A stretch of 64,000 nucleotides of DNA from Lachnospiraceae bacterium (GTDB lineage Bacteria > Bacillota > Clostridia > Lachnospirales > Lachnospiraceae): the NCBI GenBank assembly GCA_022845895.1, contig AP025573.1, forward strand, positions 1,708,501-1,772,500. The letters run 5' to 3'. The notes beneath the pieces were generated by a model. It had not been told where the DNA came from. It made no database searches and was given only the letters and a program-made list of their open reading frames with translations. Shown here in pieces: positions 1-64,000 of this stretch. Position numbers and translations under genes: made by a program. Within the stretch, counting starts at the first letter, position 1; each line of letters begins with the position of its first letter.

Positions 1-354
1 CCGGAGACGATGGTGATAGTATCCGGAGGACAGGGGCCGGGAGAAGCTATCTCCGAGGCGGAGGCGATGGCGGCATATCTTATCGGCTGCGGCATTAAGA
101 GAAGCAGAATCCTTCTGGAAGATCAATCAAAGTCGACAGAGGAGAACCTTACATTCTCCGCGCGATATCTGCCTGATAAGAACGTGAAGGTGGGAATCGT
201 ATCAAATAATTTTCACATGTACCGGGCCTGCTTGTATGCCAGAAGGATTGGCTATAAGGATGTGTGCCGTATACCGGCGGGGTGCAGCCCGCTGCTCTTC
301 GTCAATTATATGGTCAGGGAGTTTTTCGCAGTGTGCAGATTATGGCTGCCTTAG
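1..354 (+). CDS. DUF218 (YdcF/SanA-like) protein, 5' end outside window
   Basis: The reading frame is open from base 1, so this is the C-terminal part of a longer gene. The visible part has the DUF218 pattern: an SGGQGPGE segment near the left edge, then ISEAEAM, a LEDQS..TEENL segment and an SNNFHMYRA segment. The end is hydrophobic (VNYMVREFFAVCRLWL), as in membrane-anchored members of the family. DUF218 proteins have been linked to cell-envelope metabolism, but the reaction of this one cannot be told from sequence. The family call is firm; the function is unknown. Confidence 0.85.
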   Translation, partial: PETMVIVSGGQGPGEAISEAEAMAAYLIGCGIKRSRILLEDQSKSTEENLTFSARYLPDKNVKVGIVSNNFHMYRACLYARRIGYKDVCRIPAGCSPLLFVNYMVREFFAVCRLWLP

Positions 355-426
355 CAGGTATGGAAGGCCGATAAAAGTATTTATTGTACTTTTGCAGTTC
401 AATTCTACATAATCTTTTGATTTAAG

Positions 427-476
427 AATAGTAATATGCTATATTATAAGGGATAGCATATTGCTATTTTTTTCTA
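427..476 (+). terminator. AT-rich hairpin with T run after the DUF218 gene
   Basis: The arms AATAG/AATATGCTAT (427-442, one unpaired base) and ATAGCATATT/CTATT (453-468) form a long AT-rich stem followed by a T run. It can end the DUF218 transcript. The same stretch overlaps a possible promoter for the next gene (TTGATT 417-422, 17 bp, TATATT 440-445), so the palindrome could also act as an operator. Which role applies is not clear. Confidence 0.5.
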
Positions 477-515
477 TTTTCCTTTTACGAAAAAGTGTGG
501 ACAGGGAGGCCAGAA

Positions 516-1943
516 ATGAAAAAAAGAATTGTATGTGCATGCATCATAGCTCTGGTTACGGGCATGACGGCAGGATGTGCGGGAAAGGCCGGTAATGGGG
601 CAGATGCCGATAATCCTACCGTGATAGAGATAGAGACATATTACAACGGGGCAGCCAAAATAGCGCTCGATGAACTGGTTGAAGAATTCAACGATACCGT
701 TGGAGATGAAAAAGGGATTTTCGTAAAGGCAAGCAGCAGCGGGGATATGGGCGAACTCTTCCAGAACCTGGAAAATGAGCTGGAGAAAGAGGAAGAGGAC
801 AGAGACCTTCCTGACATATTCAGCTGCTATGGTTCCAACGCCATGGAATTTGAGGAAGAGGGCCTGCTGGCTGATCTGGACGATTACTTTACGAAGGATG
901 AGCTGGATGAGTATGTAGACGAGTATATCGAGGAAGGCAGAATAGGAAAGGATAAGCCGCTCGTCGTGTTCCCGATAGCGAAGTCGACGGAAGTGATGAC
1001 GATTAATAAAACCGACTGGGATAAGTTCGCGCTGGAGACCGGTTCCGATCTGAGGCAGCTTTCTACATGGGAAGGCCTGGCCGACACGGCGGAAGCTTTT
1101 TATGAATGGTCCGGTGGCAAAGCCCTGTTCGGACGTGACGCATATGCCAATTATATGCTTGCAGGCGCACATCAGCTCGGAGAAGATATGTTTGAGGTTA
1201 AAGATGGAAAGGTAGCCATCCAGATGGACCGGGATGTCATGAAAAAGCTGTGGGATAACTATTATGTCCCTTATGTAAATGGGTACTATACGAGCATTGG
1301 AAGGTTCCGTTCTGATGATATGAAGACAGGAGACCTCATCGTGGCAATCGGCTCCTCTTCCGGAGGTTCCTACTATGCCCAGGAGGTGACCGTAGGCGAC
1401 AATGATCCATATCCGATTGAGACGATGGTAATGCCGGTGCCTAACTTTGAGGGTGCAGAGGCTGTAGTGACACAGCAGGGAGCTGGTATGGCGGTCGTAA
1501 AATCAGAGAAAGAGAAAGAGGAGGCAGCAGCCACCTTTTTGAAATGGTTTACAGATGTGGATGCCAACAGCAGGTTCAGCATGGCATCTTCCTATCTGCC
1601 GGTCAAGAAAAGTGCCAATGATATGGAATTATTAGAAAAGATTGTCAAGGAAAATAATATTGAGTGGAACGATATCGTTCGGGATACGATAGAAGTTGCA
1701 TTTGAAGAATGTAATACATATGATCTGTATACGATGACTCCGTTTAAAGGAAGCGACAGCTGCCGTTATATAATCGAAGATTCTCTTCAGAAAAAGGCCG
1801 CTGCGGACAGAGAGACGGTGGTAGAGCAGCTGGGGGCAGGAAAGTCTCAGGAGGAGGCCGTCTCCGGGCTATTGACAGAGGAGAACTTTGAAATATGGTA
1901 TAATGAGCTGAGCACACAGCTGAAGGAAGCTGTTCAAAGCTAG
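516..1943 (+). CDS. Extracellular solute-binding lipoprotein (family 1 type)
   Basis: A 475-residue periplasmic-binding-type protein. The start is ATG 516 (MKKRIVCAC) behind GGGAGG at 504-509; an upstream in-frame start at 495 lacks a ribosome site. The signal peptide ends in a lipobox-like TAGC with Cys21 as the lipid anchor. The mature part has the family 1 solute-binding layout, including a TQQGAGMAVVKSE segment in the second lobe. No permease or ATPase gene is adjacent. Instead the stop codon is 10 bp from a receptor-like GGDEF-EAL gene, which suggests the binding protein presents a ligand to that receptor (inference). The ligand is unknown. Confidence 0.85.
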   Translation: MKKRIVCACIIALVTGMTAGCAGKAGNGADADNPTVIEIETYYNGAAKIALDELVEEFNDTVGDEKGIFVKASSSGDMGELFQNLENELEKEEEDRDLPDIFSCYGSNAMEFEEEGLLADLDDYFTKDELDEYVDEYIEEGRIGKDKPLVVFPIAKSTEVMTINKTDWDKFALETGSDLRQLSTWEGLADTAEAFYEWSGGKALFGRDAYANYMLAGAHQLGEDMFEVKDGKVAIQMDRDVMKKLWDNYYVPYVNGYYTSIGRFRSDDMKTGDLIVAIGSSSGGSYYAQEVTVGDNDPYPIETMVMPVPNFEGAEAVVTQQGAGMAVVKSEKEKEEAAATFLKWFTDVDANSRFSMASSYLPVKKSANDMELLEKIVKENNIEWNDIVRDTIEVAFEECNTYDLYTMTPFKGSDSCRYIIEDSLQKKAAADRETVVEQLGAGKSQEEAVSGLLTEENFEIWYNELSTQLKEAVQS

Positions 1944-1953
1944 GAAGTCGTAA

Positions 1954-4941
1954 ATGATGAATATGAAAAGAATTTCGATTCGAAAAAAGCTGCTGGTGGT
2001 TATGCTGTCCGTAGTCATGCTCCAGGGGATACTCTGTTTTTCAGCGCTTACGTTTAACGACGGTTTCGATTATCTGAAGAAGAGTGCATGCACAAGCTTT
2101 TCCAATACGACGCTTGCCAGGAAGAATGCGGTTGAGAACTTCATGCTCAACAAATGGTCTAACCTGGGGGAGTATCAGGAAAAGGTACAGGCTGCAGTCA
2201 GCGCTAAGCTGGGAGAGGAAGGCAGAGACCTTTCGGATCTTGCATCGGATAAAGAATTGAATAATAGGCTGCTGCTGGATATTACGGAGGATATGGTGGA
2301 TATGCTCCGGTATAATTCCACGACAGAGGCATACATCGTTCTGAGCGGATACGGCGGACAGGATGCAAGGGAGCATTGCGGTCTGCTGATCCGGAATCTG
2401 GATCAGGGCACGAATGCAGATTCCAATGGCTTTCTGCTGGAGAGAGGCTCCTCCGAGATATCGAAAGCTTACGGCATCCCTATGGATTCGTACTGGTCTT
2501 CGCGCTTTGTCCTACATGACGCGATGGATCTTGGATGGTATGAGAAGCCTGTTGCAGCGGCGGAGAAGTATGAAGACAAATCGGGCTCGGCGCTCGGGTA
2601 CTGGTCCGCCTTCTTCCGCTGGTCGCCTGAGGATATCAAAGTGATGTCCTATTCTGTTCCGCTCGTACAGGATGGAACCGTCTATGGAGTCATGGGCATC
2701 ACGGTGTCCGAGGATTATCTCGAATCGATGATGTCGCCGCAGGAGCTGGATGCGGATAATGCGGGATCCTTTGTGCTTGCCAGGACGACAGACGGGATAG
2801 AATATGAATCCATATTTTCCACAGGCATCATCGCAAAGAATCTGGCAGAAGATAATCAAATAATCAAATTTAAAAATGAACCGGCGAATGGCCGTGTGAG
2901 CAAGATAGATGACGGGGCAGGCAATTACGGCAATGTTCAGAACATCGATTTGTACAGGCGCACTTCACCATACAGCAGGGAAAAGTGGGCAATCATAGGC
3001 GTGCTCCCGGAGAGCACGCTGTTCCGGTCGTCAGACCGGCTTCAGATGACGGTGATGATAGCCTTCGCAACGTCTATCGTGCTCGGCATAGCAGGAGCGG
3101 TGGTCGGCAGCTACTTCTTCACCCGTCCAATCAGGAAGATGGTCGATGAAATCCGCAGCAAGGACGTCAACGACGAGCTGAAGTTCCAACCGTCCGACGT
3201 ACAGGAGATAGACGCGCTGGAGAATGCGATCGTCTCGCTCAATGTCAATGTGAGGCAGAATGCGTCTAAAGTATCCCAAATCATCGAGCTGGTGAACCTG
3301 CCTCTCGGCGTTGTGGAATATCAAAGAGGCACGGAAAAAGTGTTCTGTACAAAGAAAGTCATCAAGATGTTTATGATGAACAAAAAGTATTACAGCCGTG
3401 GCTACCTTGACCGGAAATACTTTGAAGATTATATGAAAGAGGCAGGGCTTGAAGAGCTGCTTGAGAAATCCGGGGAGAAAGACTACCAGATTGCCCATAC
3501 GATTCAGCAGAGATGGGTACATCTGAAGTCGCTGTCCGACGAAGATAAGACGCTGATTACTGTTCTGGATATCACGAAAGACATCTATGAGAGGCAGAAG
3601 ATAGAATATGAGAGGGATTACGATATCCTGACCCATCTTCTGAACCGGCGGGCCTTTAACAGGAGAATGAATCAGCTGCTGCAGGAAGGCAGCAGCCTGA
3701 CGCTTGGGGCGATGATTATGTGGGATTTGGATAATCTGAAATATGTCAATGACACATACGGACATGATTATGGCGACCAGTATATACAGAGAGCCGCAGT
3801 TGTATTCAGCGGCCTGACGAGAGACGGCGGCATCGTCGGCCGCATCTCCGGGGATGAATTCCTGGCTTTTATTCCGGATTGTGGAAGTAAGGAATGGCTT
3901 CTGGAAAAAGTAGAGGAAGTCAAAAGACAGCTGAATAATACAAGGGTCGTCATGCCGGACGGAGAGTCGATAGCAGTTCGTGCCTCCGGTGGTATCGCCT
4001 GGTATCCGGATGACGGCAGAAATCTGGATGAGCTTAGGAAGTATGCGGACTTTGCCATGTATGACACGAAAAACAGCTATAAAGGCGCATTTAAAGAGTT
4101 TGACAGGAAAGCCTATGAAAAAGACGCTTTTCTGCTGCAGGGCAGGGAACAGCTGAACAAGCTCATAGAGGATGAACTGGTCAATTATGCGTTCCAGCCG
4201 ATTGTAAGTACGAAGGATGGACGTGTGGCCGCCTTTGAAGCATTAATGCGTCCCATCATGGAAGACCTGGCATCCCCCGCCGATGTCATGAGGCTGGCAA
4301 TCTCACAGTCAAGGCTTCCGGACATTGAAAAGCTTACGTTTCGCAAGACATTTGAGGAGTACGCGTCACAGCGGGACGCGTTTGGCGACAGGAAGCTGTT
4401 TGTCAATTCCATACCGAACCAGATACTTTCAGAAGAGCTGCTGTATAGCCTGTTTGAGCGGTACCAGATAGGAAAGGATACGCTCGTCGTAGAAATGATT
4501 GAAAGCGAACAAACGGATATCGGGATTATGGAAGATAAGATTCAGATGCTGAAAGCATTCCACGCACAGCTTGCGGTCGATGATTTCGGTGCCGGGTACA
4601 GCTCAGAATCGACACTGCTCTATATGCAGCCGGATTATGTCAAGATTGATATGAGCATCGTAAGAGATATTCACAGGGACAAGGACCGTCAGGCACTTGC
4701 GGTGAGCACGGTCAACTATGCGAGGCCGAGAGGAATTAAAGTCATCGCAGAAGGAGTGGAGACCGCAGAAGAGATGGAGACGCTCATCTCACTCGGTGTT
4801 GACTATCTGCAAGGCTTCTATGTCGGCAGGCCGGATACGGTAGTGAAGGATGTGGATGAAAAGATACAAAGGGAGATTAAAGAGCTGAACGAAAAAGCCG
4901 GCAGAAGGACAGGAAAGGAGCAGTATGAACAACATATATGA
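1954..4941 (+). CDS. Membrane receptor with extracellular sensor, GGDEF and EAL domains
   Basis: A 995-residue c-di-GMP enzyme. Order: TM1 about residues 13-35; extracellular dCache-like sensor about 40-360; TM2 about 366-390; linker and PAS-like stretch to about 550; GGDEF domain about 555-720; EAL domain about 730-980. The cyclase site reads SGDEF (about residue 633), a tolerated variant of GGDEF. The EAL domain keeps EALMR (about 762), the Asn in FVNSIPNQ, the Glu in VVEMIESE, DDFGAGYSS, the Lys in DYVKID, EGVE and LQGFY, so phosphodiesterase activity is likely. Start at 1954 behind AGGAAG. It lies 10 bp after a solute-binding lipoprotein gene, the likely ligand-delivery partner. Either catalytic direction, or both, is possible. 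Confidence 0.92.
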   Translation: MMNMKRISIRKKLLVVMLSVVMLQGILCFSALTFNDGFDYLKKSACTSFSNTTLARKNAVENFMLNKWSNLGEYQEKVQAAVSAKLGEEGRDLSDLASDKELNNRLLLDITEDMVDMLRYNSTTEAYIVLSGYGGQDAREHCGLLIRNLDQGTNADSNGFLLERGSSEISKAYGIPMDSYWSSRFVLHDAMDLGWYEKPVAAAEKYEDKSGSALGYWSAFFRWSPEDIKVMSYSVPLVQDGTVYGVMGITVSEDYLESMMSPQELDADNAGSFVLARTTDGIEYESIFSTGIIAKNLAEDNQIIKFKNEPANGRVSKIDDGAGNYGNVQNIDLYRRTSPYSREKWAIIGVLPESTLFRSSDRLQMTVMIAFATSIVLGIAGAVVGSYFFTRPIRKMVDEIRSKDVNDELKFQPSDVQEIDALENAIVSLNVNVRQNASKVSQIIELVNLPLGVVEYQRGTEKVFCTKKVIKMFMMNKKYYSRGYLDRKYFEDYMKEAGLEELLEKSGEKDYQIAHTIQQRWVHLKSLSDEDKTLITVLDITKDIYERQKIEYERDYDILTHLLNRRAFNRRMNQLLQEGSSLTLGAMIMWDLDNLKYVNDTYGHDYGDQYIQRAAVVFSGLTRDGGIVGRISGDEFLAFIPDCGSKEWLLEKVEEVKRQLNNTRVVMPDGESIAVRASGGIAWYPDDGRNLDELRKYADFAMYDTKNSYKGAFKEFDRKAYEKDAFLLQGREQLNKLIEDELVNYAFQPIVSTKDGRVAAFEALMRPIMEDLASPADVMRLAISQSRLPDIEKLTFRKTFEEYASQRDAFGDRKLFVNSIPNQILSEELLYSLFERYQIGKDTLVVEMIESEQTDIGIMEDKIQMLKAFHAQLAVDDFGAGYSSESTLLYMQPDYVKIDMSIVRDIHRDKDRQALAVSTVNYARPRGIKVIAEGVETAEEMETLISLGVDYLQGFYVGRPDTVVKDVDEKIQREIKELNEKAGRRTGKEQYEQHI

Positions 4942-5773
4942 TTGTTATAGATTGAATAACGGTGTCATGAACCCATGTCTTGGTTTTGGGACGTACAGAG
5001 CATCGGACGGTGACGATTGTGAAGTAGTGAAGACGGCCATAGAAGCGGGATATCGGTACTTTGACACGGCGTCTTTCTATGGAAATGAAAGACAGATTGG
5101 CAGAGCATTGGCAGAGTCCGGAATCGCCCGCGAAGAGTATTTCCTCACATCGAAGGCTTGGAGGACAGAGATGGGATATAGTAATATCAGGAAGGCATTC
5201 ATGGAATCGCTGGAAAGGCTTCAGACAGACTATATGGACTTGTATCTCATCCACTGGCCGCTTCCGGAAGACGGCTTTACACAGTGGCGGCGGCTTGATA
5301 TAGAATCGTGGCAGGCGCTTGAGGAGCTGTACCATGAAGGGAAGGCCAGGGCTGTAGGAGTGAGCAATTTTCTGCCTTACCACATAGAGAATCTTCTGGA
5401 GAACTGTGATGTGAAGCCTGCAGTCAACCAGATAGAATTCCATCCGGGCTACACGCAGGAGGTTACGGTACGCTACTGTCAGGAACAGGATATCCTCGTA
5501 CAGGCATGGAGCCCTATGGGGAGAAGCAAGGTGCTTAAGGAGCCGGTTATCCTTGAGATGGCGGAACGATACGGAGTGACGGCAGCCCAGATATGCCTTC
5601 GCTACGCGCTTCAGAGAGGAGTCGTGCCGCTTCCCAAATCGTCCTCCATGGAGCGGATGAAGCAGAATCAGGATATCTTCGGGTTTGCACTGAACGAAGA
5701 GGATATGTATATCCTTGGGACGATGCCGCAGACAGGCTGGTCGGGCCAGCATCCGGAGAAGTTCGGAAGGTAG
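4925..5773 (+). CDS. Aldo/keto reductase
   Basis: A 282-residue NAD(P)H-dependent aldo/keto reductase of the short bacterial type. The catalytic tetrad is visible: Asp47 and Tyr52 (FDTASFYGNE), Lys77 (TSKAW) and His110 (LIHWP). The AVGVSNF and NQIEFHP segments are typical of the barrel. ATG 4925 overlaps the end of the GGDEF-EAL gene and has AGGAAAGGAG just upstream, so translation is coupled. The substrate cannot be read from sequence; 2,5-diketogluconate reductase-like and general aldehyde reduction are possible. Confidence 0.93.
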   Translation: MNNIYDCYRLNNGVMNPCLGFGTYRASDGDDCEVVKTAIEAGYRYFDTASFYGNERQIGRALAESGIAREEYFLTSKAWRTEMGYSNIRKAFMESLERLQTDYMDLYLIHWPLPEDGFTQWRRLDIESWQALEELYHEGKARAVGVSNFLPYHIENLLENCDVKPAVNQIEFHPGYTQEVTVRYCQEQDILVQAWSPMGRSKVLKEPVILEMAERYGVTAAQICLRYALQRGVVPLPKSSSMERMKQNQDIFGFALNEEDMYILGTMPQTGWSGQHPEKFGR

Positions 5774-5817
5774 CGGACGGCAGGAGAATCATCAGATAAA
5801 AGACAGAGGGTGAAGAG

Positions 5818-6255
5818 ATGAGCAGGATAGAACCATATAAGCATAAAGTACAGTATTATGAGACGGATCGGATGGGAATCGTTCACCATTCCAACTACAT
5901 CCGCTGGTTTGAAGAAGCCAGGACAGACCTGATGGAGCAGATGGGGATGGGATATGAGGAGATGGAAAAGCGGGGGATCATGAGTCCGGTCCTGTCTGTA
6001 GAGGCAGATTATCTGCGAATGGTGCACTTTGGCAGCATCGTGACGGTCAATGCGTTTATCAAGGAATATAACGGCATCAAGATGACAATCGTGTATGAGG
6101 TCGTGGATAGCAAGACAGAGATGGTCCATTGCAGAGGACTTACGAAGCACTGTTTCATCAATGAGGCAGGAAAGCCTGTCTCTCTGAAGCAGAGCTGCCT
6201 GGAGTTCCATGATATGTTCGCAAAAGGGTTGTGTGACTATAAAAATCAACAATAA
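5818..6255 (+). CDS. Acyl-CoA thioesterase (YbgC/FadM-type 4HBT)
   Basis: A 145-residue single hot-dog-fold protein. The N-terminal active-site block reads ETDRMGIVHHSNYIRWFEEAR, with Asp17 as the expected catalytic residue. Members hydrolyse acyl-CoA or 4-hydroxybenzoyl-CoA thioesters. ATG 5818 follows a GAGGGTGAAGAG stretch, 44 bp after the aldo/keto reductase, so both are probably in one transcript. Substrate range is unknown. Confidence 0.88.
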   Translation: MSRIEPYKHKVQYYETDRMGIVHHSNYIRWFEEARTDLMEQMGMGYEEMEKRGIMSPVLSVEADYLRMVHFGSIVTVNAFIKEYNGIKMTIVYEVVDSKTEMVHCRGLTKHCFINEAGKPVSLKQSCLEFHDMFAKGLCDYKNQQ

Positions 6256-6256
6256 A

Positions 6257-6285
6257 TTGAAAAAAGAATATTATATTCTTAATAT
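6257..6285 (+). promoter_or_regulatory. Promoter of the DUF1540 gene with operator-like palindrome
   Basis: TTGAAA (6257-6262), a 17-bp spacer and TAATAT (6280-6285) form a sigma-A-type promoter. The spacer is filled by a perfect palindrome, AAGAATAT-T-ATATTCTT (6264-6280), placed where a repressor would block RNA polymerase. The regulator is unknown. Confidence 0.55.
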
Positions 6286-6325
6286 GCAGATACTACTTCT
6301 GATATCAAACTAAGGAGGTAGGATC

Positions 6326-6646
6326 ATGCCAGAATTAAAATGTACCGTACAGACCTGTACACACAATAAGAACTTTTACTGCGACCTTGATAAGATCCAG
6401 GTAGGAGGGAACTCAGCAAAGCGTGCAGAGGAGACGTGCTGCGACAGCTTTGAAGAGCGCAAAGGCGATTCATACAGCAACGTAAGCCAGAACAATGCTA
6501 CGGCCTGCAGCCGTATCGACTGTAAGGCGACAGAATGTATGTATAACGAAGAGTGCAAATGCCATGCAGGAAAAATCAGCGTGGAAGGCAGCGAGGCCTG
6601 TAGGTGTGAACAGACGGAATGTGCCACATTCCACTGTGGATGTTAA
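6326..6646 (+). CDS. Cysteine-rich protein with two DUF1540 domains
   Basis: A 106-residue protein with 15 cysteines in two repeats, each with the DUF1540 pattern (C-x4-C ... C ... CC/C-x-C ... F). The first covers about residues 4-45 and the second about 58-106. The cysteine spacing suggests zinc or other metal binding. Such small proteins are common in Clostridia, and their function is unknown. ATG 6326 has AAGGAGGT upstream. The gene has its own promoter with a palindrome and its own terminator. Confidence 0.88.
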   Translation: MPELKCTVQTCTHNKNFYCDLDKIQVGGNSAKRAEETCCDSFEERKGDSYSNVSQNNATACSRIDCKATECMYNEECKCHAGKISVEGSEACRCEQTECATFHCGC

Positions 6647-6679
6647 GAAAAAGGGAAGCGTAATGCTTCCCTTTTTCTT
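6645..6679. terminator. Bidirectional terminator between convergent genes
   Basis: A 15-bp stem AAGAAAAAGGGAAGC / GCTTCCCTTTTTCTT (6645-6659 and 6665-6679) with a 5-base loop has A and T runs on both sides. It can end both the DUF1540 transcript and the oppositely directed M20 operon. Confidence 0.9.
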
Positions 6680-6697
6680 GTAACACGGAAAATATTG

Positions 6698-7846
6698 TCA
6701 GCTCGAAAGCTCCACGATATAAAGCGCGGTCAGCTTGCATCTGGAGAACAATGATTCAACAAGTATGTATTCCTCGTCCGTATGTTCCAGGCTCCCGATG
6801 GGACCGAGAGAATCGATGGTTGGTATTCCCTGTGCGGAAGTATAGTTGCCATCGCTGCCGCCGCCGCAGTATGTTTCGTTGACCGGGATGCCAAGCTTTC
6901 TGGCGGCTGTAACAAGTGTCTGGTAGAGTGCCTGATTACCCGGTGTCTTTTCTATCGGAGGGCGGTACATTACTTTCGTCAGTGTGCTTTCTGTCCCGGG
7001 TACATAAGAAGTATCAACAATCTCCTGCATCTTTTCCATCAGTGCAATCCCGTCATGGTGGAATCTGGCACGCAGGTCTATTTCCATAAAGACGTGTTCC
7101 GGTATGATATTGCTTCTTGTACCGCCCTCTATGACACCGACGCTGACGGATCTGCCGAGACTCAAGTCGGTCAGACCATGGAGCGCAAGAATCTTGTGTG
7201 CGGCTTCATCGATCGCATGGATTCCATCGAGCGGACATGCACCTGCGTGTGCCGGCTTCCCCTGTATATCAAGGTTGAAGATGCCGCCACCTTGCCGTTC
7301 GATTACGACATAATCCCCCGGCATGCCCGGTTCCATGACAAGTACCATGTCGCTTTTGCCGCATTCTTCGATAATATATTGCTCAGAAGTCTCGCTGCCC
7401 CGCTCTTCGTCGCTGTTGAACAATATCTTCAATTCTTCGTAGCCGGTGTAGCCGGCTTCTTCCAGAGCCAGCAATGCATAGAGCAGGCAGACGATTCCGG
7501 CCTGCATGTCGCACACGCCCGGACCGTAGGCTTTGCCTCCCTCTATGCAAAAGGGCCGCCGCTTCGCCGTACCTTCGTCGAAGACCGTATCCATGTGTCC
7601 GAGAAACATCAGCTTTTTAGATCCGCTGCCTCTCCTGCGGGCCAGCAGATGTGGGGCGTATTTGGAACTTGGCAGCATCTGTACGTCAAAGCCGAGGGGA
7701 AGCAGGACATCTGAAATAAATCCGGCAACCTTTAATACGCCGTCCGTCGTGTAGGAACCGCTGTCCGTGTTGACCATCTTTTCTAGTAATGAAAGCATCG
7801 CGCCGCGTTGGCTGTCAATATACTGGGTGATAATATCCTGAACCAT
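6698..7846 (-). CDS. M20-family metallopeptidase/amidase (carboxypeptidase G2-like)
   Basis: A 382-residue di-zinc hydrolase. Visible metal and catalytic residues are His84 and Asp86 (GHMDTV), Asp113 (VCDMQ), Glu147/148 (SDEERG), Glu172 (VMEPG) and a late His in LEHTDEE. The family splits C-terminal amino acids, N-acyl or N-carbamoyl groups; relatives include glutamate carboxypeptidase, N-carbamoyl-L-amino-acid hydrolase and allantoate amidohydrolase. It is the last gene of the minus-strand operon, and its start shares a base with the upstream stop (TGATG). Beside a hydantoin-type racemase, a ureido-acid substrate is plausible (inference). Confidence 0.88.
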   Translation of the reverse strand: MVQDIITQYIDSQRGAMLSLLEKMVNTDSGSYTTDGVLKVAGFISDVLLPLGFDVQMLPSSKYAPHLLARRRGSGSKKLMFLGHMDTVFDEGTAKRRPFCIEGGKAYGPGVCDMQAGIVCLLYALLALEEAGYTGYEELKILFNSDEERGSETSEQYIIEECGKSDMVLVMEPGMPGDYVVIERQGGGIFNLDIQGKPAHAGACPLDGIHAIDEAAHKILALHGLTDLSLGRSVSVGVIEGGTRSNIIPEHVFMEIDLRARFHHDGIALMEKMQEIVDTSYVPGTESTLTKVMYRPPIEKTPGNQALYQTLVTAARKLGIPVNETYCGGGSDGNYTSAQGIPTIDSLGPIGSLEHTDEEYILVESLFSRCKLTALYIVELSS

Positions 7847-9252
7847 CAGTCGCCCTCCCTGCCTGCCAGCCGCAGCATCGCGCCGGCATAGATTTTAGCG
7901 GATAAGATGAGATCGTCTATCGAGATATATTCATCGGGACAGTGGGCCAGTTCCTCCTTGCCGGGGAACACCGGACCGAAGGCGACGGAATTGGGGATGC
8001 TTCTCGCGTAAGTGCCTCCCCCGACCGCGAGGGGGACTGAGCCGTCCGGACAGTAGCTGTGGTAGACGGATAACAGCGTCTGGACAATACGGCTGTCCTT
8101 TTCCTTATACAAAGGTTCGCTGTTCAAGTCGATGTGCATCGTAAGTCCTGCATCGGCCACGGCGCCTGCGAGAAGCTTTTGAATCTGCACGCCGGAACAG
8201 GTGACCGGATAGCGGATATTCAGCTTCAGGCTCGCATGCTGTGTATCCATATTCAGAAGGCCGGCATTCAGCACGAGCTTTCCGGAAGGCTCGTCGCAGA
8301 TATCGCCGAATAAGCCTGAACCATCGGTTTCAGCGCCGATGTGTGAACGATAGAATCTTATAAAACTGCTCTGGAAGGAATCACCTTCCATAAAGGGTTC
8401 CAGAAGCAGCATCATGTTCGACACAGCGTTCACCCCGTTCTCCGGCGTACTTGCGTGAGCGGTCTGCCCGGTGGTACGGACCTTGACGACAGGTCCGCCG
8501 GCAGAGATATGGGTGCCGGGGATAAGCTGGGCCCTCATTTTAAGTCCCTGTACGACAGAGCTGCTAGGCTCTGGAACGACGAGTTCGGCGTGGCATTCAT
8601 CCGGCACCATATTCGCCCTGCGGCCCCCGGTCAGGTTCCGTATATGGGGTTTATCTTCCTCTACGGCTCCTTCCTTATCCAAGGTGGCAAACAGGATTCC
8701 CTTCTCTGCGTATATGACCGGGAATTCGGCGTCCGGAGAGAAGCCGGTACAGGGAATCTCTTCCAGCTCCTTATAGTAGTCCATGCATGCCCAGTCGTTT
8801 TCCTCATCTGTGCCGAAGATAATCCGTATCCTTCTGGAAAGAGGAAGCCTGCTGTCGGCAACCGCCTTCAGGGCAAAGATGGAAGCGATGGCAGGACCTT
8901 TGTCATCTACCGTACCGCGTCCATAGATCTTACCTTCCTCCATGATACCGCCAAAGGGCGGGTGTTCCCATCCATCTCCCGCGGGGACGACATCCAGATG
9001 TACGAGGATGCCGCACAGTTCTTCGCCACTGCCGATTTCAGCCCATCCGGCATAACCTCCGCAGTTTTTGGTGCGCATTCCAAGGGAGCGGCAGAGTGCC
9101 AGCGTCTCATCAAGGCACTGCCCGATAGAAAGCCCGAAAGGCATGTGCGGCCGGGGAGTATCCTTGATGCTTGGAATGCGGACGAGATTCCGGGTATTGC
9201 GGATAATGTCTTCCCGGTATCCATCAATCAATGTATCTAAGACAGTGTCCAT
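7846..9252 (-). CDS. M20-family dipeptidase (PepV/Sapep-like)
   Basis: About 468 residues. The zinc-site segments are VHLDVVPAGDGW, GRGTVDDKGP and FGTDEENDW, the pattern of the PepV/Sapep dipeptidase branch, with the long lid domain that explains its size relative to the neighbouring M20 protein. ATG 9252 is preferred over ATG 9255 because it lies six bases from an AAAGGGA site. The downstream M20 gene overlaps its stop, so the two are coupled. Activity on dipeptides, carnosine-like peptides or N-carbamoyl amino acids is possible. Confidence 0.88.
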   Translation of the reverse strand: MDTVLDTLIDGYREDIIRNTRNLVRIPSIKDTPRPHMPFGLSIGQCLDETLALCRSLGMRTKNCGGYAGWAEIGSGEELCGILVHLDVVPAGDGWEHPPFGGIMEEGKIYGRGTVDDKGPAIASIFALKAVADSRLPLSRRIRIIFGTDEENDWACMDYYKELEEIPCTGFSPDAEFPVIYAEKGILFATLDKEGAVEEDKPHIRNLTGGRRANMVPDECHAELVVPEPSSSVVQGLKMRAQLIPGTHISAGGPVVKVRTTGQTAHASTPENGVNAVSNMMLLLEPFMEGDSFQSSFIRFYRSHIGAETDGSGLFGDICDEPSGKLVLNAGLLNMDTQHASLKLNIRYPVTCSGVQIQKLLAGAVADAGLTMHIDLNSEPLYKEKDSRIVQTLLSVYHSYCPDGSVPLAVGGGTYARSIPNSVAFGPVFPGKEELAHCPDEYISIDDLILSAKIYAGAMLRLAGREGD

Positions 9253-9273
9253 CATAATCCCTTTCTATGTATA

Positions 9274-10359
9274 TCAGTTCAACTTGGTTACAGGGATATA
9301 GCCGTCCTTATATCCAAAGTAGTCATATGCCTTCTGGAACACAGATACAGAGTCTCCTTCCAGCCATTTCGGGTTGCACGGCACACCCACGAAGGCCACT
9401 TCCATGCCGGGTTCCAAATCAGCATTCGTCAGCGGCGTTCCGTCGGACTGAAAGACGCAGAGTGCATCGGGTGTGACGCAGCGTACCTTGCCGCCCTGAT
9501 CAAAGGCAAGTATATTTTCATTTTCTATCATGATTTTTATGCTTTTTCCGGCATATGTTCCCGTACCTTCAATAATCTCATAACCCCAGTCGTGGCTGTT
9601 CTCTGTCTCCATACGAAGTTCCGACAGCGTCCCTTCGATAATCTCGATTCCTCCGGTGGCTCTGGCAATGCATTCGACAGGGCGCTCGCCTGCGGCAATT
9701 CCTCTGCGCACGGCTTCCCCGATGGAGCGGGCCAGCTCATAAGAACCTGCCACAAGCGCTTTTTTAGCGGTTGCGCCGTCCATGATATAGTTGGCGACTC
9801 CTGCGGATCCTCCGAACACGTTGACGATGGGGCGGCCGATCAGCTCGCAGTCGCTGCTGTCCTCATAATAGAGCACGGCACTTAAGTTCTCCTCATTCGC
9901 CATCGCGAAAGGGGCAGAACGTACGTTGTGGATCTCCGGCATGATCATGAACGATTCCGGAACCGCACGCCCTACGCCGTCGGCATTGATGACTTTGATT
10001 CCCGTATAACATGCCGTGTATATAGGGGGCATGAAATTACCTCCGCCCACCTCGAAGGCAGCGACATAGTCAATCTTCTTATTGGTTACGGCTTCCAGTC
10101 TTTTCAGCGCGTGGACACAGGCGATACAGTCAAAGCCGCGTTCCTTTGTGGCTGCGGGGGATCCCATGCCTGATATGATGGCTACATATGCGTCATCCGG
10201 AACTTCTTCAAGCTCCGCAAATTCTACCTCCTTGGTGAGTGCAAGGATATCTTCCAGCAGACGGTAGCTCGTCTTGACATCTCCGCCGCCACCGCTGCCG
10301 AGGATAATTGCCCCGCGTGTCATGTCATACAGCTGCTCTTTGTTCATTTTTACTGACAT
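9274..10359 (-). CDS. DUF917 family protein (S-methylthiohydantoin desulfurase-type)
   Basis: A 361-residue protein with the DUF917 glycine-rich start (AIILGSGGGGDV, about residues 16-27), SGMGSPAATKER and FEVGGGNFM. The family often sits in hyu-type hydantoin gene clusters and includes S-methylthiohydantoin desulfurase. ATG 10359 has AAGGAGGA eight bases upstream. It is third in the minus operon, between the NCS1 permease and the dipeptidase. The actual substrate is unknown, but its presence supports a hydantoin-like ring compound. Confidence 0.85.
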   Translation of the reverse strand: MSVKMNKEQLYDMTRGAIILGSGGGGDVKTSYRLLEDILALTKEVEFAELEEVPDDAYVAIISGMGSPAATKERGFDCIACVHALKRLEAVTNKKIDYVAAFEVGGGNFMPPIYTACYTGIKVINADGVGRAVPESFMIMPEIHNVRSAPFAMANEENLSAVLYYEDSSDCELIGRPIVNVFGGSAGVANYIMDGATAKKALVAGSYELARSIGEAVRRGIAAGERPVECIARATGGIEIIEGTLSELRMETENSHDWGYEIIEGTGTYAGKSIKIMIENENILAFDQGGKVRCVTPDALCVFQSDGTPLTNADLEPGMEVAFVGVPCNPKWLEGDSVSVFQKAYDYFGYKDGYIPVTKLN

Positions 10360-10386
10360 ATCAAGTCCTCCTTAACATACGGATGA

Positions 10387-11724
10387 TTAACAATCTTTTC
10401 CGTGATTTTTATTGAATAGTTTTACACAGGCTATCTGCATGATGAAGGCTGCAACAAAGGAGTCGATTGCAGGAATCGTGGTAATCTGGAACAACGCGAA
10501 TCCCGGAGAGGTCTGTGTTGTCATAAATCCTACGGCGGCTGCGATGAGATAGGCAGCCATACTTTCAAGGCGCACCTTTTTAAGCTGATTTAGACGGTCA
10601 AAGCTGTAGAACTTCCTGCACAGATAGAAGTCGGCCAGATAACATCCTCCGAGGGGAGGCGTGAAGATTCCGAGTACGGAGAAAAACGGGATCATCATAT
10701 TGGACAGGCCGATGACGGCGAATATGGTGCCGGAGACGCCGGTAAATATTGCCAGCTTATACTTCGGCATCTTCTCAAACACGACGGAGAGTCCGAGGGA
10801 ACCGCTGTATACGTTGTTGTCATTGGAGGTCCACTGCGCCAGAACCAGGACGACCATGGCAAGCACGCCCCACCCGAGACCTATCATGACGGTGACGATG
10901 TTGGCATCCCCCACTGCTTTGGCACAGGCCGCGGCAATTACGATCGTAATGCCGTAACCGATGACAAGGCCGATGACCATGGCTTTCACGGTGTCTTTGA
11001 AATTCTTCGCATACCGGAGGATATCCGGGCTCCCTACCGCACCTGCCGCAAAGGAGCCGATGACAAGCGAGATGCCGGTACCAAGCGACATTGGATTTGT
11101 GATAAAGGATGTGTTCAATTCACTGTACGTATGCCCCTTGAGTACCATGACAAGCGATGCTATCATAAGGATGGCGATGGCCGGTATAGCTATCCAGCTC
11201 AGCTTTTCTATAGATTTGAAGCCAAAGATTGCGGAAGTTGTCATCAGAAGTCCGCCAATCACTATGATTACTTTTACACCCGCTGGAGACAGGGCATTGC
11301 CGGTCATGAGCCGGAACATCTGTCCAATCGTGTCACCGAACAGGCCGGCCTGTACGCCGAACCAGCCCCAGGCGCATCCGGCATAGAGGAGGCCGACGAG
11401 AGCGGCGCCCTTAAGCCCGAACGTAAACTTTCCAATCATGCTCGTCGACAGACCTGTGTACATGGCCGGTTCCGCACAGAGACAGGCCATGGCGGCCAGA
11501 ATGAGGGCGCCTGCCAGAACGGCGATGATAGATTCATTCAGTGTCAGGCCGGTGGCAAGGCTTCCGCCGAGCGTAAAGGCCGATATGCTGATGGCACAGC
11601 CGATATACACGACGGCGCTGCTGGCCCATCCGCGCTTCTTATCTTCAGGGACCGGTTTGCGCGCAAAATCGTCGTCACCGCCTGCGTATGCTTTCTCTTC
11701 AAGAAATTTCCATAATGATGCCAT
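10387..11724 (-). CDS. NCS1-family nucleobase/hydantoin-type permease (CodB-like)
   Basis: A 445-residue integral membrane protein with about 12 hydrophobic segments and an NCS1-like N-terminus (RGWASSAVVYIGCAISISAF). The family imports cytosine, purines, allantoin and hydantoins with Na+ or H+. ATG 11724 has AAGGAGGA upstream. It lies in one operon with the racemase and DUF917 genes, which makes a cyclic ureide or nucleobase the likely cargo (inference). Exact specificity cannot be read. Confidence 0.9.
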   Translation of the reverse strand: MASLWKFLEEKAYAGGDDDFARKPVPEDKKRGWASSAVVYIGCAISISAFTLGGSLATGLTLNESIIAVLAGALILAAMACLCAEPAMYTGLSTSMIGKFTFGLKGAALVGLLYAGCAWGWFGVQAGLFGDTIGQMFRLMTGNALSPAGVKVIIVIGGLLMTTSAIFGFKSIEKLSWIAIPAIAILMIASLVMVLKGHTYSELNTSFITNPMSLGTGISLVIGSFAAGAVGSPDILRYAKNFKDTVKAMVIGLVIGYGITIVIAAACAKAVGDANIVTVMIGLGWGVLAMVVLVLAQWTSNDNNVYSGSLGLSVVFEKMPKYKLAIFTGVSGTIFAVIGLSNMMIPFFSVLGIFTPPLGGCYLADFYLCRKFYSFDRLNQLKKVRLESMAAYLIAAAVGFMTTQTSPGFALFQITTIPAIDSFVAAFIMQIACVKLFNKNHGKDC

Positions 11725-11769
11725 ATCATTTCCTCCTTATTCATTTGTATTCTCATTCCTGCTTCGTTC

Positions 11770-12510
11770 CTATCTGATTCGTTGATTCATCTCATTATGG
11801 ACGAGATGGGCCGTACTGTTGTTCAGCTGGAGCGTGACAAAGGTTTCCAGCATCTTAAGTCCCGTTGACAGCGGCTCCACCACCGTAATGCCGCATCCGC
11901 GCAGGGCAAGCTCCGCCCTCAAGTCATCTGCGATATAGGCCATGGCGGTACATCCCAGTATGAGACAGTCGCAGCCGTGTACACGGCCCGATTGTTCGGC
12001 AAAGTCCGCCAGCCTATCGAGCAGCGCTTCCCGGTCATGCAGTTCGAGTACATCGAGGTTGGTAAAATCCTGACAGACGATGCTGTCTCTGCATTCAGGA
12101 TTGTTCTCGATTACTTTGGCAAGCAGCAGGGTGCCTGCGGGATCCTCCCTGCCCGGAATTATGACAGAAAAGTGTCTGCCGCATCCGAGAGCCGCCATCA
12201 TGGAAGGCCGGAAACCGCCGAATACAGGTACATGCACCAGTTCCCGCACCATATCCACCGCAGGATCGGCAAAGCAGTTGATAAAGATGCCGTCTGCCCC
12301 TTCTGCTTCCGCAAGCATAGCTTCCTCTGCAATCTCAGGGCTGTTATATCCGACACGTGTAATCGTGTTCAGAGCCTCGAACCCCCTTCTGAGGAAGCCT
12401 ACCGATACCTCGGTGCCGGGATTCAAGACACGCAGCGCATGGGGGATGCCATTGTTCGCCTTGCGTGTGGCAGGAGTATCTGCCACAGGAATAATCAATT
12501 TTAATTTCAT
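11770..12510 (-). CDS. Asp/Glu/hydantoin racemase family protein
   Basis: About 246 residues. Two catalytic cysteines are visible in the expected places, NCFADP (about residue 80) and LGCTAM (about residue 187), with PVADTP at the N-terminus. The family includes hydantoin and allantoin racemases. A double ATG at 12513/12510 sits beside AGGAGGTGA; ATG 12510 has the better spacing. It is first in the minus operon, just downstream of a Crp/Fnr-type site. The likely role is to interconvert enantiomers of a ring compound before hydrolysis (inference). Confidence 0.9.
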   Translation of the reverse strand: MKLKLIIPVADTPATRKANNGIPHALRVLNPGTEVSVGFLRRGFEALNTITRVGYNSPEIAEEAMLAEAEGADGIFINCFADPAVDMVRELVHVPVFGGFRPSMMAALGCGRHFSVIIPGREDPAGTLLLAKVIENNPECRDSIVCQDFTNLDVLELHDREALLDRLADFAEQSGRVHGCDCLILGCTAMAYIADDLRAELALRGCGITVVEPLSTGLKMLETFVTLQLNNSTAHLVHNEMNQRIR

Positions 12511-12571
12511 CATTTCACCTCCTAAATTATTATTATCTGTTTATTTGCCCAAGCTTTGATATATTGTCAGT

Positions 12572-12613
12572 ATTCTATCACCTGTCTTTCTGTGAAAAAG
12601 TAGCCTGTGCTAC
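12572..12613 (-). promoter_or_regulatory. Class II Crp/Fnr-type promoter of the racemase operon
   Basis: On the minus strand a -10 box TAGAAT occupies 12577-12572. A perfect palindrome GTAGC-CTGT-GCTAC lies at 12600-12613, centre 12606.5. With transcription starting about 7 bases after the -10 box, the palindrome centre is at -41.5, the standard class II activator position. There is no good -35 box, which fits dependence on an activator. The adjacent Crp/Fnr gene is the obvious candidate. Confidence 0.6.
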
Positions 12614-12636
12614 AAAATGGAGGAAAAATTTTCGGA

Positions 12637-12665
12637 TTGGCATATATAAGCATGGGTGGTATAAT
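12637..12665 (+). promoter_or_regulatory. Sigma-A promoter of the first Crp/Fnr gene
   Basis: TTGGCA (12637-12642), a 17-bp spacer and a perfect TATAAT (12660-12665). The predicted start of transcription is near 12672, only about nine bases before ATG 12681. The divergent GTAGC-N4-GCTAC palindrome is centred about 65 bp upstream. Confidence 0.7.
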
Positions 12666-12680
12666 AGAGATGGTTTTTCA

Positions 12681-13427
12681 ATGGAGGTGGTTAAAATATC
12701 AACACTAAAACAAACCATGGCTGATTTTGACATCCTTTTGCCGGAGTATGAATCGCCATGGTTATTTTTTTCAAAGAAAATGCCATCTTTACTGGAGGAT
12801 GTCCAGGCAAAGATGGAACTATGTACATATAAAAGAAATACGATATTATTTACCCAGGGTGAAGAACATCCATACGTTTATATCGTGGGAACCGGAGTCG
12901 TCAGGATTCTGACCGGTGATGAGAACGGAAGCGAAAAGCATCTGATGATTGCCGGCCCGGGAAGTCTTCTCGGAAATCTGTCCAGCCTCGATGGATATCC
13001 GTCCCTGTTCACTGCGGCTACGGCGGAAGAGAACTGCCGCCTTTACCGCACGACAGGGCCGATATTTACGAGGATGACGGCAGAGATTCCTGGATTCAAA
13101 GACTTTCTCATACAGGACCTCTGTGCCAAGATGAGGATACTTGCAGGGAATATATCGTCCCTCTCGTTCCAGAGGGCAGACGTCAGAATCGTACGGGCAT
13201 TCCTGTATCTGATCCGGGAGAGCGGGACACCCTGCGGCAGAGGAATTAAAATCAACATTCCATTCACCCATCAGGAGATGGCAGATCTCGTCTACTCGAA
13301 CCGCGTGACCGTATCGCGTTTTTTCAGCAGGCTGAAAAAAGAGGGTGTCATTGAAAAAGTCAACCGCTATTATTACATACGGGATGTAGACTACTTCTAC
13401 CACTATATCAACGAGCTTGGTGCTTAG
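12681..13427 (+). CDS. Crp/Fnr-family transcription regulator (first copy)
   Basis: A 248-residue protein with an N-terminal cyclic-nucleotide-binding-type beta barrel (about residues 25-150) and a C-terminal Crp helix-turn-helix (FTHQEMADLVYSNRVTVSRFF). There is no N-terminal cysteine cluster, so it is not an iron-sulfur FNR; a ligand-sensing CprK-like mode is more likely. The start is uncertain. The promoter puts the RNA start near 12672, so ATG 12681 would be nearly leaderless. GGAGGTGG at 12683-12690 is too far from ATG 12717 and sits well placed only for an ATA at 12696. It is divergent from the racemase operon, whose promoter carries a palindrome it probably binds. Confidence 0.88.
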   Translation: MEVVKISTLKQTMADFDILLPEYESPWLFFSKKMPSLLEDVQAKMELCTYKRNTILFTQGEEHPYVYIVGTGVVRILTGDENGSEKHLMIAGPGSLLGNLSSLDGYPSLFTAATAEENCRLYRTTGPIFTRMTAEIPGFKDFLIQDLCAKMRILAGNISSLSFQRADVRIVRAFLYLIRESGTPCGRGIKINIPFTHQEMADLVYSNRVTVSRFFSRLKKEGVIEKVNRYYYIRDVDYFYHYINELGA

Positions 13428-13461
13428 AAAGCAGCCAGGCTCTATTTTACGATACAACAGT

Positions 13462-14184
13462 TCAATCAAATGACCAGTCTTCTTTTATCAGATATTCTTT
13501 TAACGCCTGTATGTCTTTGACGATCAGGTATCCTTTATCCTTCTCTATCAATCCCTCATTAGTGAGCGACAGAAATATGTTCGAGACCGATACCCGGGAC
13601 AGGCCTGTCTGATAGGCCATCTCCTGATGGGTGAATTTGATGTTCAGCTTATAAGAGCCGTCTTTCGTCTGGATGCCATACAGCTGAATGAGGCTGAGCA
13701 GCGAGTGATATACTCTGTAGCTGGAGTCATTAAAGCTCATCTGCTCTAATAGACTTGTAATGAGACGAGTCTTCAGAGACAAGGCTTTCAGAAGAGTCAT
13801 GCTGAAAGCAGGATTCACGTATATCTCATCAATAAAACGCTTTTTGGGAATCAGATACAGCGTAGTCTTTGTGCATGTCGTAGCAGTACAATAGTTTGCC
13901 AGCCGATCCAGGCAGGCAAGCTCTCCAAAACAGGTGCCCTTGTCAGCTATGTAGATACTGCGGCGCCTGCCGTTGATGCCGTACAGGTCGAGCACGACCC
14001 GGCCTTCTTTGACAAGGTAGACATAAGAAGTGACATCACCCTGCCGGTAGATGACGGCATCCCGGGCATAGGTTTTGACGGTGGAATCCTTAAGAATCGG
14101 TTTCCAGTCCTTATCATCCATGCTCAGCCAGGGAGACATGTAGGGTGCAATCAAATCGGGAGAATTATTTTTAGTCATCATCAT
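13462..14184 (-). CDS. Crp/Fnr-family transcription regulator (second copy)
   Basis: About 240 residues: effector barrel about 20-145 and Crp-type HTH (FTHQEMAYQTGLSRVSVSNIF). Its recognition helix has VSVSN where the first copy has VTVSR, so the two should read different sites. Three ATGs (14184, 14181, 14178) follow AAAAGGAG; an upstream in-frame start at 14223 has none. It converges with the first regulator gene and diverges from the BMC operon, whose promoter carries a TGTAAA-N4-TTTACA palindrome. The effector is unknown; a pathway intermediate is plausible. Confidence 0.9.
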   Translation of the reverse strand: MMMTKNNSPDLIAPYMSPWLSMDDKDWKPILKDSTVKTYARDAVIYRQGDVTSYVYLVKEGRVVLDLYGINGRRRSIYIADKGTCFGELACLDRLANYCTATTCTKTTLYLIPKKRFIDEIYVNPAFSMTLLKALSLKTRLITSLLEQMSFNDSSYRVYHSLLSLIQLYGIQTKDGSYKLNIKFTHQEMAYQTGLSRVSVSNIFLSLTNEGLIEKDKGYLIVKDIQALKEYLIKEDWSFD

Positions 14185-14277
14185 CACACTCCTTTTAACT
14201 GTAATAAGATCAGGAAACGACATAATATTCCGACGATTAAAGTTTGTTAAATAATAAATTATAAAATTACGAAGGTT

Positions 14278-14320
14278 TGTAAAATAGTTTACAGAAAAAT
14301 TATAGCATGATTACTATAAT
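14278..14320 (+). promoter_or_regulatory. Class II Crp/Fnr-type promoter of the BMC operon
   Basis: A palindrome TGTAAA-ATAG-TTTACA (14278-14293, centre 14285.5) precedes a perfect -10 box TATAAT (14315-14320). With an RNA start near 14327 the palindrome is centred at -41.5. No -35 box lies at 17 bp, as expected for an activator-dependent promoter. The centre-to--10 distance (34.5 bp) is identical to that at the racemase operon, although the half-site sequence differs. Confidence 0.65.
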
Positions 14321-14380
14321 TGTCAATATGAATCAATTAATACAATTGACAGAAAATTGAACGAGAAAGGAGATGAATAT

Positions 14381-14833
14381 ATGGCAGAGATTGACCGGTA
14401 TTCCTTTATCTGCGGTATGATTGCGGCTTTCGGCGAATGCGTGGCCCAGGAGGTGAAAAAGACGGCATTCAGTCCTCCATTCCCCCCTTCTGAATTGGAA
14501 CAGCTGGAGGAAGAAGCCGAGAGAATCATGAGAGAACAGGGCCTGTCTTTCTATCTGGAAAAAAATCCGGATATTCCGGAGGATAAAAGGGTGTACTGGT
14601 GGGTCCTGTACAAATTCCCAGAAGTGCTTGGCCAATACGAGGCATTAAGAGAGAAGGGGTATAACCCCGCATGGGAATTTGATCGGTTCAAAGACTTGTT
14701 AAGCTATGGGACAGCGTGGGGGCCGGGGCATGAAGCCGTAGTCTCTCAAGTAAGAGAAGAGGCAAGCCCCATGGATCCGGTGACAAGAATCTTGTTCCCG
14801 GACCATGGATGGCCGGTTGAAAGAAAGGTATAA
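14381..14833 (+). CDS. Unknown 150-residue protein, first gene of BMC operon
   Basis: I do not recognise a domain. ATG 14381 has AAAGGAG seven bases upstream. The protein is soluble, acidic in its middle (ELEQLEEEAERIM, about residues 43-55) and aromatic-rich (VYWWVLYKFPEV, about 70-81), with a WGPGHEAV stretch near residue 115 and no signal peptide or membrane helix. Its position before the first shell gene and the 12-base gap suggest a dedicated role in the compartment pathway: small enzyme subunit, chaperone or cargo adaptor (inference only). Confidence 0.75.
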   Translation: MAEIDRYSFICGMIAAFGECVAQEVKKTAFSPPFPPSELEQLEEEAERIMREQGLSFYLEKNPDIPEDKRVYWWVLYKFPEVLGQYEALREKGYNPAWEFDRFKDLLSYGTAWGPGHEAVVSQVREEASPMDPVTRILFPDHGWPVERKV

Positions 14834-14845
14834 GGAGGATAAGGA

Positions 14846-15124
14846 ATGAATTCATATGGTTTTATCGAGACGAAAGGATTTGTAGGCGGCGTAGAGGCTG
14901 CAGACGCGATGGTAAAAGCCGCCAATGTAGAAGTGGCAGGAAAGATGGAGATTGGCGGAGGTTACATGACAGTAGCCATCAAAGGTGATGTAGGTGCGGT
15001 GAAGGCTGCCGTCGATGCCGGCGCCGAAGCGGCCCAGAGGGTCGGGGAGCTTGTCAGCGCCCATGTGATTCCGAGGCCGAACGAAGGCCTGCTGAATCTG
15101 TTCCTCGATAAAGAGGAGGCGTAA
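14846..15124 (+). CDS. BMC-H shell protein (PduA/EutM-like), copy 1
   Basis: A 92-residue single BMC domain that forms hexagonal shell tiles. It carries the family core ([38 protein letters not shown]). The pore loop reads IGGGY at residues 36-40, where PduA has a serine at the constriction; glycine there should widen the pore and remove a hydroxyl. The short tail LLNLFLDKEEA is acidic. ATG 14846 follows AAGGAGGATAAGG. It shares about two thirds of its residues with the second BMC-H gene. Confidence 0.97.
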   Translation: MNSYGFIETKGFVGGVEAADAMVKAANVEVAGKMEIGGGYMTVAIKGDVGAVKAAVDAGAEAAQRVGELVSAHVIPRPNEGLLNLFLDKEEA

Positions 15125-15164
15125 GCAGCCTGATAATATGGCAGCAGGAAAGGAGTTGTAACGA

Positions 15165-16610
15165 TTGAAGAAATTTTATACAGCAGCAGATGTCAATATT
15201 TGTGCCTCCAAGGGAGAGACGGTCATCTATATCAATCCGGGTGATGTGGTAACTTCCGTTGCGAGGGAGGAAGCCGGGAAGAAAGGGATACGGTTTGAAG
15301 CAGGAAGGGCAATTGAGCAGCCTGCAATGCCTCAGCCGGAGGCCGCCGCGCCATCTCCGGTGCCGGCCGCGATACCTGCATACAAGCCGGCTGCGCCGGC
15401 AGTACCGGCCGCCGCCATCTATCCGCAGGTGAAGGCCCTGCCCTATAAAGGACTTTTGAGCGAAGCGGAGGTCGACCGGTGGCGGGAAGACTTCCCAATC
15501 CTGAAATCCGTGGCCCATCTCGGAAACTGCTCACAGAGCGCACAGTCGAAGCAGGTGCTTGCCGGCATACAGAGATATCTGGACAACTGGGGAAGCGTAG
15601 GCATGGACTGGGATTCCTGGATGGAGGAGATAGAGCTTGCGAAGGCAGAGTTCGCAAGACTCATTGGGGCCGAACCAGACGAGATTGCCATCGCGTCATC
15701 CGTGTCCGACCTTGTGAGCTCTATTGCCAATTCCCTGGACTATACAGGCAAGCGGAAAAAAGTGGTCGTGACAGATATGGAATTTCCGACCGTGGATTAC
15801 ATATGGCTTGCGAACCAGCGTCATGGGGCCAAGGTAGATTTTGTATCCGTAAATGAGAACCATGAGATCGATATCAGCGAATACGAACGGTACATAGACG
15901 AGGATACGCTTTTGACATCCATAACGCAAGTGTACTATCTGAATGGCTTTAAGCAGGATGTCAGGGCAATCGCAGACATCGCACACAGGAAGGGCTCCCT
16001 CGTGCTTGTCGATGCCTACCAGTGCCTCGGTACGGAGCCGCTGGATGTAAAGGCCATGAATATCGATATTCTGGTGTCCGGATGCCTGAAATATCTGTTC
16101 GGCATCCCCGGCGTGGCATTCATGTATGTGAACAGGAACCTCATACAGGAGCTGAAGCCGTCTGTGACCGGTTGGTTCGGCCAGACGAATCCCTTCCTGT
16201 TCCAGACGAGATACCTGGACTGGGCCAATAAGACGAGCCGGTTCGACACGGGAACCCCGCCTGTGCTCACTGCATATGCGGCCAGAGCCGGGCTTGAGAT
16301 TATCAACCAGGTCACGGTTCCTAAGATTAAGGACCGGATCGACATGCTGAGCGCACATGCCCTGAACGGCGTGGCAGCGAGAGGACTGAAGACGATCAGC
16401 CCCTTTGACGTGAGCAAAAAGGGGGGCACGACGGCCATCGTCTGTGGTGACAAAGTAGACTCCCACACGATGGAAAAGCTGCTGAGAGACAGAAATGTCA
16501 TCGGTTCAGGCAGGGGCGATGTTATCAGAATCGCACCTCATTTCTATACGAAGCCTGAGGAGATAGACTATGCTCTGGACTGTATCAGGGACATTCTGGA
16601 AGGAAGGTAG
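15165..16610 (+). CDS. Class V PLP-dependent enzyme with EutQ-like BMC targeting domain
   Basis: A 481-residue cargo enzyme starting with TTG 15165 behind GGAAAGGAG. Residues 1-45 look like the N-terminal segment of EutQ-type BMC proteins (FYTAADV, INPGDVVTSVA). Residues about 53-92 are a Pro/Ala linker. The rest is a fold-type I class V aminotransferase/kynureninase-like enzyme: Asp283 and Gln286 (DAYQ) hold the cofactor, Lys309 (GCLKYL) should bind PLP, followed by GWFGQ and DTGTPP. Transamination, beta-lyase or desulfurase-type chemistry are all possible. With a 2-oxoacid oxidoreductase downstream, making a 2-oxoacid from an amino acid is the best guess (inference). Confidence 0.88.
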   Translation: MKKFYTAADVNICASKGETVIYINPGDVVTSVAREEAGKKGIRFEAGRAIEQPAMPQPEAAAPSPVPAAIPAYKPAAPAVPAAAIYPQVKALPYKGLLSEAEVDRWREDFPILKSVAHLGNCSQSAQSKQVLAGIQRYLDNWGSVGMDWDSWMEEIELAKAEFARLIGAEPDEIAIASSVSDLVSSIANSLDYTGKRKKVVVTDMEFPTVDYIWLANQRHGAKVDFVSVNENHEIDISEYERYIDEDTLLTSITQVYYLNGFKQDVRAIADIAHRKGSLVLVDAYQCLGTEPLDVKAMNIDILVSGCLKYLFGIPGVAFMYVNRNLIQELKPSVTGWFGQTNPFLFQTRYLDWANKTSRFDTGTPPVLTAYAARAGLEIINQVTVPKIKDRIDMLSAHALNGVAARGLKTISPFDVSKKGGTTAIVCGDKVDSHTMEKLLRDRNVIGSGRGDVIRIAPHFYTKPEEIDYALDCIRDILEGR

Positions 16611-16619
16611 GTGCAGTAC

Positions 16620-16883
16620 ATGTATATCTGCAAGGTACAGGGGAAATGTGTTTCCACGATTAAGAATGAGCAGCTTAAGGGCTGCAGCCTGATAACGATG
16701 CAGCGTCTGAACAAGTCGGGAGGTCCGGCAGGAGAAATCCTCGTGGCCGTCGATACGATTGGCTGCAGCGTGGGAGAGACCGTACTTGTGACGAGAGGGT
16801 CAGGTACACGTGCCGTACTGGGCGCTGACAGTCCGGCAGATATGGTAGTCGTGGGAATCGTAGACACTTATGATTGGTTATGA
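16620..16883 (+). CDS. BMC-P vertex protein (EutN/CcmL family)
   Basis: An 87-residue pentameric vertex protein that closes shell corners. It has the family pattern: an MYICKVQG start, CVSTIKNEQLKG, a central VAVDTIGCSVGETVLV and GIVDTYDW at the end. The open frame begins at GTG 16611, but ATG 16620 matches the conserved N-terminus and is chosen. It is the only vertex protein in the window. Confidence 0.95.
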   Translation: MYICKVQGKCVSTIKNEQLKGCSLITMQRLNKSGGPAGEILVAVDTIGCSVGETVLVTRGSGTRAVLGADSPADMVVVGIVDTYDWL

Positions 16884-16902
16884 GAAATAGGAGGATTCAT
16901 AT

Positions 16903-17166
16903 ATGAAGTCAAAAGGATTTATTGAGACAAGAGGTCTGGTGGCAGCAATTGAAGCAGCGGATGCGATGGTAAAAGCAGCAAATGTAACCCTGACCGGCAG
17001 GAAGATGATAGGTGGCGGGCTCGTGACCGTCATCATCGAAGGGGACGTGGGAGCTGTGAAGGCGGCAGTGGACGCGGGAGCGGCGGCAGCCCAGAAGGTC
17101 GGAGAGCTGATCAGCGTTCATGTAATCGCAAGACCGGACGCCGAGATTGATACATTCCTGCAGTAA
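16903..17166 (+). CDS. BMC-H shell protein, copy 2
   Basis: An 87-residue single BMC domain. The pore loop is IGGGL at residues 36-40. Core segments are [32 protein letters not shown] and HVIARP. ATG 16903 has TAGGAGGA upstream. It differs from copy 1 mainly in charge (EGDV for KGDV) and in the tail, so mixed or alternative facets are possible. It lies between the vertex and tandem-domain shell genes. Confidence 0.97.
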
Positions 17167-17178
17167 GGCGGGTGTGTT

Positions 17179-17817
17179 ATGGAAGAAGCGAAGAAAGAGA
17201 ATCTAAATCTCAGGACCTTTATCATTGTTGACAATATGCAGCCCCAATATGCGGCTGTCACTGGAACCGTGTCCAAAGGCGACATTCCGCTGGCAGGGAT
17301 GAGCGAACTATATATCGAGCTGGCACCGGGCAGCGGGGTGTATGACCTGTTGAACGCCGCACTCAAATCGTCCAATGCCAAGCCTGCATTCCAAATCGTG
17401 GAAAGAGAATACGGGGAGATAGAACTGCACTCCTTTTCCCCGGAGGATGTCAAGCAGGCCGGCGAAGCAGTGCTTAACGCCTGCGGACTTACGGTTCTGG
17501 ACCGTATGAAGCCGGCCATCGTGTCGGAACAGATAATCTCCAATACGGACGCCTATCAGGCACAGCTGATCAACAGGGATTCCCGACATGGATCCATACT
17601 CGTACCGGGGGAAACGCTGTTCATCATGGAGGTGGAGCCAGCGGCGTACATATCGATAGCTGTAAATGAGGCGGAGAAGAACGCAGATATAAAAGTCGTC
17701 ACGTTCGACCCAGTCGGACGGTTCGGAAGGATGTACATATCCGGATCAGAGAGTGAAGTCAGAAGTGCACGGGATGCGGCAATTGCAGCAATTACGGGTG
17801 TGGAAGGAAGAACATAG
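17179..17817 (+). CDS. BMC-T tandem-domain shell protein, circularly permuted (CsoS1D-type)
   Basis: A 212-residue protein with two permuted BMC domains. Domain 1 covers about residues 10-105 (IIVDNMQPQYAAVTGTVSKG ... GEIELHSFS) and domain 2 about 112-208 (INRDSRHGSILVPGETLF, EPAAYISIAVNEAEK, VGRFGRMYISG). This layout resembles CsoS1D and the tandem proteins of Haliangium-type shells, which form trimers with a large, sometimes gated pore. It probably admits the larger substrates or cofactors. There is only one BMC-T gene, so the shell set is minimal: H, H, P, T. Confidence 0.92.
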   Translation: MEEAKKENLNLRTFIIVDNMQPQYAAVTGTVSKGDIPLAGMSELYIELAPGSGVYDLLNAALKSSNAKPAFQIVEREYGEIELHSFSPEDVKQAGEAVLNACGLTVLDRMKPAIVSEQIISNTDAYQAQLINRDSRHGSILVPGETLFIMEVEPAAYISIAVNEAEKNADIKVVTFDPVGRFGRMYISGSESEVRSARDAAIAAITGVEGRT

Positions 17818-17820
17818 CTT

Positions 17821-19365
17821 ATGGGAATTGATATATTTGCAGATTATATCCGGAAGTTAGAGCAGAAGAAGGAATCTGTCACGCCATCTCAGTCCTATGC
17901 TGTGGGGCAGGGTCGTCCAGAAGCTTTAGGAAGCGGGGAGACGCTGGCTGTCCTTAAGGAAATCAGCCGGAAGCTGTCCGATATGCAGACATTCCGGGAA
18001 CCTCCGTCAGATGCCAAGGCGGATCTGGCCATCGTGGGCGGGATGCTGGTGCTGCCTGGCCACGGCATCTTTAAGGCCGATATCTTCATTAAGGACGGGA
18101 AGGTGCAGTCGTTTGGCACAGGAGAGGGAATCCATGCGAAGAAGACAGTGGACGCATCGGGAACGTATGTCTGTCCTGGGCTGATGGATCCTCATGTACA
18201 TTTGGGCCTGTTTGCACCTATGGAGACAGATATGGCATCAGAGACGAAGGCGGCCGTCATGGGAGGGATTACGACGACAGGGGTATTTTTCGGAGGAGCA
18301 GACTCTCACTTTTCCACGTTTCCGGAGATAGAAGAGCAGGCAGAGAAGTATTCCTACACGGATATCGTCCCACATCTCGTCATCGGTAATGAAGAACAGA
18401 TGCGGGAGATACCTGATTATGCCCGCTACCTTGGCGTGACATCCTTCAAGGTGTACATGAATGGGATACCGGGCATGATTCCGAGCGTAGATGACGGATT
18501 CATCCTGGATGTCATGGCACAGATGAAGCGCATCGGCAGGCAGTGTATCCTCTGCTGTCATACTGAGAATACCCATATCGTATCGAGAGCGCTTCGGGAC
18601 GCAAAAGAAAAATATGGTGATGGCGCAGACGTCAGTGACTGGATGGAAAGCCATCCTGCCATGGCAGAGGAGGAGGCGGTGATGCGGATCTCGTATCTCG
18701 CCGGGAAGAGCAGGATTCCGGTGTACCTCGTACATATCGGTACAAAGGAAGGGATTGAGAAGCTGCGCCAGATCAAGCCGTTCAACAAATACGTACATAT
18801 CGAAACGACGAGCCCTTATCTGTCTGTCACGAGCGAGCAGTTCGACGGCCCTCTCTACAAGATGGAGCCGCCTCTTCGGAACCCGGAAGACAAGAACGCG
18901 CTCTGGGAGGCGCTTGATGACGATGTCATAGACACGATAGGGACAGATAATGTATGTGAAAACATAGAAGAGAAGCAGCCGGAGCGTTCTATCTGGGACG
19001 TGGTTCCGGGATATTCCGTATTGGAGACGCATCTGGCGTCTGTTCTGACGGAAGGCGTGGTGAAAAGAGGTATCAGCATAGAAAAAGTAATTACCCATAT
19101 GACGAGGCGTCCGGCAGAGGCATTTGGCATCTACCCACAGAAAGGGACGCTGCTACCGGGAAGCGATGCGGATCTCGTATTGATTGATATGAACGAGACA
19201 AGGGAAGTACATGCGGAAGATATGCATTCCCGCTCGGATTTTTCCATCTTCGAGGGCAGAAGCCTTACCGGATGGCCGGTGATGACGGTCAAGGGAGGCA
19301 GCATCGTGATGGAGAACGGAATGCTCGTGGCAGACGCGCCGTCGGGACATATGGTGAAGCGATAG
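17821..19365 (+). CDS. Hydantoinase/dihydropyrimidinase-like amidohydrolase with encapsulation peptide
   Basis: A 514-residue cyclic amidohydrolase. Metal ligands visible: His125 and His127 (DPHVHLG), Lys210 (SFKVYMNG, expected carbamylated), His247 (CCHTEN), His305 (LVHIGTKEG) and Asp376 (GTDN). The beta-sandwich parts flank the barrel. It opens 5'-6' ring amides such as hydantoins, dihydropyrimidines, dihydroorotate or allantoin. Residues 1-18 form an amphipathic helix (DIFADYIRKLEQKKE) and 41-55 a second one, joined by a flexible linker. This extension is absent from ordinary members and looks like a BMC encapsulation peptide. It starts 3 bases after the BMC-T stop. Confidence 0.9.
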   Translation: MGIDIFADYIRKLEQKKESVTPSQSYAVGQGRPEALGSGETLAVLKEISRKLSDMQTFREPPSDAKADLAIVGGMLVLPGHGIFKADIFIKDGKVQSFGTGEGIHAKKTVDASGTYVCPGLMDPHVHLGLFAPMETDMASETKAAVMGGITTTGVFFGGADSHFSTFPEIEEQAEKYSYTDIVPHLVIGNEEQMREIPDYARYLGVTSFKVYMNGIPGMIPSVDDGFILDVMAQMKRIGRQCILCCHTENTHIVSRALRDAKEKYGDGADVSDWMESHPAMAEEEAVMRISYLAGKSRIPVYLVHIGTKEGIEKLRQIKPFNKYVHIETTSPYLSVTSEQFDGPLYKMEPPLRNPEDKNALWEALDDDVIDTIGTDNVCENIEEKQPERSIWDVVPGYSVLETHLASVLTEGVVKRGISIEKVITHMTRRPAEAFGIYPQKGTLLPGSDADLVLIDMNETREVHAEDMHSRSDFSIFEGRSLTGWPVMTVKGGSIVMENGMLVADAPSGHMVKR

Positions 19366-19378
19366 GAGGGAACATAAC

Positions 19379-19921
19379 TTGAAAGAAATCAGAATACATG
19401 GCAGAGGCGGTATGGGCGCGGTGAAAGCGGCAGAAGCGCTCGTGTACGCAGCGGTGATGGATGGGAAATATGGCAATTCGATTCCGTTCTTCGGATTTGA
19501 ACGCCAGGGAGCACCGGTAACAGCCTTTGTGAGAATCAGCGAAGACCCCATCCGGCCTAAGAACAGGGTATACCATCCAGATGTCATCATCGTGCTGGAT
19601 CCGACGATCATGAAGGCGGTCAACGTGTTTGAAGGTGTCAAAGAAGGCGGCATCCTTGTGCTCAACACGGCACATGAACCGGAAGATCTGGATATTCCCA
19701 AGAACATTGCTTCTGTCACCGTGGCAGATGCCACGAAGATAGCTCTGGATATGATTGGAAGACCGATTACCAATACCGTCATGCTCGGCGCATTCTGCAA
19801 GGCGACAGGGCTCGTATCTGTCGACGAGGTGGCCGGGAAGGTGGAAGAACTGTGGGGCACCAAAAATAAAGAAGCGCTGTACAAAGGTTATGAATCTGCC
19901 GTGACGGCGGCTGTGCGATAA
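19379..19921 (+). CDS. 2-Oxoacid:ferredoxin oxidoreductase, gamma subunit
   Basis: A 180-residue gamma chain starting with TTG 19379, nine bases after AGGAGGG. The N-terminus IRIHGRGGMGAVKAAEAL and the GFERQGAPVTAFVRI segment are diagnostic of the PorG/VorC/KorC domain. It belongs to a four-gene set (gamma, delta, alpha, beta) that oxidises a 2-oxoacid with CoA to acyl-CoA, CO2 and reduced ferredoxin. Pyruvate, 2-oxoisovalerate or another oxoacid could be the substrate. Confidence 0.95.
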   Translation: MKEIRIHGRGGMGAVKAAEALVYAAVMDGKYGNSIPFFGFERQGAPVTAFVRISEDPIRPKNRVYHPDVIIVLDPTIMKAVNVFEGVKEGGILVLNTAHEPEDLDIPKNIASVTVADATKIALDMIGRPITNTVMLGAFCKATGLVSVDEVAGKVEELWGTKNKEALYKGYESAVTAAVR

Positions 19922-19938
19922 AGGAGGTGGCAGAAAAG

Positions 19939-20205
19939 ATGGAATTTAAGAGTGAATATATCGTGCCGGTTGGAGCGGATGGCATCCATGTCCTGAACAC
20001 AGGGGACTGGAGGACGCAGCGTCCGGTGCTAGATCAGGAGACGTGCATCGCCTGCGGCACATGCCTACTGTACTGCCCGGTGAATTCGATAAGGAAAGCG
20101 GACGGAACATTTACAATCTGTTACGACTACTGTAAGGGCTGCGGCATATGCGCCCACGAATGCCCGAAGGATGCAATCACGATGATACCGGAGGAGGGGA
20201 AATAG
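19939..20205 (+). CDS. 2-Oxoacid:ferredoxin oxidoreductase, delta subunit (2x[4Fe-4S])
   Basis: An 88-residue ferredoxin-like chain. Two clusters are visible: CIACGTCLLYCP and CKGCGICAHECP. ATG 19939 is eight bases from AAGGAGGTGG; an upstream in-frame GTG at 19927 lies inside that ribosome site and is rejected. It relays electrons from the catalytic chains to ferredoxin. Its stop touches the start of the alpha gene, so translation is coupled. Confidence 0.95.
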   Translation: MEFKSEYIVPVGADGIHVLNTGDWRTQRPVLDQETCIACGTCLLYCPVNSIRKADGTFTICYDYCKGCGICAHECPKDAITMIPEEGK

Positions 20206-21387
20206 ATGCAGAGATTAGATGTATTAAACGGCAATATGGCGGCGGCTGTCGGAGCTGCCCTTGCAAAACCGGACGTCATCGCAGCTTATCCGATTACGCC
20301 GCAGACGCCGGTCGTAGAGTATCTCACACAGTTTGCCGCAGACGGGAAGATAGATGCGGCCATGAGCGAAGTGGAATCTGAGCTTTCAGCAATGAGTGTT
20401 GTAACAGGGGCCTCTCTTGCCGGATCAAGAACCTTTACAGCGACGGCATCCCAGGGACTATCGCTCATGTACGAACCTTATTTCAGGGCATCGACGCTGC
20501 GCCTCCCCATCGTGATGGCCGTCGTCAACCGGGAGATGATATCTCCCCAGAGCGTCTGGGGCGGGCAGCAGGATTCCATGAGCGTAAGAGATGCGGGGTG
20601 GCTGCAGATATATGCGGAAGACAACCAGGAGATTCTGGATCTCGTAGTGCAGGCGTTCAAAATTGCGGAAGATAAGCGGGTTCTGCTGCCAATCAATATC
20701 TGTTACGACGGATTTTACCTGTCACATATGACAGAGAGGGTTATGGTACCAGAGCAGGAAAAGGTGGATACCTTTCTTGGAACTTACCATCCGGAGCATA
20801 TTATTCTGGATCCGGAACGGCCTATGGCGGTGGACCCGCTTACAAACGGCGCCCTTTTGATGGAATATAGGTACAAACATCTGAAGGCCCAGCAGGCGGC
20901 GCTGGAGGTCATCGATGAAGTGGACAGAGATTTTGGAGAGCTGTTCGGCCGCAGCTACGGAGGCGCCATCGAGGAATATCGGATGGAAGACGCGGAATAT
21001 GCCATCATCACGACAGGGTCCATGTCGGGCGCCGCAAAAGATATGGTGGATGCAAAACGGGAAGAAGGCGTGAAAGCGGGCCTGATCCGTATGCGTATGG
21101 TCCGCCCGTTCCCGAAGGAGCGGATCAGAAAGGCGCTGGCAGAGGTGAAAGCCTTCGGCGTGGTAGATAAGAACGTGTCGTTTGGCTGTGACACGGGAAT
21201 CGTATATCAGGAAGTAAGAGCTGCCATGTACGGCGGAAACAGCGTACCGTCCGTGCCGGTTGTCGGCGGCCTTGGCGGTGAGGATATCTCACTTCAGATG
21301 ATGGGAGACGTCATCGACACAATCGTCCATGCCGCGCAGGAACAGACAGACAGCGAGACGGTATGGCTTATGGTGGAAGAAGGGTAG
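20206..21387 (+). CDS. 2-Oxoacid:ferredoxin oxidoreductase, alpha subunit
   Basis: A 393-residue alpha chain with the pyrimidine domain of thiamine diphosphate enzymes (YPITPQTPVVEYL, SEVESELSAMSV, TATASQGLSLMYE). The region around residues 105-120 (VNREMISPQSVWGGQQDSM) matches PorA/VorB proteins. The C-terminal domain carries GLIRMRMVRPFP. GGAGGGG precedes ATG 20206. The chain pairs with the beta subunit encoded 10 bases downstream. Confidence 0.95.
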   Translation: MQRLDVLNGNMAAAVGAALAKPDVIAAYPITPQTPVVEYLTQFAADGKIDAAMSEVESELSAMSVVTGASLAGSRTFTATASQGLSLMYEPYFRASTLRLPIVMAVVNREMISPQSVWGGQQDSMSVRDAGWLQIYAEDNQEILDLVVQAFKIAEDKRVLLPINICYDGFYLSHMTERVMVPEQEKVDTFLGTYHPEHIILDPERPMAVDPLTNGALLMEYRYKHLKAQQAALEVIDEVDRDFGELFGRSYGGAIEEYRMEDAEYAIITTGSMSGAAKDMVDAKREEGVKAGLIRMRMVRPFPKERIRKALAEVKAFGVVDKNVSFGCDTGIVYQEVRAAMYGGNSVPSVPVVGGLGGEDISLQMMGDVIDTIVHAAQEQTDSETVWLMVEEG

Positions 21388-21397
21388 GTGGAAGAGG

Positions 21398-22303
21398 ATG
21401 AATATTGTAGATAAATTAGCGGCAAAAGAAGATATGGTCTCTCCCGGCATATCAGCCTGTGTGGGATGTAACGTTGAGCTGACGCTGCGTACCTGTATGA
21501 AAGTGCTCGGTCCGAACACCATCTATGCGGTACCTCCCGGATGTATGGGAGGAGTAGGGGTCGTTGGATGGGATACGGAGTCCGGATCTAAGATTCCGGT
21601 GTTCTTCCCGCTTCTTGACAATGTGGCGTCTATGCTGGCAGGCATCAAGATGCACTATGAAAAACAGGGAAGAGATGTGAACGTGGTGGCATTTGCAGGG
21701 GACGGGGCGTCGACAGACGCAGGCATGCAATGCCTGTCAGGCGCTGCGGAACGCGGGGATAAATTGATCTATATCTGTTACGACAACGAAGGATATATGA
21801 ATACGGGATACCAGAGGAGCAGCGCCACGACGAAATATTCATGGACGACGACGACGCCGGTGAGCAAGGAAGGGCGCGGCGGCAAGAAACAGCACAAGAA
21901 GGACTTCCCCATGGTCATGGCCATGCATGATATCCCTTATATGGCGACCTGCTCTCCGGCCTACATTCCGGACATGGTGCGTAAGCTCGAGAAGGCGATA
22001 GAAGCGTCCAGGACGGGGCTTGCTTATCTCCACGTGTTCAACCCGTGCCTGACCGGATGGGGGATAAAGCCGGATACGAGCATCGAAGTGTCAAGGCTTG
22101 CGGTAGAGAGCAATTTCTTCCCGCTCTATGAAGTGGAACATGGTTCCTTTACGATTAACAAGACATTCAAGGAGCCAAAACCGGTGAAGGAATATCTGGG
22201 ACGCATGAAAAAGTTCAAACACCTGAATGAGGAAGAAGCGGCAGAAATCCAGGAACTGGTCGACTACAAGTGGAACCGGCTCACGAAGCTTGCCGGCCTA
22301 TAA
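21398..22303 (+). CDS. 2-Oxoacid:ferredoxin oxidoreductase, beta subunit
   Basis: A 301-residue beta chain. The thiamine diphosphate motif GDGASTDAG...YDNEGYMNTG is complete. Cysteines in CVGC near residue 20, CMGG and a later Cys are the expected [4Fe-4S] ligands. ATG 21398 follows GGAAGAGG; a longer frame from 21329 overlaps the alpha gene and is not used. Together the four chains form a complete enzyme. Confidence 0.95.
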   Translation: MNIVDKLAAKEDMVSPGISACVGCNVELTLRTCMKVLGPNTIYAVPPGCMGGVGVVGWDTESGSKIPVFFPLLDNVASMLAGIKMHYEKQGRDVNVVAFAGDGASTDAGMQCLSGAAERGDKLIYICYDNEGYMNTGYQRSSATTKYSWTTTTPVSKEGRGGKKQHKKDFPMVMAMHDIPYMATCSPAYIPDMVRKLEKAIEASRTGLAYLHVFNPCLTGWGIKPDTSIEVSRLAVESNFFPLYEVEHGSFTINKTFKEPKPVKEYLGRMKKFKHLNEEEAAEIQELVDYKWNRLTKLAGL

Positions 22304-22322
22304 CAGGAGAAGGAGGGAATAC

Positions 22323-23777
22323 ATGGTACATAATCTAGAAGCCTTATTCAATCCTGAGAACATCGCGGTCATCGGCGCCAGCAATAATCCGCTGAAAGCC
22401 GGATATACGGTCATCTACAACCTGAATCAGATTGGATACCCCAAGCACGTATTTCCCGTTACGATGTCGGCAGATGAGATTCTGGGGCACAAGTGCTACA
22501 AGAAGCTCTCAGAGATTGAAGAGACGGTAGAACTGGCCGTACTAGGCACACCGGCGAAGATGATATATGACATAATGGCCGACCTTGCAGTGCGAATGGA
22601 GGAAAAGCGGGATATCAAGGTAATCGTCTGCATCGCCGCGGATTATGGCGAGACGAAGACGGAGGAAGGGATACGCAGACAGGACTGCCTTATTGAGACT
22701 GCAGCAAAGTACGGGATCCGTGTGGTCGGGCCGAACTGCATCGGAATCATCGACAACATCAACCGTGTGGATACGACTTTTGTTGAGACGCTCATACCGA
22801 AGGAGATGAGGGGACAGAAAGGAGGCATCAGCTTTATCTCCCAGAGCGGCGCCATGGCGGCTTCCATCCTGATGATGGGCGCATCCGGGCCGGCCCCGAT
22901 CTCCATGAACAAGTTCATCTCCATAGGAAATATGGCGGATGTAGACTGCATCGACCTGCTGGAGTATTTTGAGCAGGATGAGGACACGAAGGTCATCGGC
23001 ATGTACCTGGAAGGATATCCGGACGGCAGGAGGCTGATCGACACGCTGGCAAGAATCGCCCGAAAGAAACCGGTGGTAATCCTGAAGGTCGGCCGCAGCA
23101 GCATCGGGGCAGAGGCTGCCAACTCCCACACAGGCTCCCTTGCCGGGGCTGATTCCGTATACGACGCGGCATTTTGCCAGTTTGGAATCATAAGGGTATA
23201 CACGATAGAAGATATGATGGATACGCTTCAGGCTTTTGACGCGATGAAGATACCGGACGGCAGGAACTGCTTTTTGCTGACACAGGCCGGAGGCCCGGGA
23301 ATCTATTGTACAGACGCATTTGTAGAAGAGAAGGTCCTTGAGTTTCCGCTCGTATCAGAAGAGACGAAGAATAAGCTTGCAGCCGCTCTGCCGCCTATGG
23401 CAAATGTCTGTTCTCCGGAAGGATATGCAGATATCACGGCCGCAGCCACTGTGGAACATCATGTAGAAAGCCTCAGAATTGTCATGGATGACGATGCGGT
23501 AGACAGCGTCATATTCGTGACCGTCGTGCCGACGTTCCTGCCAAGAAGGGAGCTGGCCGAAGGGCTGCTTAGCCTGCTTGCAGAAGAAGGATACAAGGAG
23601 AAAAAGCCTGTATGCATCTGCATCATGGCGGGGAATTACGTATGGGAATGCCGGGAGATACTGGAGCGGGGAGGGATACATACCTTTGATACCCCTGCCC
23701 ACTGCGTGAAGGCGATGAGCCACATGACGGCCTACGGCCAATTCTTAAAACGTCAGGAGGAAGAGGCGGATGAGTAG
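22323..23777 (+). CDS. ADP-forming acyl-CoA synthetase, alpha subunit
   Basis: A 484-residue alpha chain of the acetyl-CoA synthetase (ADP-forming) family. It has the CoA-binding Rossmann start (IAVIGASNNPLKAGY, about residues 14-28), GPNCIGI (about 136-142), FISQSGAMAAS (about 171-181) and the phosphohistidine site SHTGSLAGAD with His269. Start ATG 22323 follows AGAAGGAGGG; the frame is open further upstream into the beta gene of the oxidoreductase. It converts acyl-CoA, ADP and Pi to acid, CoA and ATP with the next gene's product. This conserves energy where classical BMCs use PduL and acetate kinase. Confidence 0.93.
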   Translation: MVHNLEALFNPENIAVIGASNNPLKAGYTVIYNLNQIGYPKHVFPVTMSADEILGHKCYKKLSEIEETVELAVLGTPAKMIYDIMADLAVRMEEKRDIKVIVCIAADYGETKTEEGIRRQDCLIETAAKYGIRVVGPNCIGIIDNINRVDTTFVETLIPKEMRGQKGGISFISQSGAMAASILMMGASGPAPISMNKFISIGNMADVDCIDLLEYFEQDEDTKVIGMYLEGYPDGRRLIDTLARIARKKPVVILKVGRSSIGAEAANSHTGSLAGADSVYDAAFCQFGIIRVYTIEDMMDTLQAFDAMKIPDGRNCFLLTQAGGPGIYCTDAFVEEKVLEFPLVSEETKNKLAAALPPMANVCSPEGYADITAAATVEHHVESLRIVMDDDAVDSVIFVTVVPTFLPRRELAEGLLSLLAEEGYKEKKPVCICIMAGNYVWECREILERGGIHTFDTPAHCVKAMSHMTAYGQFLKRQEEEADE

Positions 23778-24432
23778 ATTTTTAAATGAACTGGATGCAA
23801 AGAACCTTCTTTCTGAATACGGTGTGCCAATGGCCAGGAGCAGGGTTGCCGCGTCGAAGGAGGAGGCTGTACAGATAGCGGGAGAGATGGAATGCCCGGT
23901 TGTCATGAAGATACTGTCCTGCGATATCCAGCATAAGACAGAGGCAGGATGCGTATTTCTCGGTGTAAGAGAAAAGGATGCAGGTACGACATATGAAAAA
24001 ATCATGGAGAACGCGGCAGCTTATAAGGCTGACGCCGCCATTGACGGGGTGCTCATGCAGGAGATGGCGGCAGAGGGGCTGGAGGTTATCGTCGGGATGA
24101 AGAAAGACCCGCAGTTCGGACCTGTGCTCATGGCAGGCAGCGGCGGCATCTACGTAGAGGTGTTTCAGGACATCGCACTCAGGCTGCTTCCCATAGATGA
24201 GAAGGAAGCAGAACGGATGATAAAGGAGACGAAGCTGTACCAGATTATCAGAGGAGCCAGAGGGACGGAATATGACATGGACGCTCTGGTCGGCTGCCTC
24301 CTGAAAGTATCGGAACTCGCAGTAGATCAACCATCTATCGAGGAAATCGACATTAACCCGCTGTTCTTGTACGAGAAGGGCAAAGGAGCGAAAGGGGTAG
24401 ATGCTTTGATCAAGATTACCGAGGAGAAATAA
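23770..24432 (+). CDS. ADP-forming acyl-CoA synthetase, beta subunit (ATP-grasp)
   Basis: A 220-residue ATP-grasp chain. Visible are VVMKI (nucleotide-binding Lys), DIQHKTEAGCV, MLM..EGLEVIVGMKKDPQFGPVLMAGSGG and the metal-binding EIDINPL near the end. The length is typical of separate beta chains. It overlaps the alpha gene by eight bases, ensuring equal synthesis. Separate alpha and beta genes resemble archaeal enzymes and some Clostridia rather than the fused bacterial form. Confidence 0.93.
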   Translation: MSRFLNELDAKNLLSEYGVPMARSRVAASKEEAVQIAGEMECPVVMKILSCDIQHKTEAGCVFLGVREKDAGTTYEKIMENAAAYKADAAIDGVLMQEMAAEGLEVIVGMKKDPQFGPVLMAGSGGIYVEVFQDIALRLLPIDEKEAERMIKETKLYQIIRGARGTEYDMDALVGCLLKVSELAVDQPSIEEIDINPLFLYEKGKGAKGVDALIKITEEK

Positions 24433-24436
24433 GCCT

Positions 24437-25849
24437 ATGAAAGAGAAAGTAAAAAAGATAAGAGAGAGAAAGTTTCCCCATATATTTGCCATCTTGTTTG
24501 TGATGATGGTCATAGCGCTCATCGCCACATGGATCGTACCATCCGGGGCATACGAACGGGCGGCGCTGGAGGACGGCACGTCACAGGTGGTGGTGACGGA
24601 TTCCTTCCAATATACGGATAAGGAATACCTGAATCCGTTCTTCCTGCTGAAAGCCGTTACGCAGGGACTGACAGGAGCGTCCCTCGTGGCGTTCACCATC
24701 CTGATTATCGGTGCGTGCTGGCAGGTTATCAATGCGACCGGAGCAATCGCGGTCGGCATCAACTCCATTGCCAGAAAGCTGAAGGGGAAGGAGATGCTTA
24801 TCTTCCCGATACTTATGTTCGTGTTTGCGTTGATTGCAGCAATCATCGGAGGTGCGGAACTGATGCTCGTATATCTTCCGGCAGTCATGCCCCTTATGCT
24901 CGCCCTTGGATTTGACTCTATGACGGCGACAGGCATGGTAGTCGTATCGGCATTCTCAGCCTTCTCCGTCTCTGTCACGAATCCGTTTACCGTGGGAATC
25001 GGGGATGAGATTACGGGGCTGCCATTGTATTCGGGGGCATGGTTCCGCATTATCCTTCAGGTCGTATTCTATGTGGCAGGCGTCCTGTATGTCCTGCACT
25101 ATTCCAAAAAAGTGAGGAAGGATCCGAAGAGCAGCCTTGTATACGAAGAGAGCGCGGCACTGGCCAGGCGATATGAGAACCAGACGGGAGAGACGCAGGC
25201 CACTGGCCGGCACAAACTGATTGGCGCCGCGCTTGTCATCATTCTGGCGGTGATGGTGTACGGGATTATCTCACGGGGCTGGTATATGGAAGAGATCAAC
25301 GGCCTGTTCATCATCGCGGCCCTCATTGCAGCCGTCATCGGCAGGCTTAAGGCCGAGGACGTCTGTACGAATATGATTGAAGGCGCCAAAGGTGTGATAG
25401 CAGCGGCAATCGTATGCGGGCTTTCCAGAGGCATCATGGTCATACTGGATGCAGGAAGTATCATTGACGTTATCATCCATGCCCTGTCACAGGCAGTCGG
25501 AATCCTTCCTCCGTCCCTGGCGGTTATCGGGATATTCTTCATACAGCTATTGTTCAACTTCCTTGTAAACTCAGGTTCCGGACAGTTCCTGATCACGATG
25601 CCTATCTTGGCCCCTCTCGGGGCGCTGGTCGGTATCAACAGCCAGACGATGATACTGGCCTCCCAGATGGGAGACGGATTCACGAATCTGCTCTTTCCGA
25701 CGTCAGGGGTACTGATGGCATGTCTGGCGTTTGCGAAGATTCCGTATCAGAAATGGGTGAAGTTTATCTGGAAGTACATGTTGATAGTGACGGTTCTCGG
25801 CAGCATCAGCCTCGTGATAGCGCAGCTGATCGACTATGGGCCGTTTTAA
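24437..25849 (+). CDS. YfcC/DcuC-type carrier
   Basis: A 470-residue transporter with about 12 membrane helices. Typical segments are IVPSGAYER near the N-terminus, GGAELMLVYLPAVMPLMLALGFDSMTA in the middle and NSGSGQFLITMPILAPLG in the second half. YfcC and DcuC relatives move dicarboxylates, or amino acids and small peptides. The ribosome site GAGGAG overlaps the preceding stop codon. In this operon it may import an amino-acid-like substrate or export the acid product (inference). Confidence 0.87.
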   Translation: MKEKVKKIRERKFPHIFAILFVMMVIALIATWIVPSGAYERAALEDGTSQVVVTDSFQYTDKEYLNPFFLLKAVTQGLTGASLVAFTILIIGACWQVINATGAIAVGINSIARKLKGKEMLIFPILMFVFALIAAIIGGAELMLVYLPAVMPLMLALGFDSMTATGMVVVSAFSAFSVSVTNPFTVGIGDEITGLPLYSGAWFRIILQVVFYVAGVLYVLHYSKKVRKDPKSSLVYEESAALARRYENQTGETQATGRHKLIGAALVIILAVMVYGIISRGWYMEEINGLFIIAALIAAVIGRLKAEDVCTNMIEGAKGVIAAAIVCGLSRGIMVILDAGSIIDVIIHALSQAVGILPPSLAVIGIFFIQLLFNFLVNSGSGQFLITMPILAPLGALVGINSQTMILASQMGDGFTNLLFPTSGVLMACLAFAKIPYQKWVKFIWKYMLIVTVLGSISLVIAQLIDYGPF

Positions 25850-25866
25850 GAAAGACGGTGGTGTGA

Positions 25867-27114
25867 ATGTATGTAATCAGGAATTGTTTTCTTATAGACG
25901 GGCTGGCAGACGAGGGTGTGCCACATGCAATGGTCGCAGTGGAAGGAGGCCGGTTCTGCTATGCAGGAAGAGAGACGAAAGAGGCGCTTGCGTTATACCG
26001 GGACTGGGAGATGACAGATGCCGGCGGCCGGACCGTGATGCCGGGCATGATCGATGCGCATGTACATCTCTGTATGAACGGGGAGCCGGATAACTTCCGC
26101 AACATGATTATGGAGCCGGCCGGACTGGCGGCTATCCATGGCGTCAAAAGAGCACAGGAAGACCTGAAGGCCGGCTTTACGACAATCCGCTGCTGCGGTG
26201 AAAAAGGCGAGATAGATATGGATATCCGGCAGGCGGTACAGGAGGGTTCGGTTATAGGGCCCCGTATTCTGGCCAGCGGCAAGGCGCTTACGATTACAGG
26301 GGGGCACGGAGATATGTTCTCGGATTATGCGATGGAGGCCGACTGGATAGCGGAAGTGTGCGACGGGGAAGAGGAAGTGAGGAAATGCGCGCGAAAGAGG
26401 ATCAAGCGCAGAGCAGACAATATCAAGCTCATGGCGACCGGCGGGGGGATGTCCCCGGGGCCTGCCACGGTGGCACAGTTCAATATAGAAGAGATGGCTG
26501 CCGCAGTGAAGGAAGCGGAAAAGAACGGCATCTGTACAGCGGCACACTGCATCGGGGAAGAAGGATGTTTCAATGCGGTAGAGGCGGGTGTCCGTACGAT
26601 AGAACACGGAACGTTTCTGAATGAAGCGACAATCCGCAGGATGGCTTTAAAGGGAACGTATCTCATGAGCACGCTCTGTGCGTTTCGTACCATAAAATAC
26701 GGTGCGTCTGCGGGCGTGCCGGAGGACCATCTGAAAAAGGTAGAACTGTTCGCACGGCACCATTATGTGAATCTGCACAAGGCACTGGACGCAGGCGTAA
26801 GAGTCGGTGTCGGAACAGATACGGGAACGCCGTTCAATTATCATGGTGAGAATGCGTACGAATTGGAATGCCTGACAAATAACGGGATGACACCGATGGA
26901 TGCCATCAAGGCAGCTACGTCCGTGAATGCAGAGGCGCTCCTGCAGGAGGATATCGGAAGCATCGAACCGGGTAAGACCGCAGATATGCTCCTCGTAGAC
27001 GGGAATCCCCTCCTGGATATCAATATATTATGTGACAAGGAACGCATACGAAAGGTATTTAGGGGCGGCGTGGCTTACGTAGACCGGGATAAAGGAATCA
27101 TGCCCGCATATTAG
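25867..27114 (+). CDS. Metal-dependent amidohydrolase (imidazolonepropionase/prolidase-like branch)
   Basis: A 415-residue amidohydrolase barrel. Ligands visible are the DAHVHL pair, Lys in IKLMATGG, His in AAHCIGEEG, His in TIEHGT and Asp in GTDTGTP. The C-terminal IEPGKTADMLLVDGNPL closes the sandwich domain. Unlike the first amidohydrolase of this operon it has no N-terminal extension, so it should act outside the shell. It could split an N-acyl amino acid, a dipeptide or a ring amide made or released by the compartment. Confidence 0.88.
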   Translation: MYVIRNCFLIDGLADEGVPHAMVAVEGGRFCYAGRETKEALALYRDWEMTDAGGRTVMPGMIDAHVHLCMNGEPDNFRNMIMEPAGLAAIHGVKRAQEDLKAGFTTIRCCGEKGEIDMDIRQAVQEGSVIGPRILASGKALTITGGHGDMFSDYAMEADWIAEVCDGEEEVRKCARKRIKRRADNIKLMATGGGMSPGPATVAQFNIEEMAAAVKEAEKNGICTAAHCIGEEGCFNAVEAGVRTIEHGTFLNEATIRRMALKGTYLMSTLCAFRTIKYGASAGVPEDHLKKVELFARHHYVNLHKALDAGVRVGVGTDTGTPFNYHGENAYELECLTNNGMTPMDAIKAATSVNAEALLQEDIGSIEPGKTADMLLVDGNPLLDINILCDKERIRKVFRGGVAYVDRDKGIMPAY

Positions 27115-27140
27115 CGTGCGGGAACAGGAAGAGGGGCTAT

Positions 27141-28055
27141 ATGAAAAAAACAGGTATTCTGCCTTATGCGGCAGGTGTCGTGATGGCCGTGTTTTTCGGT
27201 CTGTCATTCCTTGTAACGCAGCAGGGACTGGCCGAGATTCCGCCGATGGTACTGATGAGCTTCAGGTTTGCGCTGGCAGCAGTCTTTATGACAGTCCTCA
27301 GGGCATTCGGCGTCATACATATCAGCTATAAGGATAAGCCGGTGATGGGCGTCCTGGCCCTCTCGGTGTTCTATCCGGGTATCTCATTTTTCTTTGAGAC
27401 CATAAGCCTGCAGTATGTTTCATCTTCGCAGGCAGGCATATTAGTGTCGATCATGCCTATATTTGTGACGCTGTTTGGGATATGGATACTGAAGGAAAAA
27501 CCGATGCGCATACAGGTGTTTTTTATCATTGTATCCGTGACAGGAGTTATGGTTACTGTCGTATTTGCAAAGAGCAGCGGAAACGATGGTACATTTTTCG
27601 GCATACTGCTGATGCTCGTATCTGTACTCGGAGGGTCAGTCAATAACGTGCTCTCGCGGAAATATTCCAAGTATTTTTCATCTGTGGAGATAACGTATAC
27701 GATGATATGCCTTGGAGCTGTCATATTCACATGTATTTCGCTTGTGCAGGGCATTTTTGACCGGGCGGTGCTTACGGCGTATCTCGTGCCATTTCGTTCT
27801 GCGAAAATGATGTTCGTGGTCATAGAACTGAGCATCGGTACTTCAGCGGTGGCATTTTTCTGTATGAACTATATGCTTTCCAAGCTGAAAGCAGTCAATG
27901 CGGCAGTATTCATCAATCTTGCCACAGTGATATCCATCGCGGCCGGCGTGCTCATCGTGAAGGAACATCTGTACTGGTATCAGGTCGTGGGTGGGACATT
28001 GATCGTGCTGAGCGTGTGGGGGACGAATTACTTTGAAAATCGTGTAAAAAGTTAA
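27141..28055 (+). CDS. EamA/DMT-superfamily transporter
   Basis: A 304-residue protein with ten predicted membrane helices in two EamA repeats (about 10-140 and 155-298). Each repeat has the usual short end motif, for example ILKEKPMRIQVF and IVKEHLYWYQVVGG. The family often exports amino acids or metabolites. It lies 26 bases after the amidohydrolase within the BMC operon. Cargo unknown. Confidence 0.88.
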   Translation: MKKTGILPYAAGVVMAVFFGLSFLVTQQGLAEIPPMVLMSFRFALAAVFMTVLRAFGVIHISYKDKPVMGVLALSVFYPGISFFFETISLQYVSSSQAGILVSIMPIFVTLFGIWILKEKPMRIQVFFIIVSVTGVMVTVVFAKSSGNDGTFFGILLMLVSVLGGSVNNVLSRKYSKYFSSVEITYTMICLGAVIFTCISLVQGIFDRAVLTAYLVPFRSAKMMFVVIELSIGTSAVAFFCMNYMLSKLKAVNAAVFINLATVISIAAGVLIVKEHLYWYQVVGGTLIVLSVWGTNYFENRVKS

Positions 28056-28079
28056 AAGGAAAAGGAGGGTGAATCGTTT

Positions 28080-29537
28080 ATGGAAGATAAGAAAGAGAAA
28101 CGTTTGGAATTCAGAGGAGGGAGCTTTTTTGCCGTACTGCCGCTTATATTGTTCGTCGTAGTCTGTATCATGCTTTTCGTCGTCTTTAAAGTGTTCGAGA
28201 TGGAAGGGCTCTGTATGGGCGGCATTCTCGTAATCATTATCGGAAGCCTGTTTGCGAAGGACTGGAGCCGCTACTGGCGCGCCGTCGTCAAAGGGATGAC
28301 ATCGGAGATGATGAATACGCTTGCTCTGATTCTGCTCGTAGTTGGTATCTTTGCAAAGATGATGTCGCGGGGCGGTGTTGCCCAGGGATTCGTCTGGCTC
28401 GGCGATTCCATGGGACTGCATGGCGGTATGTTCGTCGTATTTGCATTTGTCGCCACGAGTATCATATCTATGTCCACCGGCACTTCAATCGGGACTTTGT
28501 TTTCAGGATTTCCAATTCTCTATCCGTCGGGGATCCTGCTCGGGGCCCATCCGCTGTTCCTGGCAGGCGCAATCTTGTCCGGGGCCATATTCGGAGATAA
28601 TATCGCCCCGATATCTGACACGACAATTGCGTCTGCAGCTTCACAGAGCTATAAGAACAAAAAGGGTACGGCTGATATCGGCGGTGTCGTAGCGACACGT
28701 CTGAAATATGCTCTAGTAGCCATGGCTATCGCTTGCGTGCTGTTCCTCGTGCTCGGCAACGCAGGTGCAGGAGACCCGGCAGGAAAAGAGATTCTGGAAG
28801 CATACAAGGATCCGAAGGGCCTTATCATGCTCATCCCTGTCGCAGTGCTTCTTACGGTCGCGATTATCAAAAGAGATATCTTCATCGCGGTTACGTGGGG
28901 CATCATATCTGGTACGGCCATCGGGCTTGCCGCAGGAATCCTTACGCCGGCTGATATCGTATCCGTGCAGGACGGAGCTTTGGCCGGGTTTGCCATCGAC
29001 GGTATCAAGAATATGCTCGGAACGGTCGGCTATCTGTATGCGGTTGCCGGAATCATCGGGGTGCTGAACGAGAGCGGGATGATGCAGAAGATGATAGATG
29101 CCCTGCTCAAGAGCAAGCTGAACAAGTCGATTATCGGCTCCGAATTCATCATAGGCTTTGGCATCATCCTTACTTCCATATGCTTAGGCTCAGCCAACGG
29201 GCCGGCAATCATCATGTATGGGCCGATTGCAGATAAGATAGGACAGGAGAGCGGGCTGCACCCTTACCGGCGTTCGAACCTGCTGGATGGATTTGCAAGT
29301 ACATTGTCTGTGATTATACCATTTACGAGTTCGTTTATCTTTATCGTAATCAGCTGTATAACAGGGCTGATGGAAGAATATACCTTTATCCATGCCATAA
29401 ACCCGATTGCCCTGGCGGGGGCGACCTTCCACTGCATCGCGCTGTTCGGAGTATTCCTGTTCTCCGTGCTCACAGGATGGGGCAGGGAATATGAAGGCCC
29501 GGGCGGAGAGCGCATCAAAGCGAAGGCGCATAAATAA
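28080..29537 (+). CDS. NhaC-family Na+/H+ antiporter
   Basis: A 485-residue antiporter with about 12 helices. The NhaC signature region is clear: STGTSIGTLFSGFPI, then GAIFGDNIAPISDTTIASAA. The family exchanges Na+ for protons, and some members exchange malate and lactate or other organic acids. Last gene of the BMC operon; AAAGGAGGGTG precedes ATG 28080. It may balance cation flux created by Na+-coupled uptake of the substrate (inference). Confidence 0.9.
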   Translation: MEDKKEKRLEFRGGSFFAVLPLILFVVVCIMLFVVFKVFEMEGLCMGGILVIIIGSLFAKDWSRYWRAVVKGMTSEMMNTLALILLVVGIFAKMMSRGGVAQGFVWLGDSMGLHGGMFVVFAFVATSIISMSTGTSIGTLFSGFPILYPSGILLGAHPLFLAGAILSGAIFGDNIAPISDTTIASAASQSYKNKKGTADIGGVVATRLKYALVAMAIACVLFLVLGNAGAGDPAGKEILEAYKDPKGLIMLIPVAVLLTVAIIKRDIFIAVTWGIISGTAIGLAAGILTPADIVSVQDGALAGFAIDGIKNMLGTVGYLYAVAGIIGVLNESGMMQKMIDALLKSKLNKSIIGSEFIIGFGIILTSICLGSANGPAIIMYGPIADKIGQESGLHPYRRSNLLDGFASTLSVIIPFTSSFIFIVISCITGLMEEYTFIHAINPIALAGATFHCIALFGVFLFSVLTGWGREYEGPGGERIKAKAHK

Positions 29538-29560
29538 GACAGCAGAAAAAAGTGTCGTAT

Positions 29561-29590
29561 AAAAGGGAAGCCCAGGCTTCCCTTTTTGGT
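29561..29590 (+). terminator. Terminator of the BMC operon
   Basis: AAAAGGGAAGCC / GGCTTCCCTTTTT forms a GC-containing stem with a minimal loop and a T run (29561-29587). It closes the 15-kb transcript just before a new promoter. Confidence 0.9.
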
Positions 29591-29618
29591 TGACGAGGTT
29601 TTGCACAGAGGGTATAAT
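29590..29618 (+). promoter_or_regulatory. Sigma-A promoter of the AI-2E/metA pair
   Basis: TTGACG (29590-29595), a 17-bp spacer and perfect TATAAT (29613-29618), directly after the operon terminator and 33 bases before ATG 29651. Confidence 0.8.
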
Positions 29619-29650
29619 GATTTTAATTGTGTAGAGAGGTGCGCGTATAT

Positions 29651-31006
29651 ATGGAAAATGGAAATAAAAACAATCAGGAGGGCGGTCAGGAGAAGGAAAA
29701 GCGTTCTGACTATTATGCAAAGCAGCCCAGGTTCGGGGGGAAGGGCCCGTCAAAGATTCGTCAGCAGTTCAACCGGGGAATGACGGCTTTTCTTGTAGTG
29801 GCGGCAAGCATATTGTTCTATTTTGCACTCCTTAGGCTTACGAACCTGTCGGAAGGATTCACGAAGATATTCGATGTGCTTAAGCCGGTCATCTATGGCT
29901 GCGTGTTCGCATATCTGATGAACCCGATTGTCAAGCAGGTGGACAGGTATCTCGTTCCGGTTCTTGAGACGAAGATCAAAAAGCGTGACGGAGCCAGGAA
30001 GCTATCGAGGGCGTGCGGCATATTCCTGTCCATCGTCATCTTTTTCATATTGATTATCACGCTGTGCAATCTGCTTATCCCGGAACTGTATTCCAGCATA
30101 CGTAATCTGGTCTATACCCTTCCCGGGCAGTTGAATGACCTCGTCGACAAGCTCAACAATGTGAAGCTTGAAGATTCGACAACAGGTGCCCTTATCAAGA
30201 CGGCGGTGGAGGAAGGTACGGATATGCTGCAGACGTGGCTGCGTACGGACCTTCTGACGAAGGCGAACGATATCATGTCCAATCTGACAGTCGGAGTCAT
30301 CAGCATTATCAGCGAGATTATCAACGCGCTTATTGGAATTATCGTATCTATTTATATCCTGTTCAGCAAGGAGATGTTTTCACGGCAGAGTAAGAAGGCA
30401 GTGTACGCAATCTTGAAGCCTGAGCACAGCAATATGCTGCTCCATCTGGCGACGAAGAGCAATGAGATATTCGGCGGCTTTATTATAGGAAAGATCATTG
30501 ATTCTCTTATAATCGGAGTATTATGTTTTATGGGACTTTCCATCCTGAATATGCCTTACACGATGCTGGTCAGCGTAATCATCGGTGTCACTAACGTAAT
30601 TCCTTTTTTTGGCCCTTATATCGGAGCCATTCCGAGCGCGGTGCTCATATTATTGTCCGACCCGGTAAAAGGGATATATTTCATCCTATTCGTCCTGCTT
30701 CTCCAGCAGTTTGACGGCAACATTCTCGGACCGAAGATTCTCGGGGACTCTACGGGCCTTTCTGCCTTCTGGGTAATCGTGGCCATCCTGCTCGGCGGCG
30801 GCCTGTTTGGTTTTGTCGGGATGATTATGGGTGTTCCGACATTCGCGGTCATCTATTATATCGTGCAGATGATCTTGAACAACAAGCTGGAGCGGAAGAA
30901 GCTGCCGGCGGACTCCAAATACTATGACACTATGAGCTATGTAGATAATTCGGGAAAGTACGTCCATTCCGAAGTACAACAGCCAGATAAAAGGGAGGGA
31001 AAGTAA
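29651..31006 (+). CDS. AI-2E family transporter
   Basis: A 451-residue membrane protein. The cytoplasmic N-terminus of about 45 residues is polar and rich in Lys, Gln and Asn. Two helices follow, then a long amphipathic central region (about 125-210) and a final helix bundle with GVTNVIPFFGPYIGAIP, the family hallmark. ATG 29651 is chosen over an in-frame ATG at 29627 because AGAGAGGTG precedes it. Family members export small molecules such as AI-2 or act as Na+/H+ antiporters. metA begins three bases after its stop. Confidence 0.92.
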   Translation: MENGNKNNQEGGQEKEKRSDYYAKQPRFGGKGPSKIRQQFNRGMTAFLVVAASILFYFALLRLTNLSEGFTKIFDVLKPVIYGCVFAYLMNPIVKQVDRYLVPVLETKIKKRDGARKLSRACGIFLSIVIFFILIITLCNLLIPELYSSIRNLVYTLPGQLNDLVDKLNNVKLEDSTTGALIKTAVEEGTDMLQTWLRTDLLTKANDIMSNLTVGVISIISEIINALIGIIVSIYILFSKEMFSRQSKKAVYAILKPEHSNMLLHLATKSNEIFGGFIIGKIIDSLIIGVLCFMGLSILNMPYTMLVSVIIGVTNVIPFFGPYIGAIPSAVLILLSDPVKGIYFILFVLLLQQFDGNILGPKILGDSTGLSAFWVIVAILLGGGLFGFVGMIMGVPTFAVIYYIVQMILNNKLERKKLPADSKYYDTMSYVDNSGKYVHSEVQQPDKREGK

Positions 31007-31009
31007 TCT

Positions 31010-31930
31010 ATGCCAATCAGAGTACAGAACGATCTGCCAGTCAAAGAGATACTGGAACGTGAGAATATATTCGTGATGGATGAGTTCCGGGCGACGCATC
31101 AGGATATCCGTCCGATTAGAATCGGGCTTTTGAACCTCATGCCTCTTAAGGAAGAGACAGAGCTTCAGATACTCAGGTCACTGTCCAACACGCCGCTGCA
31201 GGTAGATGTGATATTCGTCAACGTATCGAGCCATGAGTCGAAAAATACGCCGACGAGCCATCTGAACAAGTTCTATCAGACATTCGAGGAGATAAAAGAC
31301 CAGAAGTTTGACGGCTTTATCATAACCGGGGCACCGGTGGAGCAGATGCCTTTTGAAGAGGTGGACTACTGGGAAGAGCTGAAAGAGATCATGGAGTGGA
31401 CGACGACCCATGTGACGTCCACGCTGCACCTGTGCTGGGGAGCACAGGCGGGGCTGTATCACCACTATGGCATCGACAAGGTGCAGCTTGACAGCAAGCT
31501 CTTCGGCGTGTTCCGCCACAAGGTGATGAACAGAAAGATACCGCTCGTGCGCGGGTTTGACGATGTGTTTTACGCCCCCCATTCCAGACATACGGACGTA
31601 CCGGCAGAGAGGATACATGCAGACGAAAGGCTGACGATGCTTGCGGAATCGGAAGAAGCCGGTGCCTTTCTTGTGATGGCCCAGGCCGGAAGGCAGATAT
31701 TCGTGATGGGACATCCGGAATACGACAGGATAACGCTGGACGGCGAGTACAAGAGGGATGTCGGAAAAGGGCTGCCCATTGATATCCCTGTGAACTATTA
31801 CCCGGATGGCAATCCGGACAACAGGCCGCTGCTGACGTGGAGGGCACATGCCAACAACCTGTACACGAACTGGCTCAACTACTATGTCTACCAGGTGACA
31901 CCTTACGATCTGGACGGGACGCCGTTCTAA
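31010..31930 (+). CDS. metAA: Homoserine O-acetyltransferase (MetA family)
   Basis: A 306-residue MetA-family enzyme of methionine synthesis. The catalytic Cys142 (HLCWGAQ), His235 and Glu237 (MGHPE) are present. Residue 111 is Glu (APVE), the position known to switch MetA from succinyl-CoA (Gly) to acetyl-CoA use, so acetyl transfer is predicted despite the common succinyltransferase label. The length is normal. It starts three bases after the AI-2E gene and no SAM riboswitch precedes it, so it is read from that gene's promoter. Confidence 0.95.
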   Translation: MPIRVQNDLPVKEILERENIFVMDEFRATHQDIRPIRIGLLNLMPLKEETELQILRSLSNTPLQVDVIFVNVSSHESKNTPTSHLNKFYQTFEEIKDQKFDGFIITGAPVEQMPFEEVDYWEELKEIMEWTTTHVTSTLHLCWGAQAGLYHHYGIDKVQLDSKLFGVFRHKVMNRKIPLVRGFDDVFYAPHSRHTDVPAERIHADERLTMLAESEEAGAFLVMAQAGRQIFVMGHPEYDRITLDGEYKRDVGKGLPIDIPVNYYPDGNPDNRPLLTWRAHANNLYTNWLNYYVYQVTPYDLDGTPF

Positions 31931-31949
31931 AATGCCGAAAAACCTGTGG

Positions 31950-31992
31950 TTGACACGTTTGTGTGGGATTGTAGATTCTTAGAAACTATAAT
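31950..31992 (+). promoter_or_regulatory. Possible promoter after metA
   Basis: TTGACA (31950-31955), a 16-bp spacer and TAGATT (31972-31977); a perfect TATAAT also lies at 31987-31992 without a good -35 box. These could drive the small zinc-ribbon gene downstream. Confidence 0.45.
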
Positions 31993-32117
31993 AAAAAGCA
32001 TTGTTTCGGGAGCAGCAGCTACTAGACTGTAAATGTAAGAAGAGCAGAAGAACGAACTAGGGGAAAAAGGTTTCATACAGTTAAAATTCTCAATTAAACA
32101 TGAGGCTATGTAAAATA

Positions 32118-32315
32118 ATGAAATGTCCTTATTGCGATAAAAACATGAAGTTGGGTAGAATATGGCAAGATCGCTATGCTCTTAAATCGGTTCCGGAAGA
32201 TGGTGGGCTTCTATTTGCGAAAAAAATTAAATTGACGTCTATACTTGAAGACCGCCCTTTTATCGAATCATATTATTGTAATTCATGTAAAATCTTAATC
32301 ACCAAATTGGATTAA
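32118..32315 (+). CDS. Small zinc-ribbon protein
   Basis: About 65 residues. Two cysteine pairs, CPYC at the N-terminus and CNSC near the C-terminus, fit a zinc ribbon of the kind seen in short PF20097-like proteins. The frame is open from ATG 32100, but ATG 32118 (MKCPYCDK) matches usual starts of such proteins; neither has a strong ribosome site. The gene and its surroundings are clearly more AT-rich than the neighbours, hinting at recent gain. Function unknown. Confidence 0.6.
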   Translation: MKCPYCDKNMKLGRIWQDRYALKSVPEDGGLLFAKKIKLTSILEDRPFIESYYCNSCKILITKLD

Positions 32316-32504
32316 CGAAAACCATTAGAATATATATTTTTTATTAAGAGCTTTTTTATTTTCATCCTTTTTGCGTATAAACAACTGCAAATCAAAAATA
32401 GCAGGTCATATCTGAGGAAACTCAGAGTAATATTATAGTCATAATTCATAAAGTCTGTCCATATATTTATAAATATAAAATGGACAAAGGAGCGGAGTAT
32501 AAAT

Positions 32505-32729
32505 ATGGCCAGAAGGACAAAATCTTATGAGGAACAGTTGGGAGTGCTGGACGAACAGATAGCCAGGGTTCAGGGGAAACTGGATTCGCTGTTGCGGCAG
32601 AAGGACGAGGTTATAGCCAGGAAGCAGGAGCAGGAATTAAAAGAGCTGTATCGGCTGCTCCAGGAACATAATCTTACGGTCCGGGAAGCGTCACATATCA
32701 TCAATGCCCAAGGCGGGCAGAGTACATAG
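32505..32729 (+). CDS. Small coiled-coil protein of unknown function
   Basis: A 74-residue, highly charged protein. Residues about 8-56 form one continuous coiled coil (heptads in EEQLGVLDEQIARVQGKL), followed by a short HNLTVREASHII tail resembling a small helix-turn segment. ATG 32505 has AAAGGAGCGGAG upstream. A loose resemblance to short DUF4315-type proteins of mobile elements is possible but not firm. A strong hairpin follows the stop. Confidence 0.65.
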   Translation: MARRTKSYEEQLGVLDEQIARVQGKLDSLLRQKDEVIARKQEQELKELYRLLQEHNLTVREASHIINAQGGQST

Positions 32730-32742
32730 GGATGAACTGTAA

Positions 32743-32788
32743 GTGGGAAGGCGCCGACAGCCGGTTATCAGCTGTGGCGCCTTCCCAC
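32743..32788. terminator. Long hairpin after the coiled-coil gene
   Basis: GTGGGAAGGCGCC (32743-32755) pairs perfectly with 32776-32788, and an inner ACAGC/GCTGT extends it to 18 bp with one bulged base. There is no T run, so it may block read-through, protect RNA ends or be a mobile palindromic repeat. Confidence 0.6.
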
Positions 32789-32845
32789 GTTGGCAGACTA
32801 AGCGAGAGGGAGTCCCTTTCCATACCCCTGCCCGCGCCCATTTTA

Positions 32846-33066
32846 CTAGGCTTGCATTTCCTTGATGAGCTCCTGGATGACTGCCTCAGTCTCTTCCGGG
32901 GCATCAGCAATTTCTTCAATAGACTTCCCTTTTTCAAGCTTCTTTTTGATTAAATCTTGCCGAGCGCCTCCTGGTGGGCCAGGGGGTCCTCCGTCACTTC
33001 CTCGAAGAGGAAACGGTCCGTAAGGTTCAGTTTGTTTAATGGTATCAGCTTTTGTCTTTTGTTCAT
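32846..33066 (-). pseudogene. Remnant of an Rpn/PD-(D/E)XK nuclease family transposase
   Basis: Reading the minus strand from ATG 33066 gives 38 residues (KLIPLNKLNLTDRFLFEEV...EDPLAHQEALGKI), the conserved start of Rpn-type recombination-promoting nucleases, then a stop at 32950. In another frame from about 32956 the sequence continues as LIKKKLEKGKSIEEIAD and ends at 32846, matching the C-terminal tail of the same family. The roughly 200-residue nuclease core between them is missing, so an internal deletion plus frameshift destroyed the gene. It marks a former site of mobile or recombination activity. Confidence 0.7.
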
Positions 33067-33235
33067 ATGGTTCTCCTTCATTTTATCATACTTTATCCAC
33101 GGTTAACAGACGGCAAACAAAAGAACGGCCCCCATAGGCATCCCTCCTTGTCTTTTCCGTATTTATTAAATATAATGGTGCTGATGTCAAAAGGTATTGA
33201 CCCTATGACTATATTGCGGAAGGAAGGATAAGAAA

Positions 33236-34297
33236 TTGACTGAGATTAAGAAGTGCATGGCAGATGAAATGACACCTGTTGAGAGAAAAATGGCGATTGA
33301 GAAGGGGGAAGCGTACGACCGTATCCCGTGCGTTCCATTCATGGGCGAATTGAAAGGTGTGCTGAGCGGCGTCAGCGTGTGGGATCTGTCCCATGATCCG
33401 AAAAAGATGGCAGAGGCGGAGATTATACCGTTCAACCGTTACGGGTATGACAGGATGGATATCGGGCCGAACTCCAGGGGCATTACAGAGGCGCTTGGCG
33501 GGCGGGTCGTCTATCCGAGACAAGGAGTACCTTATATGGATGTGCCTCTGCTAGACAGCTATGACCGGCTCGAGACGATGGAACCGGTTGACGCCCATAC
33601 GAATGCAAGAATACAGGACTTCGCAGGAGCGGCTGCCATACTGGAGAAGACAGCGCTTGCAATCGTACCTGTAGAAATGAGCATCGGAGGACCGCTTACG
33701 ATTGCTTCCAATCTGCGGGGCGTGGAACGCCTGCTGCGGGACTGCCGGAAGAGCCCGGATGATGTCCTCCGGCTTATACGGATTATAACAGACAGCGAGA
33801 AGAGCTGCATCGACCTTGCGGCAGAATACGGGATGGGGATTGCTATGGCAGATCCTGTGGCAAATCCTGCATTGATAGGACCGGTAATGTACGAGAAATT
33901 CGTCTATCCATTTACAAAGGAACTGACAGATTACGCATATGCTAAGACCGGTAAGAAGGTATCGCTTCATATGTGTGGAAAGACCGATACGATATGGAAA
34001 TATTTTCGGAATTATCAATTGAATGAAGTGAGCCTTGACAATATCGTGGATTTGGAGAAAGCAGCCTTGGAACTGGGAGAGGCCGTGCCTATAGCCGGAA
34101 ATGTAGATCCGGTGGAAACCATCATGAATGGAACGAGGGAGGAGATACGAAAGGCGGTCACAGACTGTATGGATGCGGGACTTAAGTCTGAGAAAGGCTA
34201 TGTCCTTGCATCGGGATGCGATATCCCCGAGACGACCAGTCCGGAGCAGATAGATATCTTCATGGAAGCGGCCAGGACATATAGGTACCATCTATAA
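33236..34297 (+). CDS. Uroporphyrinogen decarboxylase-like methyltransferase (MtaA/MtbA type)
   Basis: A 353-residue UroD-fold protein starting at TTG 33236, eight bases after AGGAAGG. It lacks the heme-pathway arginine-rich start and instead has HMCGKTD (about residues 245-251) and a late ASGCDIP, the His-x-Cys and Cys that bind zinc in corrinoid-dependent methyltransferases. Such enzymes move methyl groups between a corrinoid protein and a thiol. No corrinoid protein or substrate methyltransferase gene is adjacent. An ABC transporter operon begins 99 bases downstream, which may supply a methylated compound (inference). Confidence 0.82.
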   Translation: MTEIKKCMADEMTPVERKMAIEKGEAYDRIPCVPFMGELKGVLSGVSVWDLSHDPKKMAEAEIIPFNRYGYDRMDIGPNSRGITEALGGRVVYPRQGVPYMDVPLLDSYDRLETMEPVDAHTNARIQDFAGAAAILEKTALAIVPVEMSIGGPLTIASNLRGVERLLRDCRKSPDDVLRLIRIITDSEKSCIDLAAEYGMGIAMADPVANPALIGPVMYEKFVYPFTKELTDYAYAKTGKKVSLHMCGKTDTIWKYFRNYQLNEVSLDNIVDLEKAALELGEAVPIAGNVDPVETIMNGTREEIRKAVTDCMDAGLKSEKGYVLASGCDIPETTSPEQIDIFMEAARTYRYHL

Positions 34298-34324
34298 ACG
34301 ATGCTGTTCATGGAAGTTAACAAT

Positions 34325-34353
34325 TTGTGAAACTTATATGCTGATGTTAAAAT
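34325..34353 (+). promoter_or_regulatory. Promoter of the ABC transporter operon
   Basis: TTGTGA (34325-34330), a 17-bp spacer and TAAAAT (34348-34353), 43 bases before the start of the binding-protein gene. Confidence 0.55.
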
Positions 34354-34396
34354 ATCCCTGGATAATATTGTAAGAGATACAGGGAGAGAACAAGCT

Positions 34397-35698
34397 ATGA
34401 AGAAAAAATTAATCAGCATTCTGATTGTCCTGGCCATGTCTGCGGCGTTGTGCGCCGGCTGCGGCAACAACGGCTCAGAGGAAGAAAAGCAGGAATCGGG
34501 CGGTAAGACATTGGATGTATGGGTCGCGCCGTTGGATGATGACACGGTAAATAACTGGAAACCACTGCTCAAGGACTGGGAGGAAGAGAACGACTGTACC
34601 GTCAATATCAAGGTCGTCCCATGGGACAGCTACGAAGAGACTTATATGACAGCGCTCAATTCAGGGGAGGGGCCTGATGTGGGATATATGTACAACGAGA
34701 TGTTCCCTACATACATTAACGCCGGCGCGGTCGAGGATATGTCCGGTTACGTTACGGAGGATGATAAGGCGGAATACAAATATCTGGAAAATGGCTATAT
34801 GATGGAAGGGCAGTACGGCTGGCCGCTGGTGACAGGAGTTCCGTTCGTACTATATTACAATGAAGACATTCTGGCGGAGCTGGGGGAGAGTGCCCCGCAA
34901 ACATGGGAAGATTTCGTGAGGATCTGTAAGGCGGCGACGAAGGATACCGATGGTGACGGCGAGATTGACCAGTATGGATATGCGGCAGGCATGAGCACGA
35001 GCGAAGTAGGCGCCATGCAGGTGTTAAATGCATATTACTACAGCGCACTATGGCAGAACGGCGGCCAGATCTATAAGGATGACATGAAGTCTGTGGCATT
35101 TGCAGACGAGGCAGGCACGGAGGCTGTGACATGGTTAAAGGAACTGACACAGTATATGAATCCGGACTTTATGTCCCAGTCCTGGTCAGAGGCATTTGCC
35201 AATGTATTCGGACAAGGCAAGTCGGCATTCGGAGTATACCGCTCATCCCAGACCGATGAGACGGTGTTTGGCGAGACATATCCGGATTTGAAATGGGACT
35301 ATGTAACGTCCCTTAAGAACAAGGATTATGGCACCTTCGGGGCAACGGACTGCCTGACCTTGATGTCGGCGGCAGAAGATAAAGACCTTGCGATGGACTT
35401 CATCAAATATGTGACCGGCTCTGCATTCATGGCACAGTATCATGAGAAATGCCCGGGCGCCGCACTGACGGTCAGTGAGCCATATGCCGGAGATGAGAAG
35501 ATGGAGCGTATCTATACGGAGGATATCGACAAGTGGCACGGATTACAGGCGGGACCCTGCGGGGCTGATATTCTGACACAGCTCTCCGCGGACTTCCAGG
35601 GAATCATGACAGATGAGATGACGGTCGAGGAGGCTCTGAACGAAGCGGAAGACTATGCGAACAATCTGCTGGACGAATACTGGTCAGATAAAGAATAA
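34397..35698 (+). CDS. ABC transporter solute-binding lipoprotein (sugar type)
   Basis: A 433-residue family 1 binding protein. The signal peptide ends in the lipobox LCAGC, with the lipid-bearing Cys near residue 22. The mature part begins with a typical LDVWVAPLDDD strand, NSGEGPDVGYMYNE and GYAAGMSTSE. ATG 34397 follows AGGGAGAGAA. It is first of three transport genes and followed by a hairpin that should raise its level over the permeases. Sugars or sugar alcohols are typical ligands; the actual one is unknown. No ATPase gene is in the cluster. Confidence 0.93.
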   Translation: MKKKLISILIVLAMSAALCAGCGNNGSEEEKQESGGKTLDVWVAPLDDDTVNNWKPLLKDWEEENDCTVNIKVVPWDSYEETYMTALNSGEGPDVGYMYNEMFPTYINAGAVEDMSGYVTEDDKAEYKYLENGYMMEGQYGWPLVTGVPFVLYYNEDILAELGESAPQTWEDFVRICKAATKDTDGDGEIDQYGYAAGMSTSEVGAMQVLNAYYYSALWQNGGQIYKDDMKSVAFADEAGTEAVTWLKELTQYMNPDFMSQSWSEAFANVFGQGKSAFGVYRSSQTDETVFGETYPDLKWDYVTSLKNKDYGTFGATDCLTLMSAAEDKDLAMDFIKYVTGSAFMAQYHEKCPGAALTVSEPYAGDEKMERIYTEDIDKWHGLQAGPCGADILTQLSADFQGIMTDEMTVEEALNEAEDYANNLLDEYWSDKE

Positions 35699-35712
35699 GA
35701 ATGATATACATG

Positions 35713-35742
35713 AAATGTCCGCCGCTGGTGCGGACATTTTTT
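35713..35742 (+). terminator. Intercistronic hairpin with T run (partial terminator)
   Basis: AAATGTCCGC / GCGGACATTT with a 7-base loop and a TTT tail sits between the binding-protein stop and the first permease start. Such elements commonly let only part of the transcripts continue, so the binding protein is made in excess. It also shows that the permease starts at 35755 and not at 35701. Confidence 0.8.
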
Positions 35743-35754
35743 GAGAGGAACGGC

Positions 35755-36642
35755 ATGGAGAAAAAACAATCAGCAATAAAAAGCCTTGCGCCATATGCTT
35801 ACATCACCCCCATCACTGTTATTCTGGTGACGTTTGTACTTGGTTCGGTTATCATTTCTATCGTACTTGGATTTACAAAATATAATATCATGACAGAACC
35901 AGTATTTTCTGGTCTGGACAATTACAGACGGCTCATGTCGGACAGCAAATTTATGAAAGCATTAAAAAATACGCTGGACCTGATTGTCATCATCGTTCCT
36001 TTACAGACCGTGTCGGGCATTCTGGTATCCTCATTTCTGACTGCCAGCCGGAAAAAGGTTCTTGGAAAGCTGGCCAACTGCGCCGTGTTCATACCTGTTC
36101 TGTGCGCAGATGCGGTGGCGGGCGTCGTATGGAGAGAATTCCTGAATGGAAAGCTGCCGGCGGTGGAATGGTTCTTCGGCCTGTTCGGGGTGGATCCGTC
36201 CATGCTGCTTGGAGATTCCGGAAAGGCACTGGCAGTGGTCGGGCTCGTTGCAGTGTGGAAGTATATGGGATATTACGTCGTCATCTATTCTTCCGGCCTG
36301 CTGTCAATTCCTGACGTCTGCTATGAAGCTGCCAAAGTGGACGGAGCGGGGAGGCTGCGCTGTTTTTTCAGCATTACACTTCCGATGCTGAAGCCGACGA
36401 TCATCCTGGCCGTATTTCTGTCGTTGACCAATTCCCTGCGCTGCTTTGACCTCATTTTCAACCTGACCGGCGGAGGTCCGAACAATGCCACGACGACGCT
36501 TGTGCTGTATGCATATACCTCTTGCTTCGGCAGCAGCAAAGCGGGCTATGCCATGGCCATATCCAATATGCTGTTTACGGTGGTGCTCGTCATCGCGCTG
36601 ATGCAGAAAATGCTGATGCGAAGAGAAGTTTCAGAGATATAA
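35755..36642 (+). CDS. ABC sugar-type permease, MalF/UgpA-like
   Basis: A 295-residue inner-membrane permease with six helices. The EAA loop that contacts the ATPase reads YEAAKVDGAGRLRCFFSITLP (about residues 190-210). ATG 35755 follows GAGAGGAA and lies just after the intercistronic hairpin; the longer frame from 35701 would run through that hairpin. It pairs with the next gene. Confidence 0.93.
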   Translation: MEKKQSAIKSLAPYAYITPITVILVTFVLGSVIISIVLGFTKYNIMTEPVFSGLDNYRRLMSDSKFMKALKNTLDLIVIIVPLQTVSGILVSSFLTASRKKVLGKLANCAVFIPVLCADAVAGVVWREFLNGKLPAVEWFFGLFGVDPSMLLGDSGKALAVVGLVAVWKYMGYYVVIYSSGLLSIPDVCYEAAKVDGAGRLRCFFSITLPMLKPTIILAVFLSLTNSLRCFDLIFNLTGGGPNNATTTLVLYAYTSCFGSSKAGYAMAISNMLFTVVLVIALMQKMLMRREVSEI

Positions 36643-36652
36643 CGGAGGAGAT

Positions 36653-37471
36653 ATGAAAGCAGCAAAAGCTATTAAAAATGGAATGGATTCCATATTACTT
36701 ACAGGGATTATCGTGGTGAACATCGTTCCTTTCGTGTACATGTTCCTGATGTCTTTTAAGTCCACCATCAATGCCCATGACTTTGACTTTTCACCGGAGA
36801 AGCTGTCTTTACAGCAGTATGGAAAGATATTTGCAATGGAGCATTTCGGCCGCTATATCTTCAACAGCGTGTTCGTGGCGGCTGCCGGAGTGGTGCTGAC
36901 TGTGGCGGTATGCTCTCTGGCGGGCTATGCATTTGCCAAGATGAATTTCAGGGGAAATGACAGGCTGTTCCTCTTTCTCGTACTGACTATGATAGTGCCG
37001 TCAGAGGTCATTGTCGTCCCCCTGTTCCTGATAACAAAGAGTTTTGGATGGCTCAATACTTTCCGTGCTCTTATCCTGCCCCTCCCGACAGCCTTCGGCG
37101 TATTTATCATGAGACAGGCGATTCTAGATATACCGCAGGATCTGATACATGCGGCAAAGATTGACGGCTGCGGCAATATCGGGACGTTCTTCAAAGTCGT
37201 GCTCCCGATGGTAAAGTCCTCCGTACTGGCATTGTCTATCTTTACATTCGTCGGCGCGTGGAATAACTTTATCTGGCCTCTTGTGGCATGTACGAAGGAG
37301 GAGATGAAGACGCTGCCGCTGGCGCTCAGCCTGATGAAAACACAGTTCAATACGGACGTTGGGCTTACGATGGCGTGTGCGGTCGTAAACTTTCTGCCGC
37401 CGTTCCTCTTTTATATATGTATGCAGAGCAGGTTCAAGGAGGGCATCGCGCTGAGCGGCATAAAAGGATAA
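36653..37471 (+). CDS. ABC sugar-type permease, MalG/UgpE-like
   Basis: A 272-residue permease with six helices and the EAA-like loop HAAKIDGCGNIGTFFKVVLP (about residues 163-182). GGAGGAG precedes ATG 36653. It completes the transport channel. The shared ATPase must be encoded elsewhere, as is common for MsmK-type systems in Firmicutes (inference). Confidence 0.93.
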   Translation: MKAAKAIKNGMDSILLTGIIVVNIVPFVYMFLMSFKSTINAHDFDFSPEKLSLQQYGKIFAMEHFGRYIFNSVFVAAAGVVLTVAVCSLAGYAFAKMNFRGNDRLFLFLVLTMIVPSEVIVVPLFLITKSFGWLNTFRALILPLPTAFGVFIMRQAILDIPQDLIHAAKIDGCGNIGTFFKVVLPMVKSSVLALSIFTFVGAWNNFIWPLVACTKEEMKTLPLALSLMKTQFNTDVGLTMACAVVNFLPPFLFYICMQSRFKEGIALSGIKG

Positions 37472-37568
37472 TATGAAATACTTGCATCTAACGGAATTAT
37501 GTGTTAATATTATTTCGGTACATACGATATATAGTACAATATTGTACAGCCTATACAAAATATACAAA

Positions 37569-37604
37569 GACTCCGAAGGCGGAACATACCTTCGGGGTCT
37601 TTTT
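37569..37604 (+). terminator. Terminator of the ABC transporter operon
   Basis: GACTCCGAAGG (37569-37579) and CCTTCGGGGTC (37589-37599) form a stem with a T run at 37600-37604. Confidence 0.92.
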
Positions 37605-37742
37605 GTTTTGCCGCCGGCAGGAAATAACCGCGGAAATTGTGCGATAAAATAGTTAGTTATTTATTTAACAAATTGAAAAATGAAGAATAATCTTTATTAT
37701 TTCGTCATTATGACGAATTGAATGTCAATTTTATAACGATAG

Positions 37743-37814
37743 TTGCTATTTTCTACAAATTCATGTACAATGTTTTTAGGTGATGCAGGGGGGCGGTCGA
37801 CATCTGGTGTCGAC
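37743..37814 (+). promoter_or_regulatory. Promoter and leader hairpin of the AGCS symporter gene
   Basis: TTGCTA (37743-37748), a 17-bp spacer and TACAAT (37766-37771) form a promoter about 120 bases before the gene. The leader holds a perfect 7-bp hairpin GTCGACA-TCTGG-TGTCGAC (37796-37814) followed by a T-rich stretch. It could be a weak attenuator, but I recognise no known riboswitch. The rest of 37605-37742 is AT-rich with nothing further seen. Confidence 0.55.
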
Positions 37815-37891
37815 ACCTGTTTGTTTTTATCGTAGTACTATTTTTATCAGAAAGTGCATAGTAAATCAAAGGAAAGAGAAGGGGGAATAAC

Positions 37892-39277
37892 ATGTTTGAT
37901 GCAATTAATTCTTTCGTAACAACCATCAATGGGTGGGTATGGGGCTGGTTCATGATTATCCTGCTGTTCGGTACCCACGTGTTTATGACAATCCGTACAG
38001 GATTTATCCAGCGAAAGACACTCTCAAAGGGTATTAAGCTGTCTGTAACAAAAGACCCGGAAGCAGAAGGTGAAGTATCGCAGTTCGGAGCTCTTACGAC
38101 CGCACTGGCGGCTACCATCGGTACCGGTAATATCATCGGTGTAGGTACAGCCATTGCAATCGGGGGACCGGGAGCAGTATTGTGGTGCTGGCTTATCGGT
38201 GTATTCGGAATCGCGACGAAGTATTCCGAGTCATTGATTGCTGTAAAGTACAGAGTCAAGACGGAGGACGGCCGTATGCAGGGTGGTGCCATGTATGCTC
38301 TGGAACGGGGACTTAACATGAAGTGGCTCGGTGTAACATTTGCGGTGCTTGCAGGATTCGCTTCCTTCGGTATCGGCTGTGCGACACAGGTCAACGCAAT
38401 CGCAACCGTATGTAACGAGAACCTTGGCCTTCCAAAGTGGCCAATCGGTATCGTTGTCGCAGTCCTTACCGGAATCGTTATCTTCGGTGGTATCAAATCT
38501 ATCGCCAGAGTATGTGAGAAGCTGGTTCCTTTCATGGCTATCTTCTATGTAATCGGATGTATTATTATCTTAGGTATGAACTATGACTACATCATCCCGG
38601 CACTTGCAACTATCGGCAGGCTTGCCTTTACACCGGGTTCCGCAGCAGGCGGCCTTGTGGGCGGCGGTCTCATGATTGCCATGAAGATGGGTGCTGCCAG
38701 AGGATTGTTCTCTAACGAGTCTGGTATGGGTTCTGCTCCTATCGCAGCTGCAGCAGCTCAGACAAGAAACCCGGTTCGTCAGGCGCTCGTATCTTCCACA
38801 GGTACATTCTGGGATACCGTAGTTGTTTGTGCTATGACAGGTCTTGTACTTGTTACGACTATCATGAAGAACCCTTCCATCAATGCAGACCAGATTGAAA
38901 ACGGCGGTGTTCTTACATCCATGGCATTTGGCCAGATTCCATATCTTGGACCAATTATTCTGACACTTGGCATTATCTCATTTGCCTACTCTACGATTCT
39001 TGGATGGGCTTATTACGGAGAGCGTTGTGTGGAATATTTTGCAGGCAGCAAGGTAATGTTCGTATATCGTATCCTTTATCTCCTGGTTGCAGCGATTGCT
39101 CCTATCGTAGCGCTTGACCTCGTATGGCTGATTGCCGATACGCTGAATGCGCTTATGGCAATACCAAACTTGATTGCGGTGCTGTTATTGTCGAATGTAA
39201 TCGTAAAAGAGACGAAGAAGTACATAAACGACCTCGATGCAAAAGACGATACGCCGGTTCCGGTTATCAAGGACTAA
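37892..39277 (+). CDS. Sodium:alanine/glycine symporter (AGCS family)
   Basis: A 461-residue symporter with about 11 helices. The family signatures TTALAATIGTGNIIGVGTAIAIGGPGA-type stretch (about residues 68-90) and SNESGMGSAPIAAAAAQ (about 272-290) are clear. It imports alanine or glycine with Na+. AGAAGGGGGA precedes ATG 37892. Codon use is unusually even and conservative (many aac, atc, ggt), suggesting high expression. It is a single gene with its own promoter. Confidence 0.95.
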   Translation: MFDAINSFVTTINGWVWGWFMIILLFGTHVFMTIRTGFIQRKTLSKGIKLSVTKDPEAEGEVSQFGALTTALAATIGTGNIIGVGTAIAIGGPGAVLWCWLIGVFGIATKYSESLIAVKYRVKTEDGRMQGGAMYALERGLNMKWLGVTFAVLAGFASFGIGCATQVNAIATVCNENLGLPKWPIGIVVAVLTGIVIFGGIKSIARVCEKLVPFMAIFYVIGCIIILGMNYDYIIPALATIGRLAFTPGSAAGGLVGGGLMIAMKMGAARGLFSNESGMGSAPIAAAAAQTRNPVRQALVSSTGTFWDTVVVCAMTGLVLVTTIMKNPSINADQIENGGVLTSMAFGQIPYLGPIILTLGIISFAYSTILGWAYYGERCVEYFAGSKVMFVYRILYLLVAAIAPIVALDLVWLIADTLNALMAIPNLIAVLLLSNVIVKETKKYINDLDAKDDTPVPVIKD

Positions 39278-39296
39278 AAATATTTTTAAATTTGAC

Positions 39297-39325
39297 TTGA
39301 CAAATGCACTTTGGTGAATTAAAGT
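39297..39325 (+). promoter_or_regulatory. Promoter of the T-box leader
   Basis: TTGACA (39297-39302), a 17-bp spacer and TAAAGT (39320-39325), placing the RNA start just before the T-box stem I region. Confidence 0.6.
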
Positions 39326-39334
39326 ATATGGTGT

Positions 39335-39612
39335 AAATAAGAAAAACCGTTGAGAAAGAAGAGTAGATTATCTTGCGACATCCAAGAGAGCGGCAGGTGG
39401 TGTGATTGCCGTATGAAGGAGATAGTTGAATGGACTTTCGAGGGCAGCCTGAAATCGTGCGAGAGTATGGCTTGTCGGGAACCGAACCCGTTATCAATCA
39501 GGAGTGTATGTTAGTACATGAGAAAAGTGGACGATTCGTCAATTTGAGTGGTACCGCGATAATAAGAGTTAATTATTACCGCCTCAAACCTAAAGGTTTG
39601 GGGCGGTTTTTT
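39335..39612 (+). promoter_or_regulatory. Tryptophan T-box riboswitch
   Basis: The leader carries the T-box core TGGTACCGCG at 39549-39558, preceded by AATTTGAG, and ends in a strong terminator: ACCGCCTCAAACC (39578-39590), loop TAAA, GGTTTGGGGCGGT (39595-39607) and a T run. The 3' side of stem I holds GAA-TGG-ACT at 39428-39436; TGG (39431-39433) sits where the specifier codon belongs and calls for tRNA-Trp. Uncharged tRNA-Trp would allow read-through into the trpXYZ-like ABC transporter genes. Confidence 0.9.
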
Positions 39613-39623
39613 GCGCGTGGTAG

Positions 39624-39787
39624 AGATTGCGGGCATTTTCAGAAAAACCAGATATTGCGCTAGCGCAAATAGATGGTTAGTTCTGAAAATATCAGCGGGG
39701 CACCCGCGACCGAGAGACCAGGGGTCACGAGGTGCCCGCAATCTAAGGCTGAAAACATTTTCAGAAAACCAAGATATTGCGCAGACT
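39624..39787. repeat. Nested inverted and direct repeats between T-box and trpX
   Basis: AGATTGCGGGCA (39624-39635) is perfectly inverted at 39733-39744. Inside lies a hairpin with arms ATTTTCAGAA (39635-39644) and TTCTGAAAAT (39681-39690) around the 14-bp palindrome at 39655-39668, and a second hairpin GGGCACC/GGTGCCC (39698-39704 and 39731-39737). About 100 bases on, the stretch CATTTTCAGAAAACC...GATATTGCGC is repeated directly (39755-39782). No coding frame explains it. It may be a decayed MITE-like insertion or a second regulatory RNA. Confidence 0.6.
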
Positions 39788-39871
39788 CAGCCATCTATCG
39801 CCTGCCCGCTCTGCTATGATTTTCTCTCCTAACAGCAAAAGGATTCTATGAAAAGAAAAGGAGAAAGAACA

Positions 39872-40888
39872 ATGAAAAAGAAAGTAACAGCAGGATTATT
39901 AACAGCAGCAATGACAGCAGTATTACTATCCGGATGCGGAGATTCATCCCAATCTTCCGGAGGCTCGGATAAGGAGAGCTACACTATCGGTATCGAGCAG
40001 TTTGCAGAGCACGGGTCTCTGGACAACTGCAGAGAAGGATTTTTAAAAGGACTTGAAGAAGAGGGCATCAAAGAGGGCGATAACCTGACGGTCGAGTATA
40101 AGAACGCGGCGGCAGATATGGGAACGGCAGGACAGATATCCGACGGCTTCGTATCTGACAAGGTAGACATGATCTGCGCGATAGCGACGCCGACGGCTCA
40201 GAGCGCGTACAATGCGGCGATGGACAGCAAGATTCCGGTCATCTATACGGCGGTGACTGATCCGGTGGCGGCAGAACTTGCAGACGAGGAAGGGACTCCG
40301 GTAGGCGAGGTGACAGGAACGTCCGACAAGCTTCCTGTAGAAGAGCAGCTGAAGATGATCCGGGAAATGCTTCCGGATGCGAAGAAGATAGGTATCATGT
40401 ATACGACAAGCGAGGCGAATTCCGTATCCGCTATAGCAGAGTACAAAGAGCTGGTGGGCAAATATGATTTTGAACTTGTGGAAAAGGGTATCACGGCGAC
40501 TGCAGACGTATCCCTTGCGGCGGATGACCTTTTAAGCCAGGTCGACTGCATTACGAACCTTACGGACAATACTGTCGTAGCATCGCTGCCGACGATACTC
40601 GAAAAGGCGAACGATAAGAAGATTCCGGTGTTCGGCAGCGAGATCGAGCAGGTAAAGATAGGATGCCTTGCGGCAGAGGGAATCGACTATATCGCACTCG
40701 GCAGGCAGACCGGAAAGATGGCGGCCAAGGTTCTTAAAGGGGAAGAGAAGGCTTCGGAGATGAAGTTTGAACTGATTACGGAACCAGGATTCTATGTAAA
40801 TACAAAAGTGGCGGAGAACCTTGGAATCTCCGTGCCGGAGACGCTTTTGGCAGACGCGGTTGAGAGTTTTGATGAGATAACAGAGTAG
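39872..40888 (+). CDS. trpX: Tryptophan-type ABC transporter substrate-binding lipoprotein (TrpX-like)
   Basis: A 338-residue PF04392-type binding protein. The signal peptide ends in LLSGC with Cys23 or nearby as lipid anchor. Mature segments include GIEQFAEHGSLDNCREGF, YTAVTDPVAAELA and GITATADVSLAADDLL. ATG 39872 has AAGGAG eight bases upstream; an in-frame ATG at 39848 is weaker. The upstream Trp T-box and the following permease and ATPase identify it as part of a trpXYZ-type tryptophan uptake system. The family call is firm; the ligand comes from the T-box. Confidence 0.9.
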   Translation: MKKKVTAGLLTAAMTAVLLSGCGDSSQSSGGSDKESYTIGIEQFAEHGSLDNCREGFLKGLEEEGIKEGDNLTVEYKNAAADMGTAGQISDGFVSDKVDMICAIATPTAQSAYNAAMDSKIPVIYTAVTDPVAAELADEEGTPVGEVTGTSDKLPVEEQLKMIREMLPDAKKIGIMYTTSEANSVSAIAEYKELVGKYDFELVEKGITATADVSLAADDLLSQVDCITNLTDNTVVASLPTILEKANDKKIPVFGSEIEQVKIGCLAAEGIDYIALGRQTGKMAAKVLKGEEKASEMKFELITEPGFYVNTKVAENLGISVPETLLADAVESFDEITE

Positions 40889-40921
40889 AAGAAGTATATT
40901 TCGCATGCGGGAGGCATTTTC

Positions 40922-41803
40922 ATGAACTTGATTGTAACCATTATTGAACAGGGGCTCATATATGGGATATTGGCTTTGGGGGTCTATATCACATACAAGA
41001 TACTTGATTTTCCAGATCTTACGGTCGACGGAAGTTTCCCGCTCGGGGCAGCAATTACTGCTGCCCTTGTCACACAGGGCGTGAATCCGTACCTGGCTCT
41101 GGTTGCGGCATTTGCGGCAGGAGTGCTGGCAGGCATATGCACAGGTCTTATCCATGTGAAGTGCAAGGTGAGGGATCTGCTGTCCGGAATTATCATGATG
41201 ACAGCGCTCTGGACAGTAAACCTCTATATCGCGGGGACGTCGAATGTTCCGCTCTTTTCCCAGAAGACGATATTCAAGAACGATATGATAGACGGCATCG
41301 TACCGGAGGTCCTCAGACCGTATGCGACATTGATAGTTATCCTCATATTAACCGTGATAAGCAAGGTGCTCCTCGATCTGTACCTGAAGACAAAGTCAGG
41401 GTATCTTCTGCGTGCAGTGGGGGACAACGATACGCTTGTCACCTCGCTTGCCAAGGATCAGGGGAATGTGAAGATTCTTGGCCTTGCCATAGCGAACGGG
41501 CTCGTATCCCTGGCAGGATGTGTCTTCGCCCAGGAGGAGAGGGTATTTGAAATTTCCATGGGGACAGGGGCGATTGTCATCGGCCTTGCAAGCGTTATCA
41601 TCGGCACAAGCATTTTCAAGAAGATGACAGTCTTAAAGGCGACGACTTCTGTATTGATAGGTTCTGTCATATACAAGGCATGTGTCGCGGTCGCCCTTAA
41701 GAACTTTGAACCTCAGGCGATGAAGCTGATTACGGCGGTTCTGTTCCTTATCATACTCATCGTCAGCATGGAGAGAAAGAAGAAGGTGAACAAAAATGCT
41801 TGA
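40922..41803 (+). CDS. trpY: ABC transporter permease (TrpY-like)
   Basis: A 293-residue permease of the branched-chain-type fold with about eight helices (MNLIVTIIEQGLIYGILALGVYI at the start). GFPDLTVDGSF-like DFPDLTVDGSFPLG is typical of this permease group. AUG 40922 follows GGGAGGC. It overlaps the ATPase gene by eight bases, indicating coupled synthesis. Confidence 0.9.
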   Translation: MNLIVTIIEQGLIYGILALGVYITYKILDFPDLTVDGSFPLGAAITAALVTQGVNPYLALVAAFAAGVLAGICTGLIHVKCKVRDLLSGIIMMTALWTVNLYIAGTSNVPLFSQKTIFKNDMIDGIVPEVLRPYATLIVILILTVISKVLLDLYLKTKSGYLLRAVGDNDTLVTSLAKDQGNVKILGLAIANGLVSLAGCVFAQEERVFEISMGTGAIVIGLASVIIGTSIFKKMTVLKATTSVLIGSVIYKACVAVALKNFEPQAMKLITAVLFLIILIVSMERKKKVNKNA

Positions 41804-42569
41804 ACTCAGGGGAATCGAGAAATATTACAATCCGGGCACGATAAATGAAATGTGCCTCTTCCACAATTTCAACCTCAAGATAGAGCAGGGCGAGTTCCTG
41901 TCCGTCGTAGGGAGCAACGGTTCTGGAAAGACGTCTATGCTGAATATCATATGCGGCAGCATACCATTGGAAGCCGGACGCATATTTATCAATGAAAAGG
42001 ATATTACGAAGGAAAAGGAATACCGCAGAAATGAGCGGATTGGCAGAGTGTACCAGAATCCTGCCATGGGGACGTGTCCATCCATGACGATTCTGGAGAA
42101 CATGTCTCTTGCAGACAATAAAGGGCGGCTCTACGGCCTTGGAAGAGGGACGAATAAGGCGAGGGTGGGATATTACAGGGAGCAGCTGAGCCAGCTCGGA
42201 CTTGGCCTGGAGGATAAGCTGGATATTAAGGTAGGGTCGCTTTCAGGCGGCCAGCGGCAGGCGATGGCCCTGCTCATGTCTACGATGACGCCAATCGAGT
42301 TCCTGATTCTGGATGAGCATACGGCGGCCCTCGATCCGAAGACTGCAGAGCTCATCATGGAGCTGACGGATAAGATTGTCAGGGCAAAGCAGCTGACGAC
42401 CATCATGGTCACCCACAACCTCCGGTACGCCGTGGACTATGGAAACCGTCTTCTTATGATGCATCAGGGAGAAGTGATACTGGATAAGAAAGAGGAAGAA
42501 AAAGACAGCATTACAGTGGATGATATTCTGAAACTGTTCAATGAGATAAGCATAGAATGCGGCAACTGA
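41796..42569 (+). CDS. trpZ: ABC transporter ATPase (TrpZ-like)
   Basis: A 257-residue ATPase. Walker A GSNGSGKTS (about residues 39-47), Q-loop in RVYQNPAMG, signature LSGGQRQ, Walker B FLILDEHTAALDP and the switch His in MVTHNL are all present. The D-loop and signature are intact, so it should be active. It energises the trpX/trpY-type transporter. Confidence 0.92.
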   Translation: MLELRGIEKYYNPGTINEMCLFHNFNLKIEQGEFLSVVGSNGSGKTSMLNIICGSIPLEAGRIFINEKDITKEKEYRRNERIGRVYQNPAMGTCPSMTILENMSLADNKGRLYGLGRGTNKARVGYYREQLSQLGLGLEDKLDIKVGSLSGGQRQAMALLMSTMTPIEFLILDEHTAALDPKTAELIMELTDKIVRAKQLTTIMVTHNLRYAVDYGNRLLMMHQGEVILDKKEEEKDSITVDDILKLFNEISIECGN

Positions 42570-42619
42570 TGGCCGCATTCTATACTGCGTTACAGGGTAA
42601 ATAATAATATACAATTTGC

Positions 42620-42644
42620 AGAGCCGCTGCAGGCTCTATTTTTG
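42620..42644 (+). terminator. Terminator of the trpXYZ operon
   Basis: AGAGCC-GCTGCA-GGCTCT followed by ATTTTTG (42620-42644). A second, T-poor hairpin AGAATGCGGC/GCCGCATTCT (42554-42563 and 42572-42581) overlaps the end of the ATPase gene and may stabilise the RNA end. Confidence 0.8.
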
Positions 42645-42668
42645 TGAATTATTTTTCGGGTGCTGTCA

Positions 42669-42759
42669 TTGACGCTATACACCGGGAATGGTAAGATGAA
42701 TAAGTGAGTAAAAGCACATGATATTGTGATGGAGCTGGACATCTATACTAAATATAGAT
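42669..42759 (+). promoter_or_regulatory. Promoter of nrdDG-dut with leader palindrome
   Basis: TTGACG (42669-42674), a 17-bp spacer and TAAGAT (42692-42697) form a promoter. The leader holds ATCTATA-CTAAA-TATAGAT (42741-42759), a possible operator. It does not match the usual NrdR box pattern well, so the regulator is open. Confidence 0.6.
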
Positions 42760-42789
42760 TGACATCGGTGAGAAGGAAGGTATGCTTGA

Positions 42790-44919
42790 ATGAAAAATGA
42801 GGTAAAAGTAGTAAAAAAAGACGGTACAAAAGAAGAGTTCAACGTGCAGAAGGTAGTGGTTGCCGTAAACAAATCCGCCTACCGTGCGCTTGTGAAATTT
42901 ACAGAAGAAGAGCTTGGCTTTATCTGCAGCTTCGTGGAGGAGAAGGTAGATGCCAGGAACGTAGCCGAGATACCGATTGCGGAGATGCACAATGTGGTGG
43001 AAGGCGCTCTTGAGAAAGTGAATCCTGTCGTGGCCAAGAGCTACAGGGATTACAGGAACTACAAGCAGGACTTTGTACAGATGCTGGATGAGGTATACAA
43101 GAAGAGCCAGTCTATCATGTACATCGGGGATAAGGAGAACAGCAATACGGACAGCGCGCTCGTGTCCACGAAGCGGAGCCTTATATTTAACGAGCTGAAC
43201 AGGGAGCTGTACAAGAAGTTCTTCCTTACGGTCGAGGAAGTGCAGGCCATCCGGGACGGATACATCTATATTCACGACATGTCGGCGAGACGCGACACGA
43301 TGAACTGCTGTCTCTTTGATGTAAGAGCAGTTTTAAGCGGCGGATTTGAGATGGGGAACCTCTGGTACAATGAACCGAAGACGCTGGATACGGCATTTGA
43401 CGTAATCGGCGACATCGTGCTGAGTGCTGCAAGCCAGCAGTACGGCGGATTTACCGTACCAAGCGTGGATGAGATTCTGGCGCCTTACGCTGAAAAGTCC
43501 CACAGGAAGCTGATTGAGAAATATACGGAGCTTGGACTTGATGAAGAGACGGTACAGAAGGTTGCCTGGGCAGACCTGGAAAAAGAGATGGAACAGGGTT
43601 TCCAGGGATGGGAGTACAAGTTCAATTCCGTGTCTTCCAGCAGGGGTGACTATCCGTTTATCACTGTCACGGCAGGTACCGTGACGAATAAGTACGGCAA
43701 GCTTGCAACGAAGAAGATGCTGGAAGTGCGCGGCAATGGACAGGGCAAAGCAGGGCATAAGAAGCCGGTGCTGTTCCCGAAGATCGTATTTTTATATGAT
43801 GAGAATCTTCACGGACCGGGAAAACCGCTGGAAGATCTGTTTGAAGCAGGTATAGAATGTTCTGCCAGGACAATGTATCCTGACTGGCTGAGCCTTACCG
43901 GAGAAGGTTATGTCTCCAGCATGTACAAGAAATACGGCAAGATTATAAGCCCGATGGGATGCCGTGCATTCCTTTCGCCTTGGTATGAAAGAGGAGGGAT
44001 GGAGCCTGCGGATGACAGAGACGAGCCTGTGTTCGTAGGCAGGTTCAATATCGGAGCCATCAGCCTGCATCTTCCGATGATCTATGCGAAGGCGAAGCAG
44101 GAGAGCAGAACGTTCTTCGAGGTGCTGGACTATTACCTGGAACTCATCCGTCAGCTGCACATACGGACCTATGAGTATCTCGGGGAGATGAAGGCGTCCA
44201 CCAATCCGCTCGCTTACTGTGAAGGCGGCTTTTACGGAGGGCATCTCGGACTGTATGACAAGATTAAGCCGCTGCTCAAGTCTGCAACCGCATCCTTTGG
44301 CATTACGGCCCTGAATGAGCTGCAGCAGCTGCACAATAAGAAGTCGCTTGCGCAGGACGGCCAGTTCGCGGTAGATACCTTGCAGCATATCAATGATAAG
44401 ATCAATGAGTATAAGAAAGAGGATGGACACCTCTATGCCATCTATGGAACCCCGGCAGAAAACCTCTGCGGCGTACAGGTCCAGCAGTTCCGCAAAAAAT
44501 ACGGCATTATAGAGAATGTCTCAGACAGGGAATACGTAAGCAACAGCTTTCACTGCCATGTATCGGAAGAGATTACCCCGATTCAGAAGCAGGATCTGGA
44601 AGGACGCTTCTGGAACCTGAGCAATGGCGGAAAGATACAGTATGTAAAATATCCGGTCAATTACAATAAAGAAGCCATAAGGGCACTCGTCAGGCGTGCC
44701 ATGGAGAAGGGATTCTATGAAGGTGTGAACTTGTCTCTGTCTTACTGCGACGACTGTGGACACGAGGAGCTGTCCATGGATGTCTGCCCCGTATGCGGCA
44801 GCAAGAACCTGACGAAGATAGATCGTATGAACGGGTATCTTTCCTACTCAAGAGTAAAGGGGGACACTCGTCTCAACGAGGCCAAGATGGCAGAAATAAC
44901 AGAAAGGAAAAGTATGTAG
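42790..44919 (+). CDS. nrdD: Anaerobic (class III) ribonucleoside-triphosphate reductase
   Basis: A 709-residue enzyme that makes deoxynucleotides without oxygen. An ATP-cone domain covers about residues 3-95 (VKKDGTKEEFNVQKV). The core has CLFDVRAVLSGGFEMGN and VNTLQ-like DTLQHINDKINEY segments. The C-terminal zinc site has CDDCG and CPVCG, and the glycyl-radical residue is Gly682 in RMNGYLSYSRV. The length is normal. Its activase gene follows directly. Confidence 0.97.
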   Translation: MKNEVKVVKKDGTKEEFNVQKVVVAVNKSAYRALVKFTEEELGFICSFVEEKVDARNVAEIPIAEMHNVVEGALEKVNPVVAKSYRDYRNYKQDFVQMLDEVYKKSQSIMYIGDKENSNTDSALVSTKRSLIFNELNRELYKKFFLTVEEVQAIRDGYIYIHDMSARRDTMNCCLFDVRAVLSGGFEMGNLWYNEPKTLDTAFDVIGDIVLSAASQQYGGFTVPSVDEILAPYAEKSHRKLIEKYTELGLDEETVQKVAWADLEKEMEQGFQGWEYKFNSVSSSRGDYPFITVTAGTVTNKYGKLATKKMLEVRGNGQGKAGHKKPVLFPKIVFLYDENLHGPGKPLEDLFEAGIECSARTMYPDWLSLTGEGYVSSMYKKYGKIISPMGCRAFLSPWYERGGMEPADDRDEPVFVGRFNIGAISLHLPMIYAKAKQESRTFFEVLDYYLELIRQLHIRTYEYLGEMKASTNPLAYCEGGFYGGHLGLYDKIKPLLKSATASFGITALNELQQLHNKKSLAQDGQFAVDTLQHINDKINEYKKEDGHLYAIYGTPAENLCGVQVQQFRKKYGIIENVSDREYVSNSFHCHVSEEITPIQKQDLEGRFWNLSNGGKIQYVKYPVNYNKEAIRALVRRAMEKGFYEGVNLSLSYCDDCGHEELSMDVCPVCGSKNLTKIDRMNGYLSYSRVKGDTRLNEAKMAEITERKSM

Positions 44920-44922
44920 AAG

Positions 44923-45411
44923 ATGCGGTATCATAATATTACGAAAGATGACATGCTCAATGGTGACGGACTGCGCGTCGTATTATGGGTTTCCGGATGT
45001 TCACACGGCTGTGAAGGATGCCACAATGAGGTGACGTGGAACCCGGATGACGGTCTCCTATTTGATGAAGGTGCAAAGCAAGAGATATTTGAAGAGCTGG
45101 ACAGAGATTATATAAATGGGGTAACCTTCTCGGGCGGCGACCCGCTTCATGAGGCAAATATTGCGGAGATAACGGCTCTGGCATGCGAGATCAGGAAGAG
45201 ATATCCGGACAAGACAATCTGGCTCTACACAGGCAGCGTCTGGGAAGAAGTCAAAGACCTGGAAGTGATGGATTACGTGGACGTGCTTGTGGACGGGGAG
45301 TATATGGAAGACAAAAAAGACAGCACGCTCCACTGGAAGGGAAGCTCCAACCAGCTGGTTATCGACGTGAAAAATACGAAGAAGACAGGAGAGATAGTGT
45401 TACATGGCTAA
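44923..45411 (+). CDS. nrdG: Anaerobic ribonucleotide reductase activating protein
   Basis: A 162-residue radical SAM activase. The iron-sulfur motif CSHGCEGC (Cys26, Cys30, Cys33) has the CX3CX2C spacing. FSGGDPL and the late ELKY-like region fit NrdG. It installs the glycyl radical on NrdD, whose gene ends three bases upstream. Its 3' end overlaps the dUTPase gene. Confidence 0.96.
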   Translation: MRYHNITKDDMLNGDGLRVVLWVSGCSHGCEGCHNEVTWNPDDGLLFDEGAKQEIFEELDRDYINGVTFSGGDPLHEANIAEITALACEIRKRYPDKTIWLYTGSVWEEVKDLEVMDYVDVLVDGEYMEDKKDSTLHWKGSSNQLVIDVKNTKKTGEIVLHG

Positions 45412-45919
45412 AAGAGTTGCACAGTTCCACAAAGTTAGTTTTGAACAGTTTAAGGCAGATTTCAGAGATACATTCGGAGCAATTGAAGACAGCGAGATAC
45501 AGGAGGTGTATGATTCGGTCCGTCTGCCTGAGAGGGCGACAGCAGGTTCGGCCGGATATGACTTTTTTACTCCGGTACCAGTCGTGCTCCATCCGGGAAA
45601 AACAGTGAAGATACCGACAGGAGTCCGTGTAGAGATGCAGGAAAACTGGGTGCTGAAATGCTATCCAAGAAGCGGGCTTGGGTTTAAATTCAGGCTGCAG
45701 CTCAACAATACGGTCGGCATCATAGACAGCGATTACTTCTATTCTGACAATGAAGGGCATATTTTTGCGAAAATAACAAATGATACGAATGAAGAAAAAA
45801 TAGTAGAGCTTGAGGCAGGCGCCGGATTCATGCAGGGAATATTCGTCGAATACGGAATCACGATGGATGACGATGCGACCGGAACCCGCAACGGAGGGTT
45901 TGGAAGTACATCTAAATAA
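45404..45919 (+). CDS. dut: dUTP diphosphatase (trimeric type)
   Basis: A 171-residue dUTPase. The five family motifs are visible in order: AGSAGYDFF, PRSGLGFK, NNTVGIIDSDYF, GAGFMQGIF and the C-terminal RNGGFGST. It removes dUTP and yields dUMP for dTMP synthesis. The gene overlaps nrdG, so it is a natural third member of a DNA-precursor operon. About 25 N-terminal residues precede the usual family start. Confidence 0.94.
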   Translation: MAKRVAQFHKVSFEQFKADFRDTFGAIEDSEIQEVYDSVRLPERATAGSAGYDFFTPVPVVLHPGKTVKIPTGVRVEMQENWVLKCYPRSGLGFKFRLQLNNTVGIIDSDYFYSDNEGHIFAKITNDTNEEKIVELEAGAGFMQGIFVEYGITMDDDATGTRNGGFGSTSK

Positions 45920-45933
45920 GCCTTGATTTCATT

Positions 45934-46013
45934 CGGGGACAGGTCAAATGCCGGTTGGGGACGGAGGTTTTTTAAAAAACCTCCGTCCCCAACCGGCATT
46001 TGACCTGTCCCCG
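45934..46013. repeat. Perfect 80-bp palindrome
   Basis: Bases 45934-45973 are the exact reverse complement of 45974-46013, with no loop. The arms contain GGGGACAGGTCAAATGCC, GGTTGGGGACGG and an AGGTTTTTT/AAAAAACCT centre. It lies between dut and the GerA-type gene. Its GC-rich arms can act as a terminator in both directions, but such length and perfection resemble mobile palindromic (REP/MITE-like) repeats. Confidence 0.9.
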
Positions 46014-46087
46014 ATGGTATATTTTCTCTGTTTCCGGGGCAGTCTAACCGTGGAATATTATCTTATCAGATTCATGGAGGGACTGCT

Positions 46088-47449
46088 ATGCCGGAAAAGA
46101 AGAAAGTAACTGCATCGAGAGAAGAAAGTACGGAATATCTGAACAAGGTTCTTCCGGTGCAGGACAGTTTTGATATTATACAGCGGGATATGATGATAGG
46201 AGGAAGGGTCGCGTCCTTCTTCTTTATCGATGGATTTACAAAAGACGAATCCATGTTGAAAATCATGGATTCCATGTTTAAAGTGACGGAGGAGAATATG
46301 CCCGTAGACGCAACAGCGTTTGCGAGGGAGTGCATTCCTTATGTGGAAGTAGATGTCATCGGCGATTTTGACCAGGTGCTCCGCAATGTTCTCTCCGGGG
46401 TAACATGTCTGTTCATAGAAGGATACGAAGCATGCATCGCCATAGACTGCAGGACGTATCCAGCGCGGAGCGTAGAAGAGCCGGATAAGGATAAGTCGTT
46501 GCGAGGCTCCAGGGACGGATTCGTCGAGACTATCGTGTTTAATACGGCTCTGATGCGAAGAAGAATCCGTGATCCCCAGCTTACGATGCAGATGCTGGAG
46601 GTAGGTGAAAGTTCACGGACTGATGTGGCAGTCTGCTATATGAAGGACCGGGTGGATACGGAGCTTCTGGATACGGTCACGACAAGGATAAAGTCTATCA
46701 AGACGGATGATCTGCGGATGAACCAGCAGAGCCTTGCAGAGTGCCTGTATAAGAGAAAATGGTTCAATCCTTTTCCAAAGTTCAAATTTACGGAACGGCC
46801 GGATACGGCTGCAGCCTGCCTCCTTGAAGGGAAAGTGGTAATCCTCGTCGACAACTCGCCGTCAGCGATGATTCTGCCGACCTCTATCCTGGATATGATC
46901 GAAGAGGCGAATGACTACTATTTCCCGACGTTGACAGGTATCTACCTGAAAGTGTCCAGGGCGCTGATTACAATCATGACCGTCTTTCTGACACCGCTGT
47001 TCCTGCTGTTCATGCAGAACCTGAACTGGCTTCCGGACGTGTTCGCTTTCGTGGCAGTGAAAGACATGGTGAATATTCCCCTGATCTTCCAGCTGCTTAT
47101 ACTGGAGATCGCCATCGACGGGCTGCGGCTTGCGGCACTAAATACACCGAGTATGCTGAGTACCCCGCTGAGTGTAATCGCGGGCCTTGTCATGGGGGAA
47201 TTTTCGGTCAAATCAGGGTGGTTCAATGCAGAGGTTATGCTGTATATGGCATTCGTAGCTGTGGCAAACTACACGCAGCCGAACTTTGAGCTGGGCTATG
47301 CCCTGAAGTTCATGCGTCTGCTTCTGCTGGTGCTGACCGCCCTGTTCAACTGGATCGGCTTCGCGGCCGGCTGCATTATCATCGTGTGCAGCCTCTGCTT
47401 CAACAAGACTTTATCCGGACGGAATTATTTGAATATAAAACTGAACTAA
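46088..47449 (+). CDS. GerA-family spore germination protein (SpoVAF-like)
   Basis: A 453-residue protein. The N-terminal soluble half (about 1-270) has DSFDIIQRDM..GGRVASFFFIDGF and GYEACIAIDCRTYPAR, typical of GerA-type A subunits and SpoVAF. The C-terminal half has about five helices (LTPLFLLFMQNLNWLPD, MLSTPLSVIAGLVMGEF). It should sit in the inner spore membrane and act in germination. No GerB or GerC partner, spoVA genes or other ger genes are adjacent, so it stands alone. The SpoVAF assignment is tentative; GerA family is firm. Confidence 0.88.
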   Translation: MPEKKKVTASREESTEYLNKVLPVQDSFDIIQRDMMIGGRVASFFFIDGFTKDESMLKIMDSMFKVTEENMPVDATAFARECIPYVEVDVIGDFDQVLRNVLSGVTCLFIEGYEACIAIDCRTYPARSVEEPDKDKSLRGSRDGFVETIVFNTALMRRRIRDPQLTMQMLEVGESSRTDVAVCYMKDRVDTELLDTVTTRIKSIKTDDLRMNQQSLAECLYKRKWFNPFPKFKFTERPDTAAACLLEGKVVILVDNSPSAMILPTSILDMIEEANDYYFPTLTGIYLKVSRALITIMTVFLTPLFLLFMQNLNWLPDVFAFVAVKDMVNIPLIFQLLILEIAIDGLRLAALNTPSMLSTPLSVIAGLVMGEFSVKSGWFNAEVMLYMAFVAVANYTQPNFELGYALKFMRLLLLVLTALFNWIGFAAGCIIIVCSLCFNKTLSGRNYLNIKLN

Positions 47450-47498
47450 AATGTGTTATAATAATATAGAAAGCATAATAACAGAGCTATGATTATAA

Positions 47499-47528
47499 AC
47501 CAAGAGGCCGGCTTGCCGGGCTCTTGGT
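47499..47528. terminator. Hairpin after the GerA-type gene
   Basis: ACCAAGAG and CTCTTGGT flank an inner CCGGC-TT-GCCGG, giving a compact stem with one mismatch (47499-47528). No T run follows, so terminator strength is uncertain. Confidence 0.5.
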
Positions 47529-47586
47529 CTTAGTGTATGCCTGTGGACAGGGATACTTAGTGTAAGATTAGATCAGGAGGTTACAT

Positions 47587-49008
47587 ATGGCGGCAGATAC
47601 TCGACAGAAGAACAGCGACGGCGGAAGGGATGAACGGCTTGGCACCGCGCCGCTGGGACGGCTCATGGCAGGTATGGCGGTACCGGCGGTTGCGGCTCAG
47701 CTCATCAACGTCCTCTATAACATTGTAGACAGAATCTATATCGGACATATCGCGGGATATGGGGATGTGGCGCTGACAGGCGTGGGAGTCACCTTCCCCA
47801 TCATCATGCTTATCGCAGCGTTCAGCGCGTTTGCAGGTATGGGGGGAGCACCGCTTGCATCCATACAGCTCGGGAAAAGAGACCATGACAGGGCGGAACG
47901 GATACTTGGCAACTCAGCAGGGCTGCTAATCATATTTTCCATAGTGCTGACCATTTTCTTCTACATATGCAAGACGCCGATACTGTATGCGTTTGGAGCC
48001 AGCGGACAGACAATATCCTATGCGGAGTCGTACATATCCATCTATCTTATAGGCACGGTGTTCGTGCAGATAGCAATAGGGCTGAATACATTTATCAGCG
48101 GTCAGGGTGAGGCAAGGACCGCCATGTTTTCCGTACTGATAGGAGCGGTAATCAATATTGTCCTGGATCCGATATTTATCTTCGCTCTGCACATGGGGGT
48201 TAAGGGAGCCGCCCTTGCGACAATTATCTCACAGGCCGTCAGCGCGGCATGGGTGCTACGTTTCCTTCTCTCGGAAAAGAGCGTCATGAGGCTCAGGATA
48301 TCATACATGAAGCTACAGAAAGATATCGTAGTACATATCGCCGGGCTCGGGATATCCCCGTTCATCATGCAGAGTACAGAAAGCCTCGTGAGCATCACTT
48401 TGAATTCAGGGCTTCAGAGATACGGGGGTGACCTGTATGTAGGAACAATGTCCATCATGACGAGCGTCATGCAGCTCATCGTCATTCCAGTGCAGGGAAT
48501 TACCCAGGGAATACAGCCGATCATCAGCTACAATTACGGAGCAGGGAACAAAAAAAGGGTAAAAGGAGCATTTGTCAGAATGCTGCTTGTCTGCTTTGCA
48601 GCTACCTTTGTCCTGGCGGGTATCGCGGTGCTGGCACCGAAAGTGTATGCCGCTCTGTTCACGAATAACGGCAAGCTGGTAGCCCTGACATGCAAGTTTA
48701 TGCCAATATACTTCTTTGGCATCATGATATTTGGGATACAGTCCGCATGCCAGTCTACATTTCTGGCATTGGGGCAGGCGAAGGTATCGCTGTTTATCGC
48801 TCTGCTGCGTAAGGTGATTCTGCTTATACCGCTCGCAATCATACTTCCGAAATTCATGGGAGTCATAGGAATATACCGGGCAGAGCCAATCGCAGATATC
48901 ATATCCGTGCTTACGACGTCGGTATTGTTTACCTTTACATTTAAAAACGTTTTGCGTAACATGGGAAAAAGTGGTATGATGAGTGCAGGCAAGGAGAAGG
49001 AGGACTAG
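47587..49008 (+). CDS. MATE-family efflux transporter
   Basis: A 473-residue transporter with 12 helices in two homologous halves. The first half begins PLGRLMAGMAVPAVAAQLINVLYNIVDRIYIGH-type, the usual MatE start. AGGAGG lies six bases before ATG 47587. The family exports drugs or metabolites in exchange for Na+ or H+. DegV follows after three bases. Confidence 0.93.
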   Translation: MAADTRQKNSDGGRDERLGTAPLGRLMAGMAVPAVAAQLINVLYNIVDRIYIGHIAGYGDVALTGVGVTFPIIMLIAAFSAFAGMGGAPLASIQLGKRDHDRAERILGNSAGLLIIFSIVLTIFFYICKTPILYAFGASGQTISYAESYISIYLIGTVFVQIAIGLNTFISGQGEARTAMFSVLIGAVINIVLDPIFIFALHMGVKGAALATIISQAVSAAWVLRFLLSEKSVMRLRISYMKLQKDIVVHIAGLGISPFIMQSTESLVSITLNSGLQRYGGDLYVGTMSIMTSVMQLIVIPVQGITQGIQPIISYNYGAGNKKRVKGAFVRMLLVCFAATFVLAGIAVLAPKVYAALFTNNGKLVALTCKFMPIYFFGIMIFGIQSACQSTFLALGQAKVSLFIALLRKVILLIPLAIILPKFMGVIGIYRAEPIADIISVLTTSVLFTFTFKNVLRNMGKSGMMSAGKEKED

Positions 49009-49011
49009 GGT

Positions 49012-49875
49012 ATGAGAGATTATGTGATAACTGTAAACAGCACGGTTGATTTGCCGAAGGAATGGCTGCAGGAGCGAAATGTACCGGTGATACCGCTTCA
49101 TTATACGATTGACGGCGAGACCTACCCCGATATGGAAGGACTGACTTCCAAAGAATTTTTTGACAAGCTGCGGGAAGGTAAAATGTCAGTGACTTCACAG
49201 GTGAATCCTGAGGAGGCGAAAGAAGCGCTGGAGCCTATTATAAAAGAAGGAAAAGATGTGCTTCATCTCGGATTTTCGTCCGGCTTGAGCGGCACATGCA
49301 ACAGTATGCAGATAGCGGCTGCCGAACTGGCGGAAGAGTATCCGGAAGCGAAGGTGATTGCCATAGATACACTGTGCGCGTGTCTAGGAGAAGGCCTGCT
49401 GTTATATAAGGTGCTTCAGCTCAAAGAGGCAGGAAAAACCATCGATGAGGCGGCACAGTGGGTAGAAGATAACAAGCTCCATGTATGCCACAATGTGACG
49501 GTGGACGATTTGAACCATCTGCACAGGGGCGGACGTGTCTCCAAAGCGACTGCGGTTGTCGGCACGATGGTAAAGATAAAGCCGATTATCCATGTGGACA
49601 ACAGCGGAACGCTGCAGGTAGTCGGGAAGGAAAGAGGCCGTAAGAAATCTCTGAACAAGATTGTGGACATGGCTGTAGAACAGTCAAAAGGATGGGACAA
49701 TGATATTATCATGATTACACATGGCGACTGTATCGAAGAGGCGGAATATGTAGCATCTCTTGTGCGCGAGAAGATGGGTGTGGACAATATCCTGATCAAC
49801 AATATCGGTACGGTAATCGGTAGCCACACAGGCCCCGGGGTCCTGGCGGTGTTCAATATGGGGAACAAGAGATAG
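49012..49875 (+). CDS. DegV-family fatty-acid-binding protein
   Basis: A 287-residue DegV fold. The N-terminal domain has VNSTVDLP and VIPLHYTIDGETY; the SSGLSGTCNSM segment (about residues 88-98) and RGGRVSKATAVVG are diagnostic. FakB-type members hold a fatty acid for the FakA kinase. No fakA gene is adjacent. It probably shares the MATE gene's transcript. Confidence 0.93.
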   Translation: MRDYVITVNSTVDLPKEWLQERNVPVIPLHYTIDGETYPDMEGLTSKEFFDKLREGKMSVTSQVNPEEAKEALEPIIKEGKDVLHLGFSSGLSGTCNSMQIAAAELAEEYPEAKVIAIDTLCACLGEGLLLYKVLQLKEAGKTIDEAAQWVEDNKLHVCHNVTVDDLNHLHRGGRVSKATAVVGTMVKIKPIIHVDNSGTLQVVGKERGRKKSLNKIVDMAVEQSKGWDNDIIMITHGDCIEEAEYVASLVREKMGVDNILINNIGTVIGSHTGPGVLAVFNMGNKR

Positions 49876-49900
49876 GCAGAATCGTGTAAATATAACGTAA

Positions 49901-49954
49901 GAATGAGGGGCAGACGCTTCCAGTGCTTCAGCGCCGGAAGCGTCTGCCCCATTC
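49901..49954. terminator. Long hairpin after degV
   Basis: GGGGCAGACGCTTCC (49907-49921) pairs perfectly with 49936-49950; flanking GAATG/ATTC extends the pairing with one bulge. The loop AGTGCTTCAGCGCC can pair partly. No T run is present. Confidence 0.7.
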
Positions 49955-50017
49955 ATTACGATGCAGAAAGTGTTCCGCCATATCAGGCGGGGCTAAAGAA
50001 GGAAAAGGTGGTTGAGG

Positions 50018-50683
50018 ATGAAGAAGCTGGAGATTGATACCGGGATGAAAGAACTGTGGCCGGCCGTCAGAATCGGCTGTATGCAGTATAAGGTGAAAGT
50101 AGCTAAGAAAAATGACGAAATGTGGTCGTATCTGAAAAAGGATATATTCAAAAAGACAAAAGACAAGATATTCGACTTTGGAGTAAACGATATTCCGAAT
50201 ATCAGGGAATCCCGTCTGGCCTACAAGGCATTTGGCAAGGATCCGAGCAGATACCGGGTATCTTCAGAGGCGCTGATCCGGAGGATAGGACAGGGAAAGG
50301 GGCTATATGAAGTAAATACGGTAGTGGACGTCAACAACCTCATATCTATCGAGTCCGGCTTTTCTGTCGGATCCTACGACACGGCCAATATCGGGGAAGA
50401 ACTTGTACTGCGTATCGGCAGGGACGGCGAGACGTACAAAGGGATAGGAAAGGAAGATATCAATATAGAGCATCTGCCCGTACTTGCTGACGGGGAAGGT
50501 GCCATCGGCAGCTCCACGAGCGACTCCGAACGGGCGATGATAACAGAGGATGCAAAAGAAGTCCTCACCCTCATATATTCTTTTTCAGATAACAAGGACC
50601 TGGAGAAAGCTCTGGAGTATGGAAGAGGGTATATGGAAAAATACGCAGGGGCGCAGGACATGCAATGCTGGATTGTGAAGTGA
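50018..50683 (+). CDS. B3/B4 tRNA-binding domain protein
   Basis: A 221-residue stand-alone B3/B4 domain, the module that forms the editing site in the phenylalanyl-tRNA synthetase beta chain. IRESRLAYKAFGKDPSRYRVSSEALIRRI (in shorter pieces: ESRLAYKAFG, SRYRVSSEAL) and VNNLISIESGFSVGSYD are typical. ATG 50018 follows AAGGTGG; the frame's TTG at 50012 overlaps that site. Free-standing members may hydrolyse misacylated tRNA; this is known only for some. Confidence 0.88.
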   Translation: MKKLEIDTGMKELWPAVRIGCMQYKVKVAKKNDEMWSYLKKDIFKKTKDKIFDFGVNDIPNIRESRLAYKAFGKDPSRYRVSSEALIRRIGQGKGLYEVNTVVDVNNLISIESGFSVGSYDTANIGEELVLRIGRDGETYKGIGKEDINIEHLPVLADGEGAIGSSTSDSERAMITEDAKEVLTLIYSFSDNKDLEKALEYGRGYMEKYAGAQDMQCWIVK

Positions 50684-50860
50684 AGTGGGGGATAAAGTAA
50701 AGTGGCTGCGGACAGGGAGCCGGGTGGCATCTGCTCCGATGCGTACGAGGCTCCGACTATTTCACGTAGCCCTAACCCTGCGCATCTCCCACCCGGCACC
50801 CCGCCCGCTATCTACTTCACTTAACAAGGGCGAGGGCGGAGGCGAGCACGCCGTTACTGC
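50684..50860. repeat. GC-rich non-coding stretch with imperfect inverted repeat
   Basis: GCCGGGTGG (50719-50727) is inverted at 50789-50797, and GTGAAGT near 50680 is echoed by ACTTCAC near 50813. Between them are GGCATCTGC and GCGCATCTCC, themselves roughly complementary. No coding frame with a ribosome site is convincing. It looks like a decayed palindromic element next to a clean one. Confidence 0.45.
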
Positions 50861-50937
50861 AAGAAGAGCCGGAATCAGGCGGAGGATGTTATATTACATA
50901 ACATAACATCCCCGTACCTGATTCCGGCTCTTCTTTG
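50861..50937. terminator. Large two-stem palindrome between convergent genes
   Basis: AAGAAGAGCCGGAATCAGG (50861-50879) pairs perfectly with 50917-50935, and an inner GGATGTTAT (50884-50892) with 50903-50911. TTTG follows. It lies between the B3/B4 gene and the oppositely directed NSS transporter, so it can terminate both. Bases 50938-51104 show nothing else recognisable. Confidence 0.75.
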
Positions 50938-51104
50938 TTACGATTATTTTCACCAAAGTTTCCAAATTTATCAGTTTTATCGCTATGCTGACAGAACCAA
51001 AGCACTGCTATCAGCCGACAGCGCTACACAGCCGCCTTCGTTCGTGCCAGTAAAGTAGATGCCCCCTGCCTCTCCATCGGCGGTCTGGCTTACTAAACCC
51101 CTAT

Positions 51105-52478
51105 TTAAACGCTCAGCGCCTGCAGGAAATCGATTCCAAGTGCGCCGCCCACGGAACTGAGCAGTATGAGAAGCAGGAAGATTGGAGCAACCCATTTTAT
51201 CATGACAGTGAACAGCTTTTCTGCTTTGAACTTGCCGTCTGTTATCCGTACTTCATCGGAGATGGACTTTGTCTTGATAAAGAAACCGACAAAGATACAG
51301 GTGAAGAATGCTACAATCGGCATGAGTACGCTGTTGCTGAAAAAGTCCATAATGTCAAGTACGGACATGCCCATCCAGCTGATGAAGCTGAGCGGCCCGA
51401 AACCGAGTGAAGACGGCGTGCCCATGATGAGTGCCAGCACTGCGACGAAGATACAGGCTCCTTTTCTGCTCCAGTTGAACTTATCCCGGAAGATGGACAC
51501 GATAGTCTCCATAAGCGAGATAGCAGAAGTGAGCGCGGCAAAGAATACGAGCAGGAAGAATATCGTCCCGATTGCCCCGCCGAGCTTCATGCTCGCAAAT
51601 ACTTTCGGAAGCGTGATGAACATAAGTCCGGGTCCTGCGCTGAGGGCACTCTGGTCTCCTCCGGAGAAGGCGAAAACGGCAGGGATAATCATGAGTCCTG
51701 CCAGAAAAGCGATTCCGGTGTCAAATAATTCTATCTGGCGGACAGAGCTTTCCAGATGATTGTCTTTCTTCATATAAGAGCCATATGTTACCATGATACC
51801 CATAGCAAGCGACATGGAGTAGAAGAGCTGACCCATGGCGGCAAGAATAGTTTTGGCCGATACGTCTGACATATGCGGCTTGATATAATATACAAGACCT
51901 TCCATGGCGCCTTCCCGTGTCAGCCCATATACAGAGATAACCAGCGTCAGCACGACAAGTATAGGCATCATGATCTTGCTGACTTTTTCGATACCTTTCT
52001 CTACGCCGCATAAGACGATAACCGCTGTGACGGCGAGGAAGAGGAAGAACCAGCCAAGCGGTTCGAAGGTGCCTCCGATGAATGTGGAAAAGTAGTCGTC
52101 TGCAGCAGAGGCAGAAGCGCCGCCGCTTATAAATACAGTAAAGTATTTGACGACCCATCCTCCGATGACGGAATAATAAGGGAAGATGATAATCGGTACG
52201 AAAGATGCCAGGACTCCAAGGAATCCAAACCGCTTGTCCAGCTTTTTAAACGCGCCGATGGCACTTAAGCCGGTCTTTCTTCCGATGGCTATTTCGGCAA
52301 TCATGAGAGAAAAGCCGAATGTGACCGCAAGTATCAGATAAATAAGTAAAAAAGTGCCTCCGCCGTACTTTGCTGCAAGATATGGAAACCGCCATATGTT
52401 CCCAAGTCCTACGGCAGAACCAGAAGCAGCCAGCACAAACCCCAGTTTGCTGGAAAAATTACTTCTCTTTTGTTGCAT
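51105..52478 (-). CDS. Sodium-dependent amino acid transporter (NSS/SNF family)
   Basis: A 457-residue LeuT-fold transporter. The start region GFVLAASGSAVGLGNIWRFPYLAAKYGGG-type (unwound TM1 with Na+ site) is nearly invariant, and GKKTGLSAIGAF-like RKTGLSAIGAFK follows. About 11-12 helices. AGGAGGT lies just upstream of the ATG. Prokaryotic members import tryptophan, other hydrophobic amino acids or alanine with Na+. Specificity is not readable. Confidence 0.94.
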   Translation of the reverse strand: MQQKRSNFSSKLGFVLAASGSAVGLGNIWRFPYLAAKYGGGTFLLIYLILAVTFGFSLMIAEIAIGRKTGLSAIGAFKKLDKRFGFLGVLASFVPIIIFPYYSVIGGWVVKYFTVFISGGASASAADDYFSTFIGGTFEPLGWFFLFLAVTAVIVLCGVEKGIEKVSKIMMPILVVLTLVISVYGLTREGAMEGLVYYIKPHMSDVSAKTILAAMGQLFYSMSLAMGIMVTYGSYMKKDNHLESSVRQIELFDTGIAFLAGLMIIPAVFAFSGGDQSALSAGPGLMFITLPKVFASMKLGGAIGTIFFLLVFFAALTSAISLMETIVSIFRDKFNWSRKGACIFVAVLALIMGTPSSLGFGPLSFISWMGMSVLDIMDFFSNSVLMPIVAFFTCIFVGFFIKTKSISDEVRITDGKFKAEKLFTVMIKWVAPIFLLLILLSSVGGALGIDFLQALSV

Positions 52479-52589
52479 AAAAACCTCCTCATGTCTCTCA
52501 ACATTCCATAATAAGTTTCTTTTCTAAAATAGATTATGCTCTATTATTACATGAATAGACACTGTTTTCAAGAAGAAATATGAAAAGAG

Positions 52590-52811
52590 TTGACATCCTT
52601 GCGCAATTGTGTTAGATTATACCTTGCATGAAGCAAAAAATAAAGCAGAGTATCCACTCTCACCATAGCACAATAGAGTGACTATCGGTCTGATATCGAA
52701 TATGAATGAGCCATATGGACTTATATGGTCGTCGTATGCAGTGATAGTAGTGGATAGTCTGTGGACTGTTCACTTATTTTAATGTTTATTTTATGATGGA
52801 GGTGCACTACT
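52590..52811 (+). promoter_or_regulatory. Promoter and structured leader of infC-rpmI-rplT (L20-type leader likely)
   Basis: TTGACA (52590-52595), a 17-bp spacer and TAGATT (52613-52618) start a leader of about 190 bases. It can fold: TATCCACT (52651-52658) pairs with AGTGGATA (52749-52756) over a long range, and CACTCT with AGAGTG (52675-52680) locally. In Gram-positive bacteria ribosomal protein L20 binds such a leader and represses this operon. The fold resembles that class but was not checked against a model. Confidence 0.7.
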
Positions 52812-53318
52812 ATTAGCGATTTAATGATTAACGGGCAAATCAGAGACAAGGAAGTACGCGTGATTGGCGAAGACGGAGAGCAGCTGGGCGTCATGTCATC
52901 CAGGGATGCGATGAAGCTTGCAGCGGAGGCGGAACTTGACCTCGTAAAGATTGCGCCAAAGGCTCAGCCGCCGGTTTGTAAGATTATCGACTACGGCAAA
53001 TACAAATATGAACTGGCAAGGAAAGAAAAAGAAGCGAAGAAGAAGCAGAAGACCGTTGAATTGAAGGAAGTGCGACTTTCTCCAAACATTGATACGAACG
53101 ACCTCAATACGAAGGTCAACAATGCCAAGAAGTTTATCAGCAAGGGCAACAAGGTTAAGATAACCCTGCGTTTCAGAGGAAGGGAAATGGCACATGTTCA
53201 GCAGAGCAGACATATACTGGATGATTTTGCGAAGCTGCTTGAAGATGTGGCTACGATAGAAAAGCCGGCCAAGATGGAAGGCAGGAGTATGAGCATGGTT
53301 TTAACTGAAAAACGTTAA
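52812..53318 (+). CDS. infC: Translation initiation factor IF-3, AUU start
   Basis: A 168-residue IF-3. The best start is the rare codon ATT at 52812: it lies seven bases after GGAGGTG (52798-52804) and adds the conserved ISDLMINGQIRDKEVRVI start. The first ATG (52824) is 19 bases from that site and would cut conserved residues. AUU starts on infC are the known basis of IF-3 self-repression in other bacteria. The N-domain (to about 75), lysine-rich linker and C-domain (about 85-165) are complete. Confidence 0.93.
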   Translation: MSDLMINGQIRDKEVRVIGEDGEQLGVMSSRDAMKLAAEAELDLVKIAPKAQPPVCKIIDYGKYKYELARKEKEAKKKQKTVELKEVRLSPNIDTNDLNTKVNNAKKFISKGNKVKITLRFRGREMAHVQQSRHILDDFAKLLEDVATIEKPAKMEGRSMSMVLTEKR

Positions 53319-53353
53319 AAATACAAATTTAAACTTTAAGGAGGAATATTATC

Positions 53354-53551
53354 ATGCCAAAAATTAAAACAAATAGAGCAGCTGCAAAGCGCTTCAAAAA
53401 AACAGGTACAGGAAAGTTAGTAAGAAACAAAGCTTATAAGAGCCATATCTTGACTAAGAAATCTGCAAAGAGAAAGAGAAATCTTAGAAAGCCGACTGTT
53501 ACAGATGCAACCAACGTTAAGAATATGAAGAAAGTATTACCATATCTGTAA
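53354..53551 (+). CDS. rpmI: Ribosomal protein L35
   Basis: A 65-residue, very basic 50S protein. [15 protein letters not shown] and [17 protein letters not shown] are the family signatures. AAGGAGGA precedes ATG 53354. It is the middle gene of the conserved infC-rpmI-rplT operon. Confidence 0.98.
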
Positions 53552-53583
53552 GATAAGGAATGTATTGAAGGAGGATATAAGAG

Positions 53584-53940
53584 ATGGCAAGAATTAAAGG
53601 CGGAATGAACGCTAAGAAGAAACACAATAGAACATTAAAACTGGCAAAGGGATATAGAGGAGCCCGTTCTAAGCAGTACAGAGTTGCAAAGCAGTCTGTT
53701 ATGAGAGCCCTTACATCTGCATACGCAGGAAGAAAACAGCGCAAGCGTCAGATGCGTCAGCTCTGGATTGCACGTATCAATGCGGCAGCAAGACTGAACG
53801 GTTTATCCTACAGCAAATTTATGCATGGCCTGAAGCTGGCTGACATTGACGTGAACAGAAAGATGCTGGCAGAAATGGCAGTGAATGATGCGGCCGGCTT
53901 TGCAACGCTTGCAGAGCTTGCTAAGAGCAAGGTAGCATAA
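53584..53940 (+). CDS. rplT: Ribosomal protein L20
   Basis: A 118-residue 50S protein, normal length. [33 protein letters not shown] and the C-terminal globular domain ([21 protein letters not shown]) are present. L20 is needed early in large-subunit assembly and is the expected repressor of its own operon. AGGAGG lies before ATG 53584. Confidence 0.98.
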
Positions 53941-54013
53941 TGAAAGTCCGCACGGGAGATTGCCGGTGCAGGAGTGCTCTTTTTTAGCTTACAATCTGGC
54001 AGAGACGATATAC

Positions 54014-54050
54014 AAGACGGCATAGCCCACGTAGGACATGCCGTCTTTTC
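54014..54050 (+). terminator. Terminator of the infC operon
   Basis: AAGACGGCAT (54014-54023) pairs with ATGCCGTCTT (54038-54047), followed by TTCC. A weaker candidate with a T run lies at 53947-53985. Confidence 0.75.
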
Positions 54051-54099
54051 CTATAATACAGGAAACTTCGTTCTGCTATCTCTATTAGGAAGGAATCAG

Positions 54100-54918
54100 A
54101 TGTTCAGAATCGGCGAATTTTCCAAACTTACACAGGTGTCGGTCAGGATGCTGCGGTATTACGATGAAACAGGGCTGTTAAAGCCGGAGAGGACGGATCC
54201 ATTTACCGGATACCGCATGTATTCCGCTGCTCAGATACCTGTTCTCAACAAGATCATATACCTGCGGGACAGCGGATTCGGGATTGCGGAAATTCTGACG
54301 GCCATAGAAAGCGGTAGGGACGCGTCTATCATAGAGCAGCTTGATAAAAAGTACGATGAGATTACGGACAGAATCGCAGAGGAACACAAGAAGCTCGAGA
54401 AGATAACACTGGCAAGAAGGGAACTTTTACATGGCGGTAAGATGCACTACAACGTGTCGATCAAATCCATTCCTTCGTGCCAGGTGCTCTCCCTTCGAAA
54501 GGTTATACCGACCTACTATGCAGAGGGTGAGCTGTGGGAAGAGCTTGCTTCCTTTGCCGCACGGAACAAGATTGCCGTGTCGGGACAGACATTTTCCATC
54601 TACCACGATCTGGAATATAAGGAAAATGATGTGGATGTGGAAATCTGCACATATGTGGATAAGCCCGTGGAAAGCAGTGGTGCATATGTGTACAGGACAG
54701 TGGAGGCAGTGCCTTTCATGGCATGTACGATGGTGTACGGTCCATTTTCCAACATTGCGGGAGCCTATCTTGATTTGGCGCGATGGCTGCAGGAGAACAG
54801 CGCATTCAAGATGACAGGACAAAGCCGCCAGATTGTGCACCGTGGACCGTGGGATGAAGAGTCGGAAGAAAATTATCTTACTGAGATACAGATTCCGACA
54901 GAACGACGCGGCAGATGA
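54100..54918 (+). CDS. MerR-family regulator with GyrI-like effector domain
   Basis: A 272-residue regulator. The N-terminal MerR helix-turn-helix reads MFRIGEFSKLTQVSVRMLRYYDETG (residues 1-25), followed by the wing PFTGYRMYSAAQ and a coiled coil (about 80-112). The C-terminal half (about 120-268) is a GyrI/BmrR-type ligand-binding domain. ATG 54100 follows TAGGAAGGAA; the longer frame from 53974 runs through the rplT terminator. Such proteins sense drugs or hydrophobic compounds. The target is unknown, and no efflux gene is adjacent. Confidence 0.92.
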   Translation: MFRIGEFSKLTQVSVRMLRYYDETGLLKPERTDPFTGYRMYSAAQIPVLNKIIYLRDSGFGIAEILTAIESGRDASIIEQLDKKYDEITDRIAEEHKKLEKITLARRELLHGGKMHYNVSIKSIPSCQVLSLRKVIPTYYAEGELWEELASFAARNKIAVSGQTFSIYHDLEYKENDVDVEICTYVDKPVESSGAYVYRTVEAVPFMACTMVYGPFSNIAGAYLDLARWLQENSAFKMTGQSRQIVHRGPWDEESEENYLTEIQIPTERRGR

Positions 54919-55048
54919 CAGGTCTTCCCTCCATCTGCTCCTGGCGTGTGGGCGATGTGGGTCTCCATATGATAAAATGCTTGACTCTCACACGGTGTCA
55001 GGGTGCAGAATAAGCGTACAGCAAATAAATATATATGGAGGGACAATT

Positions 55049-55525
55049 ATGGAAGTATTTGAAGTGCACCCTGTCGGGAAAATCAGAAGCAATGGAGAAG
55101 GGGCATTTATTGAGCTTCAGAAGGAGTATGTCCAGGCGCTCACTGCTCTGGAGGGATTCAGTCATGTGAATGTCATCTGGTGGTTCAGCGACTTTGACAA
55201 TGATGAGGCAAGAGCGGTCATTACGGCAGAACAGCCGTATAAGCAAGCGCCTGATGAGATGGGGGTCTTTGCGACCAGGTCGCCGATACGTCCCAATCCT
55301 ATAGCTCTGACCACGTCTGAGGTCATAGGCATAGACTATGAAAACGGTATTGTGCAGATTGCGTACACGGATGCGAATGACGCAAGCCCGGTGCTTGACA
55401 TAAAGCCGTACACACCGAGCCTTGACAGGGTGGAAGAGCCGGGAGTTCCGGGCTGGTGCGGCCATTGGCCCAAAAGCATAGAAGCGTCGGCAGATTTTGC
55501 ATGGGAAGAGGAGTTTAACTTTTAA
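55049..55525 (+). CDS. TrmO/TsaA-family tRNA methyltransferase
   Basis: A 158-residue UPF0066 protein. VHPVGKIRS at the start, a FSHVNVIWWF core and ATRSPIRPNPIALT are diagnostic. E. coli TrmO methylates N6-threonylcarbamoyladenosine 37 in tRNA with SAM. This short form lacks the C-terminal extension of the E. coli enzyme. ATG 55049 follows TGGAGGGA; the longer frame from 54833 overlaps the MerR gene and is rejected. Confidence 0.9.
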   Translation: MEVFEVHPVGKIRSNGEGAFIELQKEYVQALTALEGFSHVNVIWWFSDFDNDEARAVITAEQPYKQAPDEMGVFATRSPIRPNPIALTTSEVIGIDYENGIVQIAYTDANDASPVLDIKPYTPSLDRVEEPGVPGWCGHWPKSIEASADFAWEEEFNF

Positions 55526-55681
55526 AGGATTGCTGAAGCGGGGCGTCAGGCCGAAAGCGGGTGGAGATATCACATGACATCTTCTCCTGCTTTCTTTTTC
55601 ATGCTGCCATCTGGAAGTTGAAGGCAGGATATGATATTATGAAAAAGATGATGGATACAGGCGTGAAAAGGAGATGCGGTT

Positions 55682-56197
55682 ATGAAGATACTTGTTGTAG
55701 TGGATATGCAGAACGATTTTGTAGATGGTGCGCTTGGAACAAAGGAGGCCGTGGGTATCGTCCCGGCGGTGGCGGAGAGGATACGGAGCTTTGACGGCCG
55801 GGTACTCTATACGCAGGATACGCATGAAAGCGATTACATGGAGACGCAGGAGGGGAAGAAGCTGCCTGTGCCCCATTGCATCAGGGGGACAGAAGGATGG
55901 GAGCTTTGTCCGCAGATAAAGGCGCTGTGCAACGAGGTTCCGATTGACAAGCCTGCCTTTGGAAGCGTGGAGCTTGGACGGATGCTCAAAGATTATGACA
56001 ACGGGGAAAAGGTGGAATCCGTTACTTTTGTCGGTTTATGTACAGACATATGCGTCATCTCAAATGCAATGATAGTCAAAGCATTTCTTCCAGAGACGGA
56101 GATTATCGTTGATGCGGCGTGCTGCGCGGGTGTGACGCCAGAGAGCCATCGCCAGGCTCTGGAGGCGATGAAGGTATGCCAGATTAAGGTGATATAA
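55682..56197 (+). CDS. Isochorismatase-family cysteine hydrolase (nicotinamidase-like)
   Basis: A 171-residue hydrolase. The catalytic triad Asp8 (VVDMQNDF), Lys90 (IDKPAFGS) and Cys124 (GLCTDICV) is complete, and Asp46, His48 and His65 can bind the metal as in nicotinamidases. It probably deamidates nicotinamide or a related amide. AAAAGGAGATG precedes ATG 55682. An unannotated-domain membrane protein follows after 27 bases. Confidence 0.9.
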   Translation: MKILVVVDMQNDFVDGALGTKEAVGIVPAVAERIRSFDGRVLYTQDTHESDYMETQEGKKLPVPHCIRGTEGWELCPQIKALCNEVPIDKPAFGSVELGRMLKDYDNGEKVESVTFVGLCTDICVISNAMIVKAFLPETEIIVDAACCAGVTPESHRQALEAMKVCQIKVI

Positions 56198-56224
56198 GAA
56201 TAAGGGGGATAAGGGGAGCAGGAT

Positions 56225-57076
56225 ATGAAAAGGGGAATCAGCGTTATATTGGATATCGCACTGGTGCTGGCGGCTGTATTTATCCTGGCCGGCATGTCCG
56301 TGAAGGATATCTGTGCAGAGATAGCGACAGATGCGCTTGTCAAGAAAGCCGTCGACTCTACGATAGGGGATGGCGTCCGTTCCGTCTTTCCGGGCATAAC
56401 GCAAGGACAGATAGAAGATGCCGCCGACAGGATAAGCCAGGATGAAAACCTGCGGGCGCTGGTCGGGGACTATATGGATGCCTTGGCGTATGCGGCGGCG
56501 GACGGGACGCCGTTTTCGTCTCCTGACGTGTCATCGTATATGGAAAAAGCAGTAGACGATAATATAGATGCCGTGGAAGACGCTTTCGGCACGGAACTTG
56601 ACAGTCTGCACAGGGCTGTCCTGAAAAGTGCGGCCGAATCGGCCGGCAGCCGGCTGGAGAGCGAACTTGGCTTGGCGGCGGACGAGGCGTTGTCTCATAT
56701 GACAGGACAGCAGAAGCAGGCGGCTAAGCTGTACGCGGTTATGACATCTGGGGCGGCAAGGGCGGCGGCAGCTGCAATCGCCTGTATCTGTGCATTTGGT
56801 ATCGTACTGCTGCGCTTTGCGAAGGGGCGTTTTCTTTTCCATCTGGGCCTTTGCGGCATCGTGGCCGGAGGCGCGGCGGGTTATGCCTTTCCGGCGGTGC
56901 TGGCGGCAGCGGCCGAAGAACTGGGCAGAGAGATGGAGTGGAGCGGGATGACAGTGTCGGCAGACACGATGGCAGGTTACGGGAAATGGATCCTGGCTGC
57001 TGGTGCGGTGCTATCTGTCTTTTATGGCATCCTTAAGCTGTCAGGCGTGGGAGAAAAGAAGAAGAGGTACAGATGA
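56225..57076 (+). CDS. Membrane protein of unknown function
   Basis: A 283-residue protein I do not recognise. Helix 1 (about residues 5-24) is followed by a long acidic extracytoplasmic region (about 25-180) rich in Asp, Glu and Ala and probably helical, then three more helices (about 185-202, 208-235 and 250-270). The end KKKRYR is basic, placing it in the cytoplasm. AAGGGGAGCAGG precedes ATG 56225. Its stop overlaps the next gene's start by four bases, so it is translated with the acetyltransferase and FluC genes. Confidence 0.8.
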   Translation: MKRGISVILDIALVLAAVFILAGMSVKDICAEIATDALVKKAVDSTIGDGVRSVFPGITQGQIEDAADRISQDENLRALVGDYMDALAYAAADGTPFSSPDVSSYMEKAVDDNIDAVEDAFGTELDSLHRAVLKSAAESAGSRLESELGLAADEALSHMTGQQKQAAKLYAVMTSGAARAAAAAIACICAFGIVLLRFAKGRFLFHLGLCGIVAGGAAGYAFPAVLAAAAEELGREMEWSGMTVSADTMAGYGKWILAAGAVLSVFYGILKLSGVGEKKKRYR

Positions 57077-57648
57077 TGACCATTAGGATGGCAGAAGAAA
57101 AAGATGCACTTTTGCTGCTTCAGATATATGCGTATTATGTAGAGCATACGGCAGTGACATTTGAATATGAAGTACCGTGTTTAAATGAGTTTACGAAACG
57201 CATGGGCAGAGTGAAGGAAAGATATCCCTATCTTCTGGCGGAAGATGGTTGCGAGATAACGGGATATGCATATGTGTCTCCTTTTAAGGACAGGGCCGCC
57301 TATGACTGGGCGGTGGAGACGACCGTGTATGTGAAGGCAGAACGGAGGTCGGAGGGGATTGGCAGAAAGCTTTATGAGACGCTGGAAGAGATCTTGCAGC
57401 GCCAGAATGTCCTTAACCTGAATGCATGCATCGCCTATCCGAACCCGGACAGCATCAGGTTCCATGAGCGGCTCGGCTATAGGACGGTGGGACATTTTAC
57501 GAAATGTGGCTTCAAGCAGGGAAAATGGTACGATATGATCTGGATGGAGAAAATGCTTGGCAGGCATCGTGATGAGCCGGAACCGGTAATCCGTACTGAA
57601 GATTTAGACAGAGGAATTCTGGAAGAGATTTTGAGGAGGCAGAGATGA
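57073..57648 (+). CDS. GNAT acetyltransferase (phosphinothricin acetyltransferase-like)
   Basis: A 191-residue GNAT enzyme. The acetyl-CoA loop ERRSEGIGRKLYETL (about residues 92-106) and the CIAYPNPDSIRFHERLGYRTVGHF stretch resemble the Pat/YncA branch, which acetylates methionine derivatives and phosphinothricin-like amines. The C-terminus carries an extra charged tail of about 25 residues. It overlaps both neighbours by four bases (ATGA), so the three genes form a coupled unit. Confidence 0.88.
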   Translation: MMTIRMAEEKDALLLLQIYAYYVEHTAVTFEYEVPCLNEFTKRMGRVKERYPYLLAEDGCEITGYAYVSPFKDRAAYDWAVETTVYVKAERRSEGIGRKLYETLEEILQRQNVLNLNACIAYPNPDSIRFHERLGYRTVGHFTKCGFKQGKWYDMIWMEKMLGRHRDEPEPVIRTEDLDRGILEEILRRQR

Positions 57649-58010
57649 TCAGACTGATAGCCGTCGGGCTTGGAGGGGCTCTTGGAGCCATGTGCCGGTA
57701 TGCGCTCAGCCTTATACCGTGGAAGGGAGCGTTCCCTCTCCTTACCCTTGCCACGAACCTTGCAGGAGCTCTGCTTATCGGAGTGGTGACAGGAATTGCA
57801 GAGGGCAGGGGTGGGGTAAAGCCGAATACCCTGCTGTTCCTGAAGACAGGTGTGTGTGGAGGATTTACTACATTTTCCACATTTTCCCTGGAAGCCCTTA
57901 CGCTTATGGAACGGGGCCACCGTATGTATGCAGTGCTGTACGTGATGCTCAGCGTCGCCGGCTGCGTGCTCGGCGTGTGGCTTGGGCGCAGGGCCGGCAG
58001 CAGGATATGA
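57645..58010 (+). CDS. crcB: Fluoride channel FluC (CrcB)
   Basis: A 121-residue, four-helix fluoride exporter. GGALGAMCRY at the N-terminus, the helix 2 Asn in TNLAGALLIG and GVCGGFTTFSTFSLE in helix 3 (the phenylalanine box and Na+ site) are conserved. Only one copy is visible, so it should work as a dual-topology homodimer. I saw no fluoride riboswitch in front; it is coupled to the preceding acetyltransferase gene. Confidence 0.95.
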   Translation: MIRLIAVGLGGALGAMCRYALSLIPWKGAFPLLTLATNLAGALLIGVVTGIAEGRGGVKPNTLLFLKTGVCGGFTTFSTFSLEALTLMERGHRMYAVLYVMLSVAGCVLGVWLGRRAGSRI

Positions 58011-58072
58011 CTTTCCCTTATGACCGATATGAGCCGGCAGGATAGTATAGAATAAGTACAGGAGGAAACGAG

Positions 58073-58558
58073 ATGGAAGAGGTGGACGTAACCTTCCGGG
58101 CTGCCGGAAGAGAAGATGCAGGACTTATACTTAAGTTCATAAAGAAGCTGGCAGATTATGAACATATGACGGAGGAGGTAGTGGCTACAGAAGAGCTGCT
58201 CAAGGAATGGATATTTGACAAGGGGAAGGCGGAAGTCCTCTTTGCAGTGGCAGAGGGGCAGGAAGTCGGATTTGCCTTATATTTCCACAACTTCTCCACG
58301 TTTCTCGGCAGAGCGGGCATATATCTGGAGGACTTGTTCGTCCTGGAAGACAAGCGGGGCAGAGGGTACGGCAAGGCGCTGCTTGCGCAGCTTGCAAGAA
58401 TTGCCGTGACGCAAGGCTGCGGAAGGCTTGAATGGTCATGCCTGGACTGGAATGAGCCAAGCATAGAGTTCTACCTGTCGATTGGAGCCGAACGGCTTAA
58501 CGACTGGAGCGGCTATCGGCTCTTTGGAGATACGCTCCGGCGGGCGGCGGAGCTTTAA
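58073..58558 (+). CDS. GNAT acetyltransferase (SSAT/thialysine acetyltransferase-like)
   Basis: A 161-residue GNAT. The order AGREDAGLILKFIKKLADYE, YFHNFSTFLGRAGIYLEDLFV and RGRGYGKALL is that of spermidine/spermine or thialysine N-acetyltransferases. WSCLDWNEPSIEFY is the C-terminal signature. GGAGGAAACG precedes ATG 58073. The 3' end overlaps the end of the convergent YczE-type gene by four bases. Substrate is likely a polyamine or diamine. Confidence 0.9.
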   Translation: MEEVDVTFRAAGREDAGLILKFIKKLADYEHMTEEVVATEELLKEWIFDKGKAEVLFAVAEGQEVGFALYFHNFSTFLGRAGIYLEDLFVLEDKRGRGYGKALLAQLARIAVTQGCGRLEWSCLDWNEPSIEFYLSIGAERLNDWSGYRLFGDTLRRAAEL

Positions 58559-59220
58559 TCAGCTCTGCCTTTTTTGCCCTGCCAGATTTTCAGCGTATCC
58601 AGCAGGCTTTCGTGGTGCACTGCGGTCACATCAAAGCGCAGGAGCTTGAACGTATACTGGAGGATAAAGCCGATTCCAAACACGGCAATGACGGTACCGA
58701 TACCAATCTTAGCACCGAGCAGCCATCCGGCCAGAAGCACGGAGCCCTCTATGATGCCGCGGATCAGGCCGATTGGCCTTTTCGGAAAGCGTTTGCCGAG
58801 AGCGACCATAAGGGCATCTCTCGGGCCGCAGCCGAGGCCCGCTCCGACGTACAGGAAAGTGGCGAGGCACAGGATAATTTCACCGGCCAGCAGCATTACG
58901 ATGCCGCTGGCGTAGTGTTCCATCTTGGGAACAATACGGCCCCACTGTATCAGGTCTATAAATTTTCCTATGAGAAGGGCATTCAGTATGGTTCCGAAGC
59001 CAAGCTGCTCGTGCATCGCATAATCGACGATGAGGATGAGGATGCCGGTGACGATTACAATATCGCCGAATGACAGGCCTGTGGCAAGGGAAAGCCCCAT
59101 GCTGAAAGCATCCCATGGCGCCAAGCCGATGTCTGCCTGGACGATGAAGCAAGTTCCAAGTGCGAAGAGAAATAATCCCGCCAGCAGGCGGATGAAACGT
59201 TTGACATATGAAAGGGCCAT
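58555..59220 (-). CDS. YczE/YitT-type membrane protein
   Basis: A 221-residue protein with about five helices. FALGTCFIVQADIGLAPWDAF near the N-terminus and GAGLGCGPRDALMVALGKR in the middle are repeated half-motifs typical of the YczE/YyaS/YitT group. Function is not established. ATG 59220 has AAAGGAG six bases upstream; the longer frame from 59277 lacks one. It faces the GNAT gene tail to tail. Confidence 0.88.
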   Translation of the reverse strand: MALSYVKRFIRLLAGLFLFALGTCFIVQADIGLAPWDAFSMGLSLATGLSFGDIVIVTGILILIVDYAMHEQLGFGTILNALLIGKFIDLIQWGRIVPKMEHYASGIVMLLAGEIILCLATFLYVGAGLGCGPRDALMVALGKRFPKRPIGLIRGIIEGSVLLAGWLLGAKIGIGTVIAVFGIGFILQYTFKLLRFDVTAVHHESLLDTLKIWQGKKGRAD

Positions 59221-59302
59221 AGCATTCTCCTTTGTATGATATATATTCATTATAGAAAGAAATGTGCCGTGGCGCAACTAAAGATATAGAAAGAGGAGAA
59301 GG

Positions 59303-59746
59303 ATGGAGTACAGAAAGGCGACGGCAGAGGACATTGATCTGATAATTGAACTCAGGCGTGTGCAGCTCATCCATGAGCAGGCACACGAAGAGGTGGAGAT
59401 CAGGAAGAACTTGAAAGCATTTTTTGAAAAGGTATTTGCGGATAACAGAATCATACAGATATTGGCAGAAGAGGACGGCAAAGCGGCCGCGACCGGGGCA
59501 GTCCTCTTCTATGACTATCCGCCCGGCTTTTCCAATCCCTCCGGTAAAGTGGCTTATATTGCGAATATGTATACGAGCCCGGACTACCGCAGGCGGGGAC
59601 TGGCATTTGAGATTATGGATATGCTTATAGAGGAGGCCAGGAAAGCGGGGGCAGGAGAAGTGCGGCTTCTGGCCTCGGAGCCCGGCAGGCCGGTATATGA
59701 AAAGTACGGTTTTATAAAGGAAGAGGGATGGTACATCTTAAAATAG
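59303..59746 (+). CDS. GNAT-family acetyltransferase
   Basis: A 147-residue GNAT. YIANMYTSPDYRRRGLAFEIMD (acetyl-CoA loop RRRGLA) and a C-terminal EKYGFIKEEGWY are typical of the large unnamed branch. AAAGAGGAGAAGG precedes ATG 59303. The gene is divergent from the YczE-type gene. Substrate unknown. Confidence 0.9.
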   Translation: MEYRKATAEDIDLIIELRRVQLIHEQAHEEVEIRKNLKAFFEKVFADNRIIQILAEEDGKAAATGAVLFYDYPPGFSNPSGKVAYIANMYTSPDYRRRGLAFEIMDMLIEEARKAGAGEVRLLASEPGRPVYEKYGFIKEEGWYILK

Positions 59747-59764
59747 GGAAATCTGGCAGACGTA

Positions 59765-60244
59765 CTATTCTGGATAGATGAGCTGCCGGTCCGTTATGTC
59801 AGCAAGCACTTCTTCCACATATCTGGCGGCGAGATGTTTTGCCATCGGTAGATTCATATCCAGATAATTTCCGCAGTCTTTTGCAGATGCGCCCGGGACA
59901 GTGTTTTCAAATCCGGCGATGAAAGAGAACAATTCTTTCATGAGTGGGACAATGTCACGGGATTCATAGTCTCCCGAAAGAAGGAGATAGAAACCGGTGC
60001 GGCAGCCCATCGGTCCAAAGTAAAGCGTACGGTTTCCGTATTCTGGATGGTTGCGCAGGAAGGTGGCGGCGAGGTGCTCGATCGTATGCATTTCTGCCGT
60101 GTTCATGACGGGTTCATAGTTCGGCCTTGTCATACGCAGGTCAAAGGTCGTAATCGTCTGTCCGCCCGGGCTGTCCTTTCTCGACACATATACTCCGGGA
60201 ACCAGTCTCGTATGGTCTATTGTAAAGCTTGTAATCTTTTCCAT
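59765..60244 (-). CDS. luxS: S-ribosylhomocysteine lyase
   Basis: A 159-residue LuxS. The metal site is His53 and His57 (HTIEH) with Cys124 (AKDCGNY); Glu56 and Cys81 (GPMGCRTG) are the catalytic pair. It splits S-ribosylhomocysteine to homocysteine and the AI-2 precursor in the activated methyl cycle. AAAGGAGC lies before ATG 60244. An extended -10 box TGCTATAAT on the minus strand (60322-60317) probably drives it. Confidence 0.97.
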   Translation of the reverse strand: MEKITSFTIDHTRLVPGVYVSRKDSPGGQTITTFDLRMTRPNYEPVMNTAEMHTIEHLAATFLRNHPEYGNRTLYFGPMGCRTGFYLLLSGDYESRDIVPLMKELFSFIAGFENTVPGASAKDCGNYLDMNLPMAKHLAARYVEEVLADITDRQLIYPE

Positions 60245-60316
60245 GTCAATGCTCCTTTTTGCTTGTACTTACGCCGGCTTGCGGACGTGTTTGGGTCAGC
60301 ATACGGCGCTACGCGT

Positions 60317-60325
60317 ATTATAGCA
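60317..60325 (-). promoter_or_regulatory. Extended -10 promoter of luxS
   Basis: Reading the minus strand gives TG-C-TATAAT at 60325-60317, an extended -10 element 73 bases before luxS, with only a weak -35 box. Confidence 0.5.
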
Positions 60326-60441
60326 CTTTTCTTTGTATTTTTCTATGAAAAATGGCAGGAGATGTGCTATACTATCAAAGTAGCCCCGGCAGGCCGTATA
60401 TGCGGGTTCCGGCAGCCCGGGGAAGGCAGGAGGCAGTAGAG

Positions 60442-61077
60442 ATGAAGATATATTTTGTAAGACATGGGGAGACAGACTGGAACAAGGCAAGGCGCATCCA
60501 GGGACAGGTAGACATTCCCTTGAATGATTTCGGCAGGCATCTGGCGGAAGAGACCGCAAAAGGGCTCGCGGATGTCCCCTTTGACATATGTTATACAAGC
60601 CCCCTTTGGAGGGCGGCAGAGACGGCACGGATCATACTCGGGGACAGAAGAGTTCCGGTCATGGAAGAGAAACGTATCGAAGAAATGGCTTTCGGGGAGT
60701 ACGAGGGCAAGTGCTGCTCAAAAAAGGGATGGGAGCTTCCGGAGGAGTTCCGGCTTTTTTTCGATGACCCGGAACATTACGTGGTACCGGCAGGGGGCGA
60801 GGGATTTGCGGATGTGAAGAGACGGACCGGCGAATTCCTGGCAGAACTGTTCCAGAAGGATGAGCTTGAGGAGAGCGTCGTTCTGGTAACGACACACGGC
60901 GCCGCGCTTGCGGGGATCCTGAATAATATAAAAGGCAGGCCCGTGGGCGAATACTGGGGCGCAGGGGTCCATAAGAACTGTGCGGTCACGGAAGTGGAAG
61001 TGTCCCGCGGCAGGGCACATATCATATCGGAGAATGTGGTGTATTATGAGGATGAAGTGGCACCATGGGAAGAATAG
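60442..61077 (+). CDS. Histidine phosphatase (phosphoglycerate mutase-like)
   Basis: A 211-residue phosphatase. The phosphohistidine motif FVRHGETDWN (His8) and the second His in VTTHGAALAG are present, with Glu in EEMAFGEYEG as proton donor. The substrate may be a sugar phosphate, adenosylcobalamin 5'-phosphate or a nucleotide. AGGCAGGAGG lies before ATG 60442; a longer frame from 60352 has no site. It probably shares a transcript with trpS. Confidence 0.92.
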   Translation: MKIYFVRHGETDWNKARRIQGQVDIPLNDFGRHLAEETAKGLADVPFDICYTSPLWRAAETARIILGDRRVPVMEEKRIEEMAFGEYEGKCCSKKGWELPEEFRLFFDDPEHYVVPAGGEGFADVKRRTGEFLAELFQKDELEESVVLVTTHGAALAGILNNIKGRPVGEYWGAGVHKNCAVTEVEVSRGRAHIISENVVYYEDEVAPWEE

Positions 61078-61095
61078 ACAGGGAGGATTAGAGAG

Positions 61096-62100
61096 ATGAT
61101 CAATGACAAGAAGGTGTTATTCAGCGGCATGCAGGCGACGGGGAACCTGACGCTCGGCAACTACCTGGGAGCGCTGAAGAACTGGGTGACTCTGAGTGAT
61201 GAATATGAGTGCTTCTACAGCGTGGTAGACATGCACTCCATCACCGTGCGGCAGGAGCCGGCGGTGCTCAGGAAGCGTGCGAGGGCACTGCTTACGCTTT
61301 ATATCGCTGCGGGACTTGACCCGGAGAAGAACTGTATCTATTACCAGTCGCATGTATCCGGACATGCGGAGCTTACGTGGATATTGAACTGCTTTACGTA
61401 TATGGGAGAGCTGAACCGGATGACGCAGTTTAAGGACAAGTCAGCAAAGCACGCAGACAATATCAATGCGGGGCTGTTTACCTACCCGGTCCTGATGGCA
61501 GCGGATATCCTGCTCTATCAAGCGGATGTCGTACCTGTAGGCATTGACCAGATGCAGCATCTGGAACTCACAAGAGACATCGCGGAGCGGTTCAATAATA
61601 TATACGGCGATGTATTCACCGTGCCGGAGCCATATATCGGAAAGGTAGGGGCCAAGATCATGAGCCTGCAGGACCCGGCGAAAAAGATGTCCAAGTCCGA
61701 TGAGAACCCAAACGCCAGCATCTACCTGATGGACGACCCGGATACGGTAATGAGAAAGTGCAAACGGGCGGTGACAGATTCGGAAGCCCAAATCTTGTAC
61801 CGGGATGAACAGCCTGGAGTCAAGAACCTTATCGACATATATAGTGCCTGTACCGGGAAATCACCGGAAGAAGTCGTTGCCGAATTTGACGGCAAAGGAT
61901 ACGGAGACTTCAAGATGGCAGTCGGTGAAGCAGCGGTATCTGTCCTGAAGCCGTTGCAGGATGAAGTGGCCAGACTGGAAAAAGACAAATCCTATATTGA
62001 CGGCGTGATAAAAGCAAATGCAGAAAAAGCACAGTATTTTGCCAATAAGACATTGAGAAAAGTACAGAAAAAAGTCGGATTTCCAGAAAAAATACGATAA
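61096..62100 (+). CDS. trpS: Tryptophanyl-tRNA synthetase
   Basis: A 334-residue class I synthetase. The HIGH-like TLGNYLGAL (about residues 17-25), the VGIDQMQHLELTRDIAERFN region and KMSKS (about 198-202) are in order. GGGAGGATTAGAGAG precedes ATG 61096. The gene starts 18 bases after the phosphatase and has no T-box of its own, although a Trp T-box controls the transporter at 39335. A 42-bp palindrome begins just past the stop. Confidence 0.97.
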   Translation: MINDKKVLFSGMQATGNLTLGNYLGALKNWVTLSDEYECFYSVVDMHSITVRQEPAVLRKRARALLTLYIAAGLDPEKNCIYYQSHVSGHAELTWILNCFTYMGELNRMTQFKDKSAKHADNINAGLFTYPVLMAADILLYQADVVPVGIDQMQHLELTRDIAERFNNIYGDVFTVPEPYIGKVGAKIMSLQDPAKKMSKSDENPNASIYLMDDPDTVMRKCKRAVTDSEAQILYRDEQPGVKNLIDIYSACTGKSPEEVVAEFDGKGYGDFKMAVGEAAVSVLKPLQDEVARLEKDKSYIDGVIKANAEKAQYFANKTLRKVQKKVGFPEKIR

Positions 62101-62155
62101 TTTTGAAAGGGGTCAGACCCCTGCCGCGGCAGGGGTCTGACCCCTTTGCAAATTC
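62098..62155. repeat. 42-bp palindromic repeat, copy 1
   Basis: Bases 62106-62126 are the exact reverse complement of 62127-62147: AAAGGGGTCAGACCCCTGCCG and its mirror, itself built of two nested GGGGTCAGACCCC-type palindromes. Flanks AATTTTG and GCAAATTC extend the symmetry. The same core returns in opposite orientation at 63401. It lies between the convergent trpS and flavodoxin genes, where it can also terminate transcription. Confidence 0.92.
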
Positions 62156-62660
62156 AAAGATTATTCAGATAACTTACTAGTGGCTGTAAGTATTCTTTCG
62201 AGGTATTGTCATAAGAATGTGATATCCTTTTGTACATCTCGCTATCTTCTCCGTTTGCTTTTTTGATAATCTTACGGAATCCAGCCATCATTATCTTGTC
62301 ACCGATTCCCATTTTTTCATAACTTAGGCCCCCGGGCAGATAAAATACCTTGTATTTTTCGCCGTCGTTTTTAAAATTATTCTGGATGGCCGTATCAGTC
62401 TCTGCGAGACCGGGCGGAGTGCTTCCTGTTACCATGACAATCCTGTTCTTGCCGTTCAGATTCATTTTTTTGAATGAACCAAGCTTTTGTATCATCCCTG
62501 CATGGAACCAGGAGGCGAAGATGACGGTGCCATACGGCGCGAGGTCCAAGGATACGGCCTTTTGAAATGGCATTACGGTACAGCCGGTCATTTCCCCGAG
62601 CCATTCGGCATATCTTTTTGTAAATCCTGTCTTTGAATTATAGAGTACGAGTGTCTTCAT
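62154..62660 (-). CDS. Flavodoxin-domain protein
   Basis: A 168-residue flavodoxin-fold protein. The FMN phosphate loop is YNSKTGFTKRYAEW (about residues 7-20), followed by FASWFHAGM and VTGSTPPG, the pattern of the flavodoxin_5/HemG-like group in Clostridia. It should be a small electron carrier or oxidoreductase. Its start lies inside the end of the TetR gene (23-base overlap), so the regulator and flavodoxin are one unit. Confidence 0.88.
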   Translation of the reverse strand: MKTLVLYNSKTGFTKRYAEWLGEMTGCTVMPFQKAVSLDLAPYGTVIFASWFHAGMIQKLGSFKKMNLNGKNRIVMVTGSTPPGLAETDTAIQNNFKNDGEKYKVFYLPGGLSYEKMGIGDKIMMAGFRKIIKKANGEDSEMYKRISHSYDNTSKEYLQPLVSYLNNL

Positions 62661-63237
62661 TAGGTTCCTCCTGTTTGCTGTCAGCTATTATGGAATGGGT
62701 AAATATATCCTTTGCCTGGGTGAGCAGATCGTGAACGCGTCCGATATCGGTATCGCTGCCAAGGACAGTAAGGATAAACGATATGCCGGTATTGTAAATG
62801 AGCATATTTAGATGAAGCTCCCGGGCCCTTTCTATAGAGATGCCATGCTGCCGGGCGATAAATTCTGCAATCTGTGGATTGGTTTCTTTCTTATATATAT
62901 CTTCAAAAGAGTGGATGTCTCCCCTTTTACGCAAAAAATACAGCCGGTACAGGTGGGGCTCCGCCTTCGCAAATTGTGCGTGGGCCATCCCTATGCTCTG
63001 GAACAGGTCATCCTTGTCCAGACGTTCGCTGATGAAGCTCTGGAGATAGCTGCCTGTATAATCGATGACATCCTGCTTCAGGCCGCTCATATTGCGGCAA
63101 TAGCAATAGACAGGCTGCACAGAACAATCAAGCTTCTGGGAAATCCCTTTTACCGTCACGTTCTCAAGACCGCCTTCCCGGGCCAGGCCAAAAGCTGCTT
63201 TGACAACCATGTCTTTCGTAAGTCTTTGTCTTGGCAT
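62638..63237 (-). CDS. TetR/AcrR-family regulator
   Basis: A 199-residue repressor. The N-terminal HTH (residues about 5-50) reads RLTKDMVVKAAFGLAREGG and GISQKLDCSVQPVYCYCRN. The C-terminal ligand domain is unassigned. ATG 63237 is chosen because AAAGGGAG lies 11 bases upstream; the GTG at 63258 would need a site it lacks. The flavodoxin gene overlaps its end. An AT-rich palindrome upstream is a likely operator for self-control. Confidence 0.9.
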   Translation of the reverse strand: MPRQRLTKDMVVKAAFGLAREGGLENVTVKGISQKLDCSVQPVYCYCRNMSGLKQDVIDYTGSYLQSFISERLDKDDLFQSIGMAHAQFAKAEPHLYRLYFLRKRGDIHSFEDIYKKETNPQIAEFIARQHGISIERARELHLNMLIYNTGISFILTVLGSDTDIGRVHDLLTQAKDIFTHSIIADSKQEEPNEDTRTL

Positions 63238-63269
63238 ATGTATAATACTCCCTTTCACTAATAAATGAG

Positions 63270-63290
63270 TTATATAAATTATTTATATAA
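63270..63290. promoter_or_regulatory. Operator-like palindrome upstream of the tetR-flavodoxin pair
   Basis: TTATATAAAT-T-ATTTATATAA (63270-63290) is a perfect 10-bp inverted repeat with a one-base centre, 33 bases before the TetR start. Size and place fit a TetR dimer operator. Confidence 0.6.
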
Positions 63291-63392
63291 ACTGATTATA
63301 TAGCATGCGTAAAAAGTTTGCAAGCATATTTTTATGTAAAGGGATATAAAAGAATAAATAGAAAAATAAAGAAAAGAGTCAGATAATTCAAG

Positions 63393-63450
63393 GAATTTGC
63401 AAAGGGGTCAGACCCCTGCCGCGGCAGGGGTCTGACCCCTTTCGAAATTT
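63393..63450. repeat. 42-bp palindromic repeat, copy 2 (inverted)
   Basis: Core 63401-63442 is identical to copy 1. The left flank GAATTTGC is the reverse complement of copy 1's right flank GCAAATTC, and the right flank CGAAATT matches copy 1's left flank with one change, so the element is inverted. It touches the 3' end of the ABC-F gene and lies upstream of the tetR-flavodoxin unit. Confidence 0.92.
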
Positions 63451-64000
63451 AGTCATCTTCTTCGCTCTGTATGGAGTAGGTCTGTCTCTTTCTTGCCATC
63501 TCGTCGCTCTCCAGGTACTCATCGTATGTCGTTATCTTATCGATGAGTTTTCCGCCTGGTACGATTTCCATGATACGGTTTGCGGTCGTCTGGACGATCT
63601 GATGGTCGCGTGAACTGAACAGCAGGACGCCGGGAAATTTGACAAGCCCGTTGTTGAGCGCCGTGATGGACTCCATGTCCAGATGGTTGGTGGGCTCGTC
63701 CAGAAGGAGGACGTTAGCGCCTGATATCATCATCTTGGACAGCAGGCAGCGGACCTTCTCACCTCCGGACAGGACCTTCACCTTCTTGACGCCGTCCTCG
63801 CCGGAGAAAAGCATACGCCCGAGGAATCCGCGCACGTATGTGACGTCTTTTTCATCGGAATACTGGGTCAGCCATTCCACGATAGTATACTCGTTGTCAA
63901 ACTCGCTTCCACTGTCCAGAGGGAAATAGGCCTGGGATGTCGTGACGCCCCATTTGTAAGTTCCCTCGTCCGGCTCCATCTCGCCGGTGAGAATCTGGAA
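63449..64000 (-). CDS. ABC-F family ATPase (YkpA/YbiT-like), N-terminal part outside window
   Basis: The minus-strand frame is open to the right edge, so this is the C-terminal part, holding the second ATP-binding domain. It shows EPDEGTYKWGV, signature LSGGEKVRCLLSKMM, Walker B NVLLLDEPTNHLD and the switch His in SSRDHQIV. This wording matches the YkpA/YbiT branch of ribosome-associated ABC-F proteins rather than antibiotic-protection types. The tail ends in an acidic EEDD. The start is not visible. Confidence 0.94.
   Translation of the reverse strand, partial: FQILTGEMEPDEGTYKWGVTTSQAYFPLDSGSEFDNEYTIVEWLTQYSDEKDVTYVRGFLGRMLFSGEDGVKKVKVLSGGEKVRCLLSKMMISGANVLLLDEPTNHLDMESITALNNGLVKFPGVLLFSSRDHQIVQTTANRIMEIVPGGKLIDKITTYDEYLESDEMARKRQTYSIQSEEDD

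Follow-up and report, generated by a model that had tools for sequence, protein, structure and literature searches.

In a microcompartment (BMC) locus of a Lachnospiraceae bacterium we have identified a class V PLP enzyme whose N-terminal segment is, judged by sequence comparison, homologous to residues about 2-41 of EutQ. No other enzyme is encoded within the block of shell genes. The locus lies in a stretch of 64,000 nucleotides (contig AP025573.1, positions 1,708,501 to 1,772,500), referred to below as the window. Our analysis makes it probable that this N-terminal mini-domain docks to shell proteins and so keeps the PLP enzyme at the shell's inner face; the PLP enzyme would be the compartment's signature enzyme.

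The gene (ORF 15165-16610, plus strand) encodes 481 residues, begins with a TTG start codon preceded by AAGGAG at 15150-15155, and has a BMC-H gene before it and a EutN/CcmL (BMC-P) gene behind it (Table 1). The three parts of its product are conserved to very different degrees: in an alignment of 11 rows, two of which are identical, the mean pair identity of the orthologues is 64.7% for residues 1-46, 20.4% for residues 47-92 and 79.1% for residues 93-481. In four within-group pairs the domain has dN/dS ratios of 0.10-0.14, the linker 0.15-0.60 and the catalytic part 0.01-0.05 (dS was saturated in a fifth, wider pair), which points to purifying selection on the N-terminal domain. Residues D9, V10, G17, T30, A33 and A37 of this domain are invariant.

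Table 1. Features of the microcompartment locus in the window, and ACT-domain proteins of other loci that carry a related segment
Feature	Position	Strand	Basis
158-residue protein, first gene of the cluster in the Dorea group	14357..14833	+	no family match over cut-off
BMC-H shell protein	14846..15124	+	PF00936 E 1e-28
EutQ-N-like mini-domain, residues 1-46 of the PLP enzyme	15165..15302	+	PLP-only HMM, fold prediction, identity, dN/dS
Flexible linker, residues 47-92 of the PLP enzyme	15303..15440	+	low identity, 26/46 Pro+Ala, low pLDDT
Class V PLP catalytic domain, residues 93-481 (K309, D283, R455, family-specific C122)	15441..16610	+	PF00266, kynureninase alignment, folds, invariant columns
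BMC-P (EutN/CcmL) vertex protein	16611..16883	+	PF03319 E 3.9e-24
BMC-H shell protein	16903..17166	+	PF00936 E 1.2e-28
BMC-T shell protein, CcmP-like	17179..17817	+	PF00936 E 7.7e-7; CcmP model E 9.5e-67, below cut-off
Hydantoinase/dihydropyrimidinase-like enzyme	17821..19365	+	TIGR02033 E 2.6e-75, below cut-off
Four-subunit 2-oxoacid:ferredoxin oxidoreductase (gamma, delta, alpha, beta)	19379..22303	+	POR PF01558; 4Fe-4S and TPP domains; PadG/PorA below cut-off
ADP-forming acyl-CoA synthetase, alpha and beta	22227..24432	+	TIGR02717 E 4e-124, below cut-off; PF13549 E 5.4e-73
ACT-domain carriers (small proteins)	L216:7677-8156; L226:5240-5719; L227:7703-8182; L231:3491-3946; L233:3649-4203

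The relationship with EutQ was assessed with an HMM built from the N-termini of 10 PLP enzymes and no EutQ sequence, run against 14,500 six-frame ORFs from 114 loci. EutQ was intentionally over-represented in this set, through 30 loci fetched via PF06249. Of the 34 ORFs matched by this PLP-only HMM at E<=1, 11 are PLP-enzyme ORFs (its training proteins, with one of them twice over), and the other 23 are all EutQ proteins matched at their N-terminus (top E 1.3e-8). The original prediction of a EutQ-like N-terminus on a class V PLP enzyme is therefore confirmed, as the model finds only EutQ N-termini besides its training set. Matches were obtained in 22 of the 30 PF06249 loci, the eight missed having short ORFs (<=179 residues) or weak cupin matches, while E. 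coli EutQ is marginal (E 0.047); the best control scores were E 0.66 for reversed and E 1.7 for shuffled ORFs. Profile-profile comparison of the PLP segment with a EutQ-like set gave a probability of 98.4, for two sets that are not independent, being linked via a joint alignment (A1). The EutQ-like side consists of 30 N-terminal carriers of 190-280 residues chosen through this alignment and Pfam-checked only in part, at least one of which (L170) lacks any Pfam match at E<=0.01. Support for the homology thus comes from the whole family of sequences and not from single pairs. The cupin domain of EutQ gave no match in the PLP enzyme (PF06249, E<=1), and the cargo-peptide-binding helices H3/H4 are absent, residues 47-92 being unconserved and having no predicted helix.

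According to AlphaFold, residues 1-46 are predicted to form an autonomous beta/alpha mini-domain and not a peptide, and residues 48-83 a disordered tether. In the model of the full enzyme (13-row alignment) the block pLDDT values are 85-92 at residues 1-40, 74 at 41-50 and below 50 at 48-83; residues 1-50 modelled alone reach a mean pLDDT of 89.1 and a pTM of 0.68, with helices predicted at 7-15 and 31-40 among short strands. Among PDB sequences the mini-domain has no convincing match (the best, at E 0.19, is unrelated); Foldseek gave nothing at E<=0.001, and the best Z with VIA-align was 5.1 (eIF5B/IF2 chains), a value in a range that is said to indicate no more than a common arrangement. This lack of a match to a known fold is no evidence of a new one. 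An internal duplication of the mini-domain, suggested by halves that look similar by eye, was rejected (profile comparison probability 0.1).

The linker had been described as a Pro/Ala segment joined to a complete catalytic domain and as the mark of a detachable targeting module. The linker itself and the complete catalytic domain are well founded, and a separately folded unit on a disordered tether is what the models predict. The Pro/Ala character does not hold in general: Pro and Ala make up 26 of the 46 residues 47-92 in the window and 23-29 of 46 in the sequences of its genus, but only 3-9 of 46 in the own-numbered residues 47-92 of seven orthologues from outside the genus, and by this comparison it is a lineage feature of the Dorea group. 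Structure prediction of the N-terminus, proposed at the same time, yields a compact two-helix unit followed by a flexible region; the model also has short strands, whereas PMC12487888 describes only helices for EutQ.

The enzyme is rare, and wherever it was found the domain and the shell genes accompany it. It is present in 3 of 61 related genomes searched, the window's own included. A scan of GTDB contigs, from which the best 80 of 293 confirmed relatives were kept as loci, yielded eight that are 64-92% identical (best segment) and have the domain, and the same eight are the only ones in which a profile search finds a BMC-H gene; domain and BMC-H gene are both missing from the other 72, whose identity is 35% at most. 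The domain census described below added one more orthologue, L204 (58% identical), which likewise has the domain and shell genes. Therefore all 11 distinct orthologues found (the window, Dorea D27, L003, L006-L012 and L204) combine the two; L002 and L005 are, by sequence, the same genome (Dorea D27), and L003 is a second genome of the window's genus. The order BMC-H, PLP enzyme, BMC-P, BMC-H, BMC-T is kept in 10 of the 11, L204 having the last four genes and no first BMC-H within 1.1 kb upstream. The 158-residue protein that opens the cluster has matches only in L002, L003 and L005 among 13 loci compared.

The genes around the block are less constant. A hydantoinase gene follows BMC-T in the window, L002, L003, L005-L009, L012 and L204, and the oxidoreductase is seen in hydantoinase-bearing loci wherever the sequence extends far enough; the L010 contig ends behind BMC-T. 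In L011, by contrast, the 2.9 kb that follow BMC-T contain neither hydantoinase nor 2-oxoacid oxidoreductase but the solute-binding protein and permease of a peptide-type ABC transporter (8036-10653), and genes for an aldehyde ferredoxin oxidoreductase and two peptidases, of families M24 and S9, precede the block (2-4732). An S9 peptidase also flanks the L010 block (L010:3-1847). In L012 (Gudongella) a phosphate acetyl/butyryl transferase and an acetokinase-family gene lie between hydantoinase and oxidoreductase (7032-9053), and no acyl-CoA synthetase was seen near the block. A constant pathway of hydantoinase, oxidoreductase and CoA synthetase was consequently rejected, since none of the three is present in the L011 sequence examined and L012 has no synthetase nearby. 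We therefore rate the pathway proposed below lower, with the odds of docking unchanged, and the comparison favours the hydantoinase as one of several ways to feed the PLP enzyme. As the sole enzyme gene common to all blocks, the PLP enzyme gene is the favoured candidate for the signature enzyme.

Two further features of the neighbourhood were recorded. The hydantoinase has an N-terminal extension (about 65 residues, 17821-18015) that is conserved in seven aligned sequences and consists of two conserved short segments (of DIFxxYIK and LKEISxKL types) with variable linkers, reminiscent of an encapsulation peptide. On the divergent minus strand (window 7846-12513) lie genes for a Sapep/PepV dipeptidase, an S-methyl-thiohydantoin-type protein, an NCS1 permease-like protein and an Asp/Glu/hydantoin racemase family protein; the NCBIfam names of the neighbour genes all fall below the curated cut-offs, except that of the dipeptidase.

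The domain itself is far more widespread than the enzyme. A search with the joint alignment (eight PLP rows and five EutQ rows) gave matches at E<=0.01 in 78 of 398 genomes of the phylum. Around hits at E<=0.001 we collected 80 stretches, 78 from this census and two from Maledivibacter halophilus, and 75 of them include a BMC-H gene. Among their 85 carrier ORFs, Pfam recognised EutQ (29), Flavoprotein (21), PDU_like (6), cobalamin adenosyltransferase (5), ACT (4) and, once each, phosphotransacylase, aldehyde dehydrogenase and Aminotran_5, classes that can overlap, the remaining carriers being without such an assignment. The PDU_like match in L210, the one carrier of this class examined, covers the C-terminal stretch where the domain sits, and PF02817 (E3-binding domain) was matched by one of the 85 (E 6.5e-4). 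In nine flavoprotein carriers examined singly (L194, L197, L200, L205, L210, L214, L223, L237 and L238) the domain is C-terminal.

Individual carriers illustrate this range. Flavoprotein-family proteins of BMC loci with the domain at the C-terminus have about 250-330 residues (L200:7973-8764, L237:7419-8180, L238:7895-8689 and similar ones), and one flavoprotein carrier belongs to the Xau/BUF1 cluster of M. halophilus. An aldehyde dehydrogenase of a BMC locus (L183:6318-8234, a 639-residue ORF) has the EutQ-N-like domain at its N-terminus. The window's own genome contains a second BMC locus, with a protein of at most 245 residues that has the domain at its C-terminus and no Pfam match (L230:8014-8748, C1:2711713-2712447).

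We regard the chances as evenly balanced that the EutQ-N segment is a portable shell-docking domain of about 45 residues, placed N- or C-terminally on at least seven families (EutQ cupin, flavoprotein, cobalamin adenosyltransferase, phosphotransacylase, aldehyde dehydrogenase, PLP enzyme and ACT), which would make it a second class of targeting signal besides encapsulation peptides, older than, or borrowed from, proteins outside compartments. In the five stretches without a BMC-H gene (L216, L226, L227, L231 and L233) the carriers are ACT-domain proteins that begin with the segment; in the genomes concerned, which are 85-98% complete, PF00936 gave no match at E<=0.001 in four cases and a sub-cut-off match only in the fifth. 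Because the ACT carriers are mostly found in genomes without detected BMC genes, the domain seems not to be exclusive to compartments, and its presence in a sequence does not by itself prove a compartment or shell binding. Homologues of the segment outside BMC loci, which the original prediction would have counted against itself, thus exist in a weaker form among ACT proteins, but none occurs within the PLP family, where no case of the domain without shell genes was found among the 11 orthologues.

It might be argued from these ACT proteins, whose segment is related to the EutQ-like set (profile-profile probability 98.7, compared with 91.0 against the PLP segment), that the domain mediates protein-protein interactions in general, such as contacts between enzymes or between enzyme and regulator, and that any enclosure of the PLP enzyme is achieved via other signals; the conserved extension of the hydantoinase, where this enzyme is present, could be such a signal. 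We consider this explanation unlikely. It does not account well for the BMC-H genes in nearly all census stretches, and the ACT proteins are beyond the reach of the PLP-only profile at E<=0.01, which does find 27 other ORFs, including flavoprotein and aldehyde dehydrogenase carriers. Moreover, the corresponding helices of EutQ act on the shell side and not on the cargo-peptide side (PMC12487888).

Work on Salmonella EutQ provides the model for docking. Residues 1-99 suffice for the recruitment of GFP to the organelle, shell and cargo come apart when H1/H2 (9-41) are deleted, and cargo peptides are bound by H3/H4 (62-99) (PMC12487888). By analogy, the H1/H2 equivalent at the N-terminus of the PLP enzyme would dock to the shell proteins of its own cluster. 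The enzyme may thereby be its own adaptor, with a shell-docking domain on a tether and H3/H4 dispensed with, and in the docked state would lie in the lumen, at the inner face of the shell. An alternative location is the outer, cytosolic face, on which the enzyme would be associated with the shell and not enclosed by it. A study of E. coli considers a place on the surface of the shell, or in the cytosol, possible for EutQ and leaves the matter undecided (PMC11334477), but EutQ is reported to be encapsulated in Salmonella (PMC12487888; noted also in PMC11334477), and we think it quite improbable that the PLP enzyme sits outside. Eut assembly may also differ in Gram-positive bacteria (PMC12487888), to which the organism of the window belongs. 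With the EutQ side debated in this way, the earlier statement that the fusion is direct evidence of cargo was too strong. Finally, although the segment is short and the scores of single EutQ proteins are weak, as in E. coli, the resemblance to EutQ is most improbably due to chance or a functionless relic, given the many EutQ matches without any others, the clean reversed and shuffled controls, the low dN/dS, the confident fold prediction and the retention of the domain in every orthologue.

The catalytic domain is a clear member of the class V enzymes (Aminotran_5 PF00266 over residues 127-446, E 8.9e-44, 150.4 bits against a cut-off of 21.5). The best solved sequence match is kynureninase 1qz9 (E 1.5e-26), in whose alignment K309, D283 and R455 have counterparts; K309, the PLP lysine by alignment, is invariant in 13 aligned rows, and we take D283 and R455 to be the aspartate and the carboxylate-binding arginine that go with it. 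The predicted domain matches the folds of SufS and kynureninase, but the scores with the curated models of these two enzymes are far below the cut-offs (123.1 of 475.1 and 89.3 of 246.4 bits, respectively). The NCBIfam models do not assign a reaction, the 25 matches listed (of 39) all scoring well below cut-off. A cysteine, C122, in the motif GNCSQSAQ (residues 120-127, window 15522-15545), presumably in the active-site loop, is kept in nine aligned orthologues and in L204, and is absent from four distant relatives aligned.

The window locus contains BMC-H, BMC-T and BMC-P genes and, among the main ORFs at 7.8-29.5 kb, no member of the aldehyde dehydrogenase family; it therefore has the composition of a BUF locus, defined by all three shell types and no AldDH. 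Its type can be narrowed down through M. halophilus, for which two EUT2B, PDU1D, GRM1A, BUF1 and BUF3 loci are listed (Sutter et al. 2021, PMC8217296), and in which we found the BMC genes in six clusters. One of these (C22) encodes molybdenum-hydroxylase subunit domains, UbiD, a UbiX-type flavoprotein, an isochorismatase and a formiminotransferase, resembling the purine-pathway gene content of BUF1/Xau (PMC6620236, PMC4207490). If C22 is BUF1/Xau, the M. halophilus cluster orthologous to the window is BUF3 and, by elimination, so is the window locus. A Xau/BUF1 identity of the window locus was rejected, the purine gene set being in another M. halophilus cluster; ten ORFs scanned at window 29.6-47.4 kb include no xanthine dehydrogenase. 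In a term search, the main text of PMC8217296 mentioned neither an aminotransferase nor pfam00266.

One branch has genes for peptidases and the uptake of peptides, another has genes for a hydantoinase and a racemase, and both have a ferredoxin-linked oxidoreductase, a pattern suggesting that an amino acid is processed in the compartment. Very tentatively, this amino acid would be the substrate of the PLP enzyme, derived from peptides in some hosts and from hydantoin-like compounds in others, and the product might, with similar reserve, be oxidised by the ferredoxin-linked oxidoreductase for energy.

In the open-licence literature, as far as the accessible parts of it go, we found no description of the PLP fusion or of a portable EutQ-N domain; EutQ homologues in GRM compartments have been noted (PMC12487888). 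A folded docking domain bears on the question of how enzymes without encapsulation peptides reach microcompartments, and the locus would offer a first handle on BUF3. If our reading is correct, a PLP enzyme is the central enzyme in a type of compartment that lacks aldehyde dehydrogenase, swapping of the domain between families would make cargo or shell partners predictable from sequence, and the domain could serve as an engineering tag distinct from encapsulation peptides.

Several known systems invite comparison. With the N-terminal region of EutQ (1-99; H1/H2) the PLP enzyme shares the homologous 45-residue N-terminal segment, two helices followed by a flexible region, and a BMC locus; it differs in having no cupin and no helices where H3/H4 stand, the linker leading instead to a PLP enzyme. 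Canonical encapsulation peptides are likewise terminal extensions on flexible linkers (PMC8217296), but they are amphipathic helices of 15-20 residues, whereas the PLP enzyme has a 46-residue predicted folded beta/alpha domain. The claim that a PLP enzyme lies outside the classical BMC types is valid for EUT, PDU and carboxysomes, but an aminotransferase-type signature enzyme is not new as such, given the precedent of RMM (PMC4207490). An aminotransferase is the proposed signature enzyme of RMM/Aut compartments, likened to the window enzyme by description only (PMC4207490, PMC6620236), and the RMM/Aut locus has an aldehyde dehydrogenase and another pathway.

Kynureninase- and SufS-type class V enzymes have the fold type and the aligned PLP lysine, aspartate and arginine in common with the window enzyme. 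In SufS the catalytic Cys is located shortly before the arginine equivalent to R455, a position at which the window enzyme has no Cys. Another class V PLP enzyme that belongs to a protein compartment is the cysteine desulfurase cargo of family 2A encapsulins (NF041166 E 2.8e-19, below cut-off), but the encapsulin shell is unrelated to the BMC shell of the window, and the encapsulin cargo has an unrelated, disordered targeting segment.
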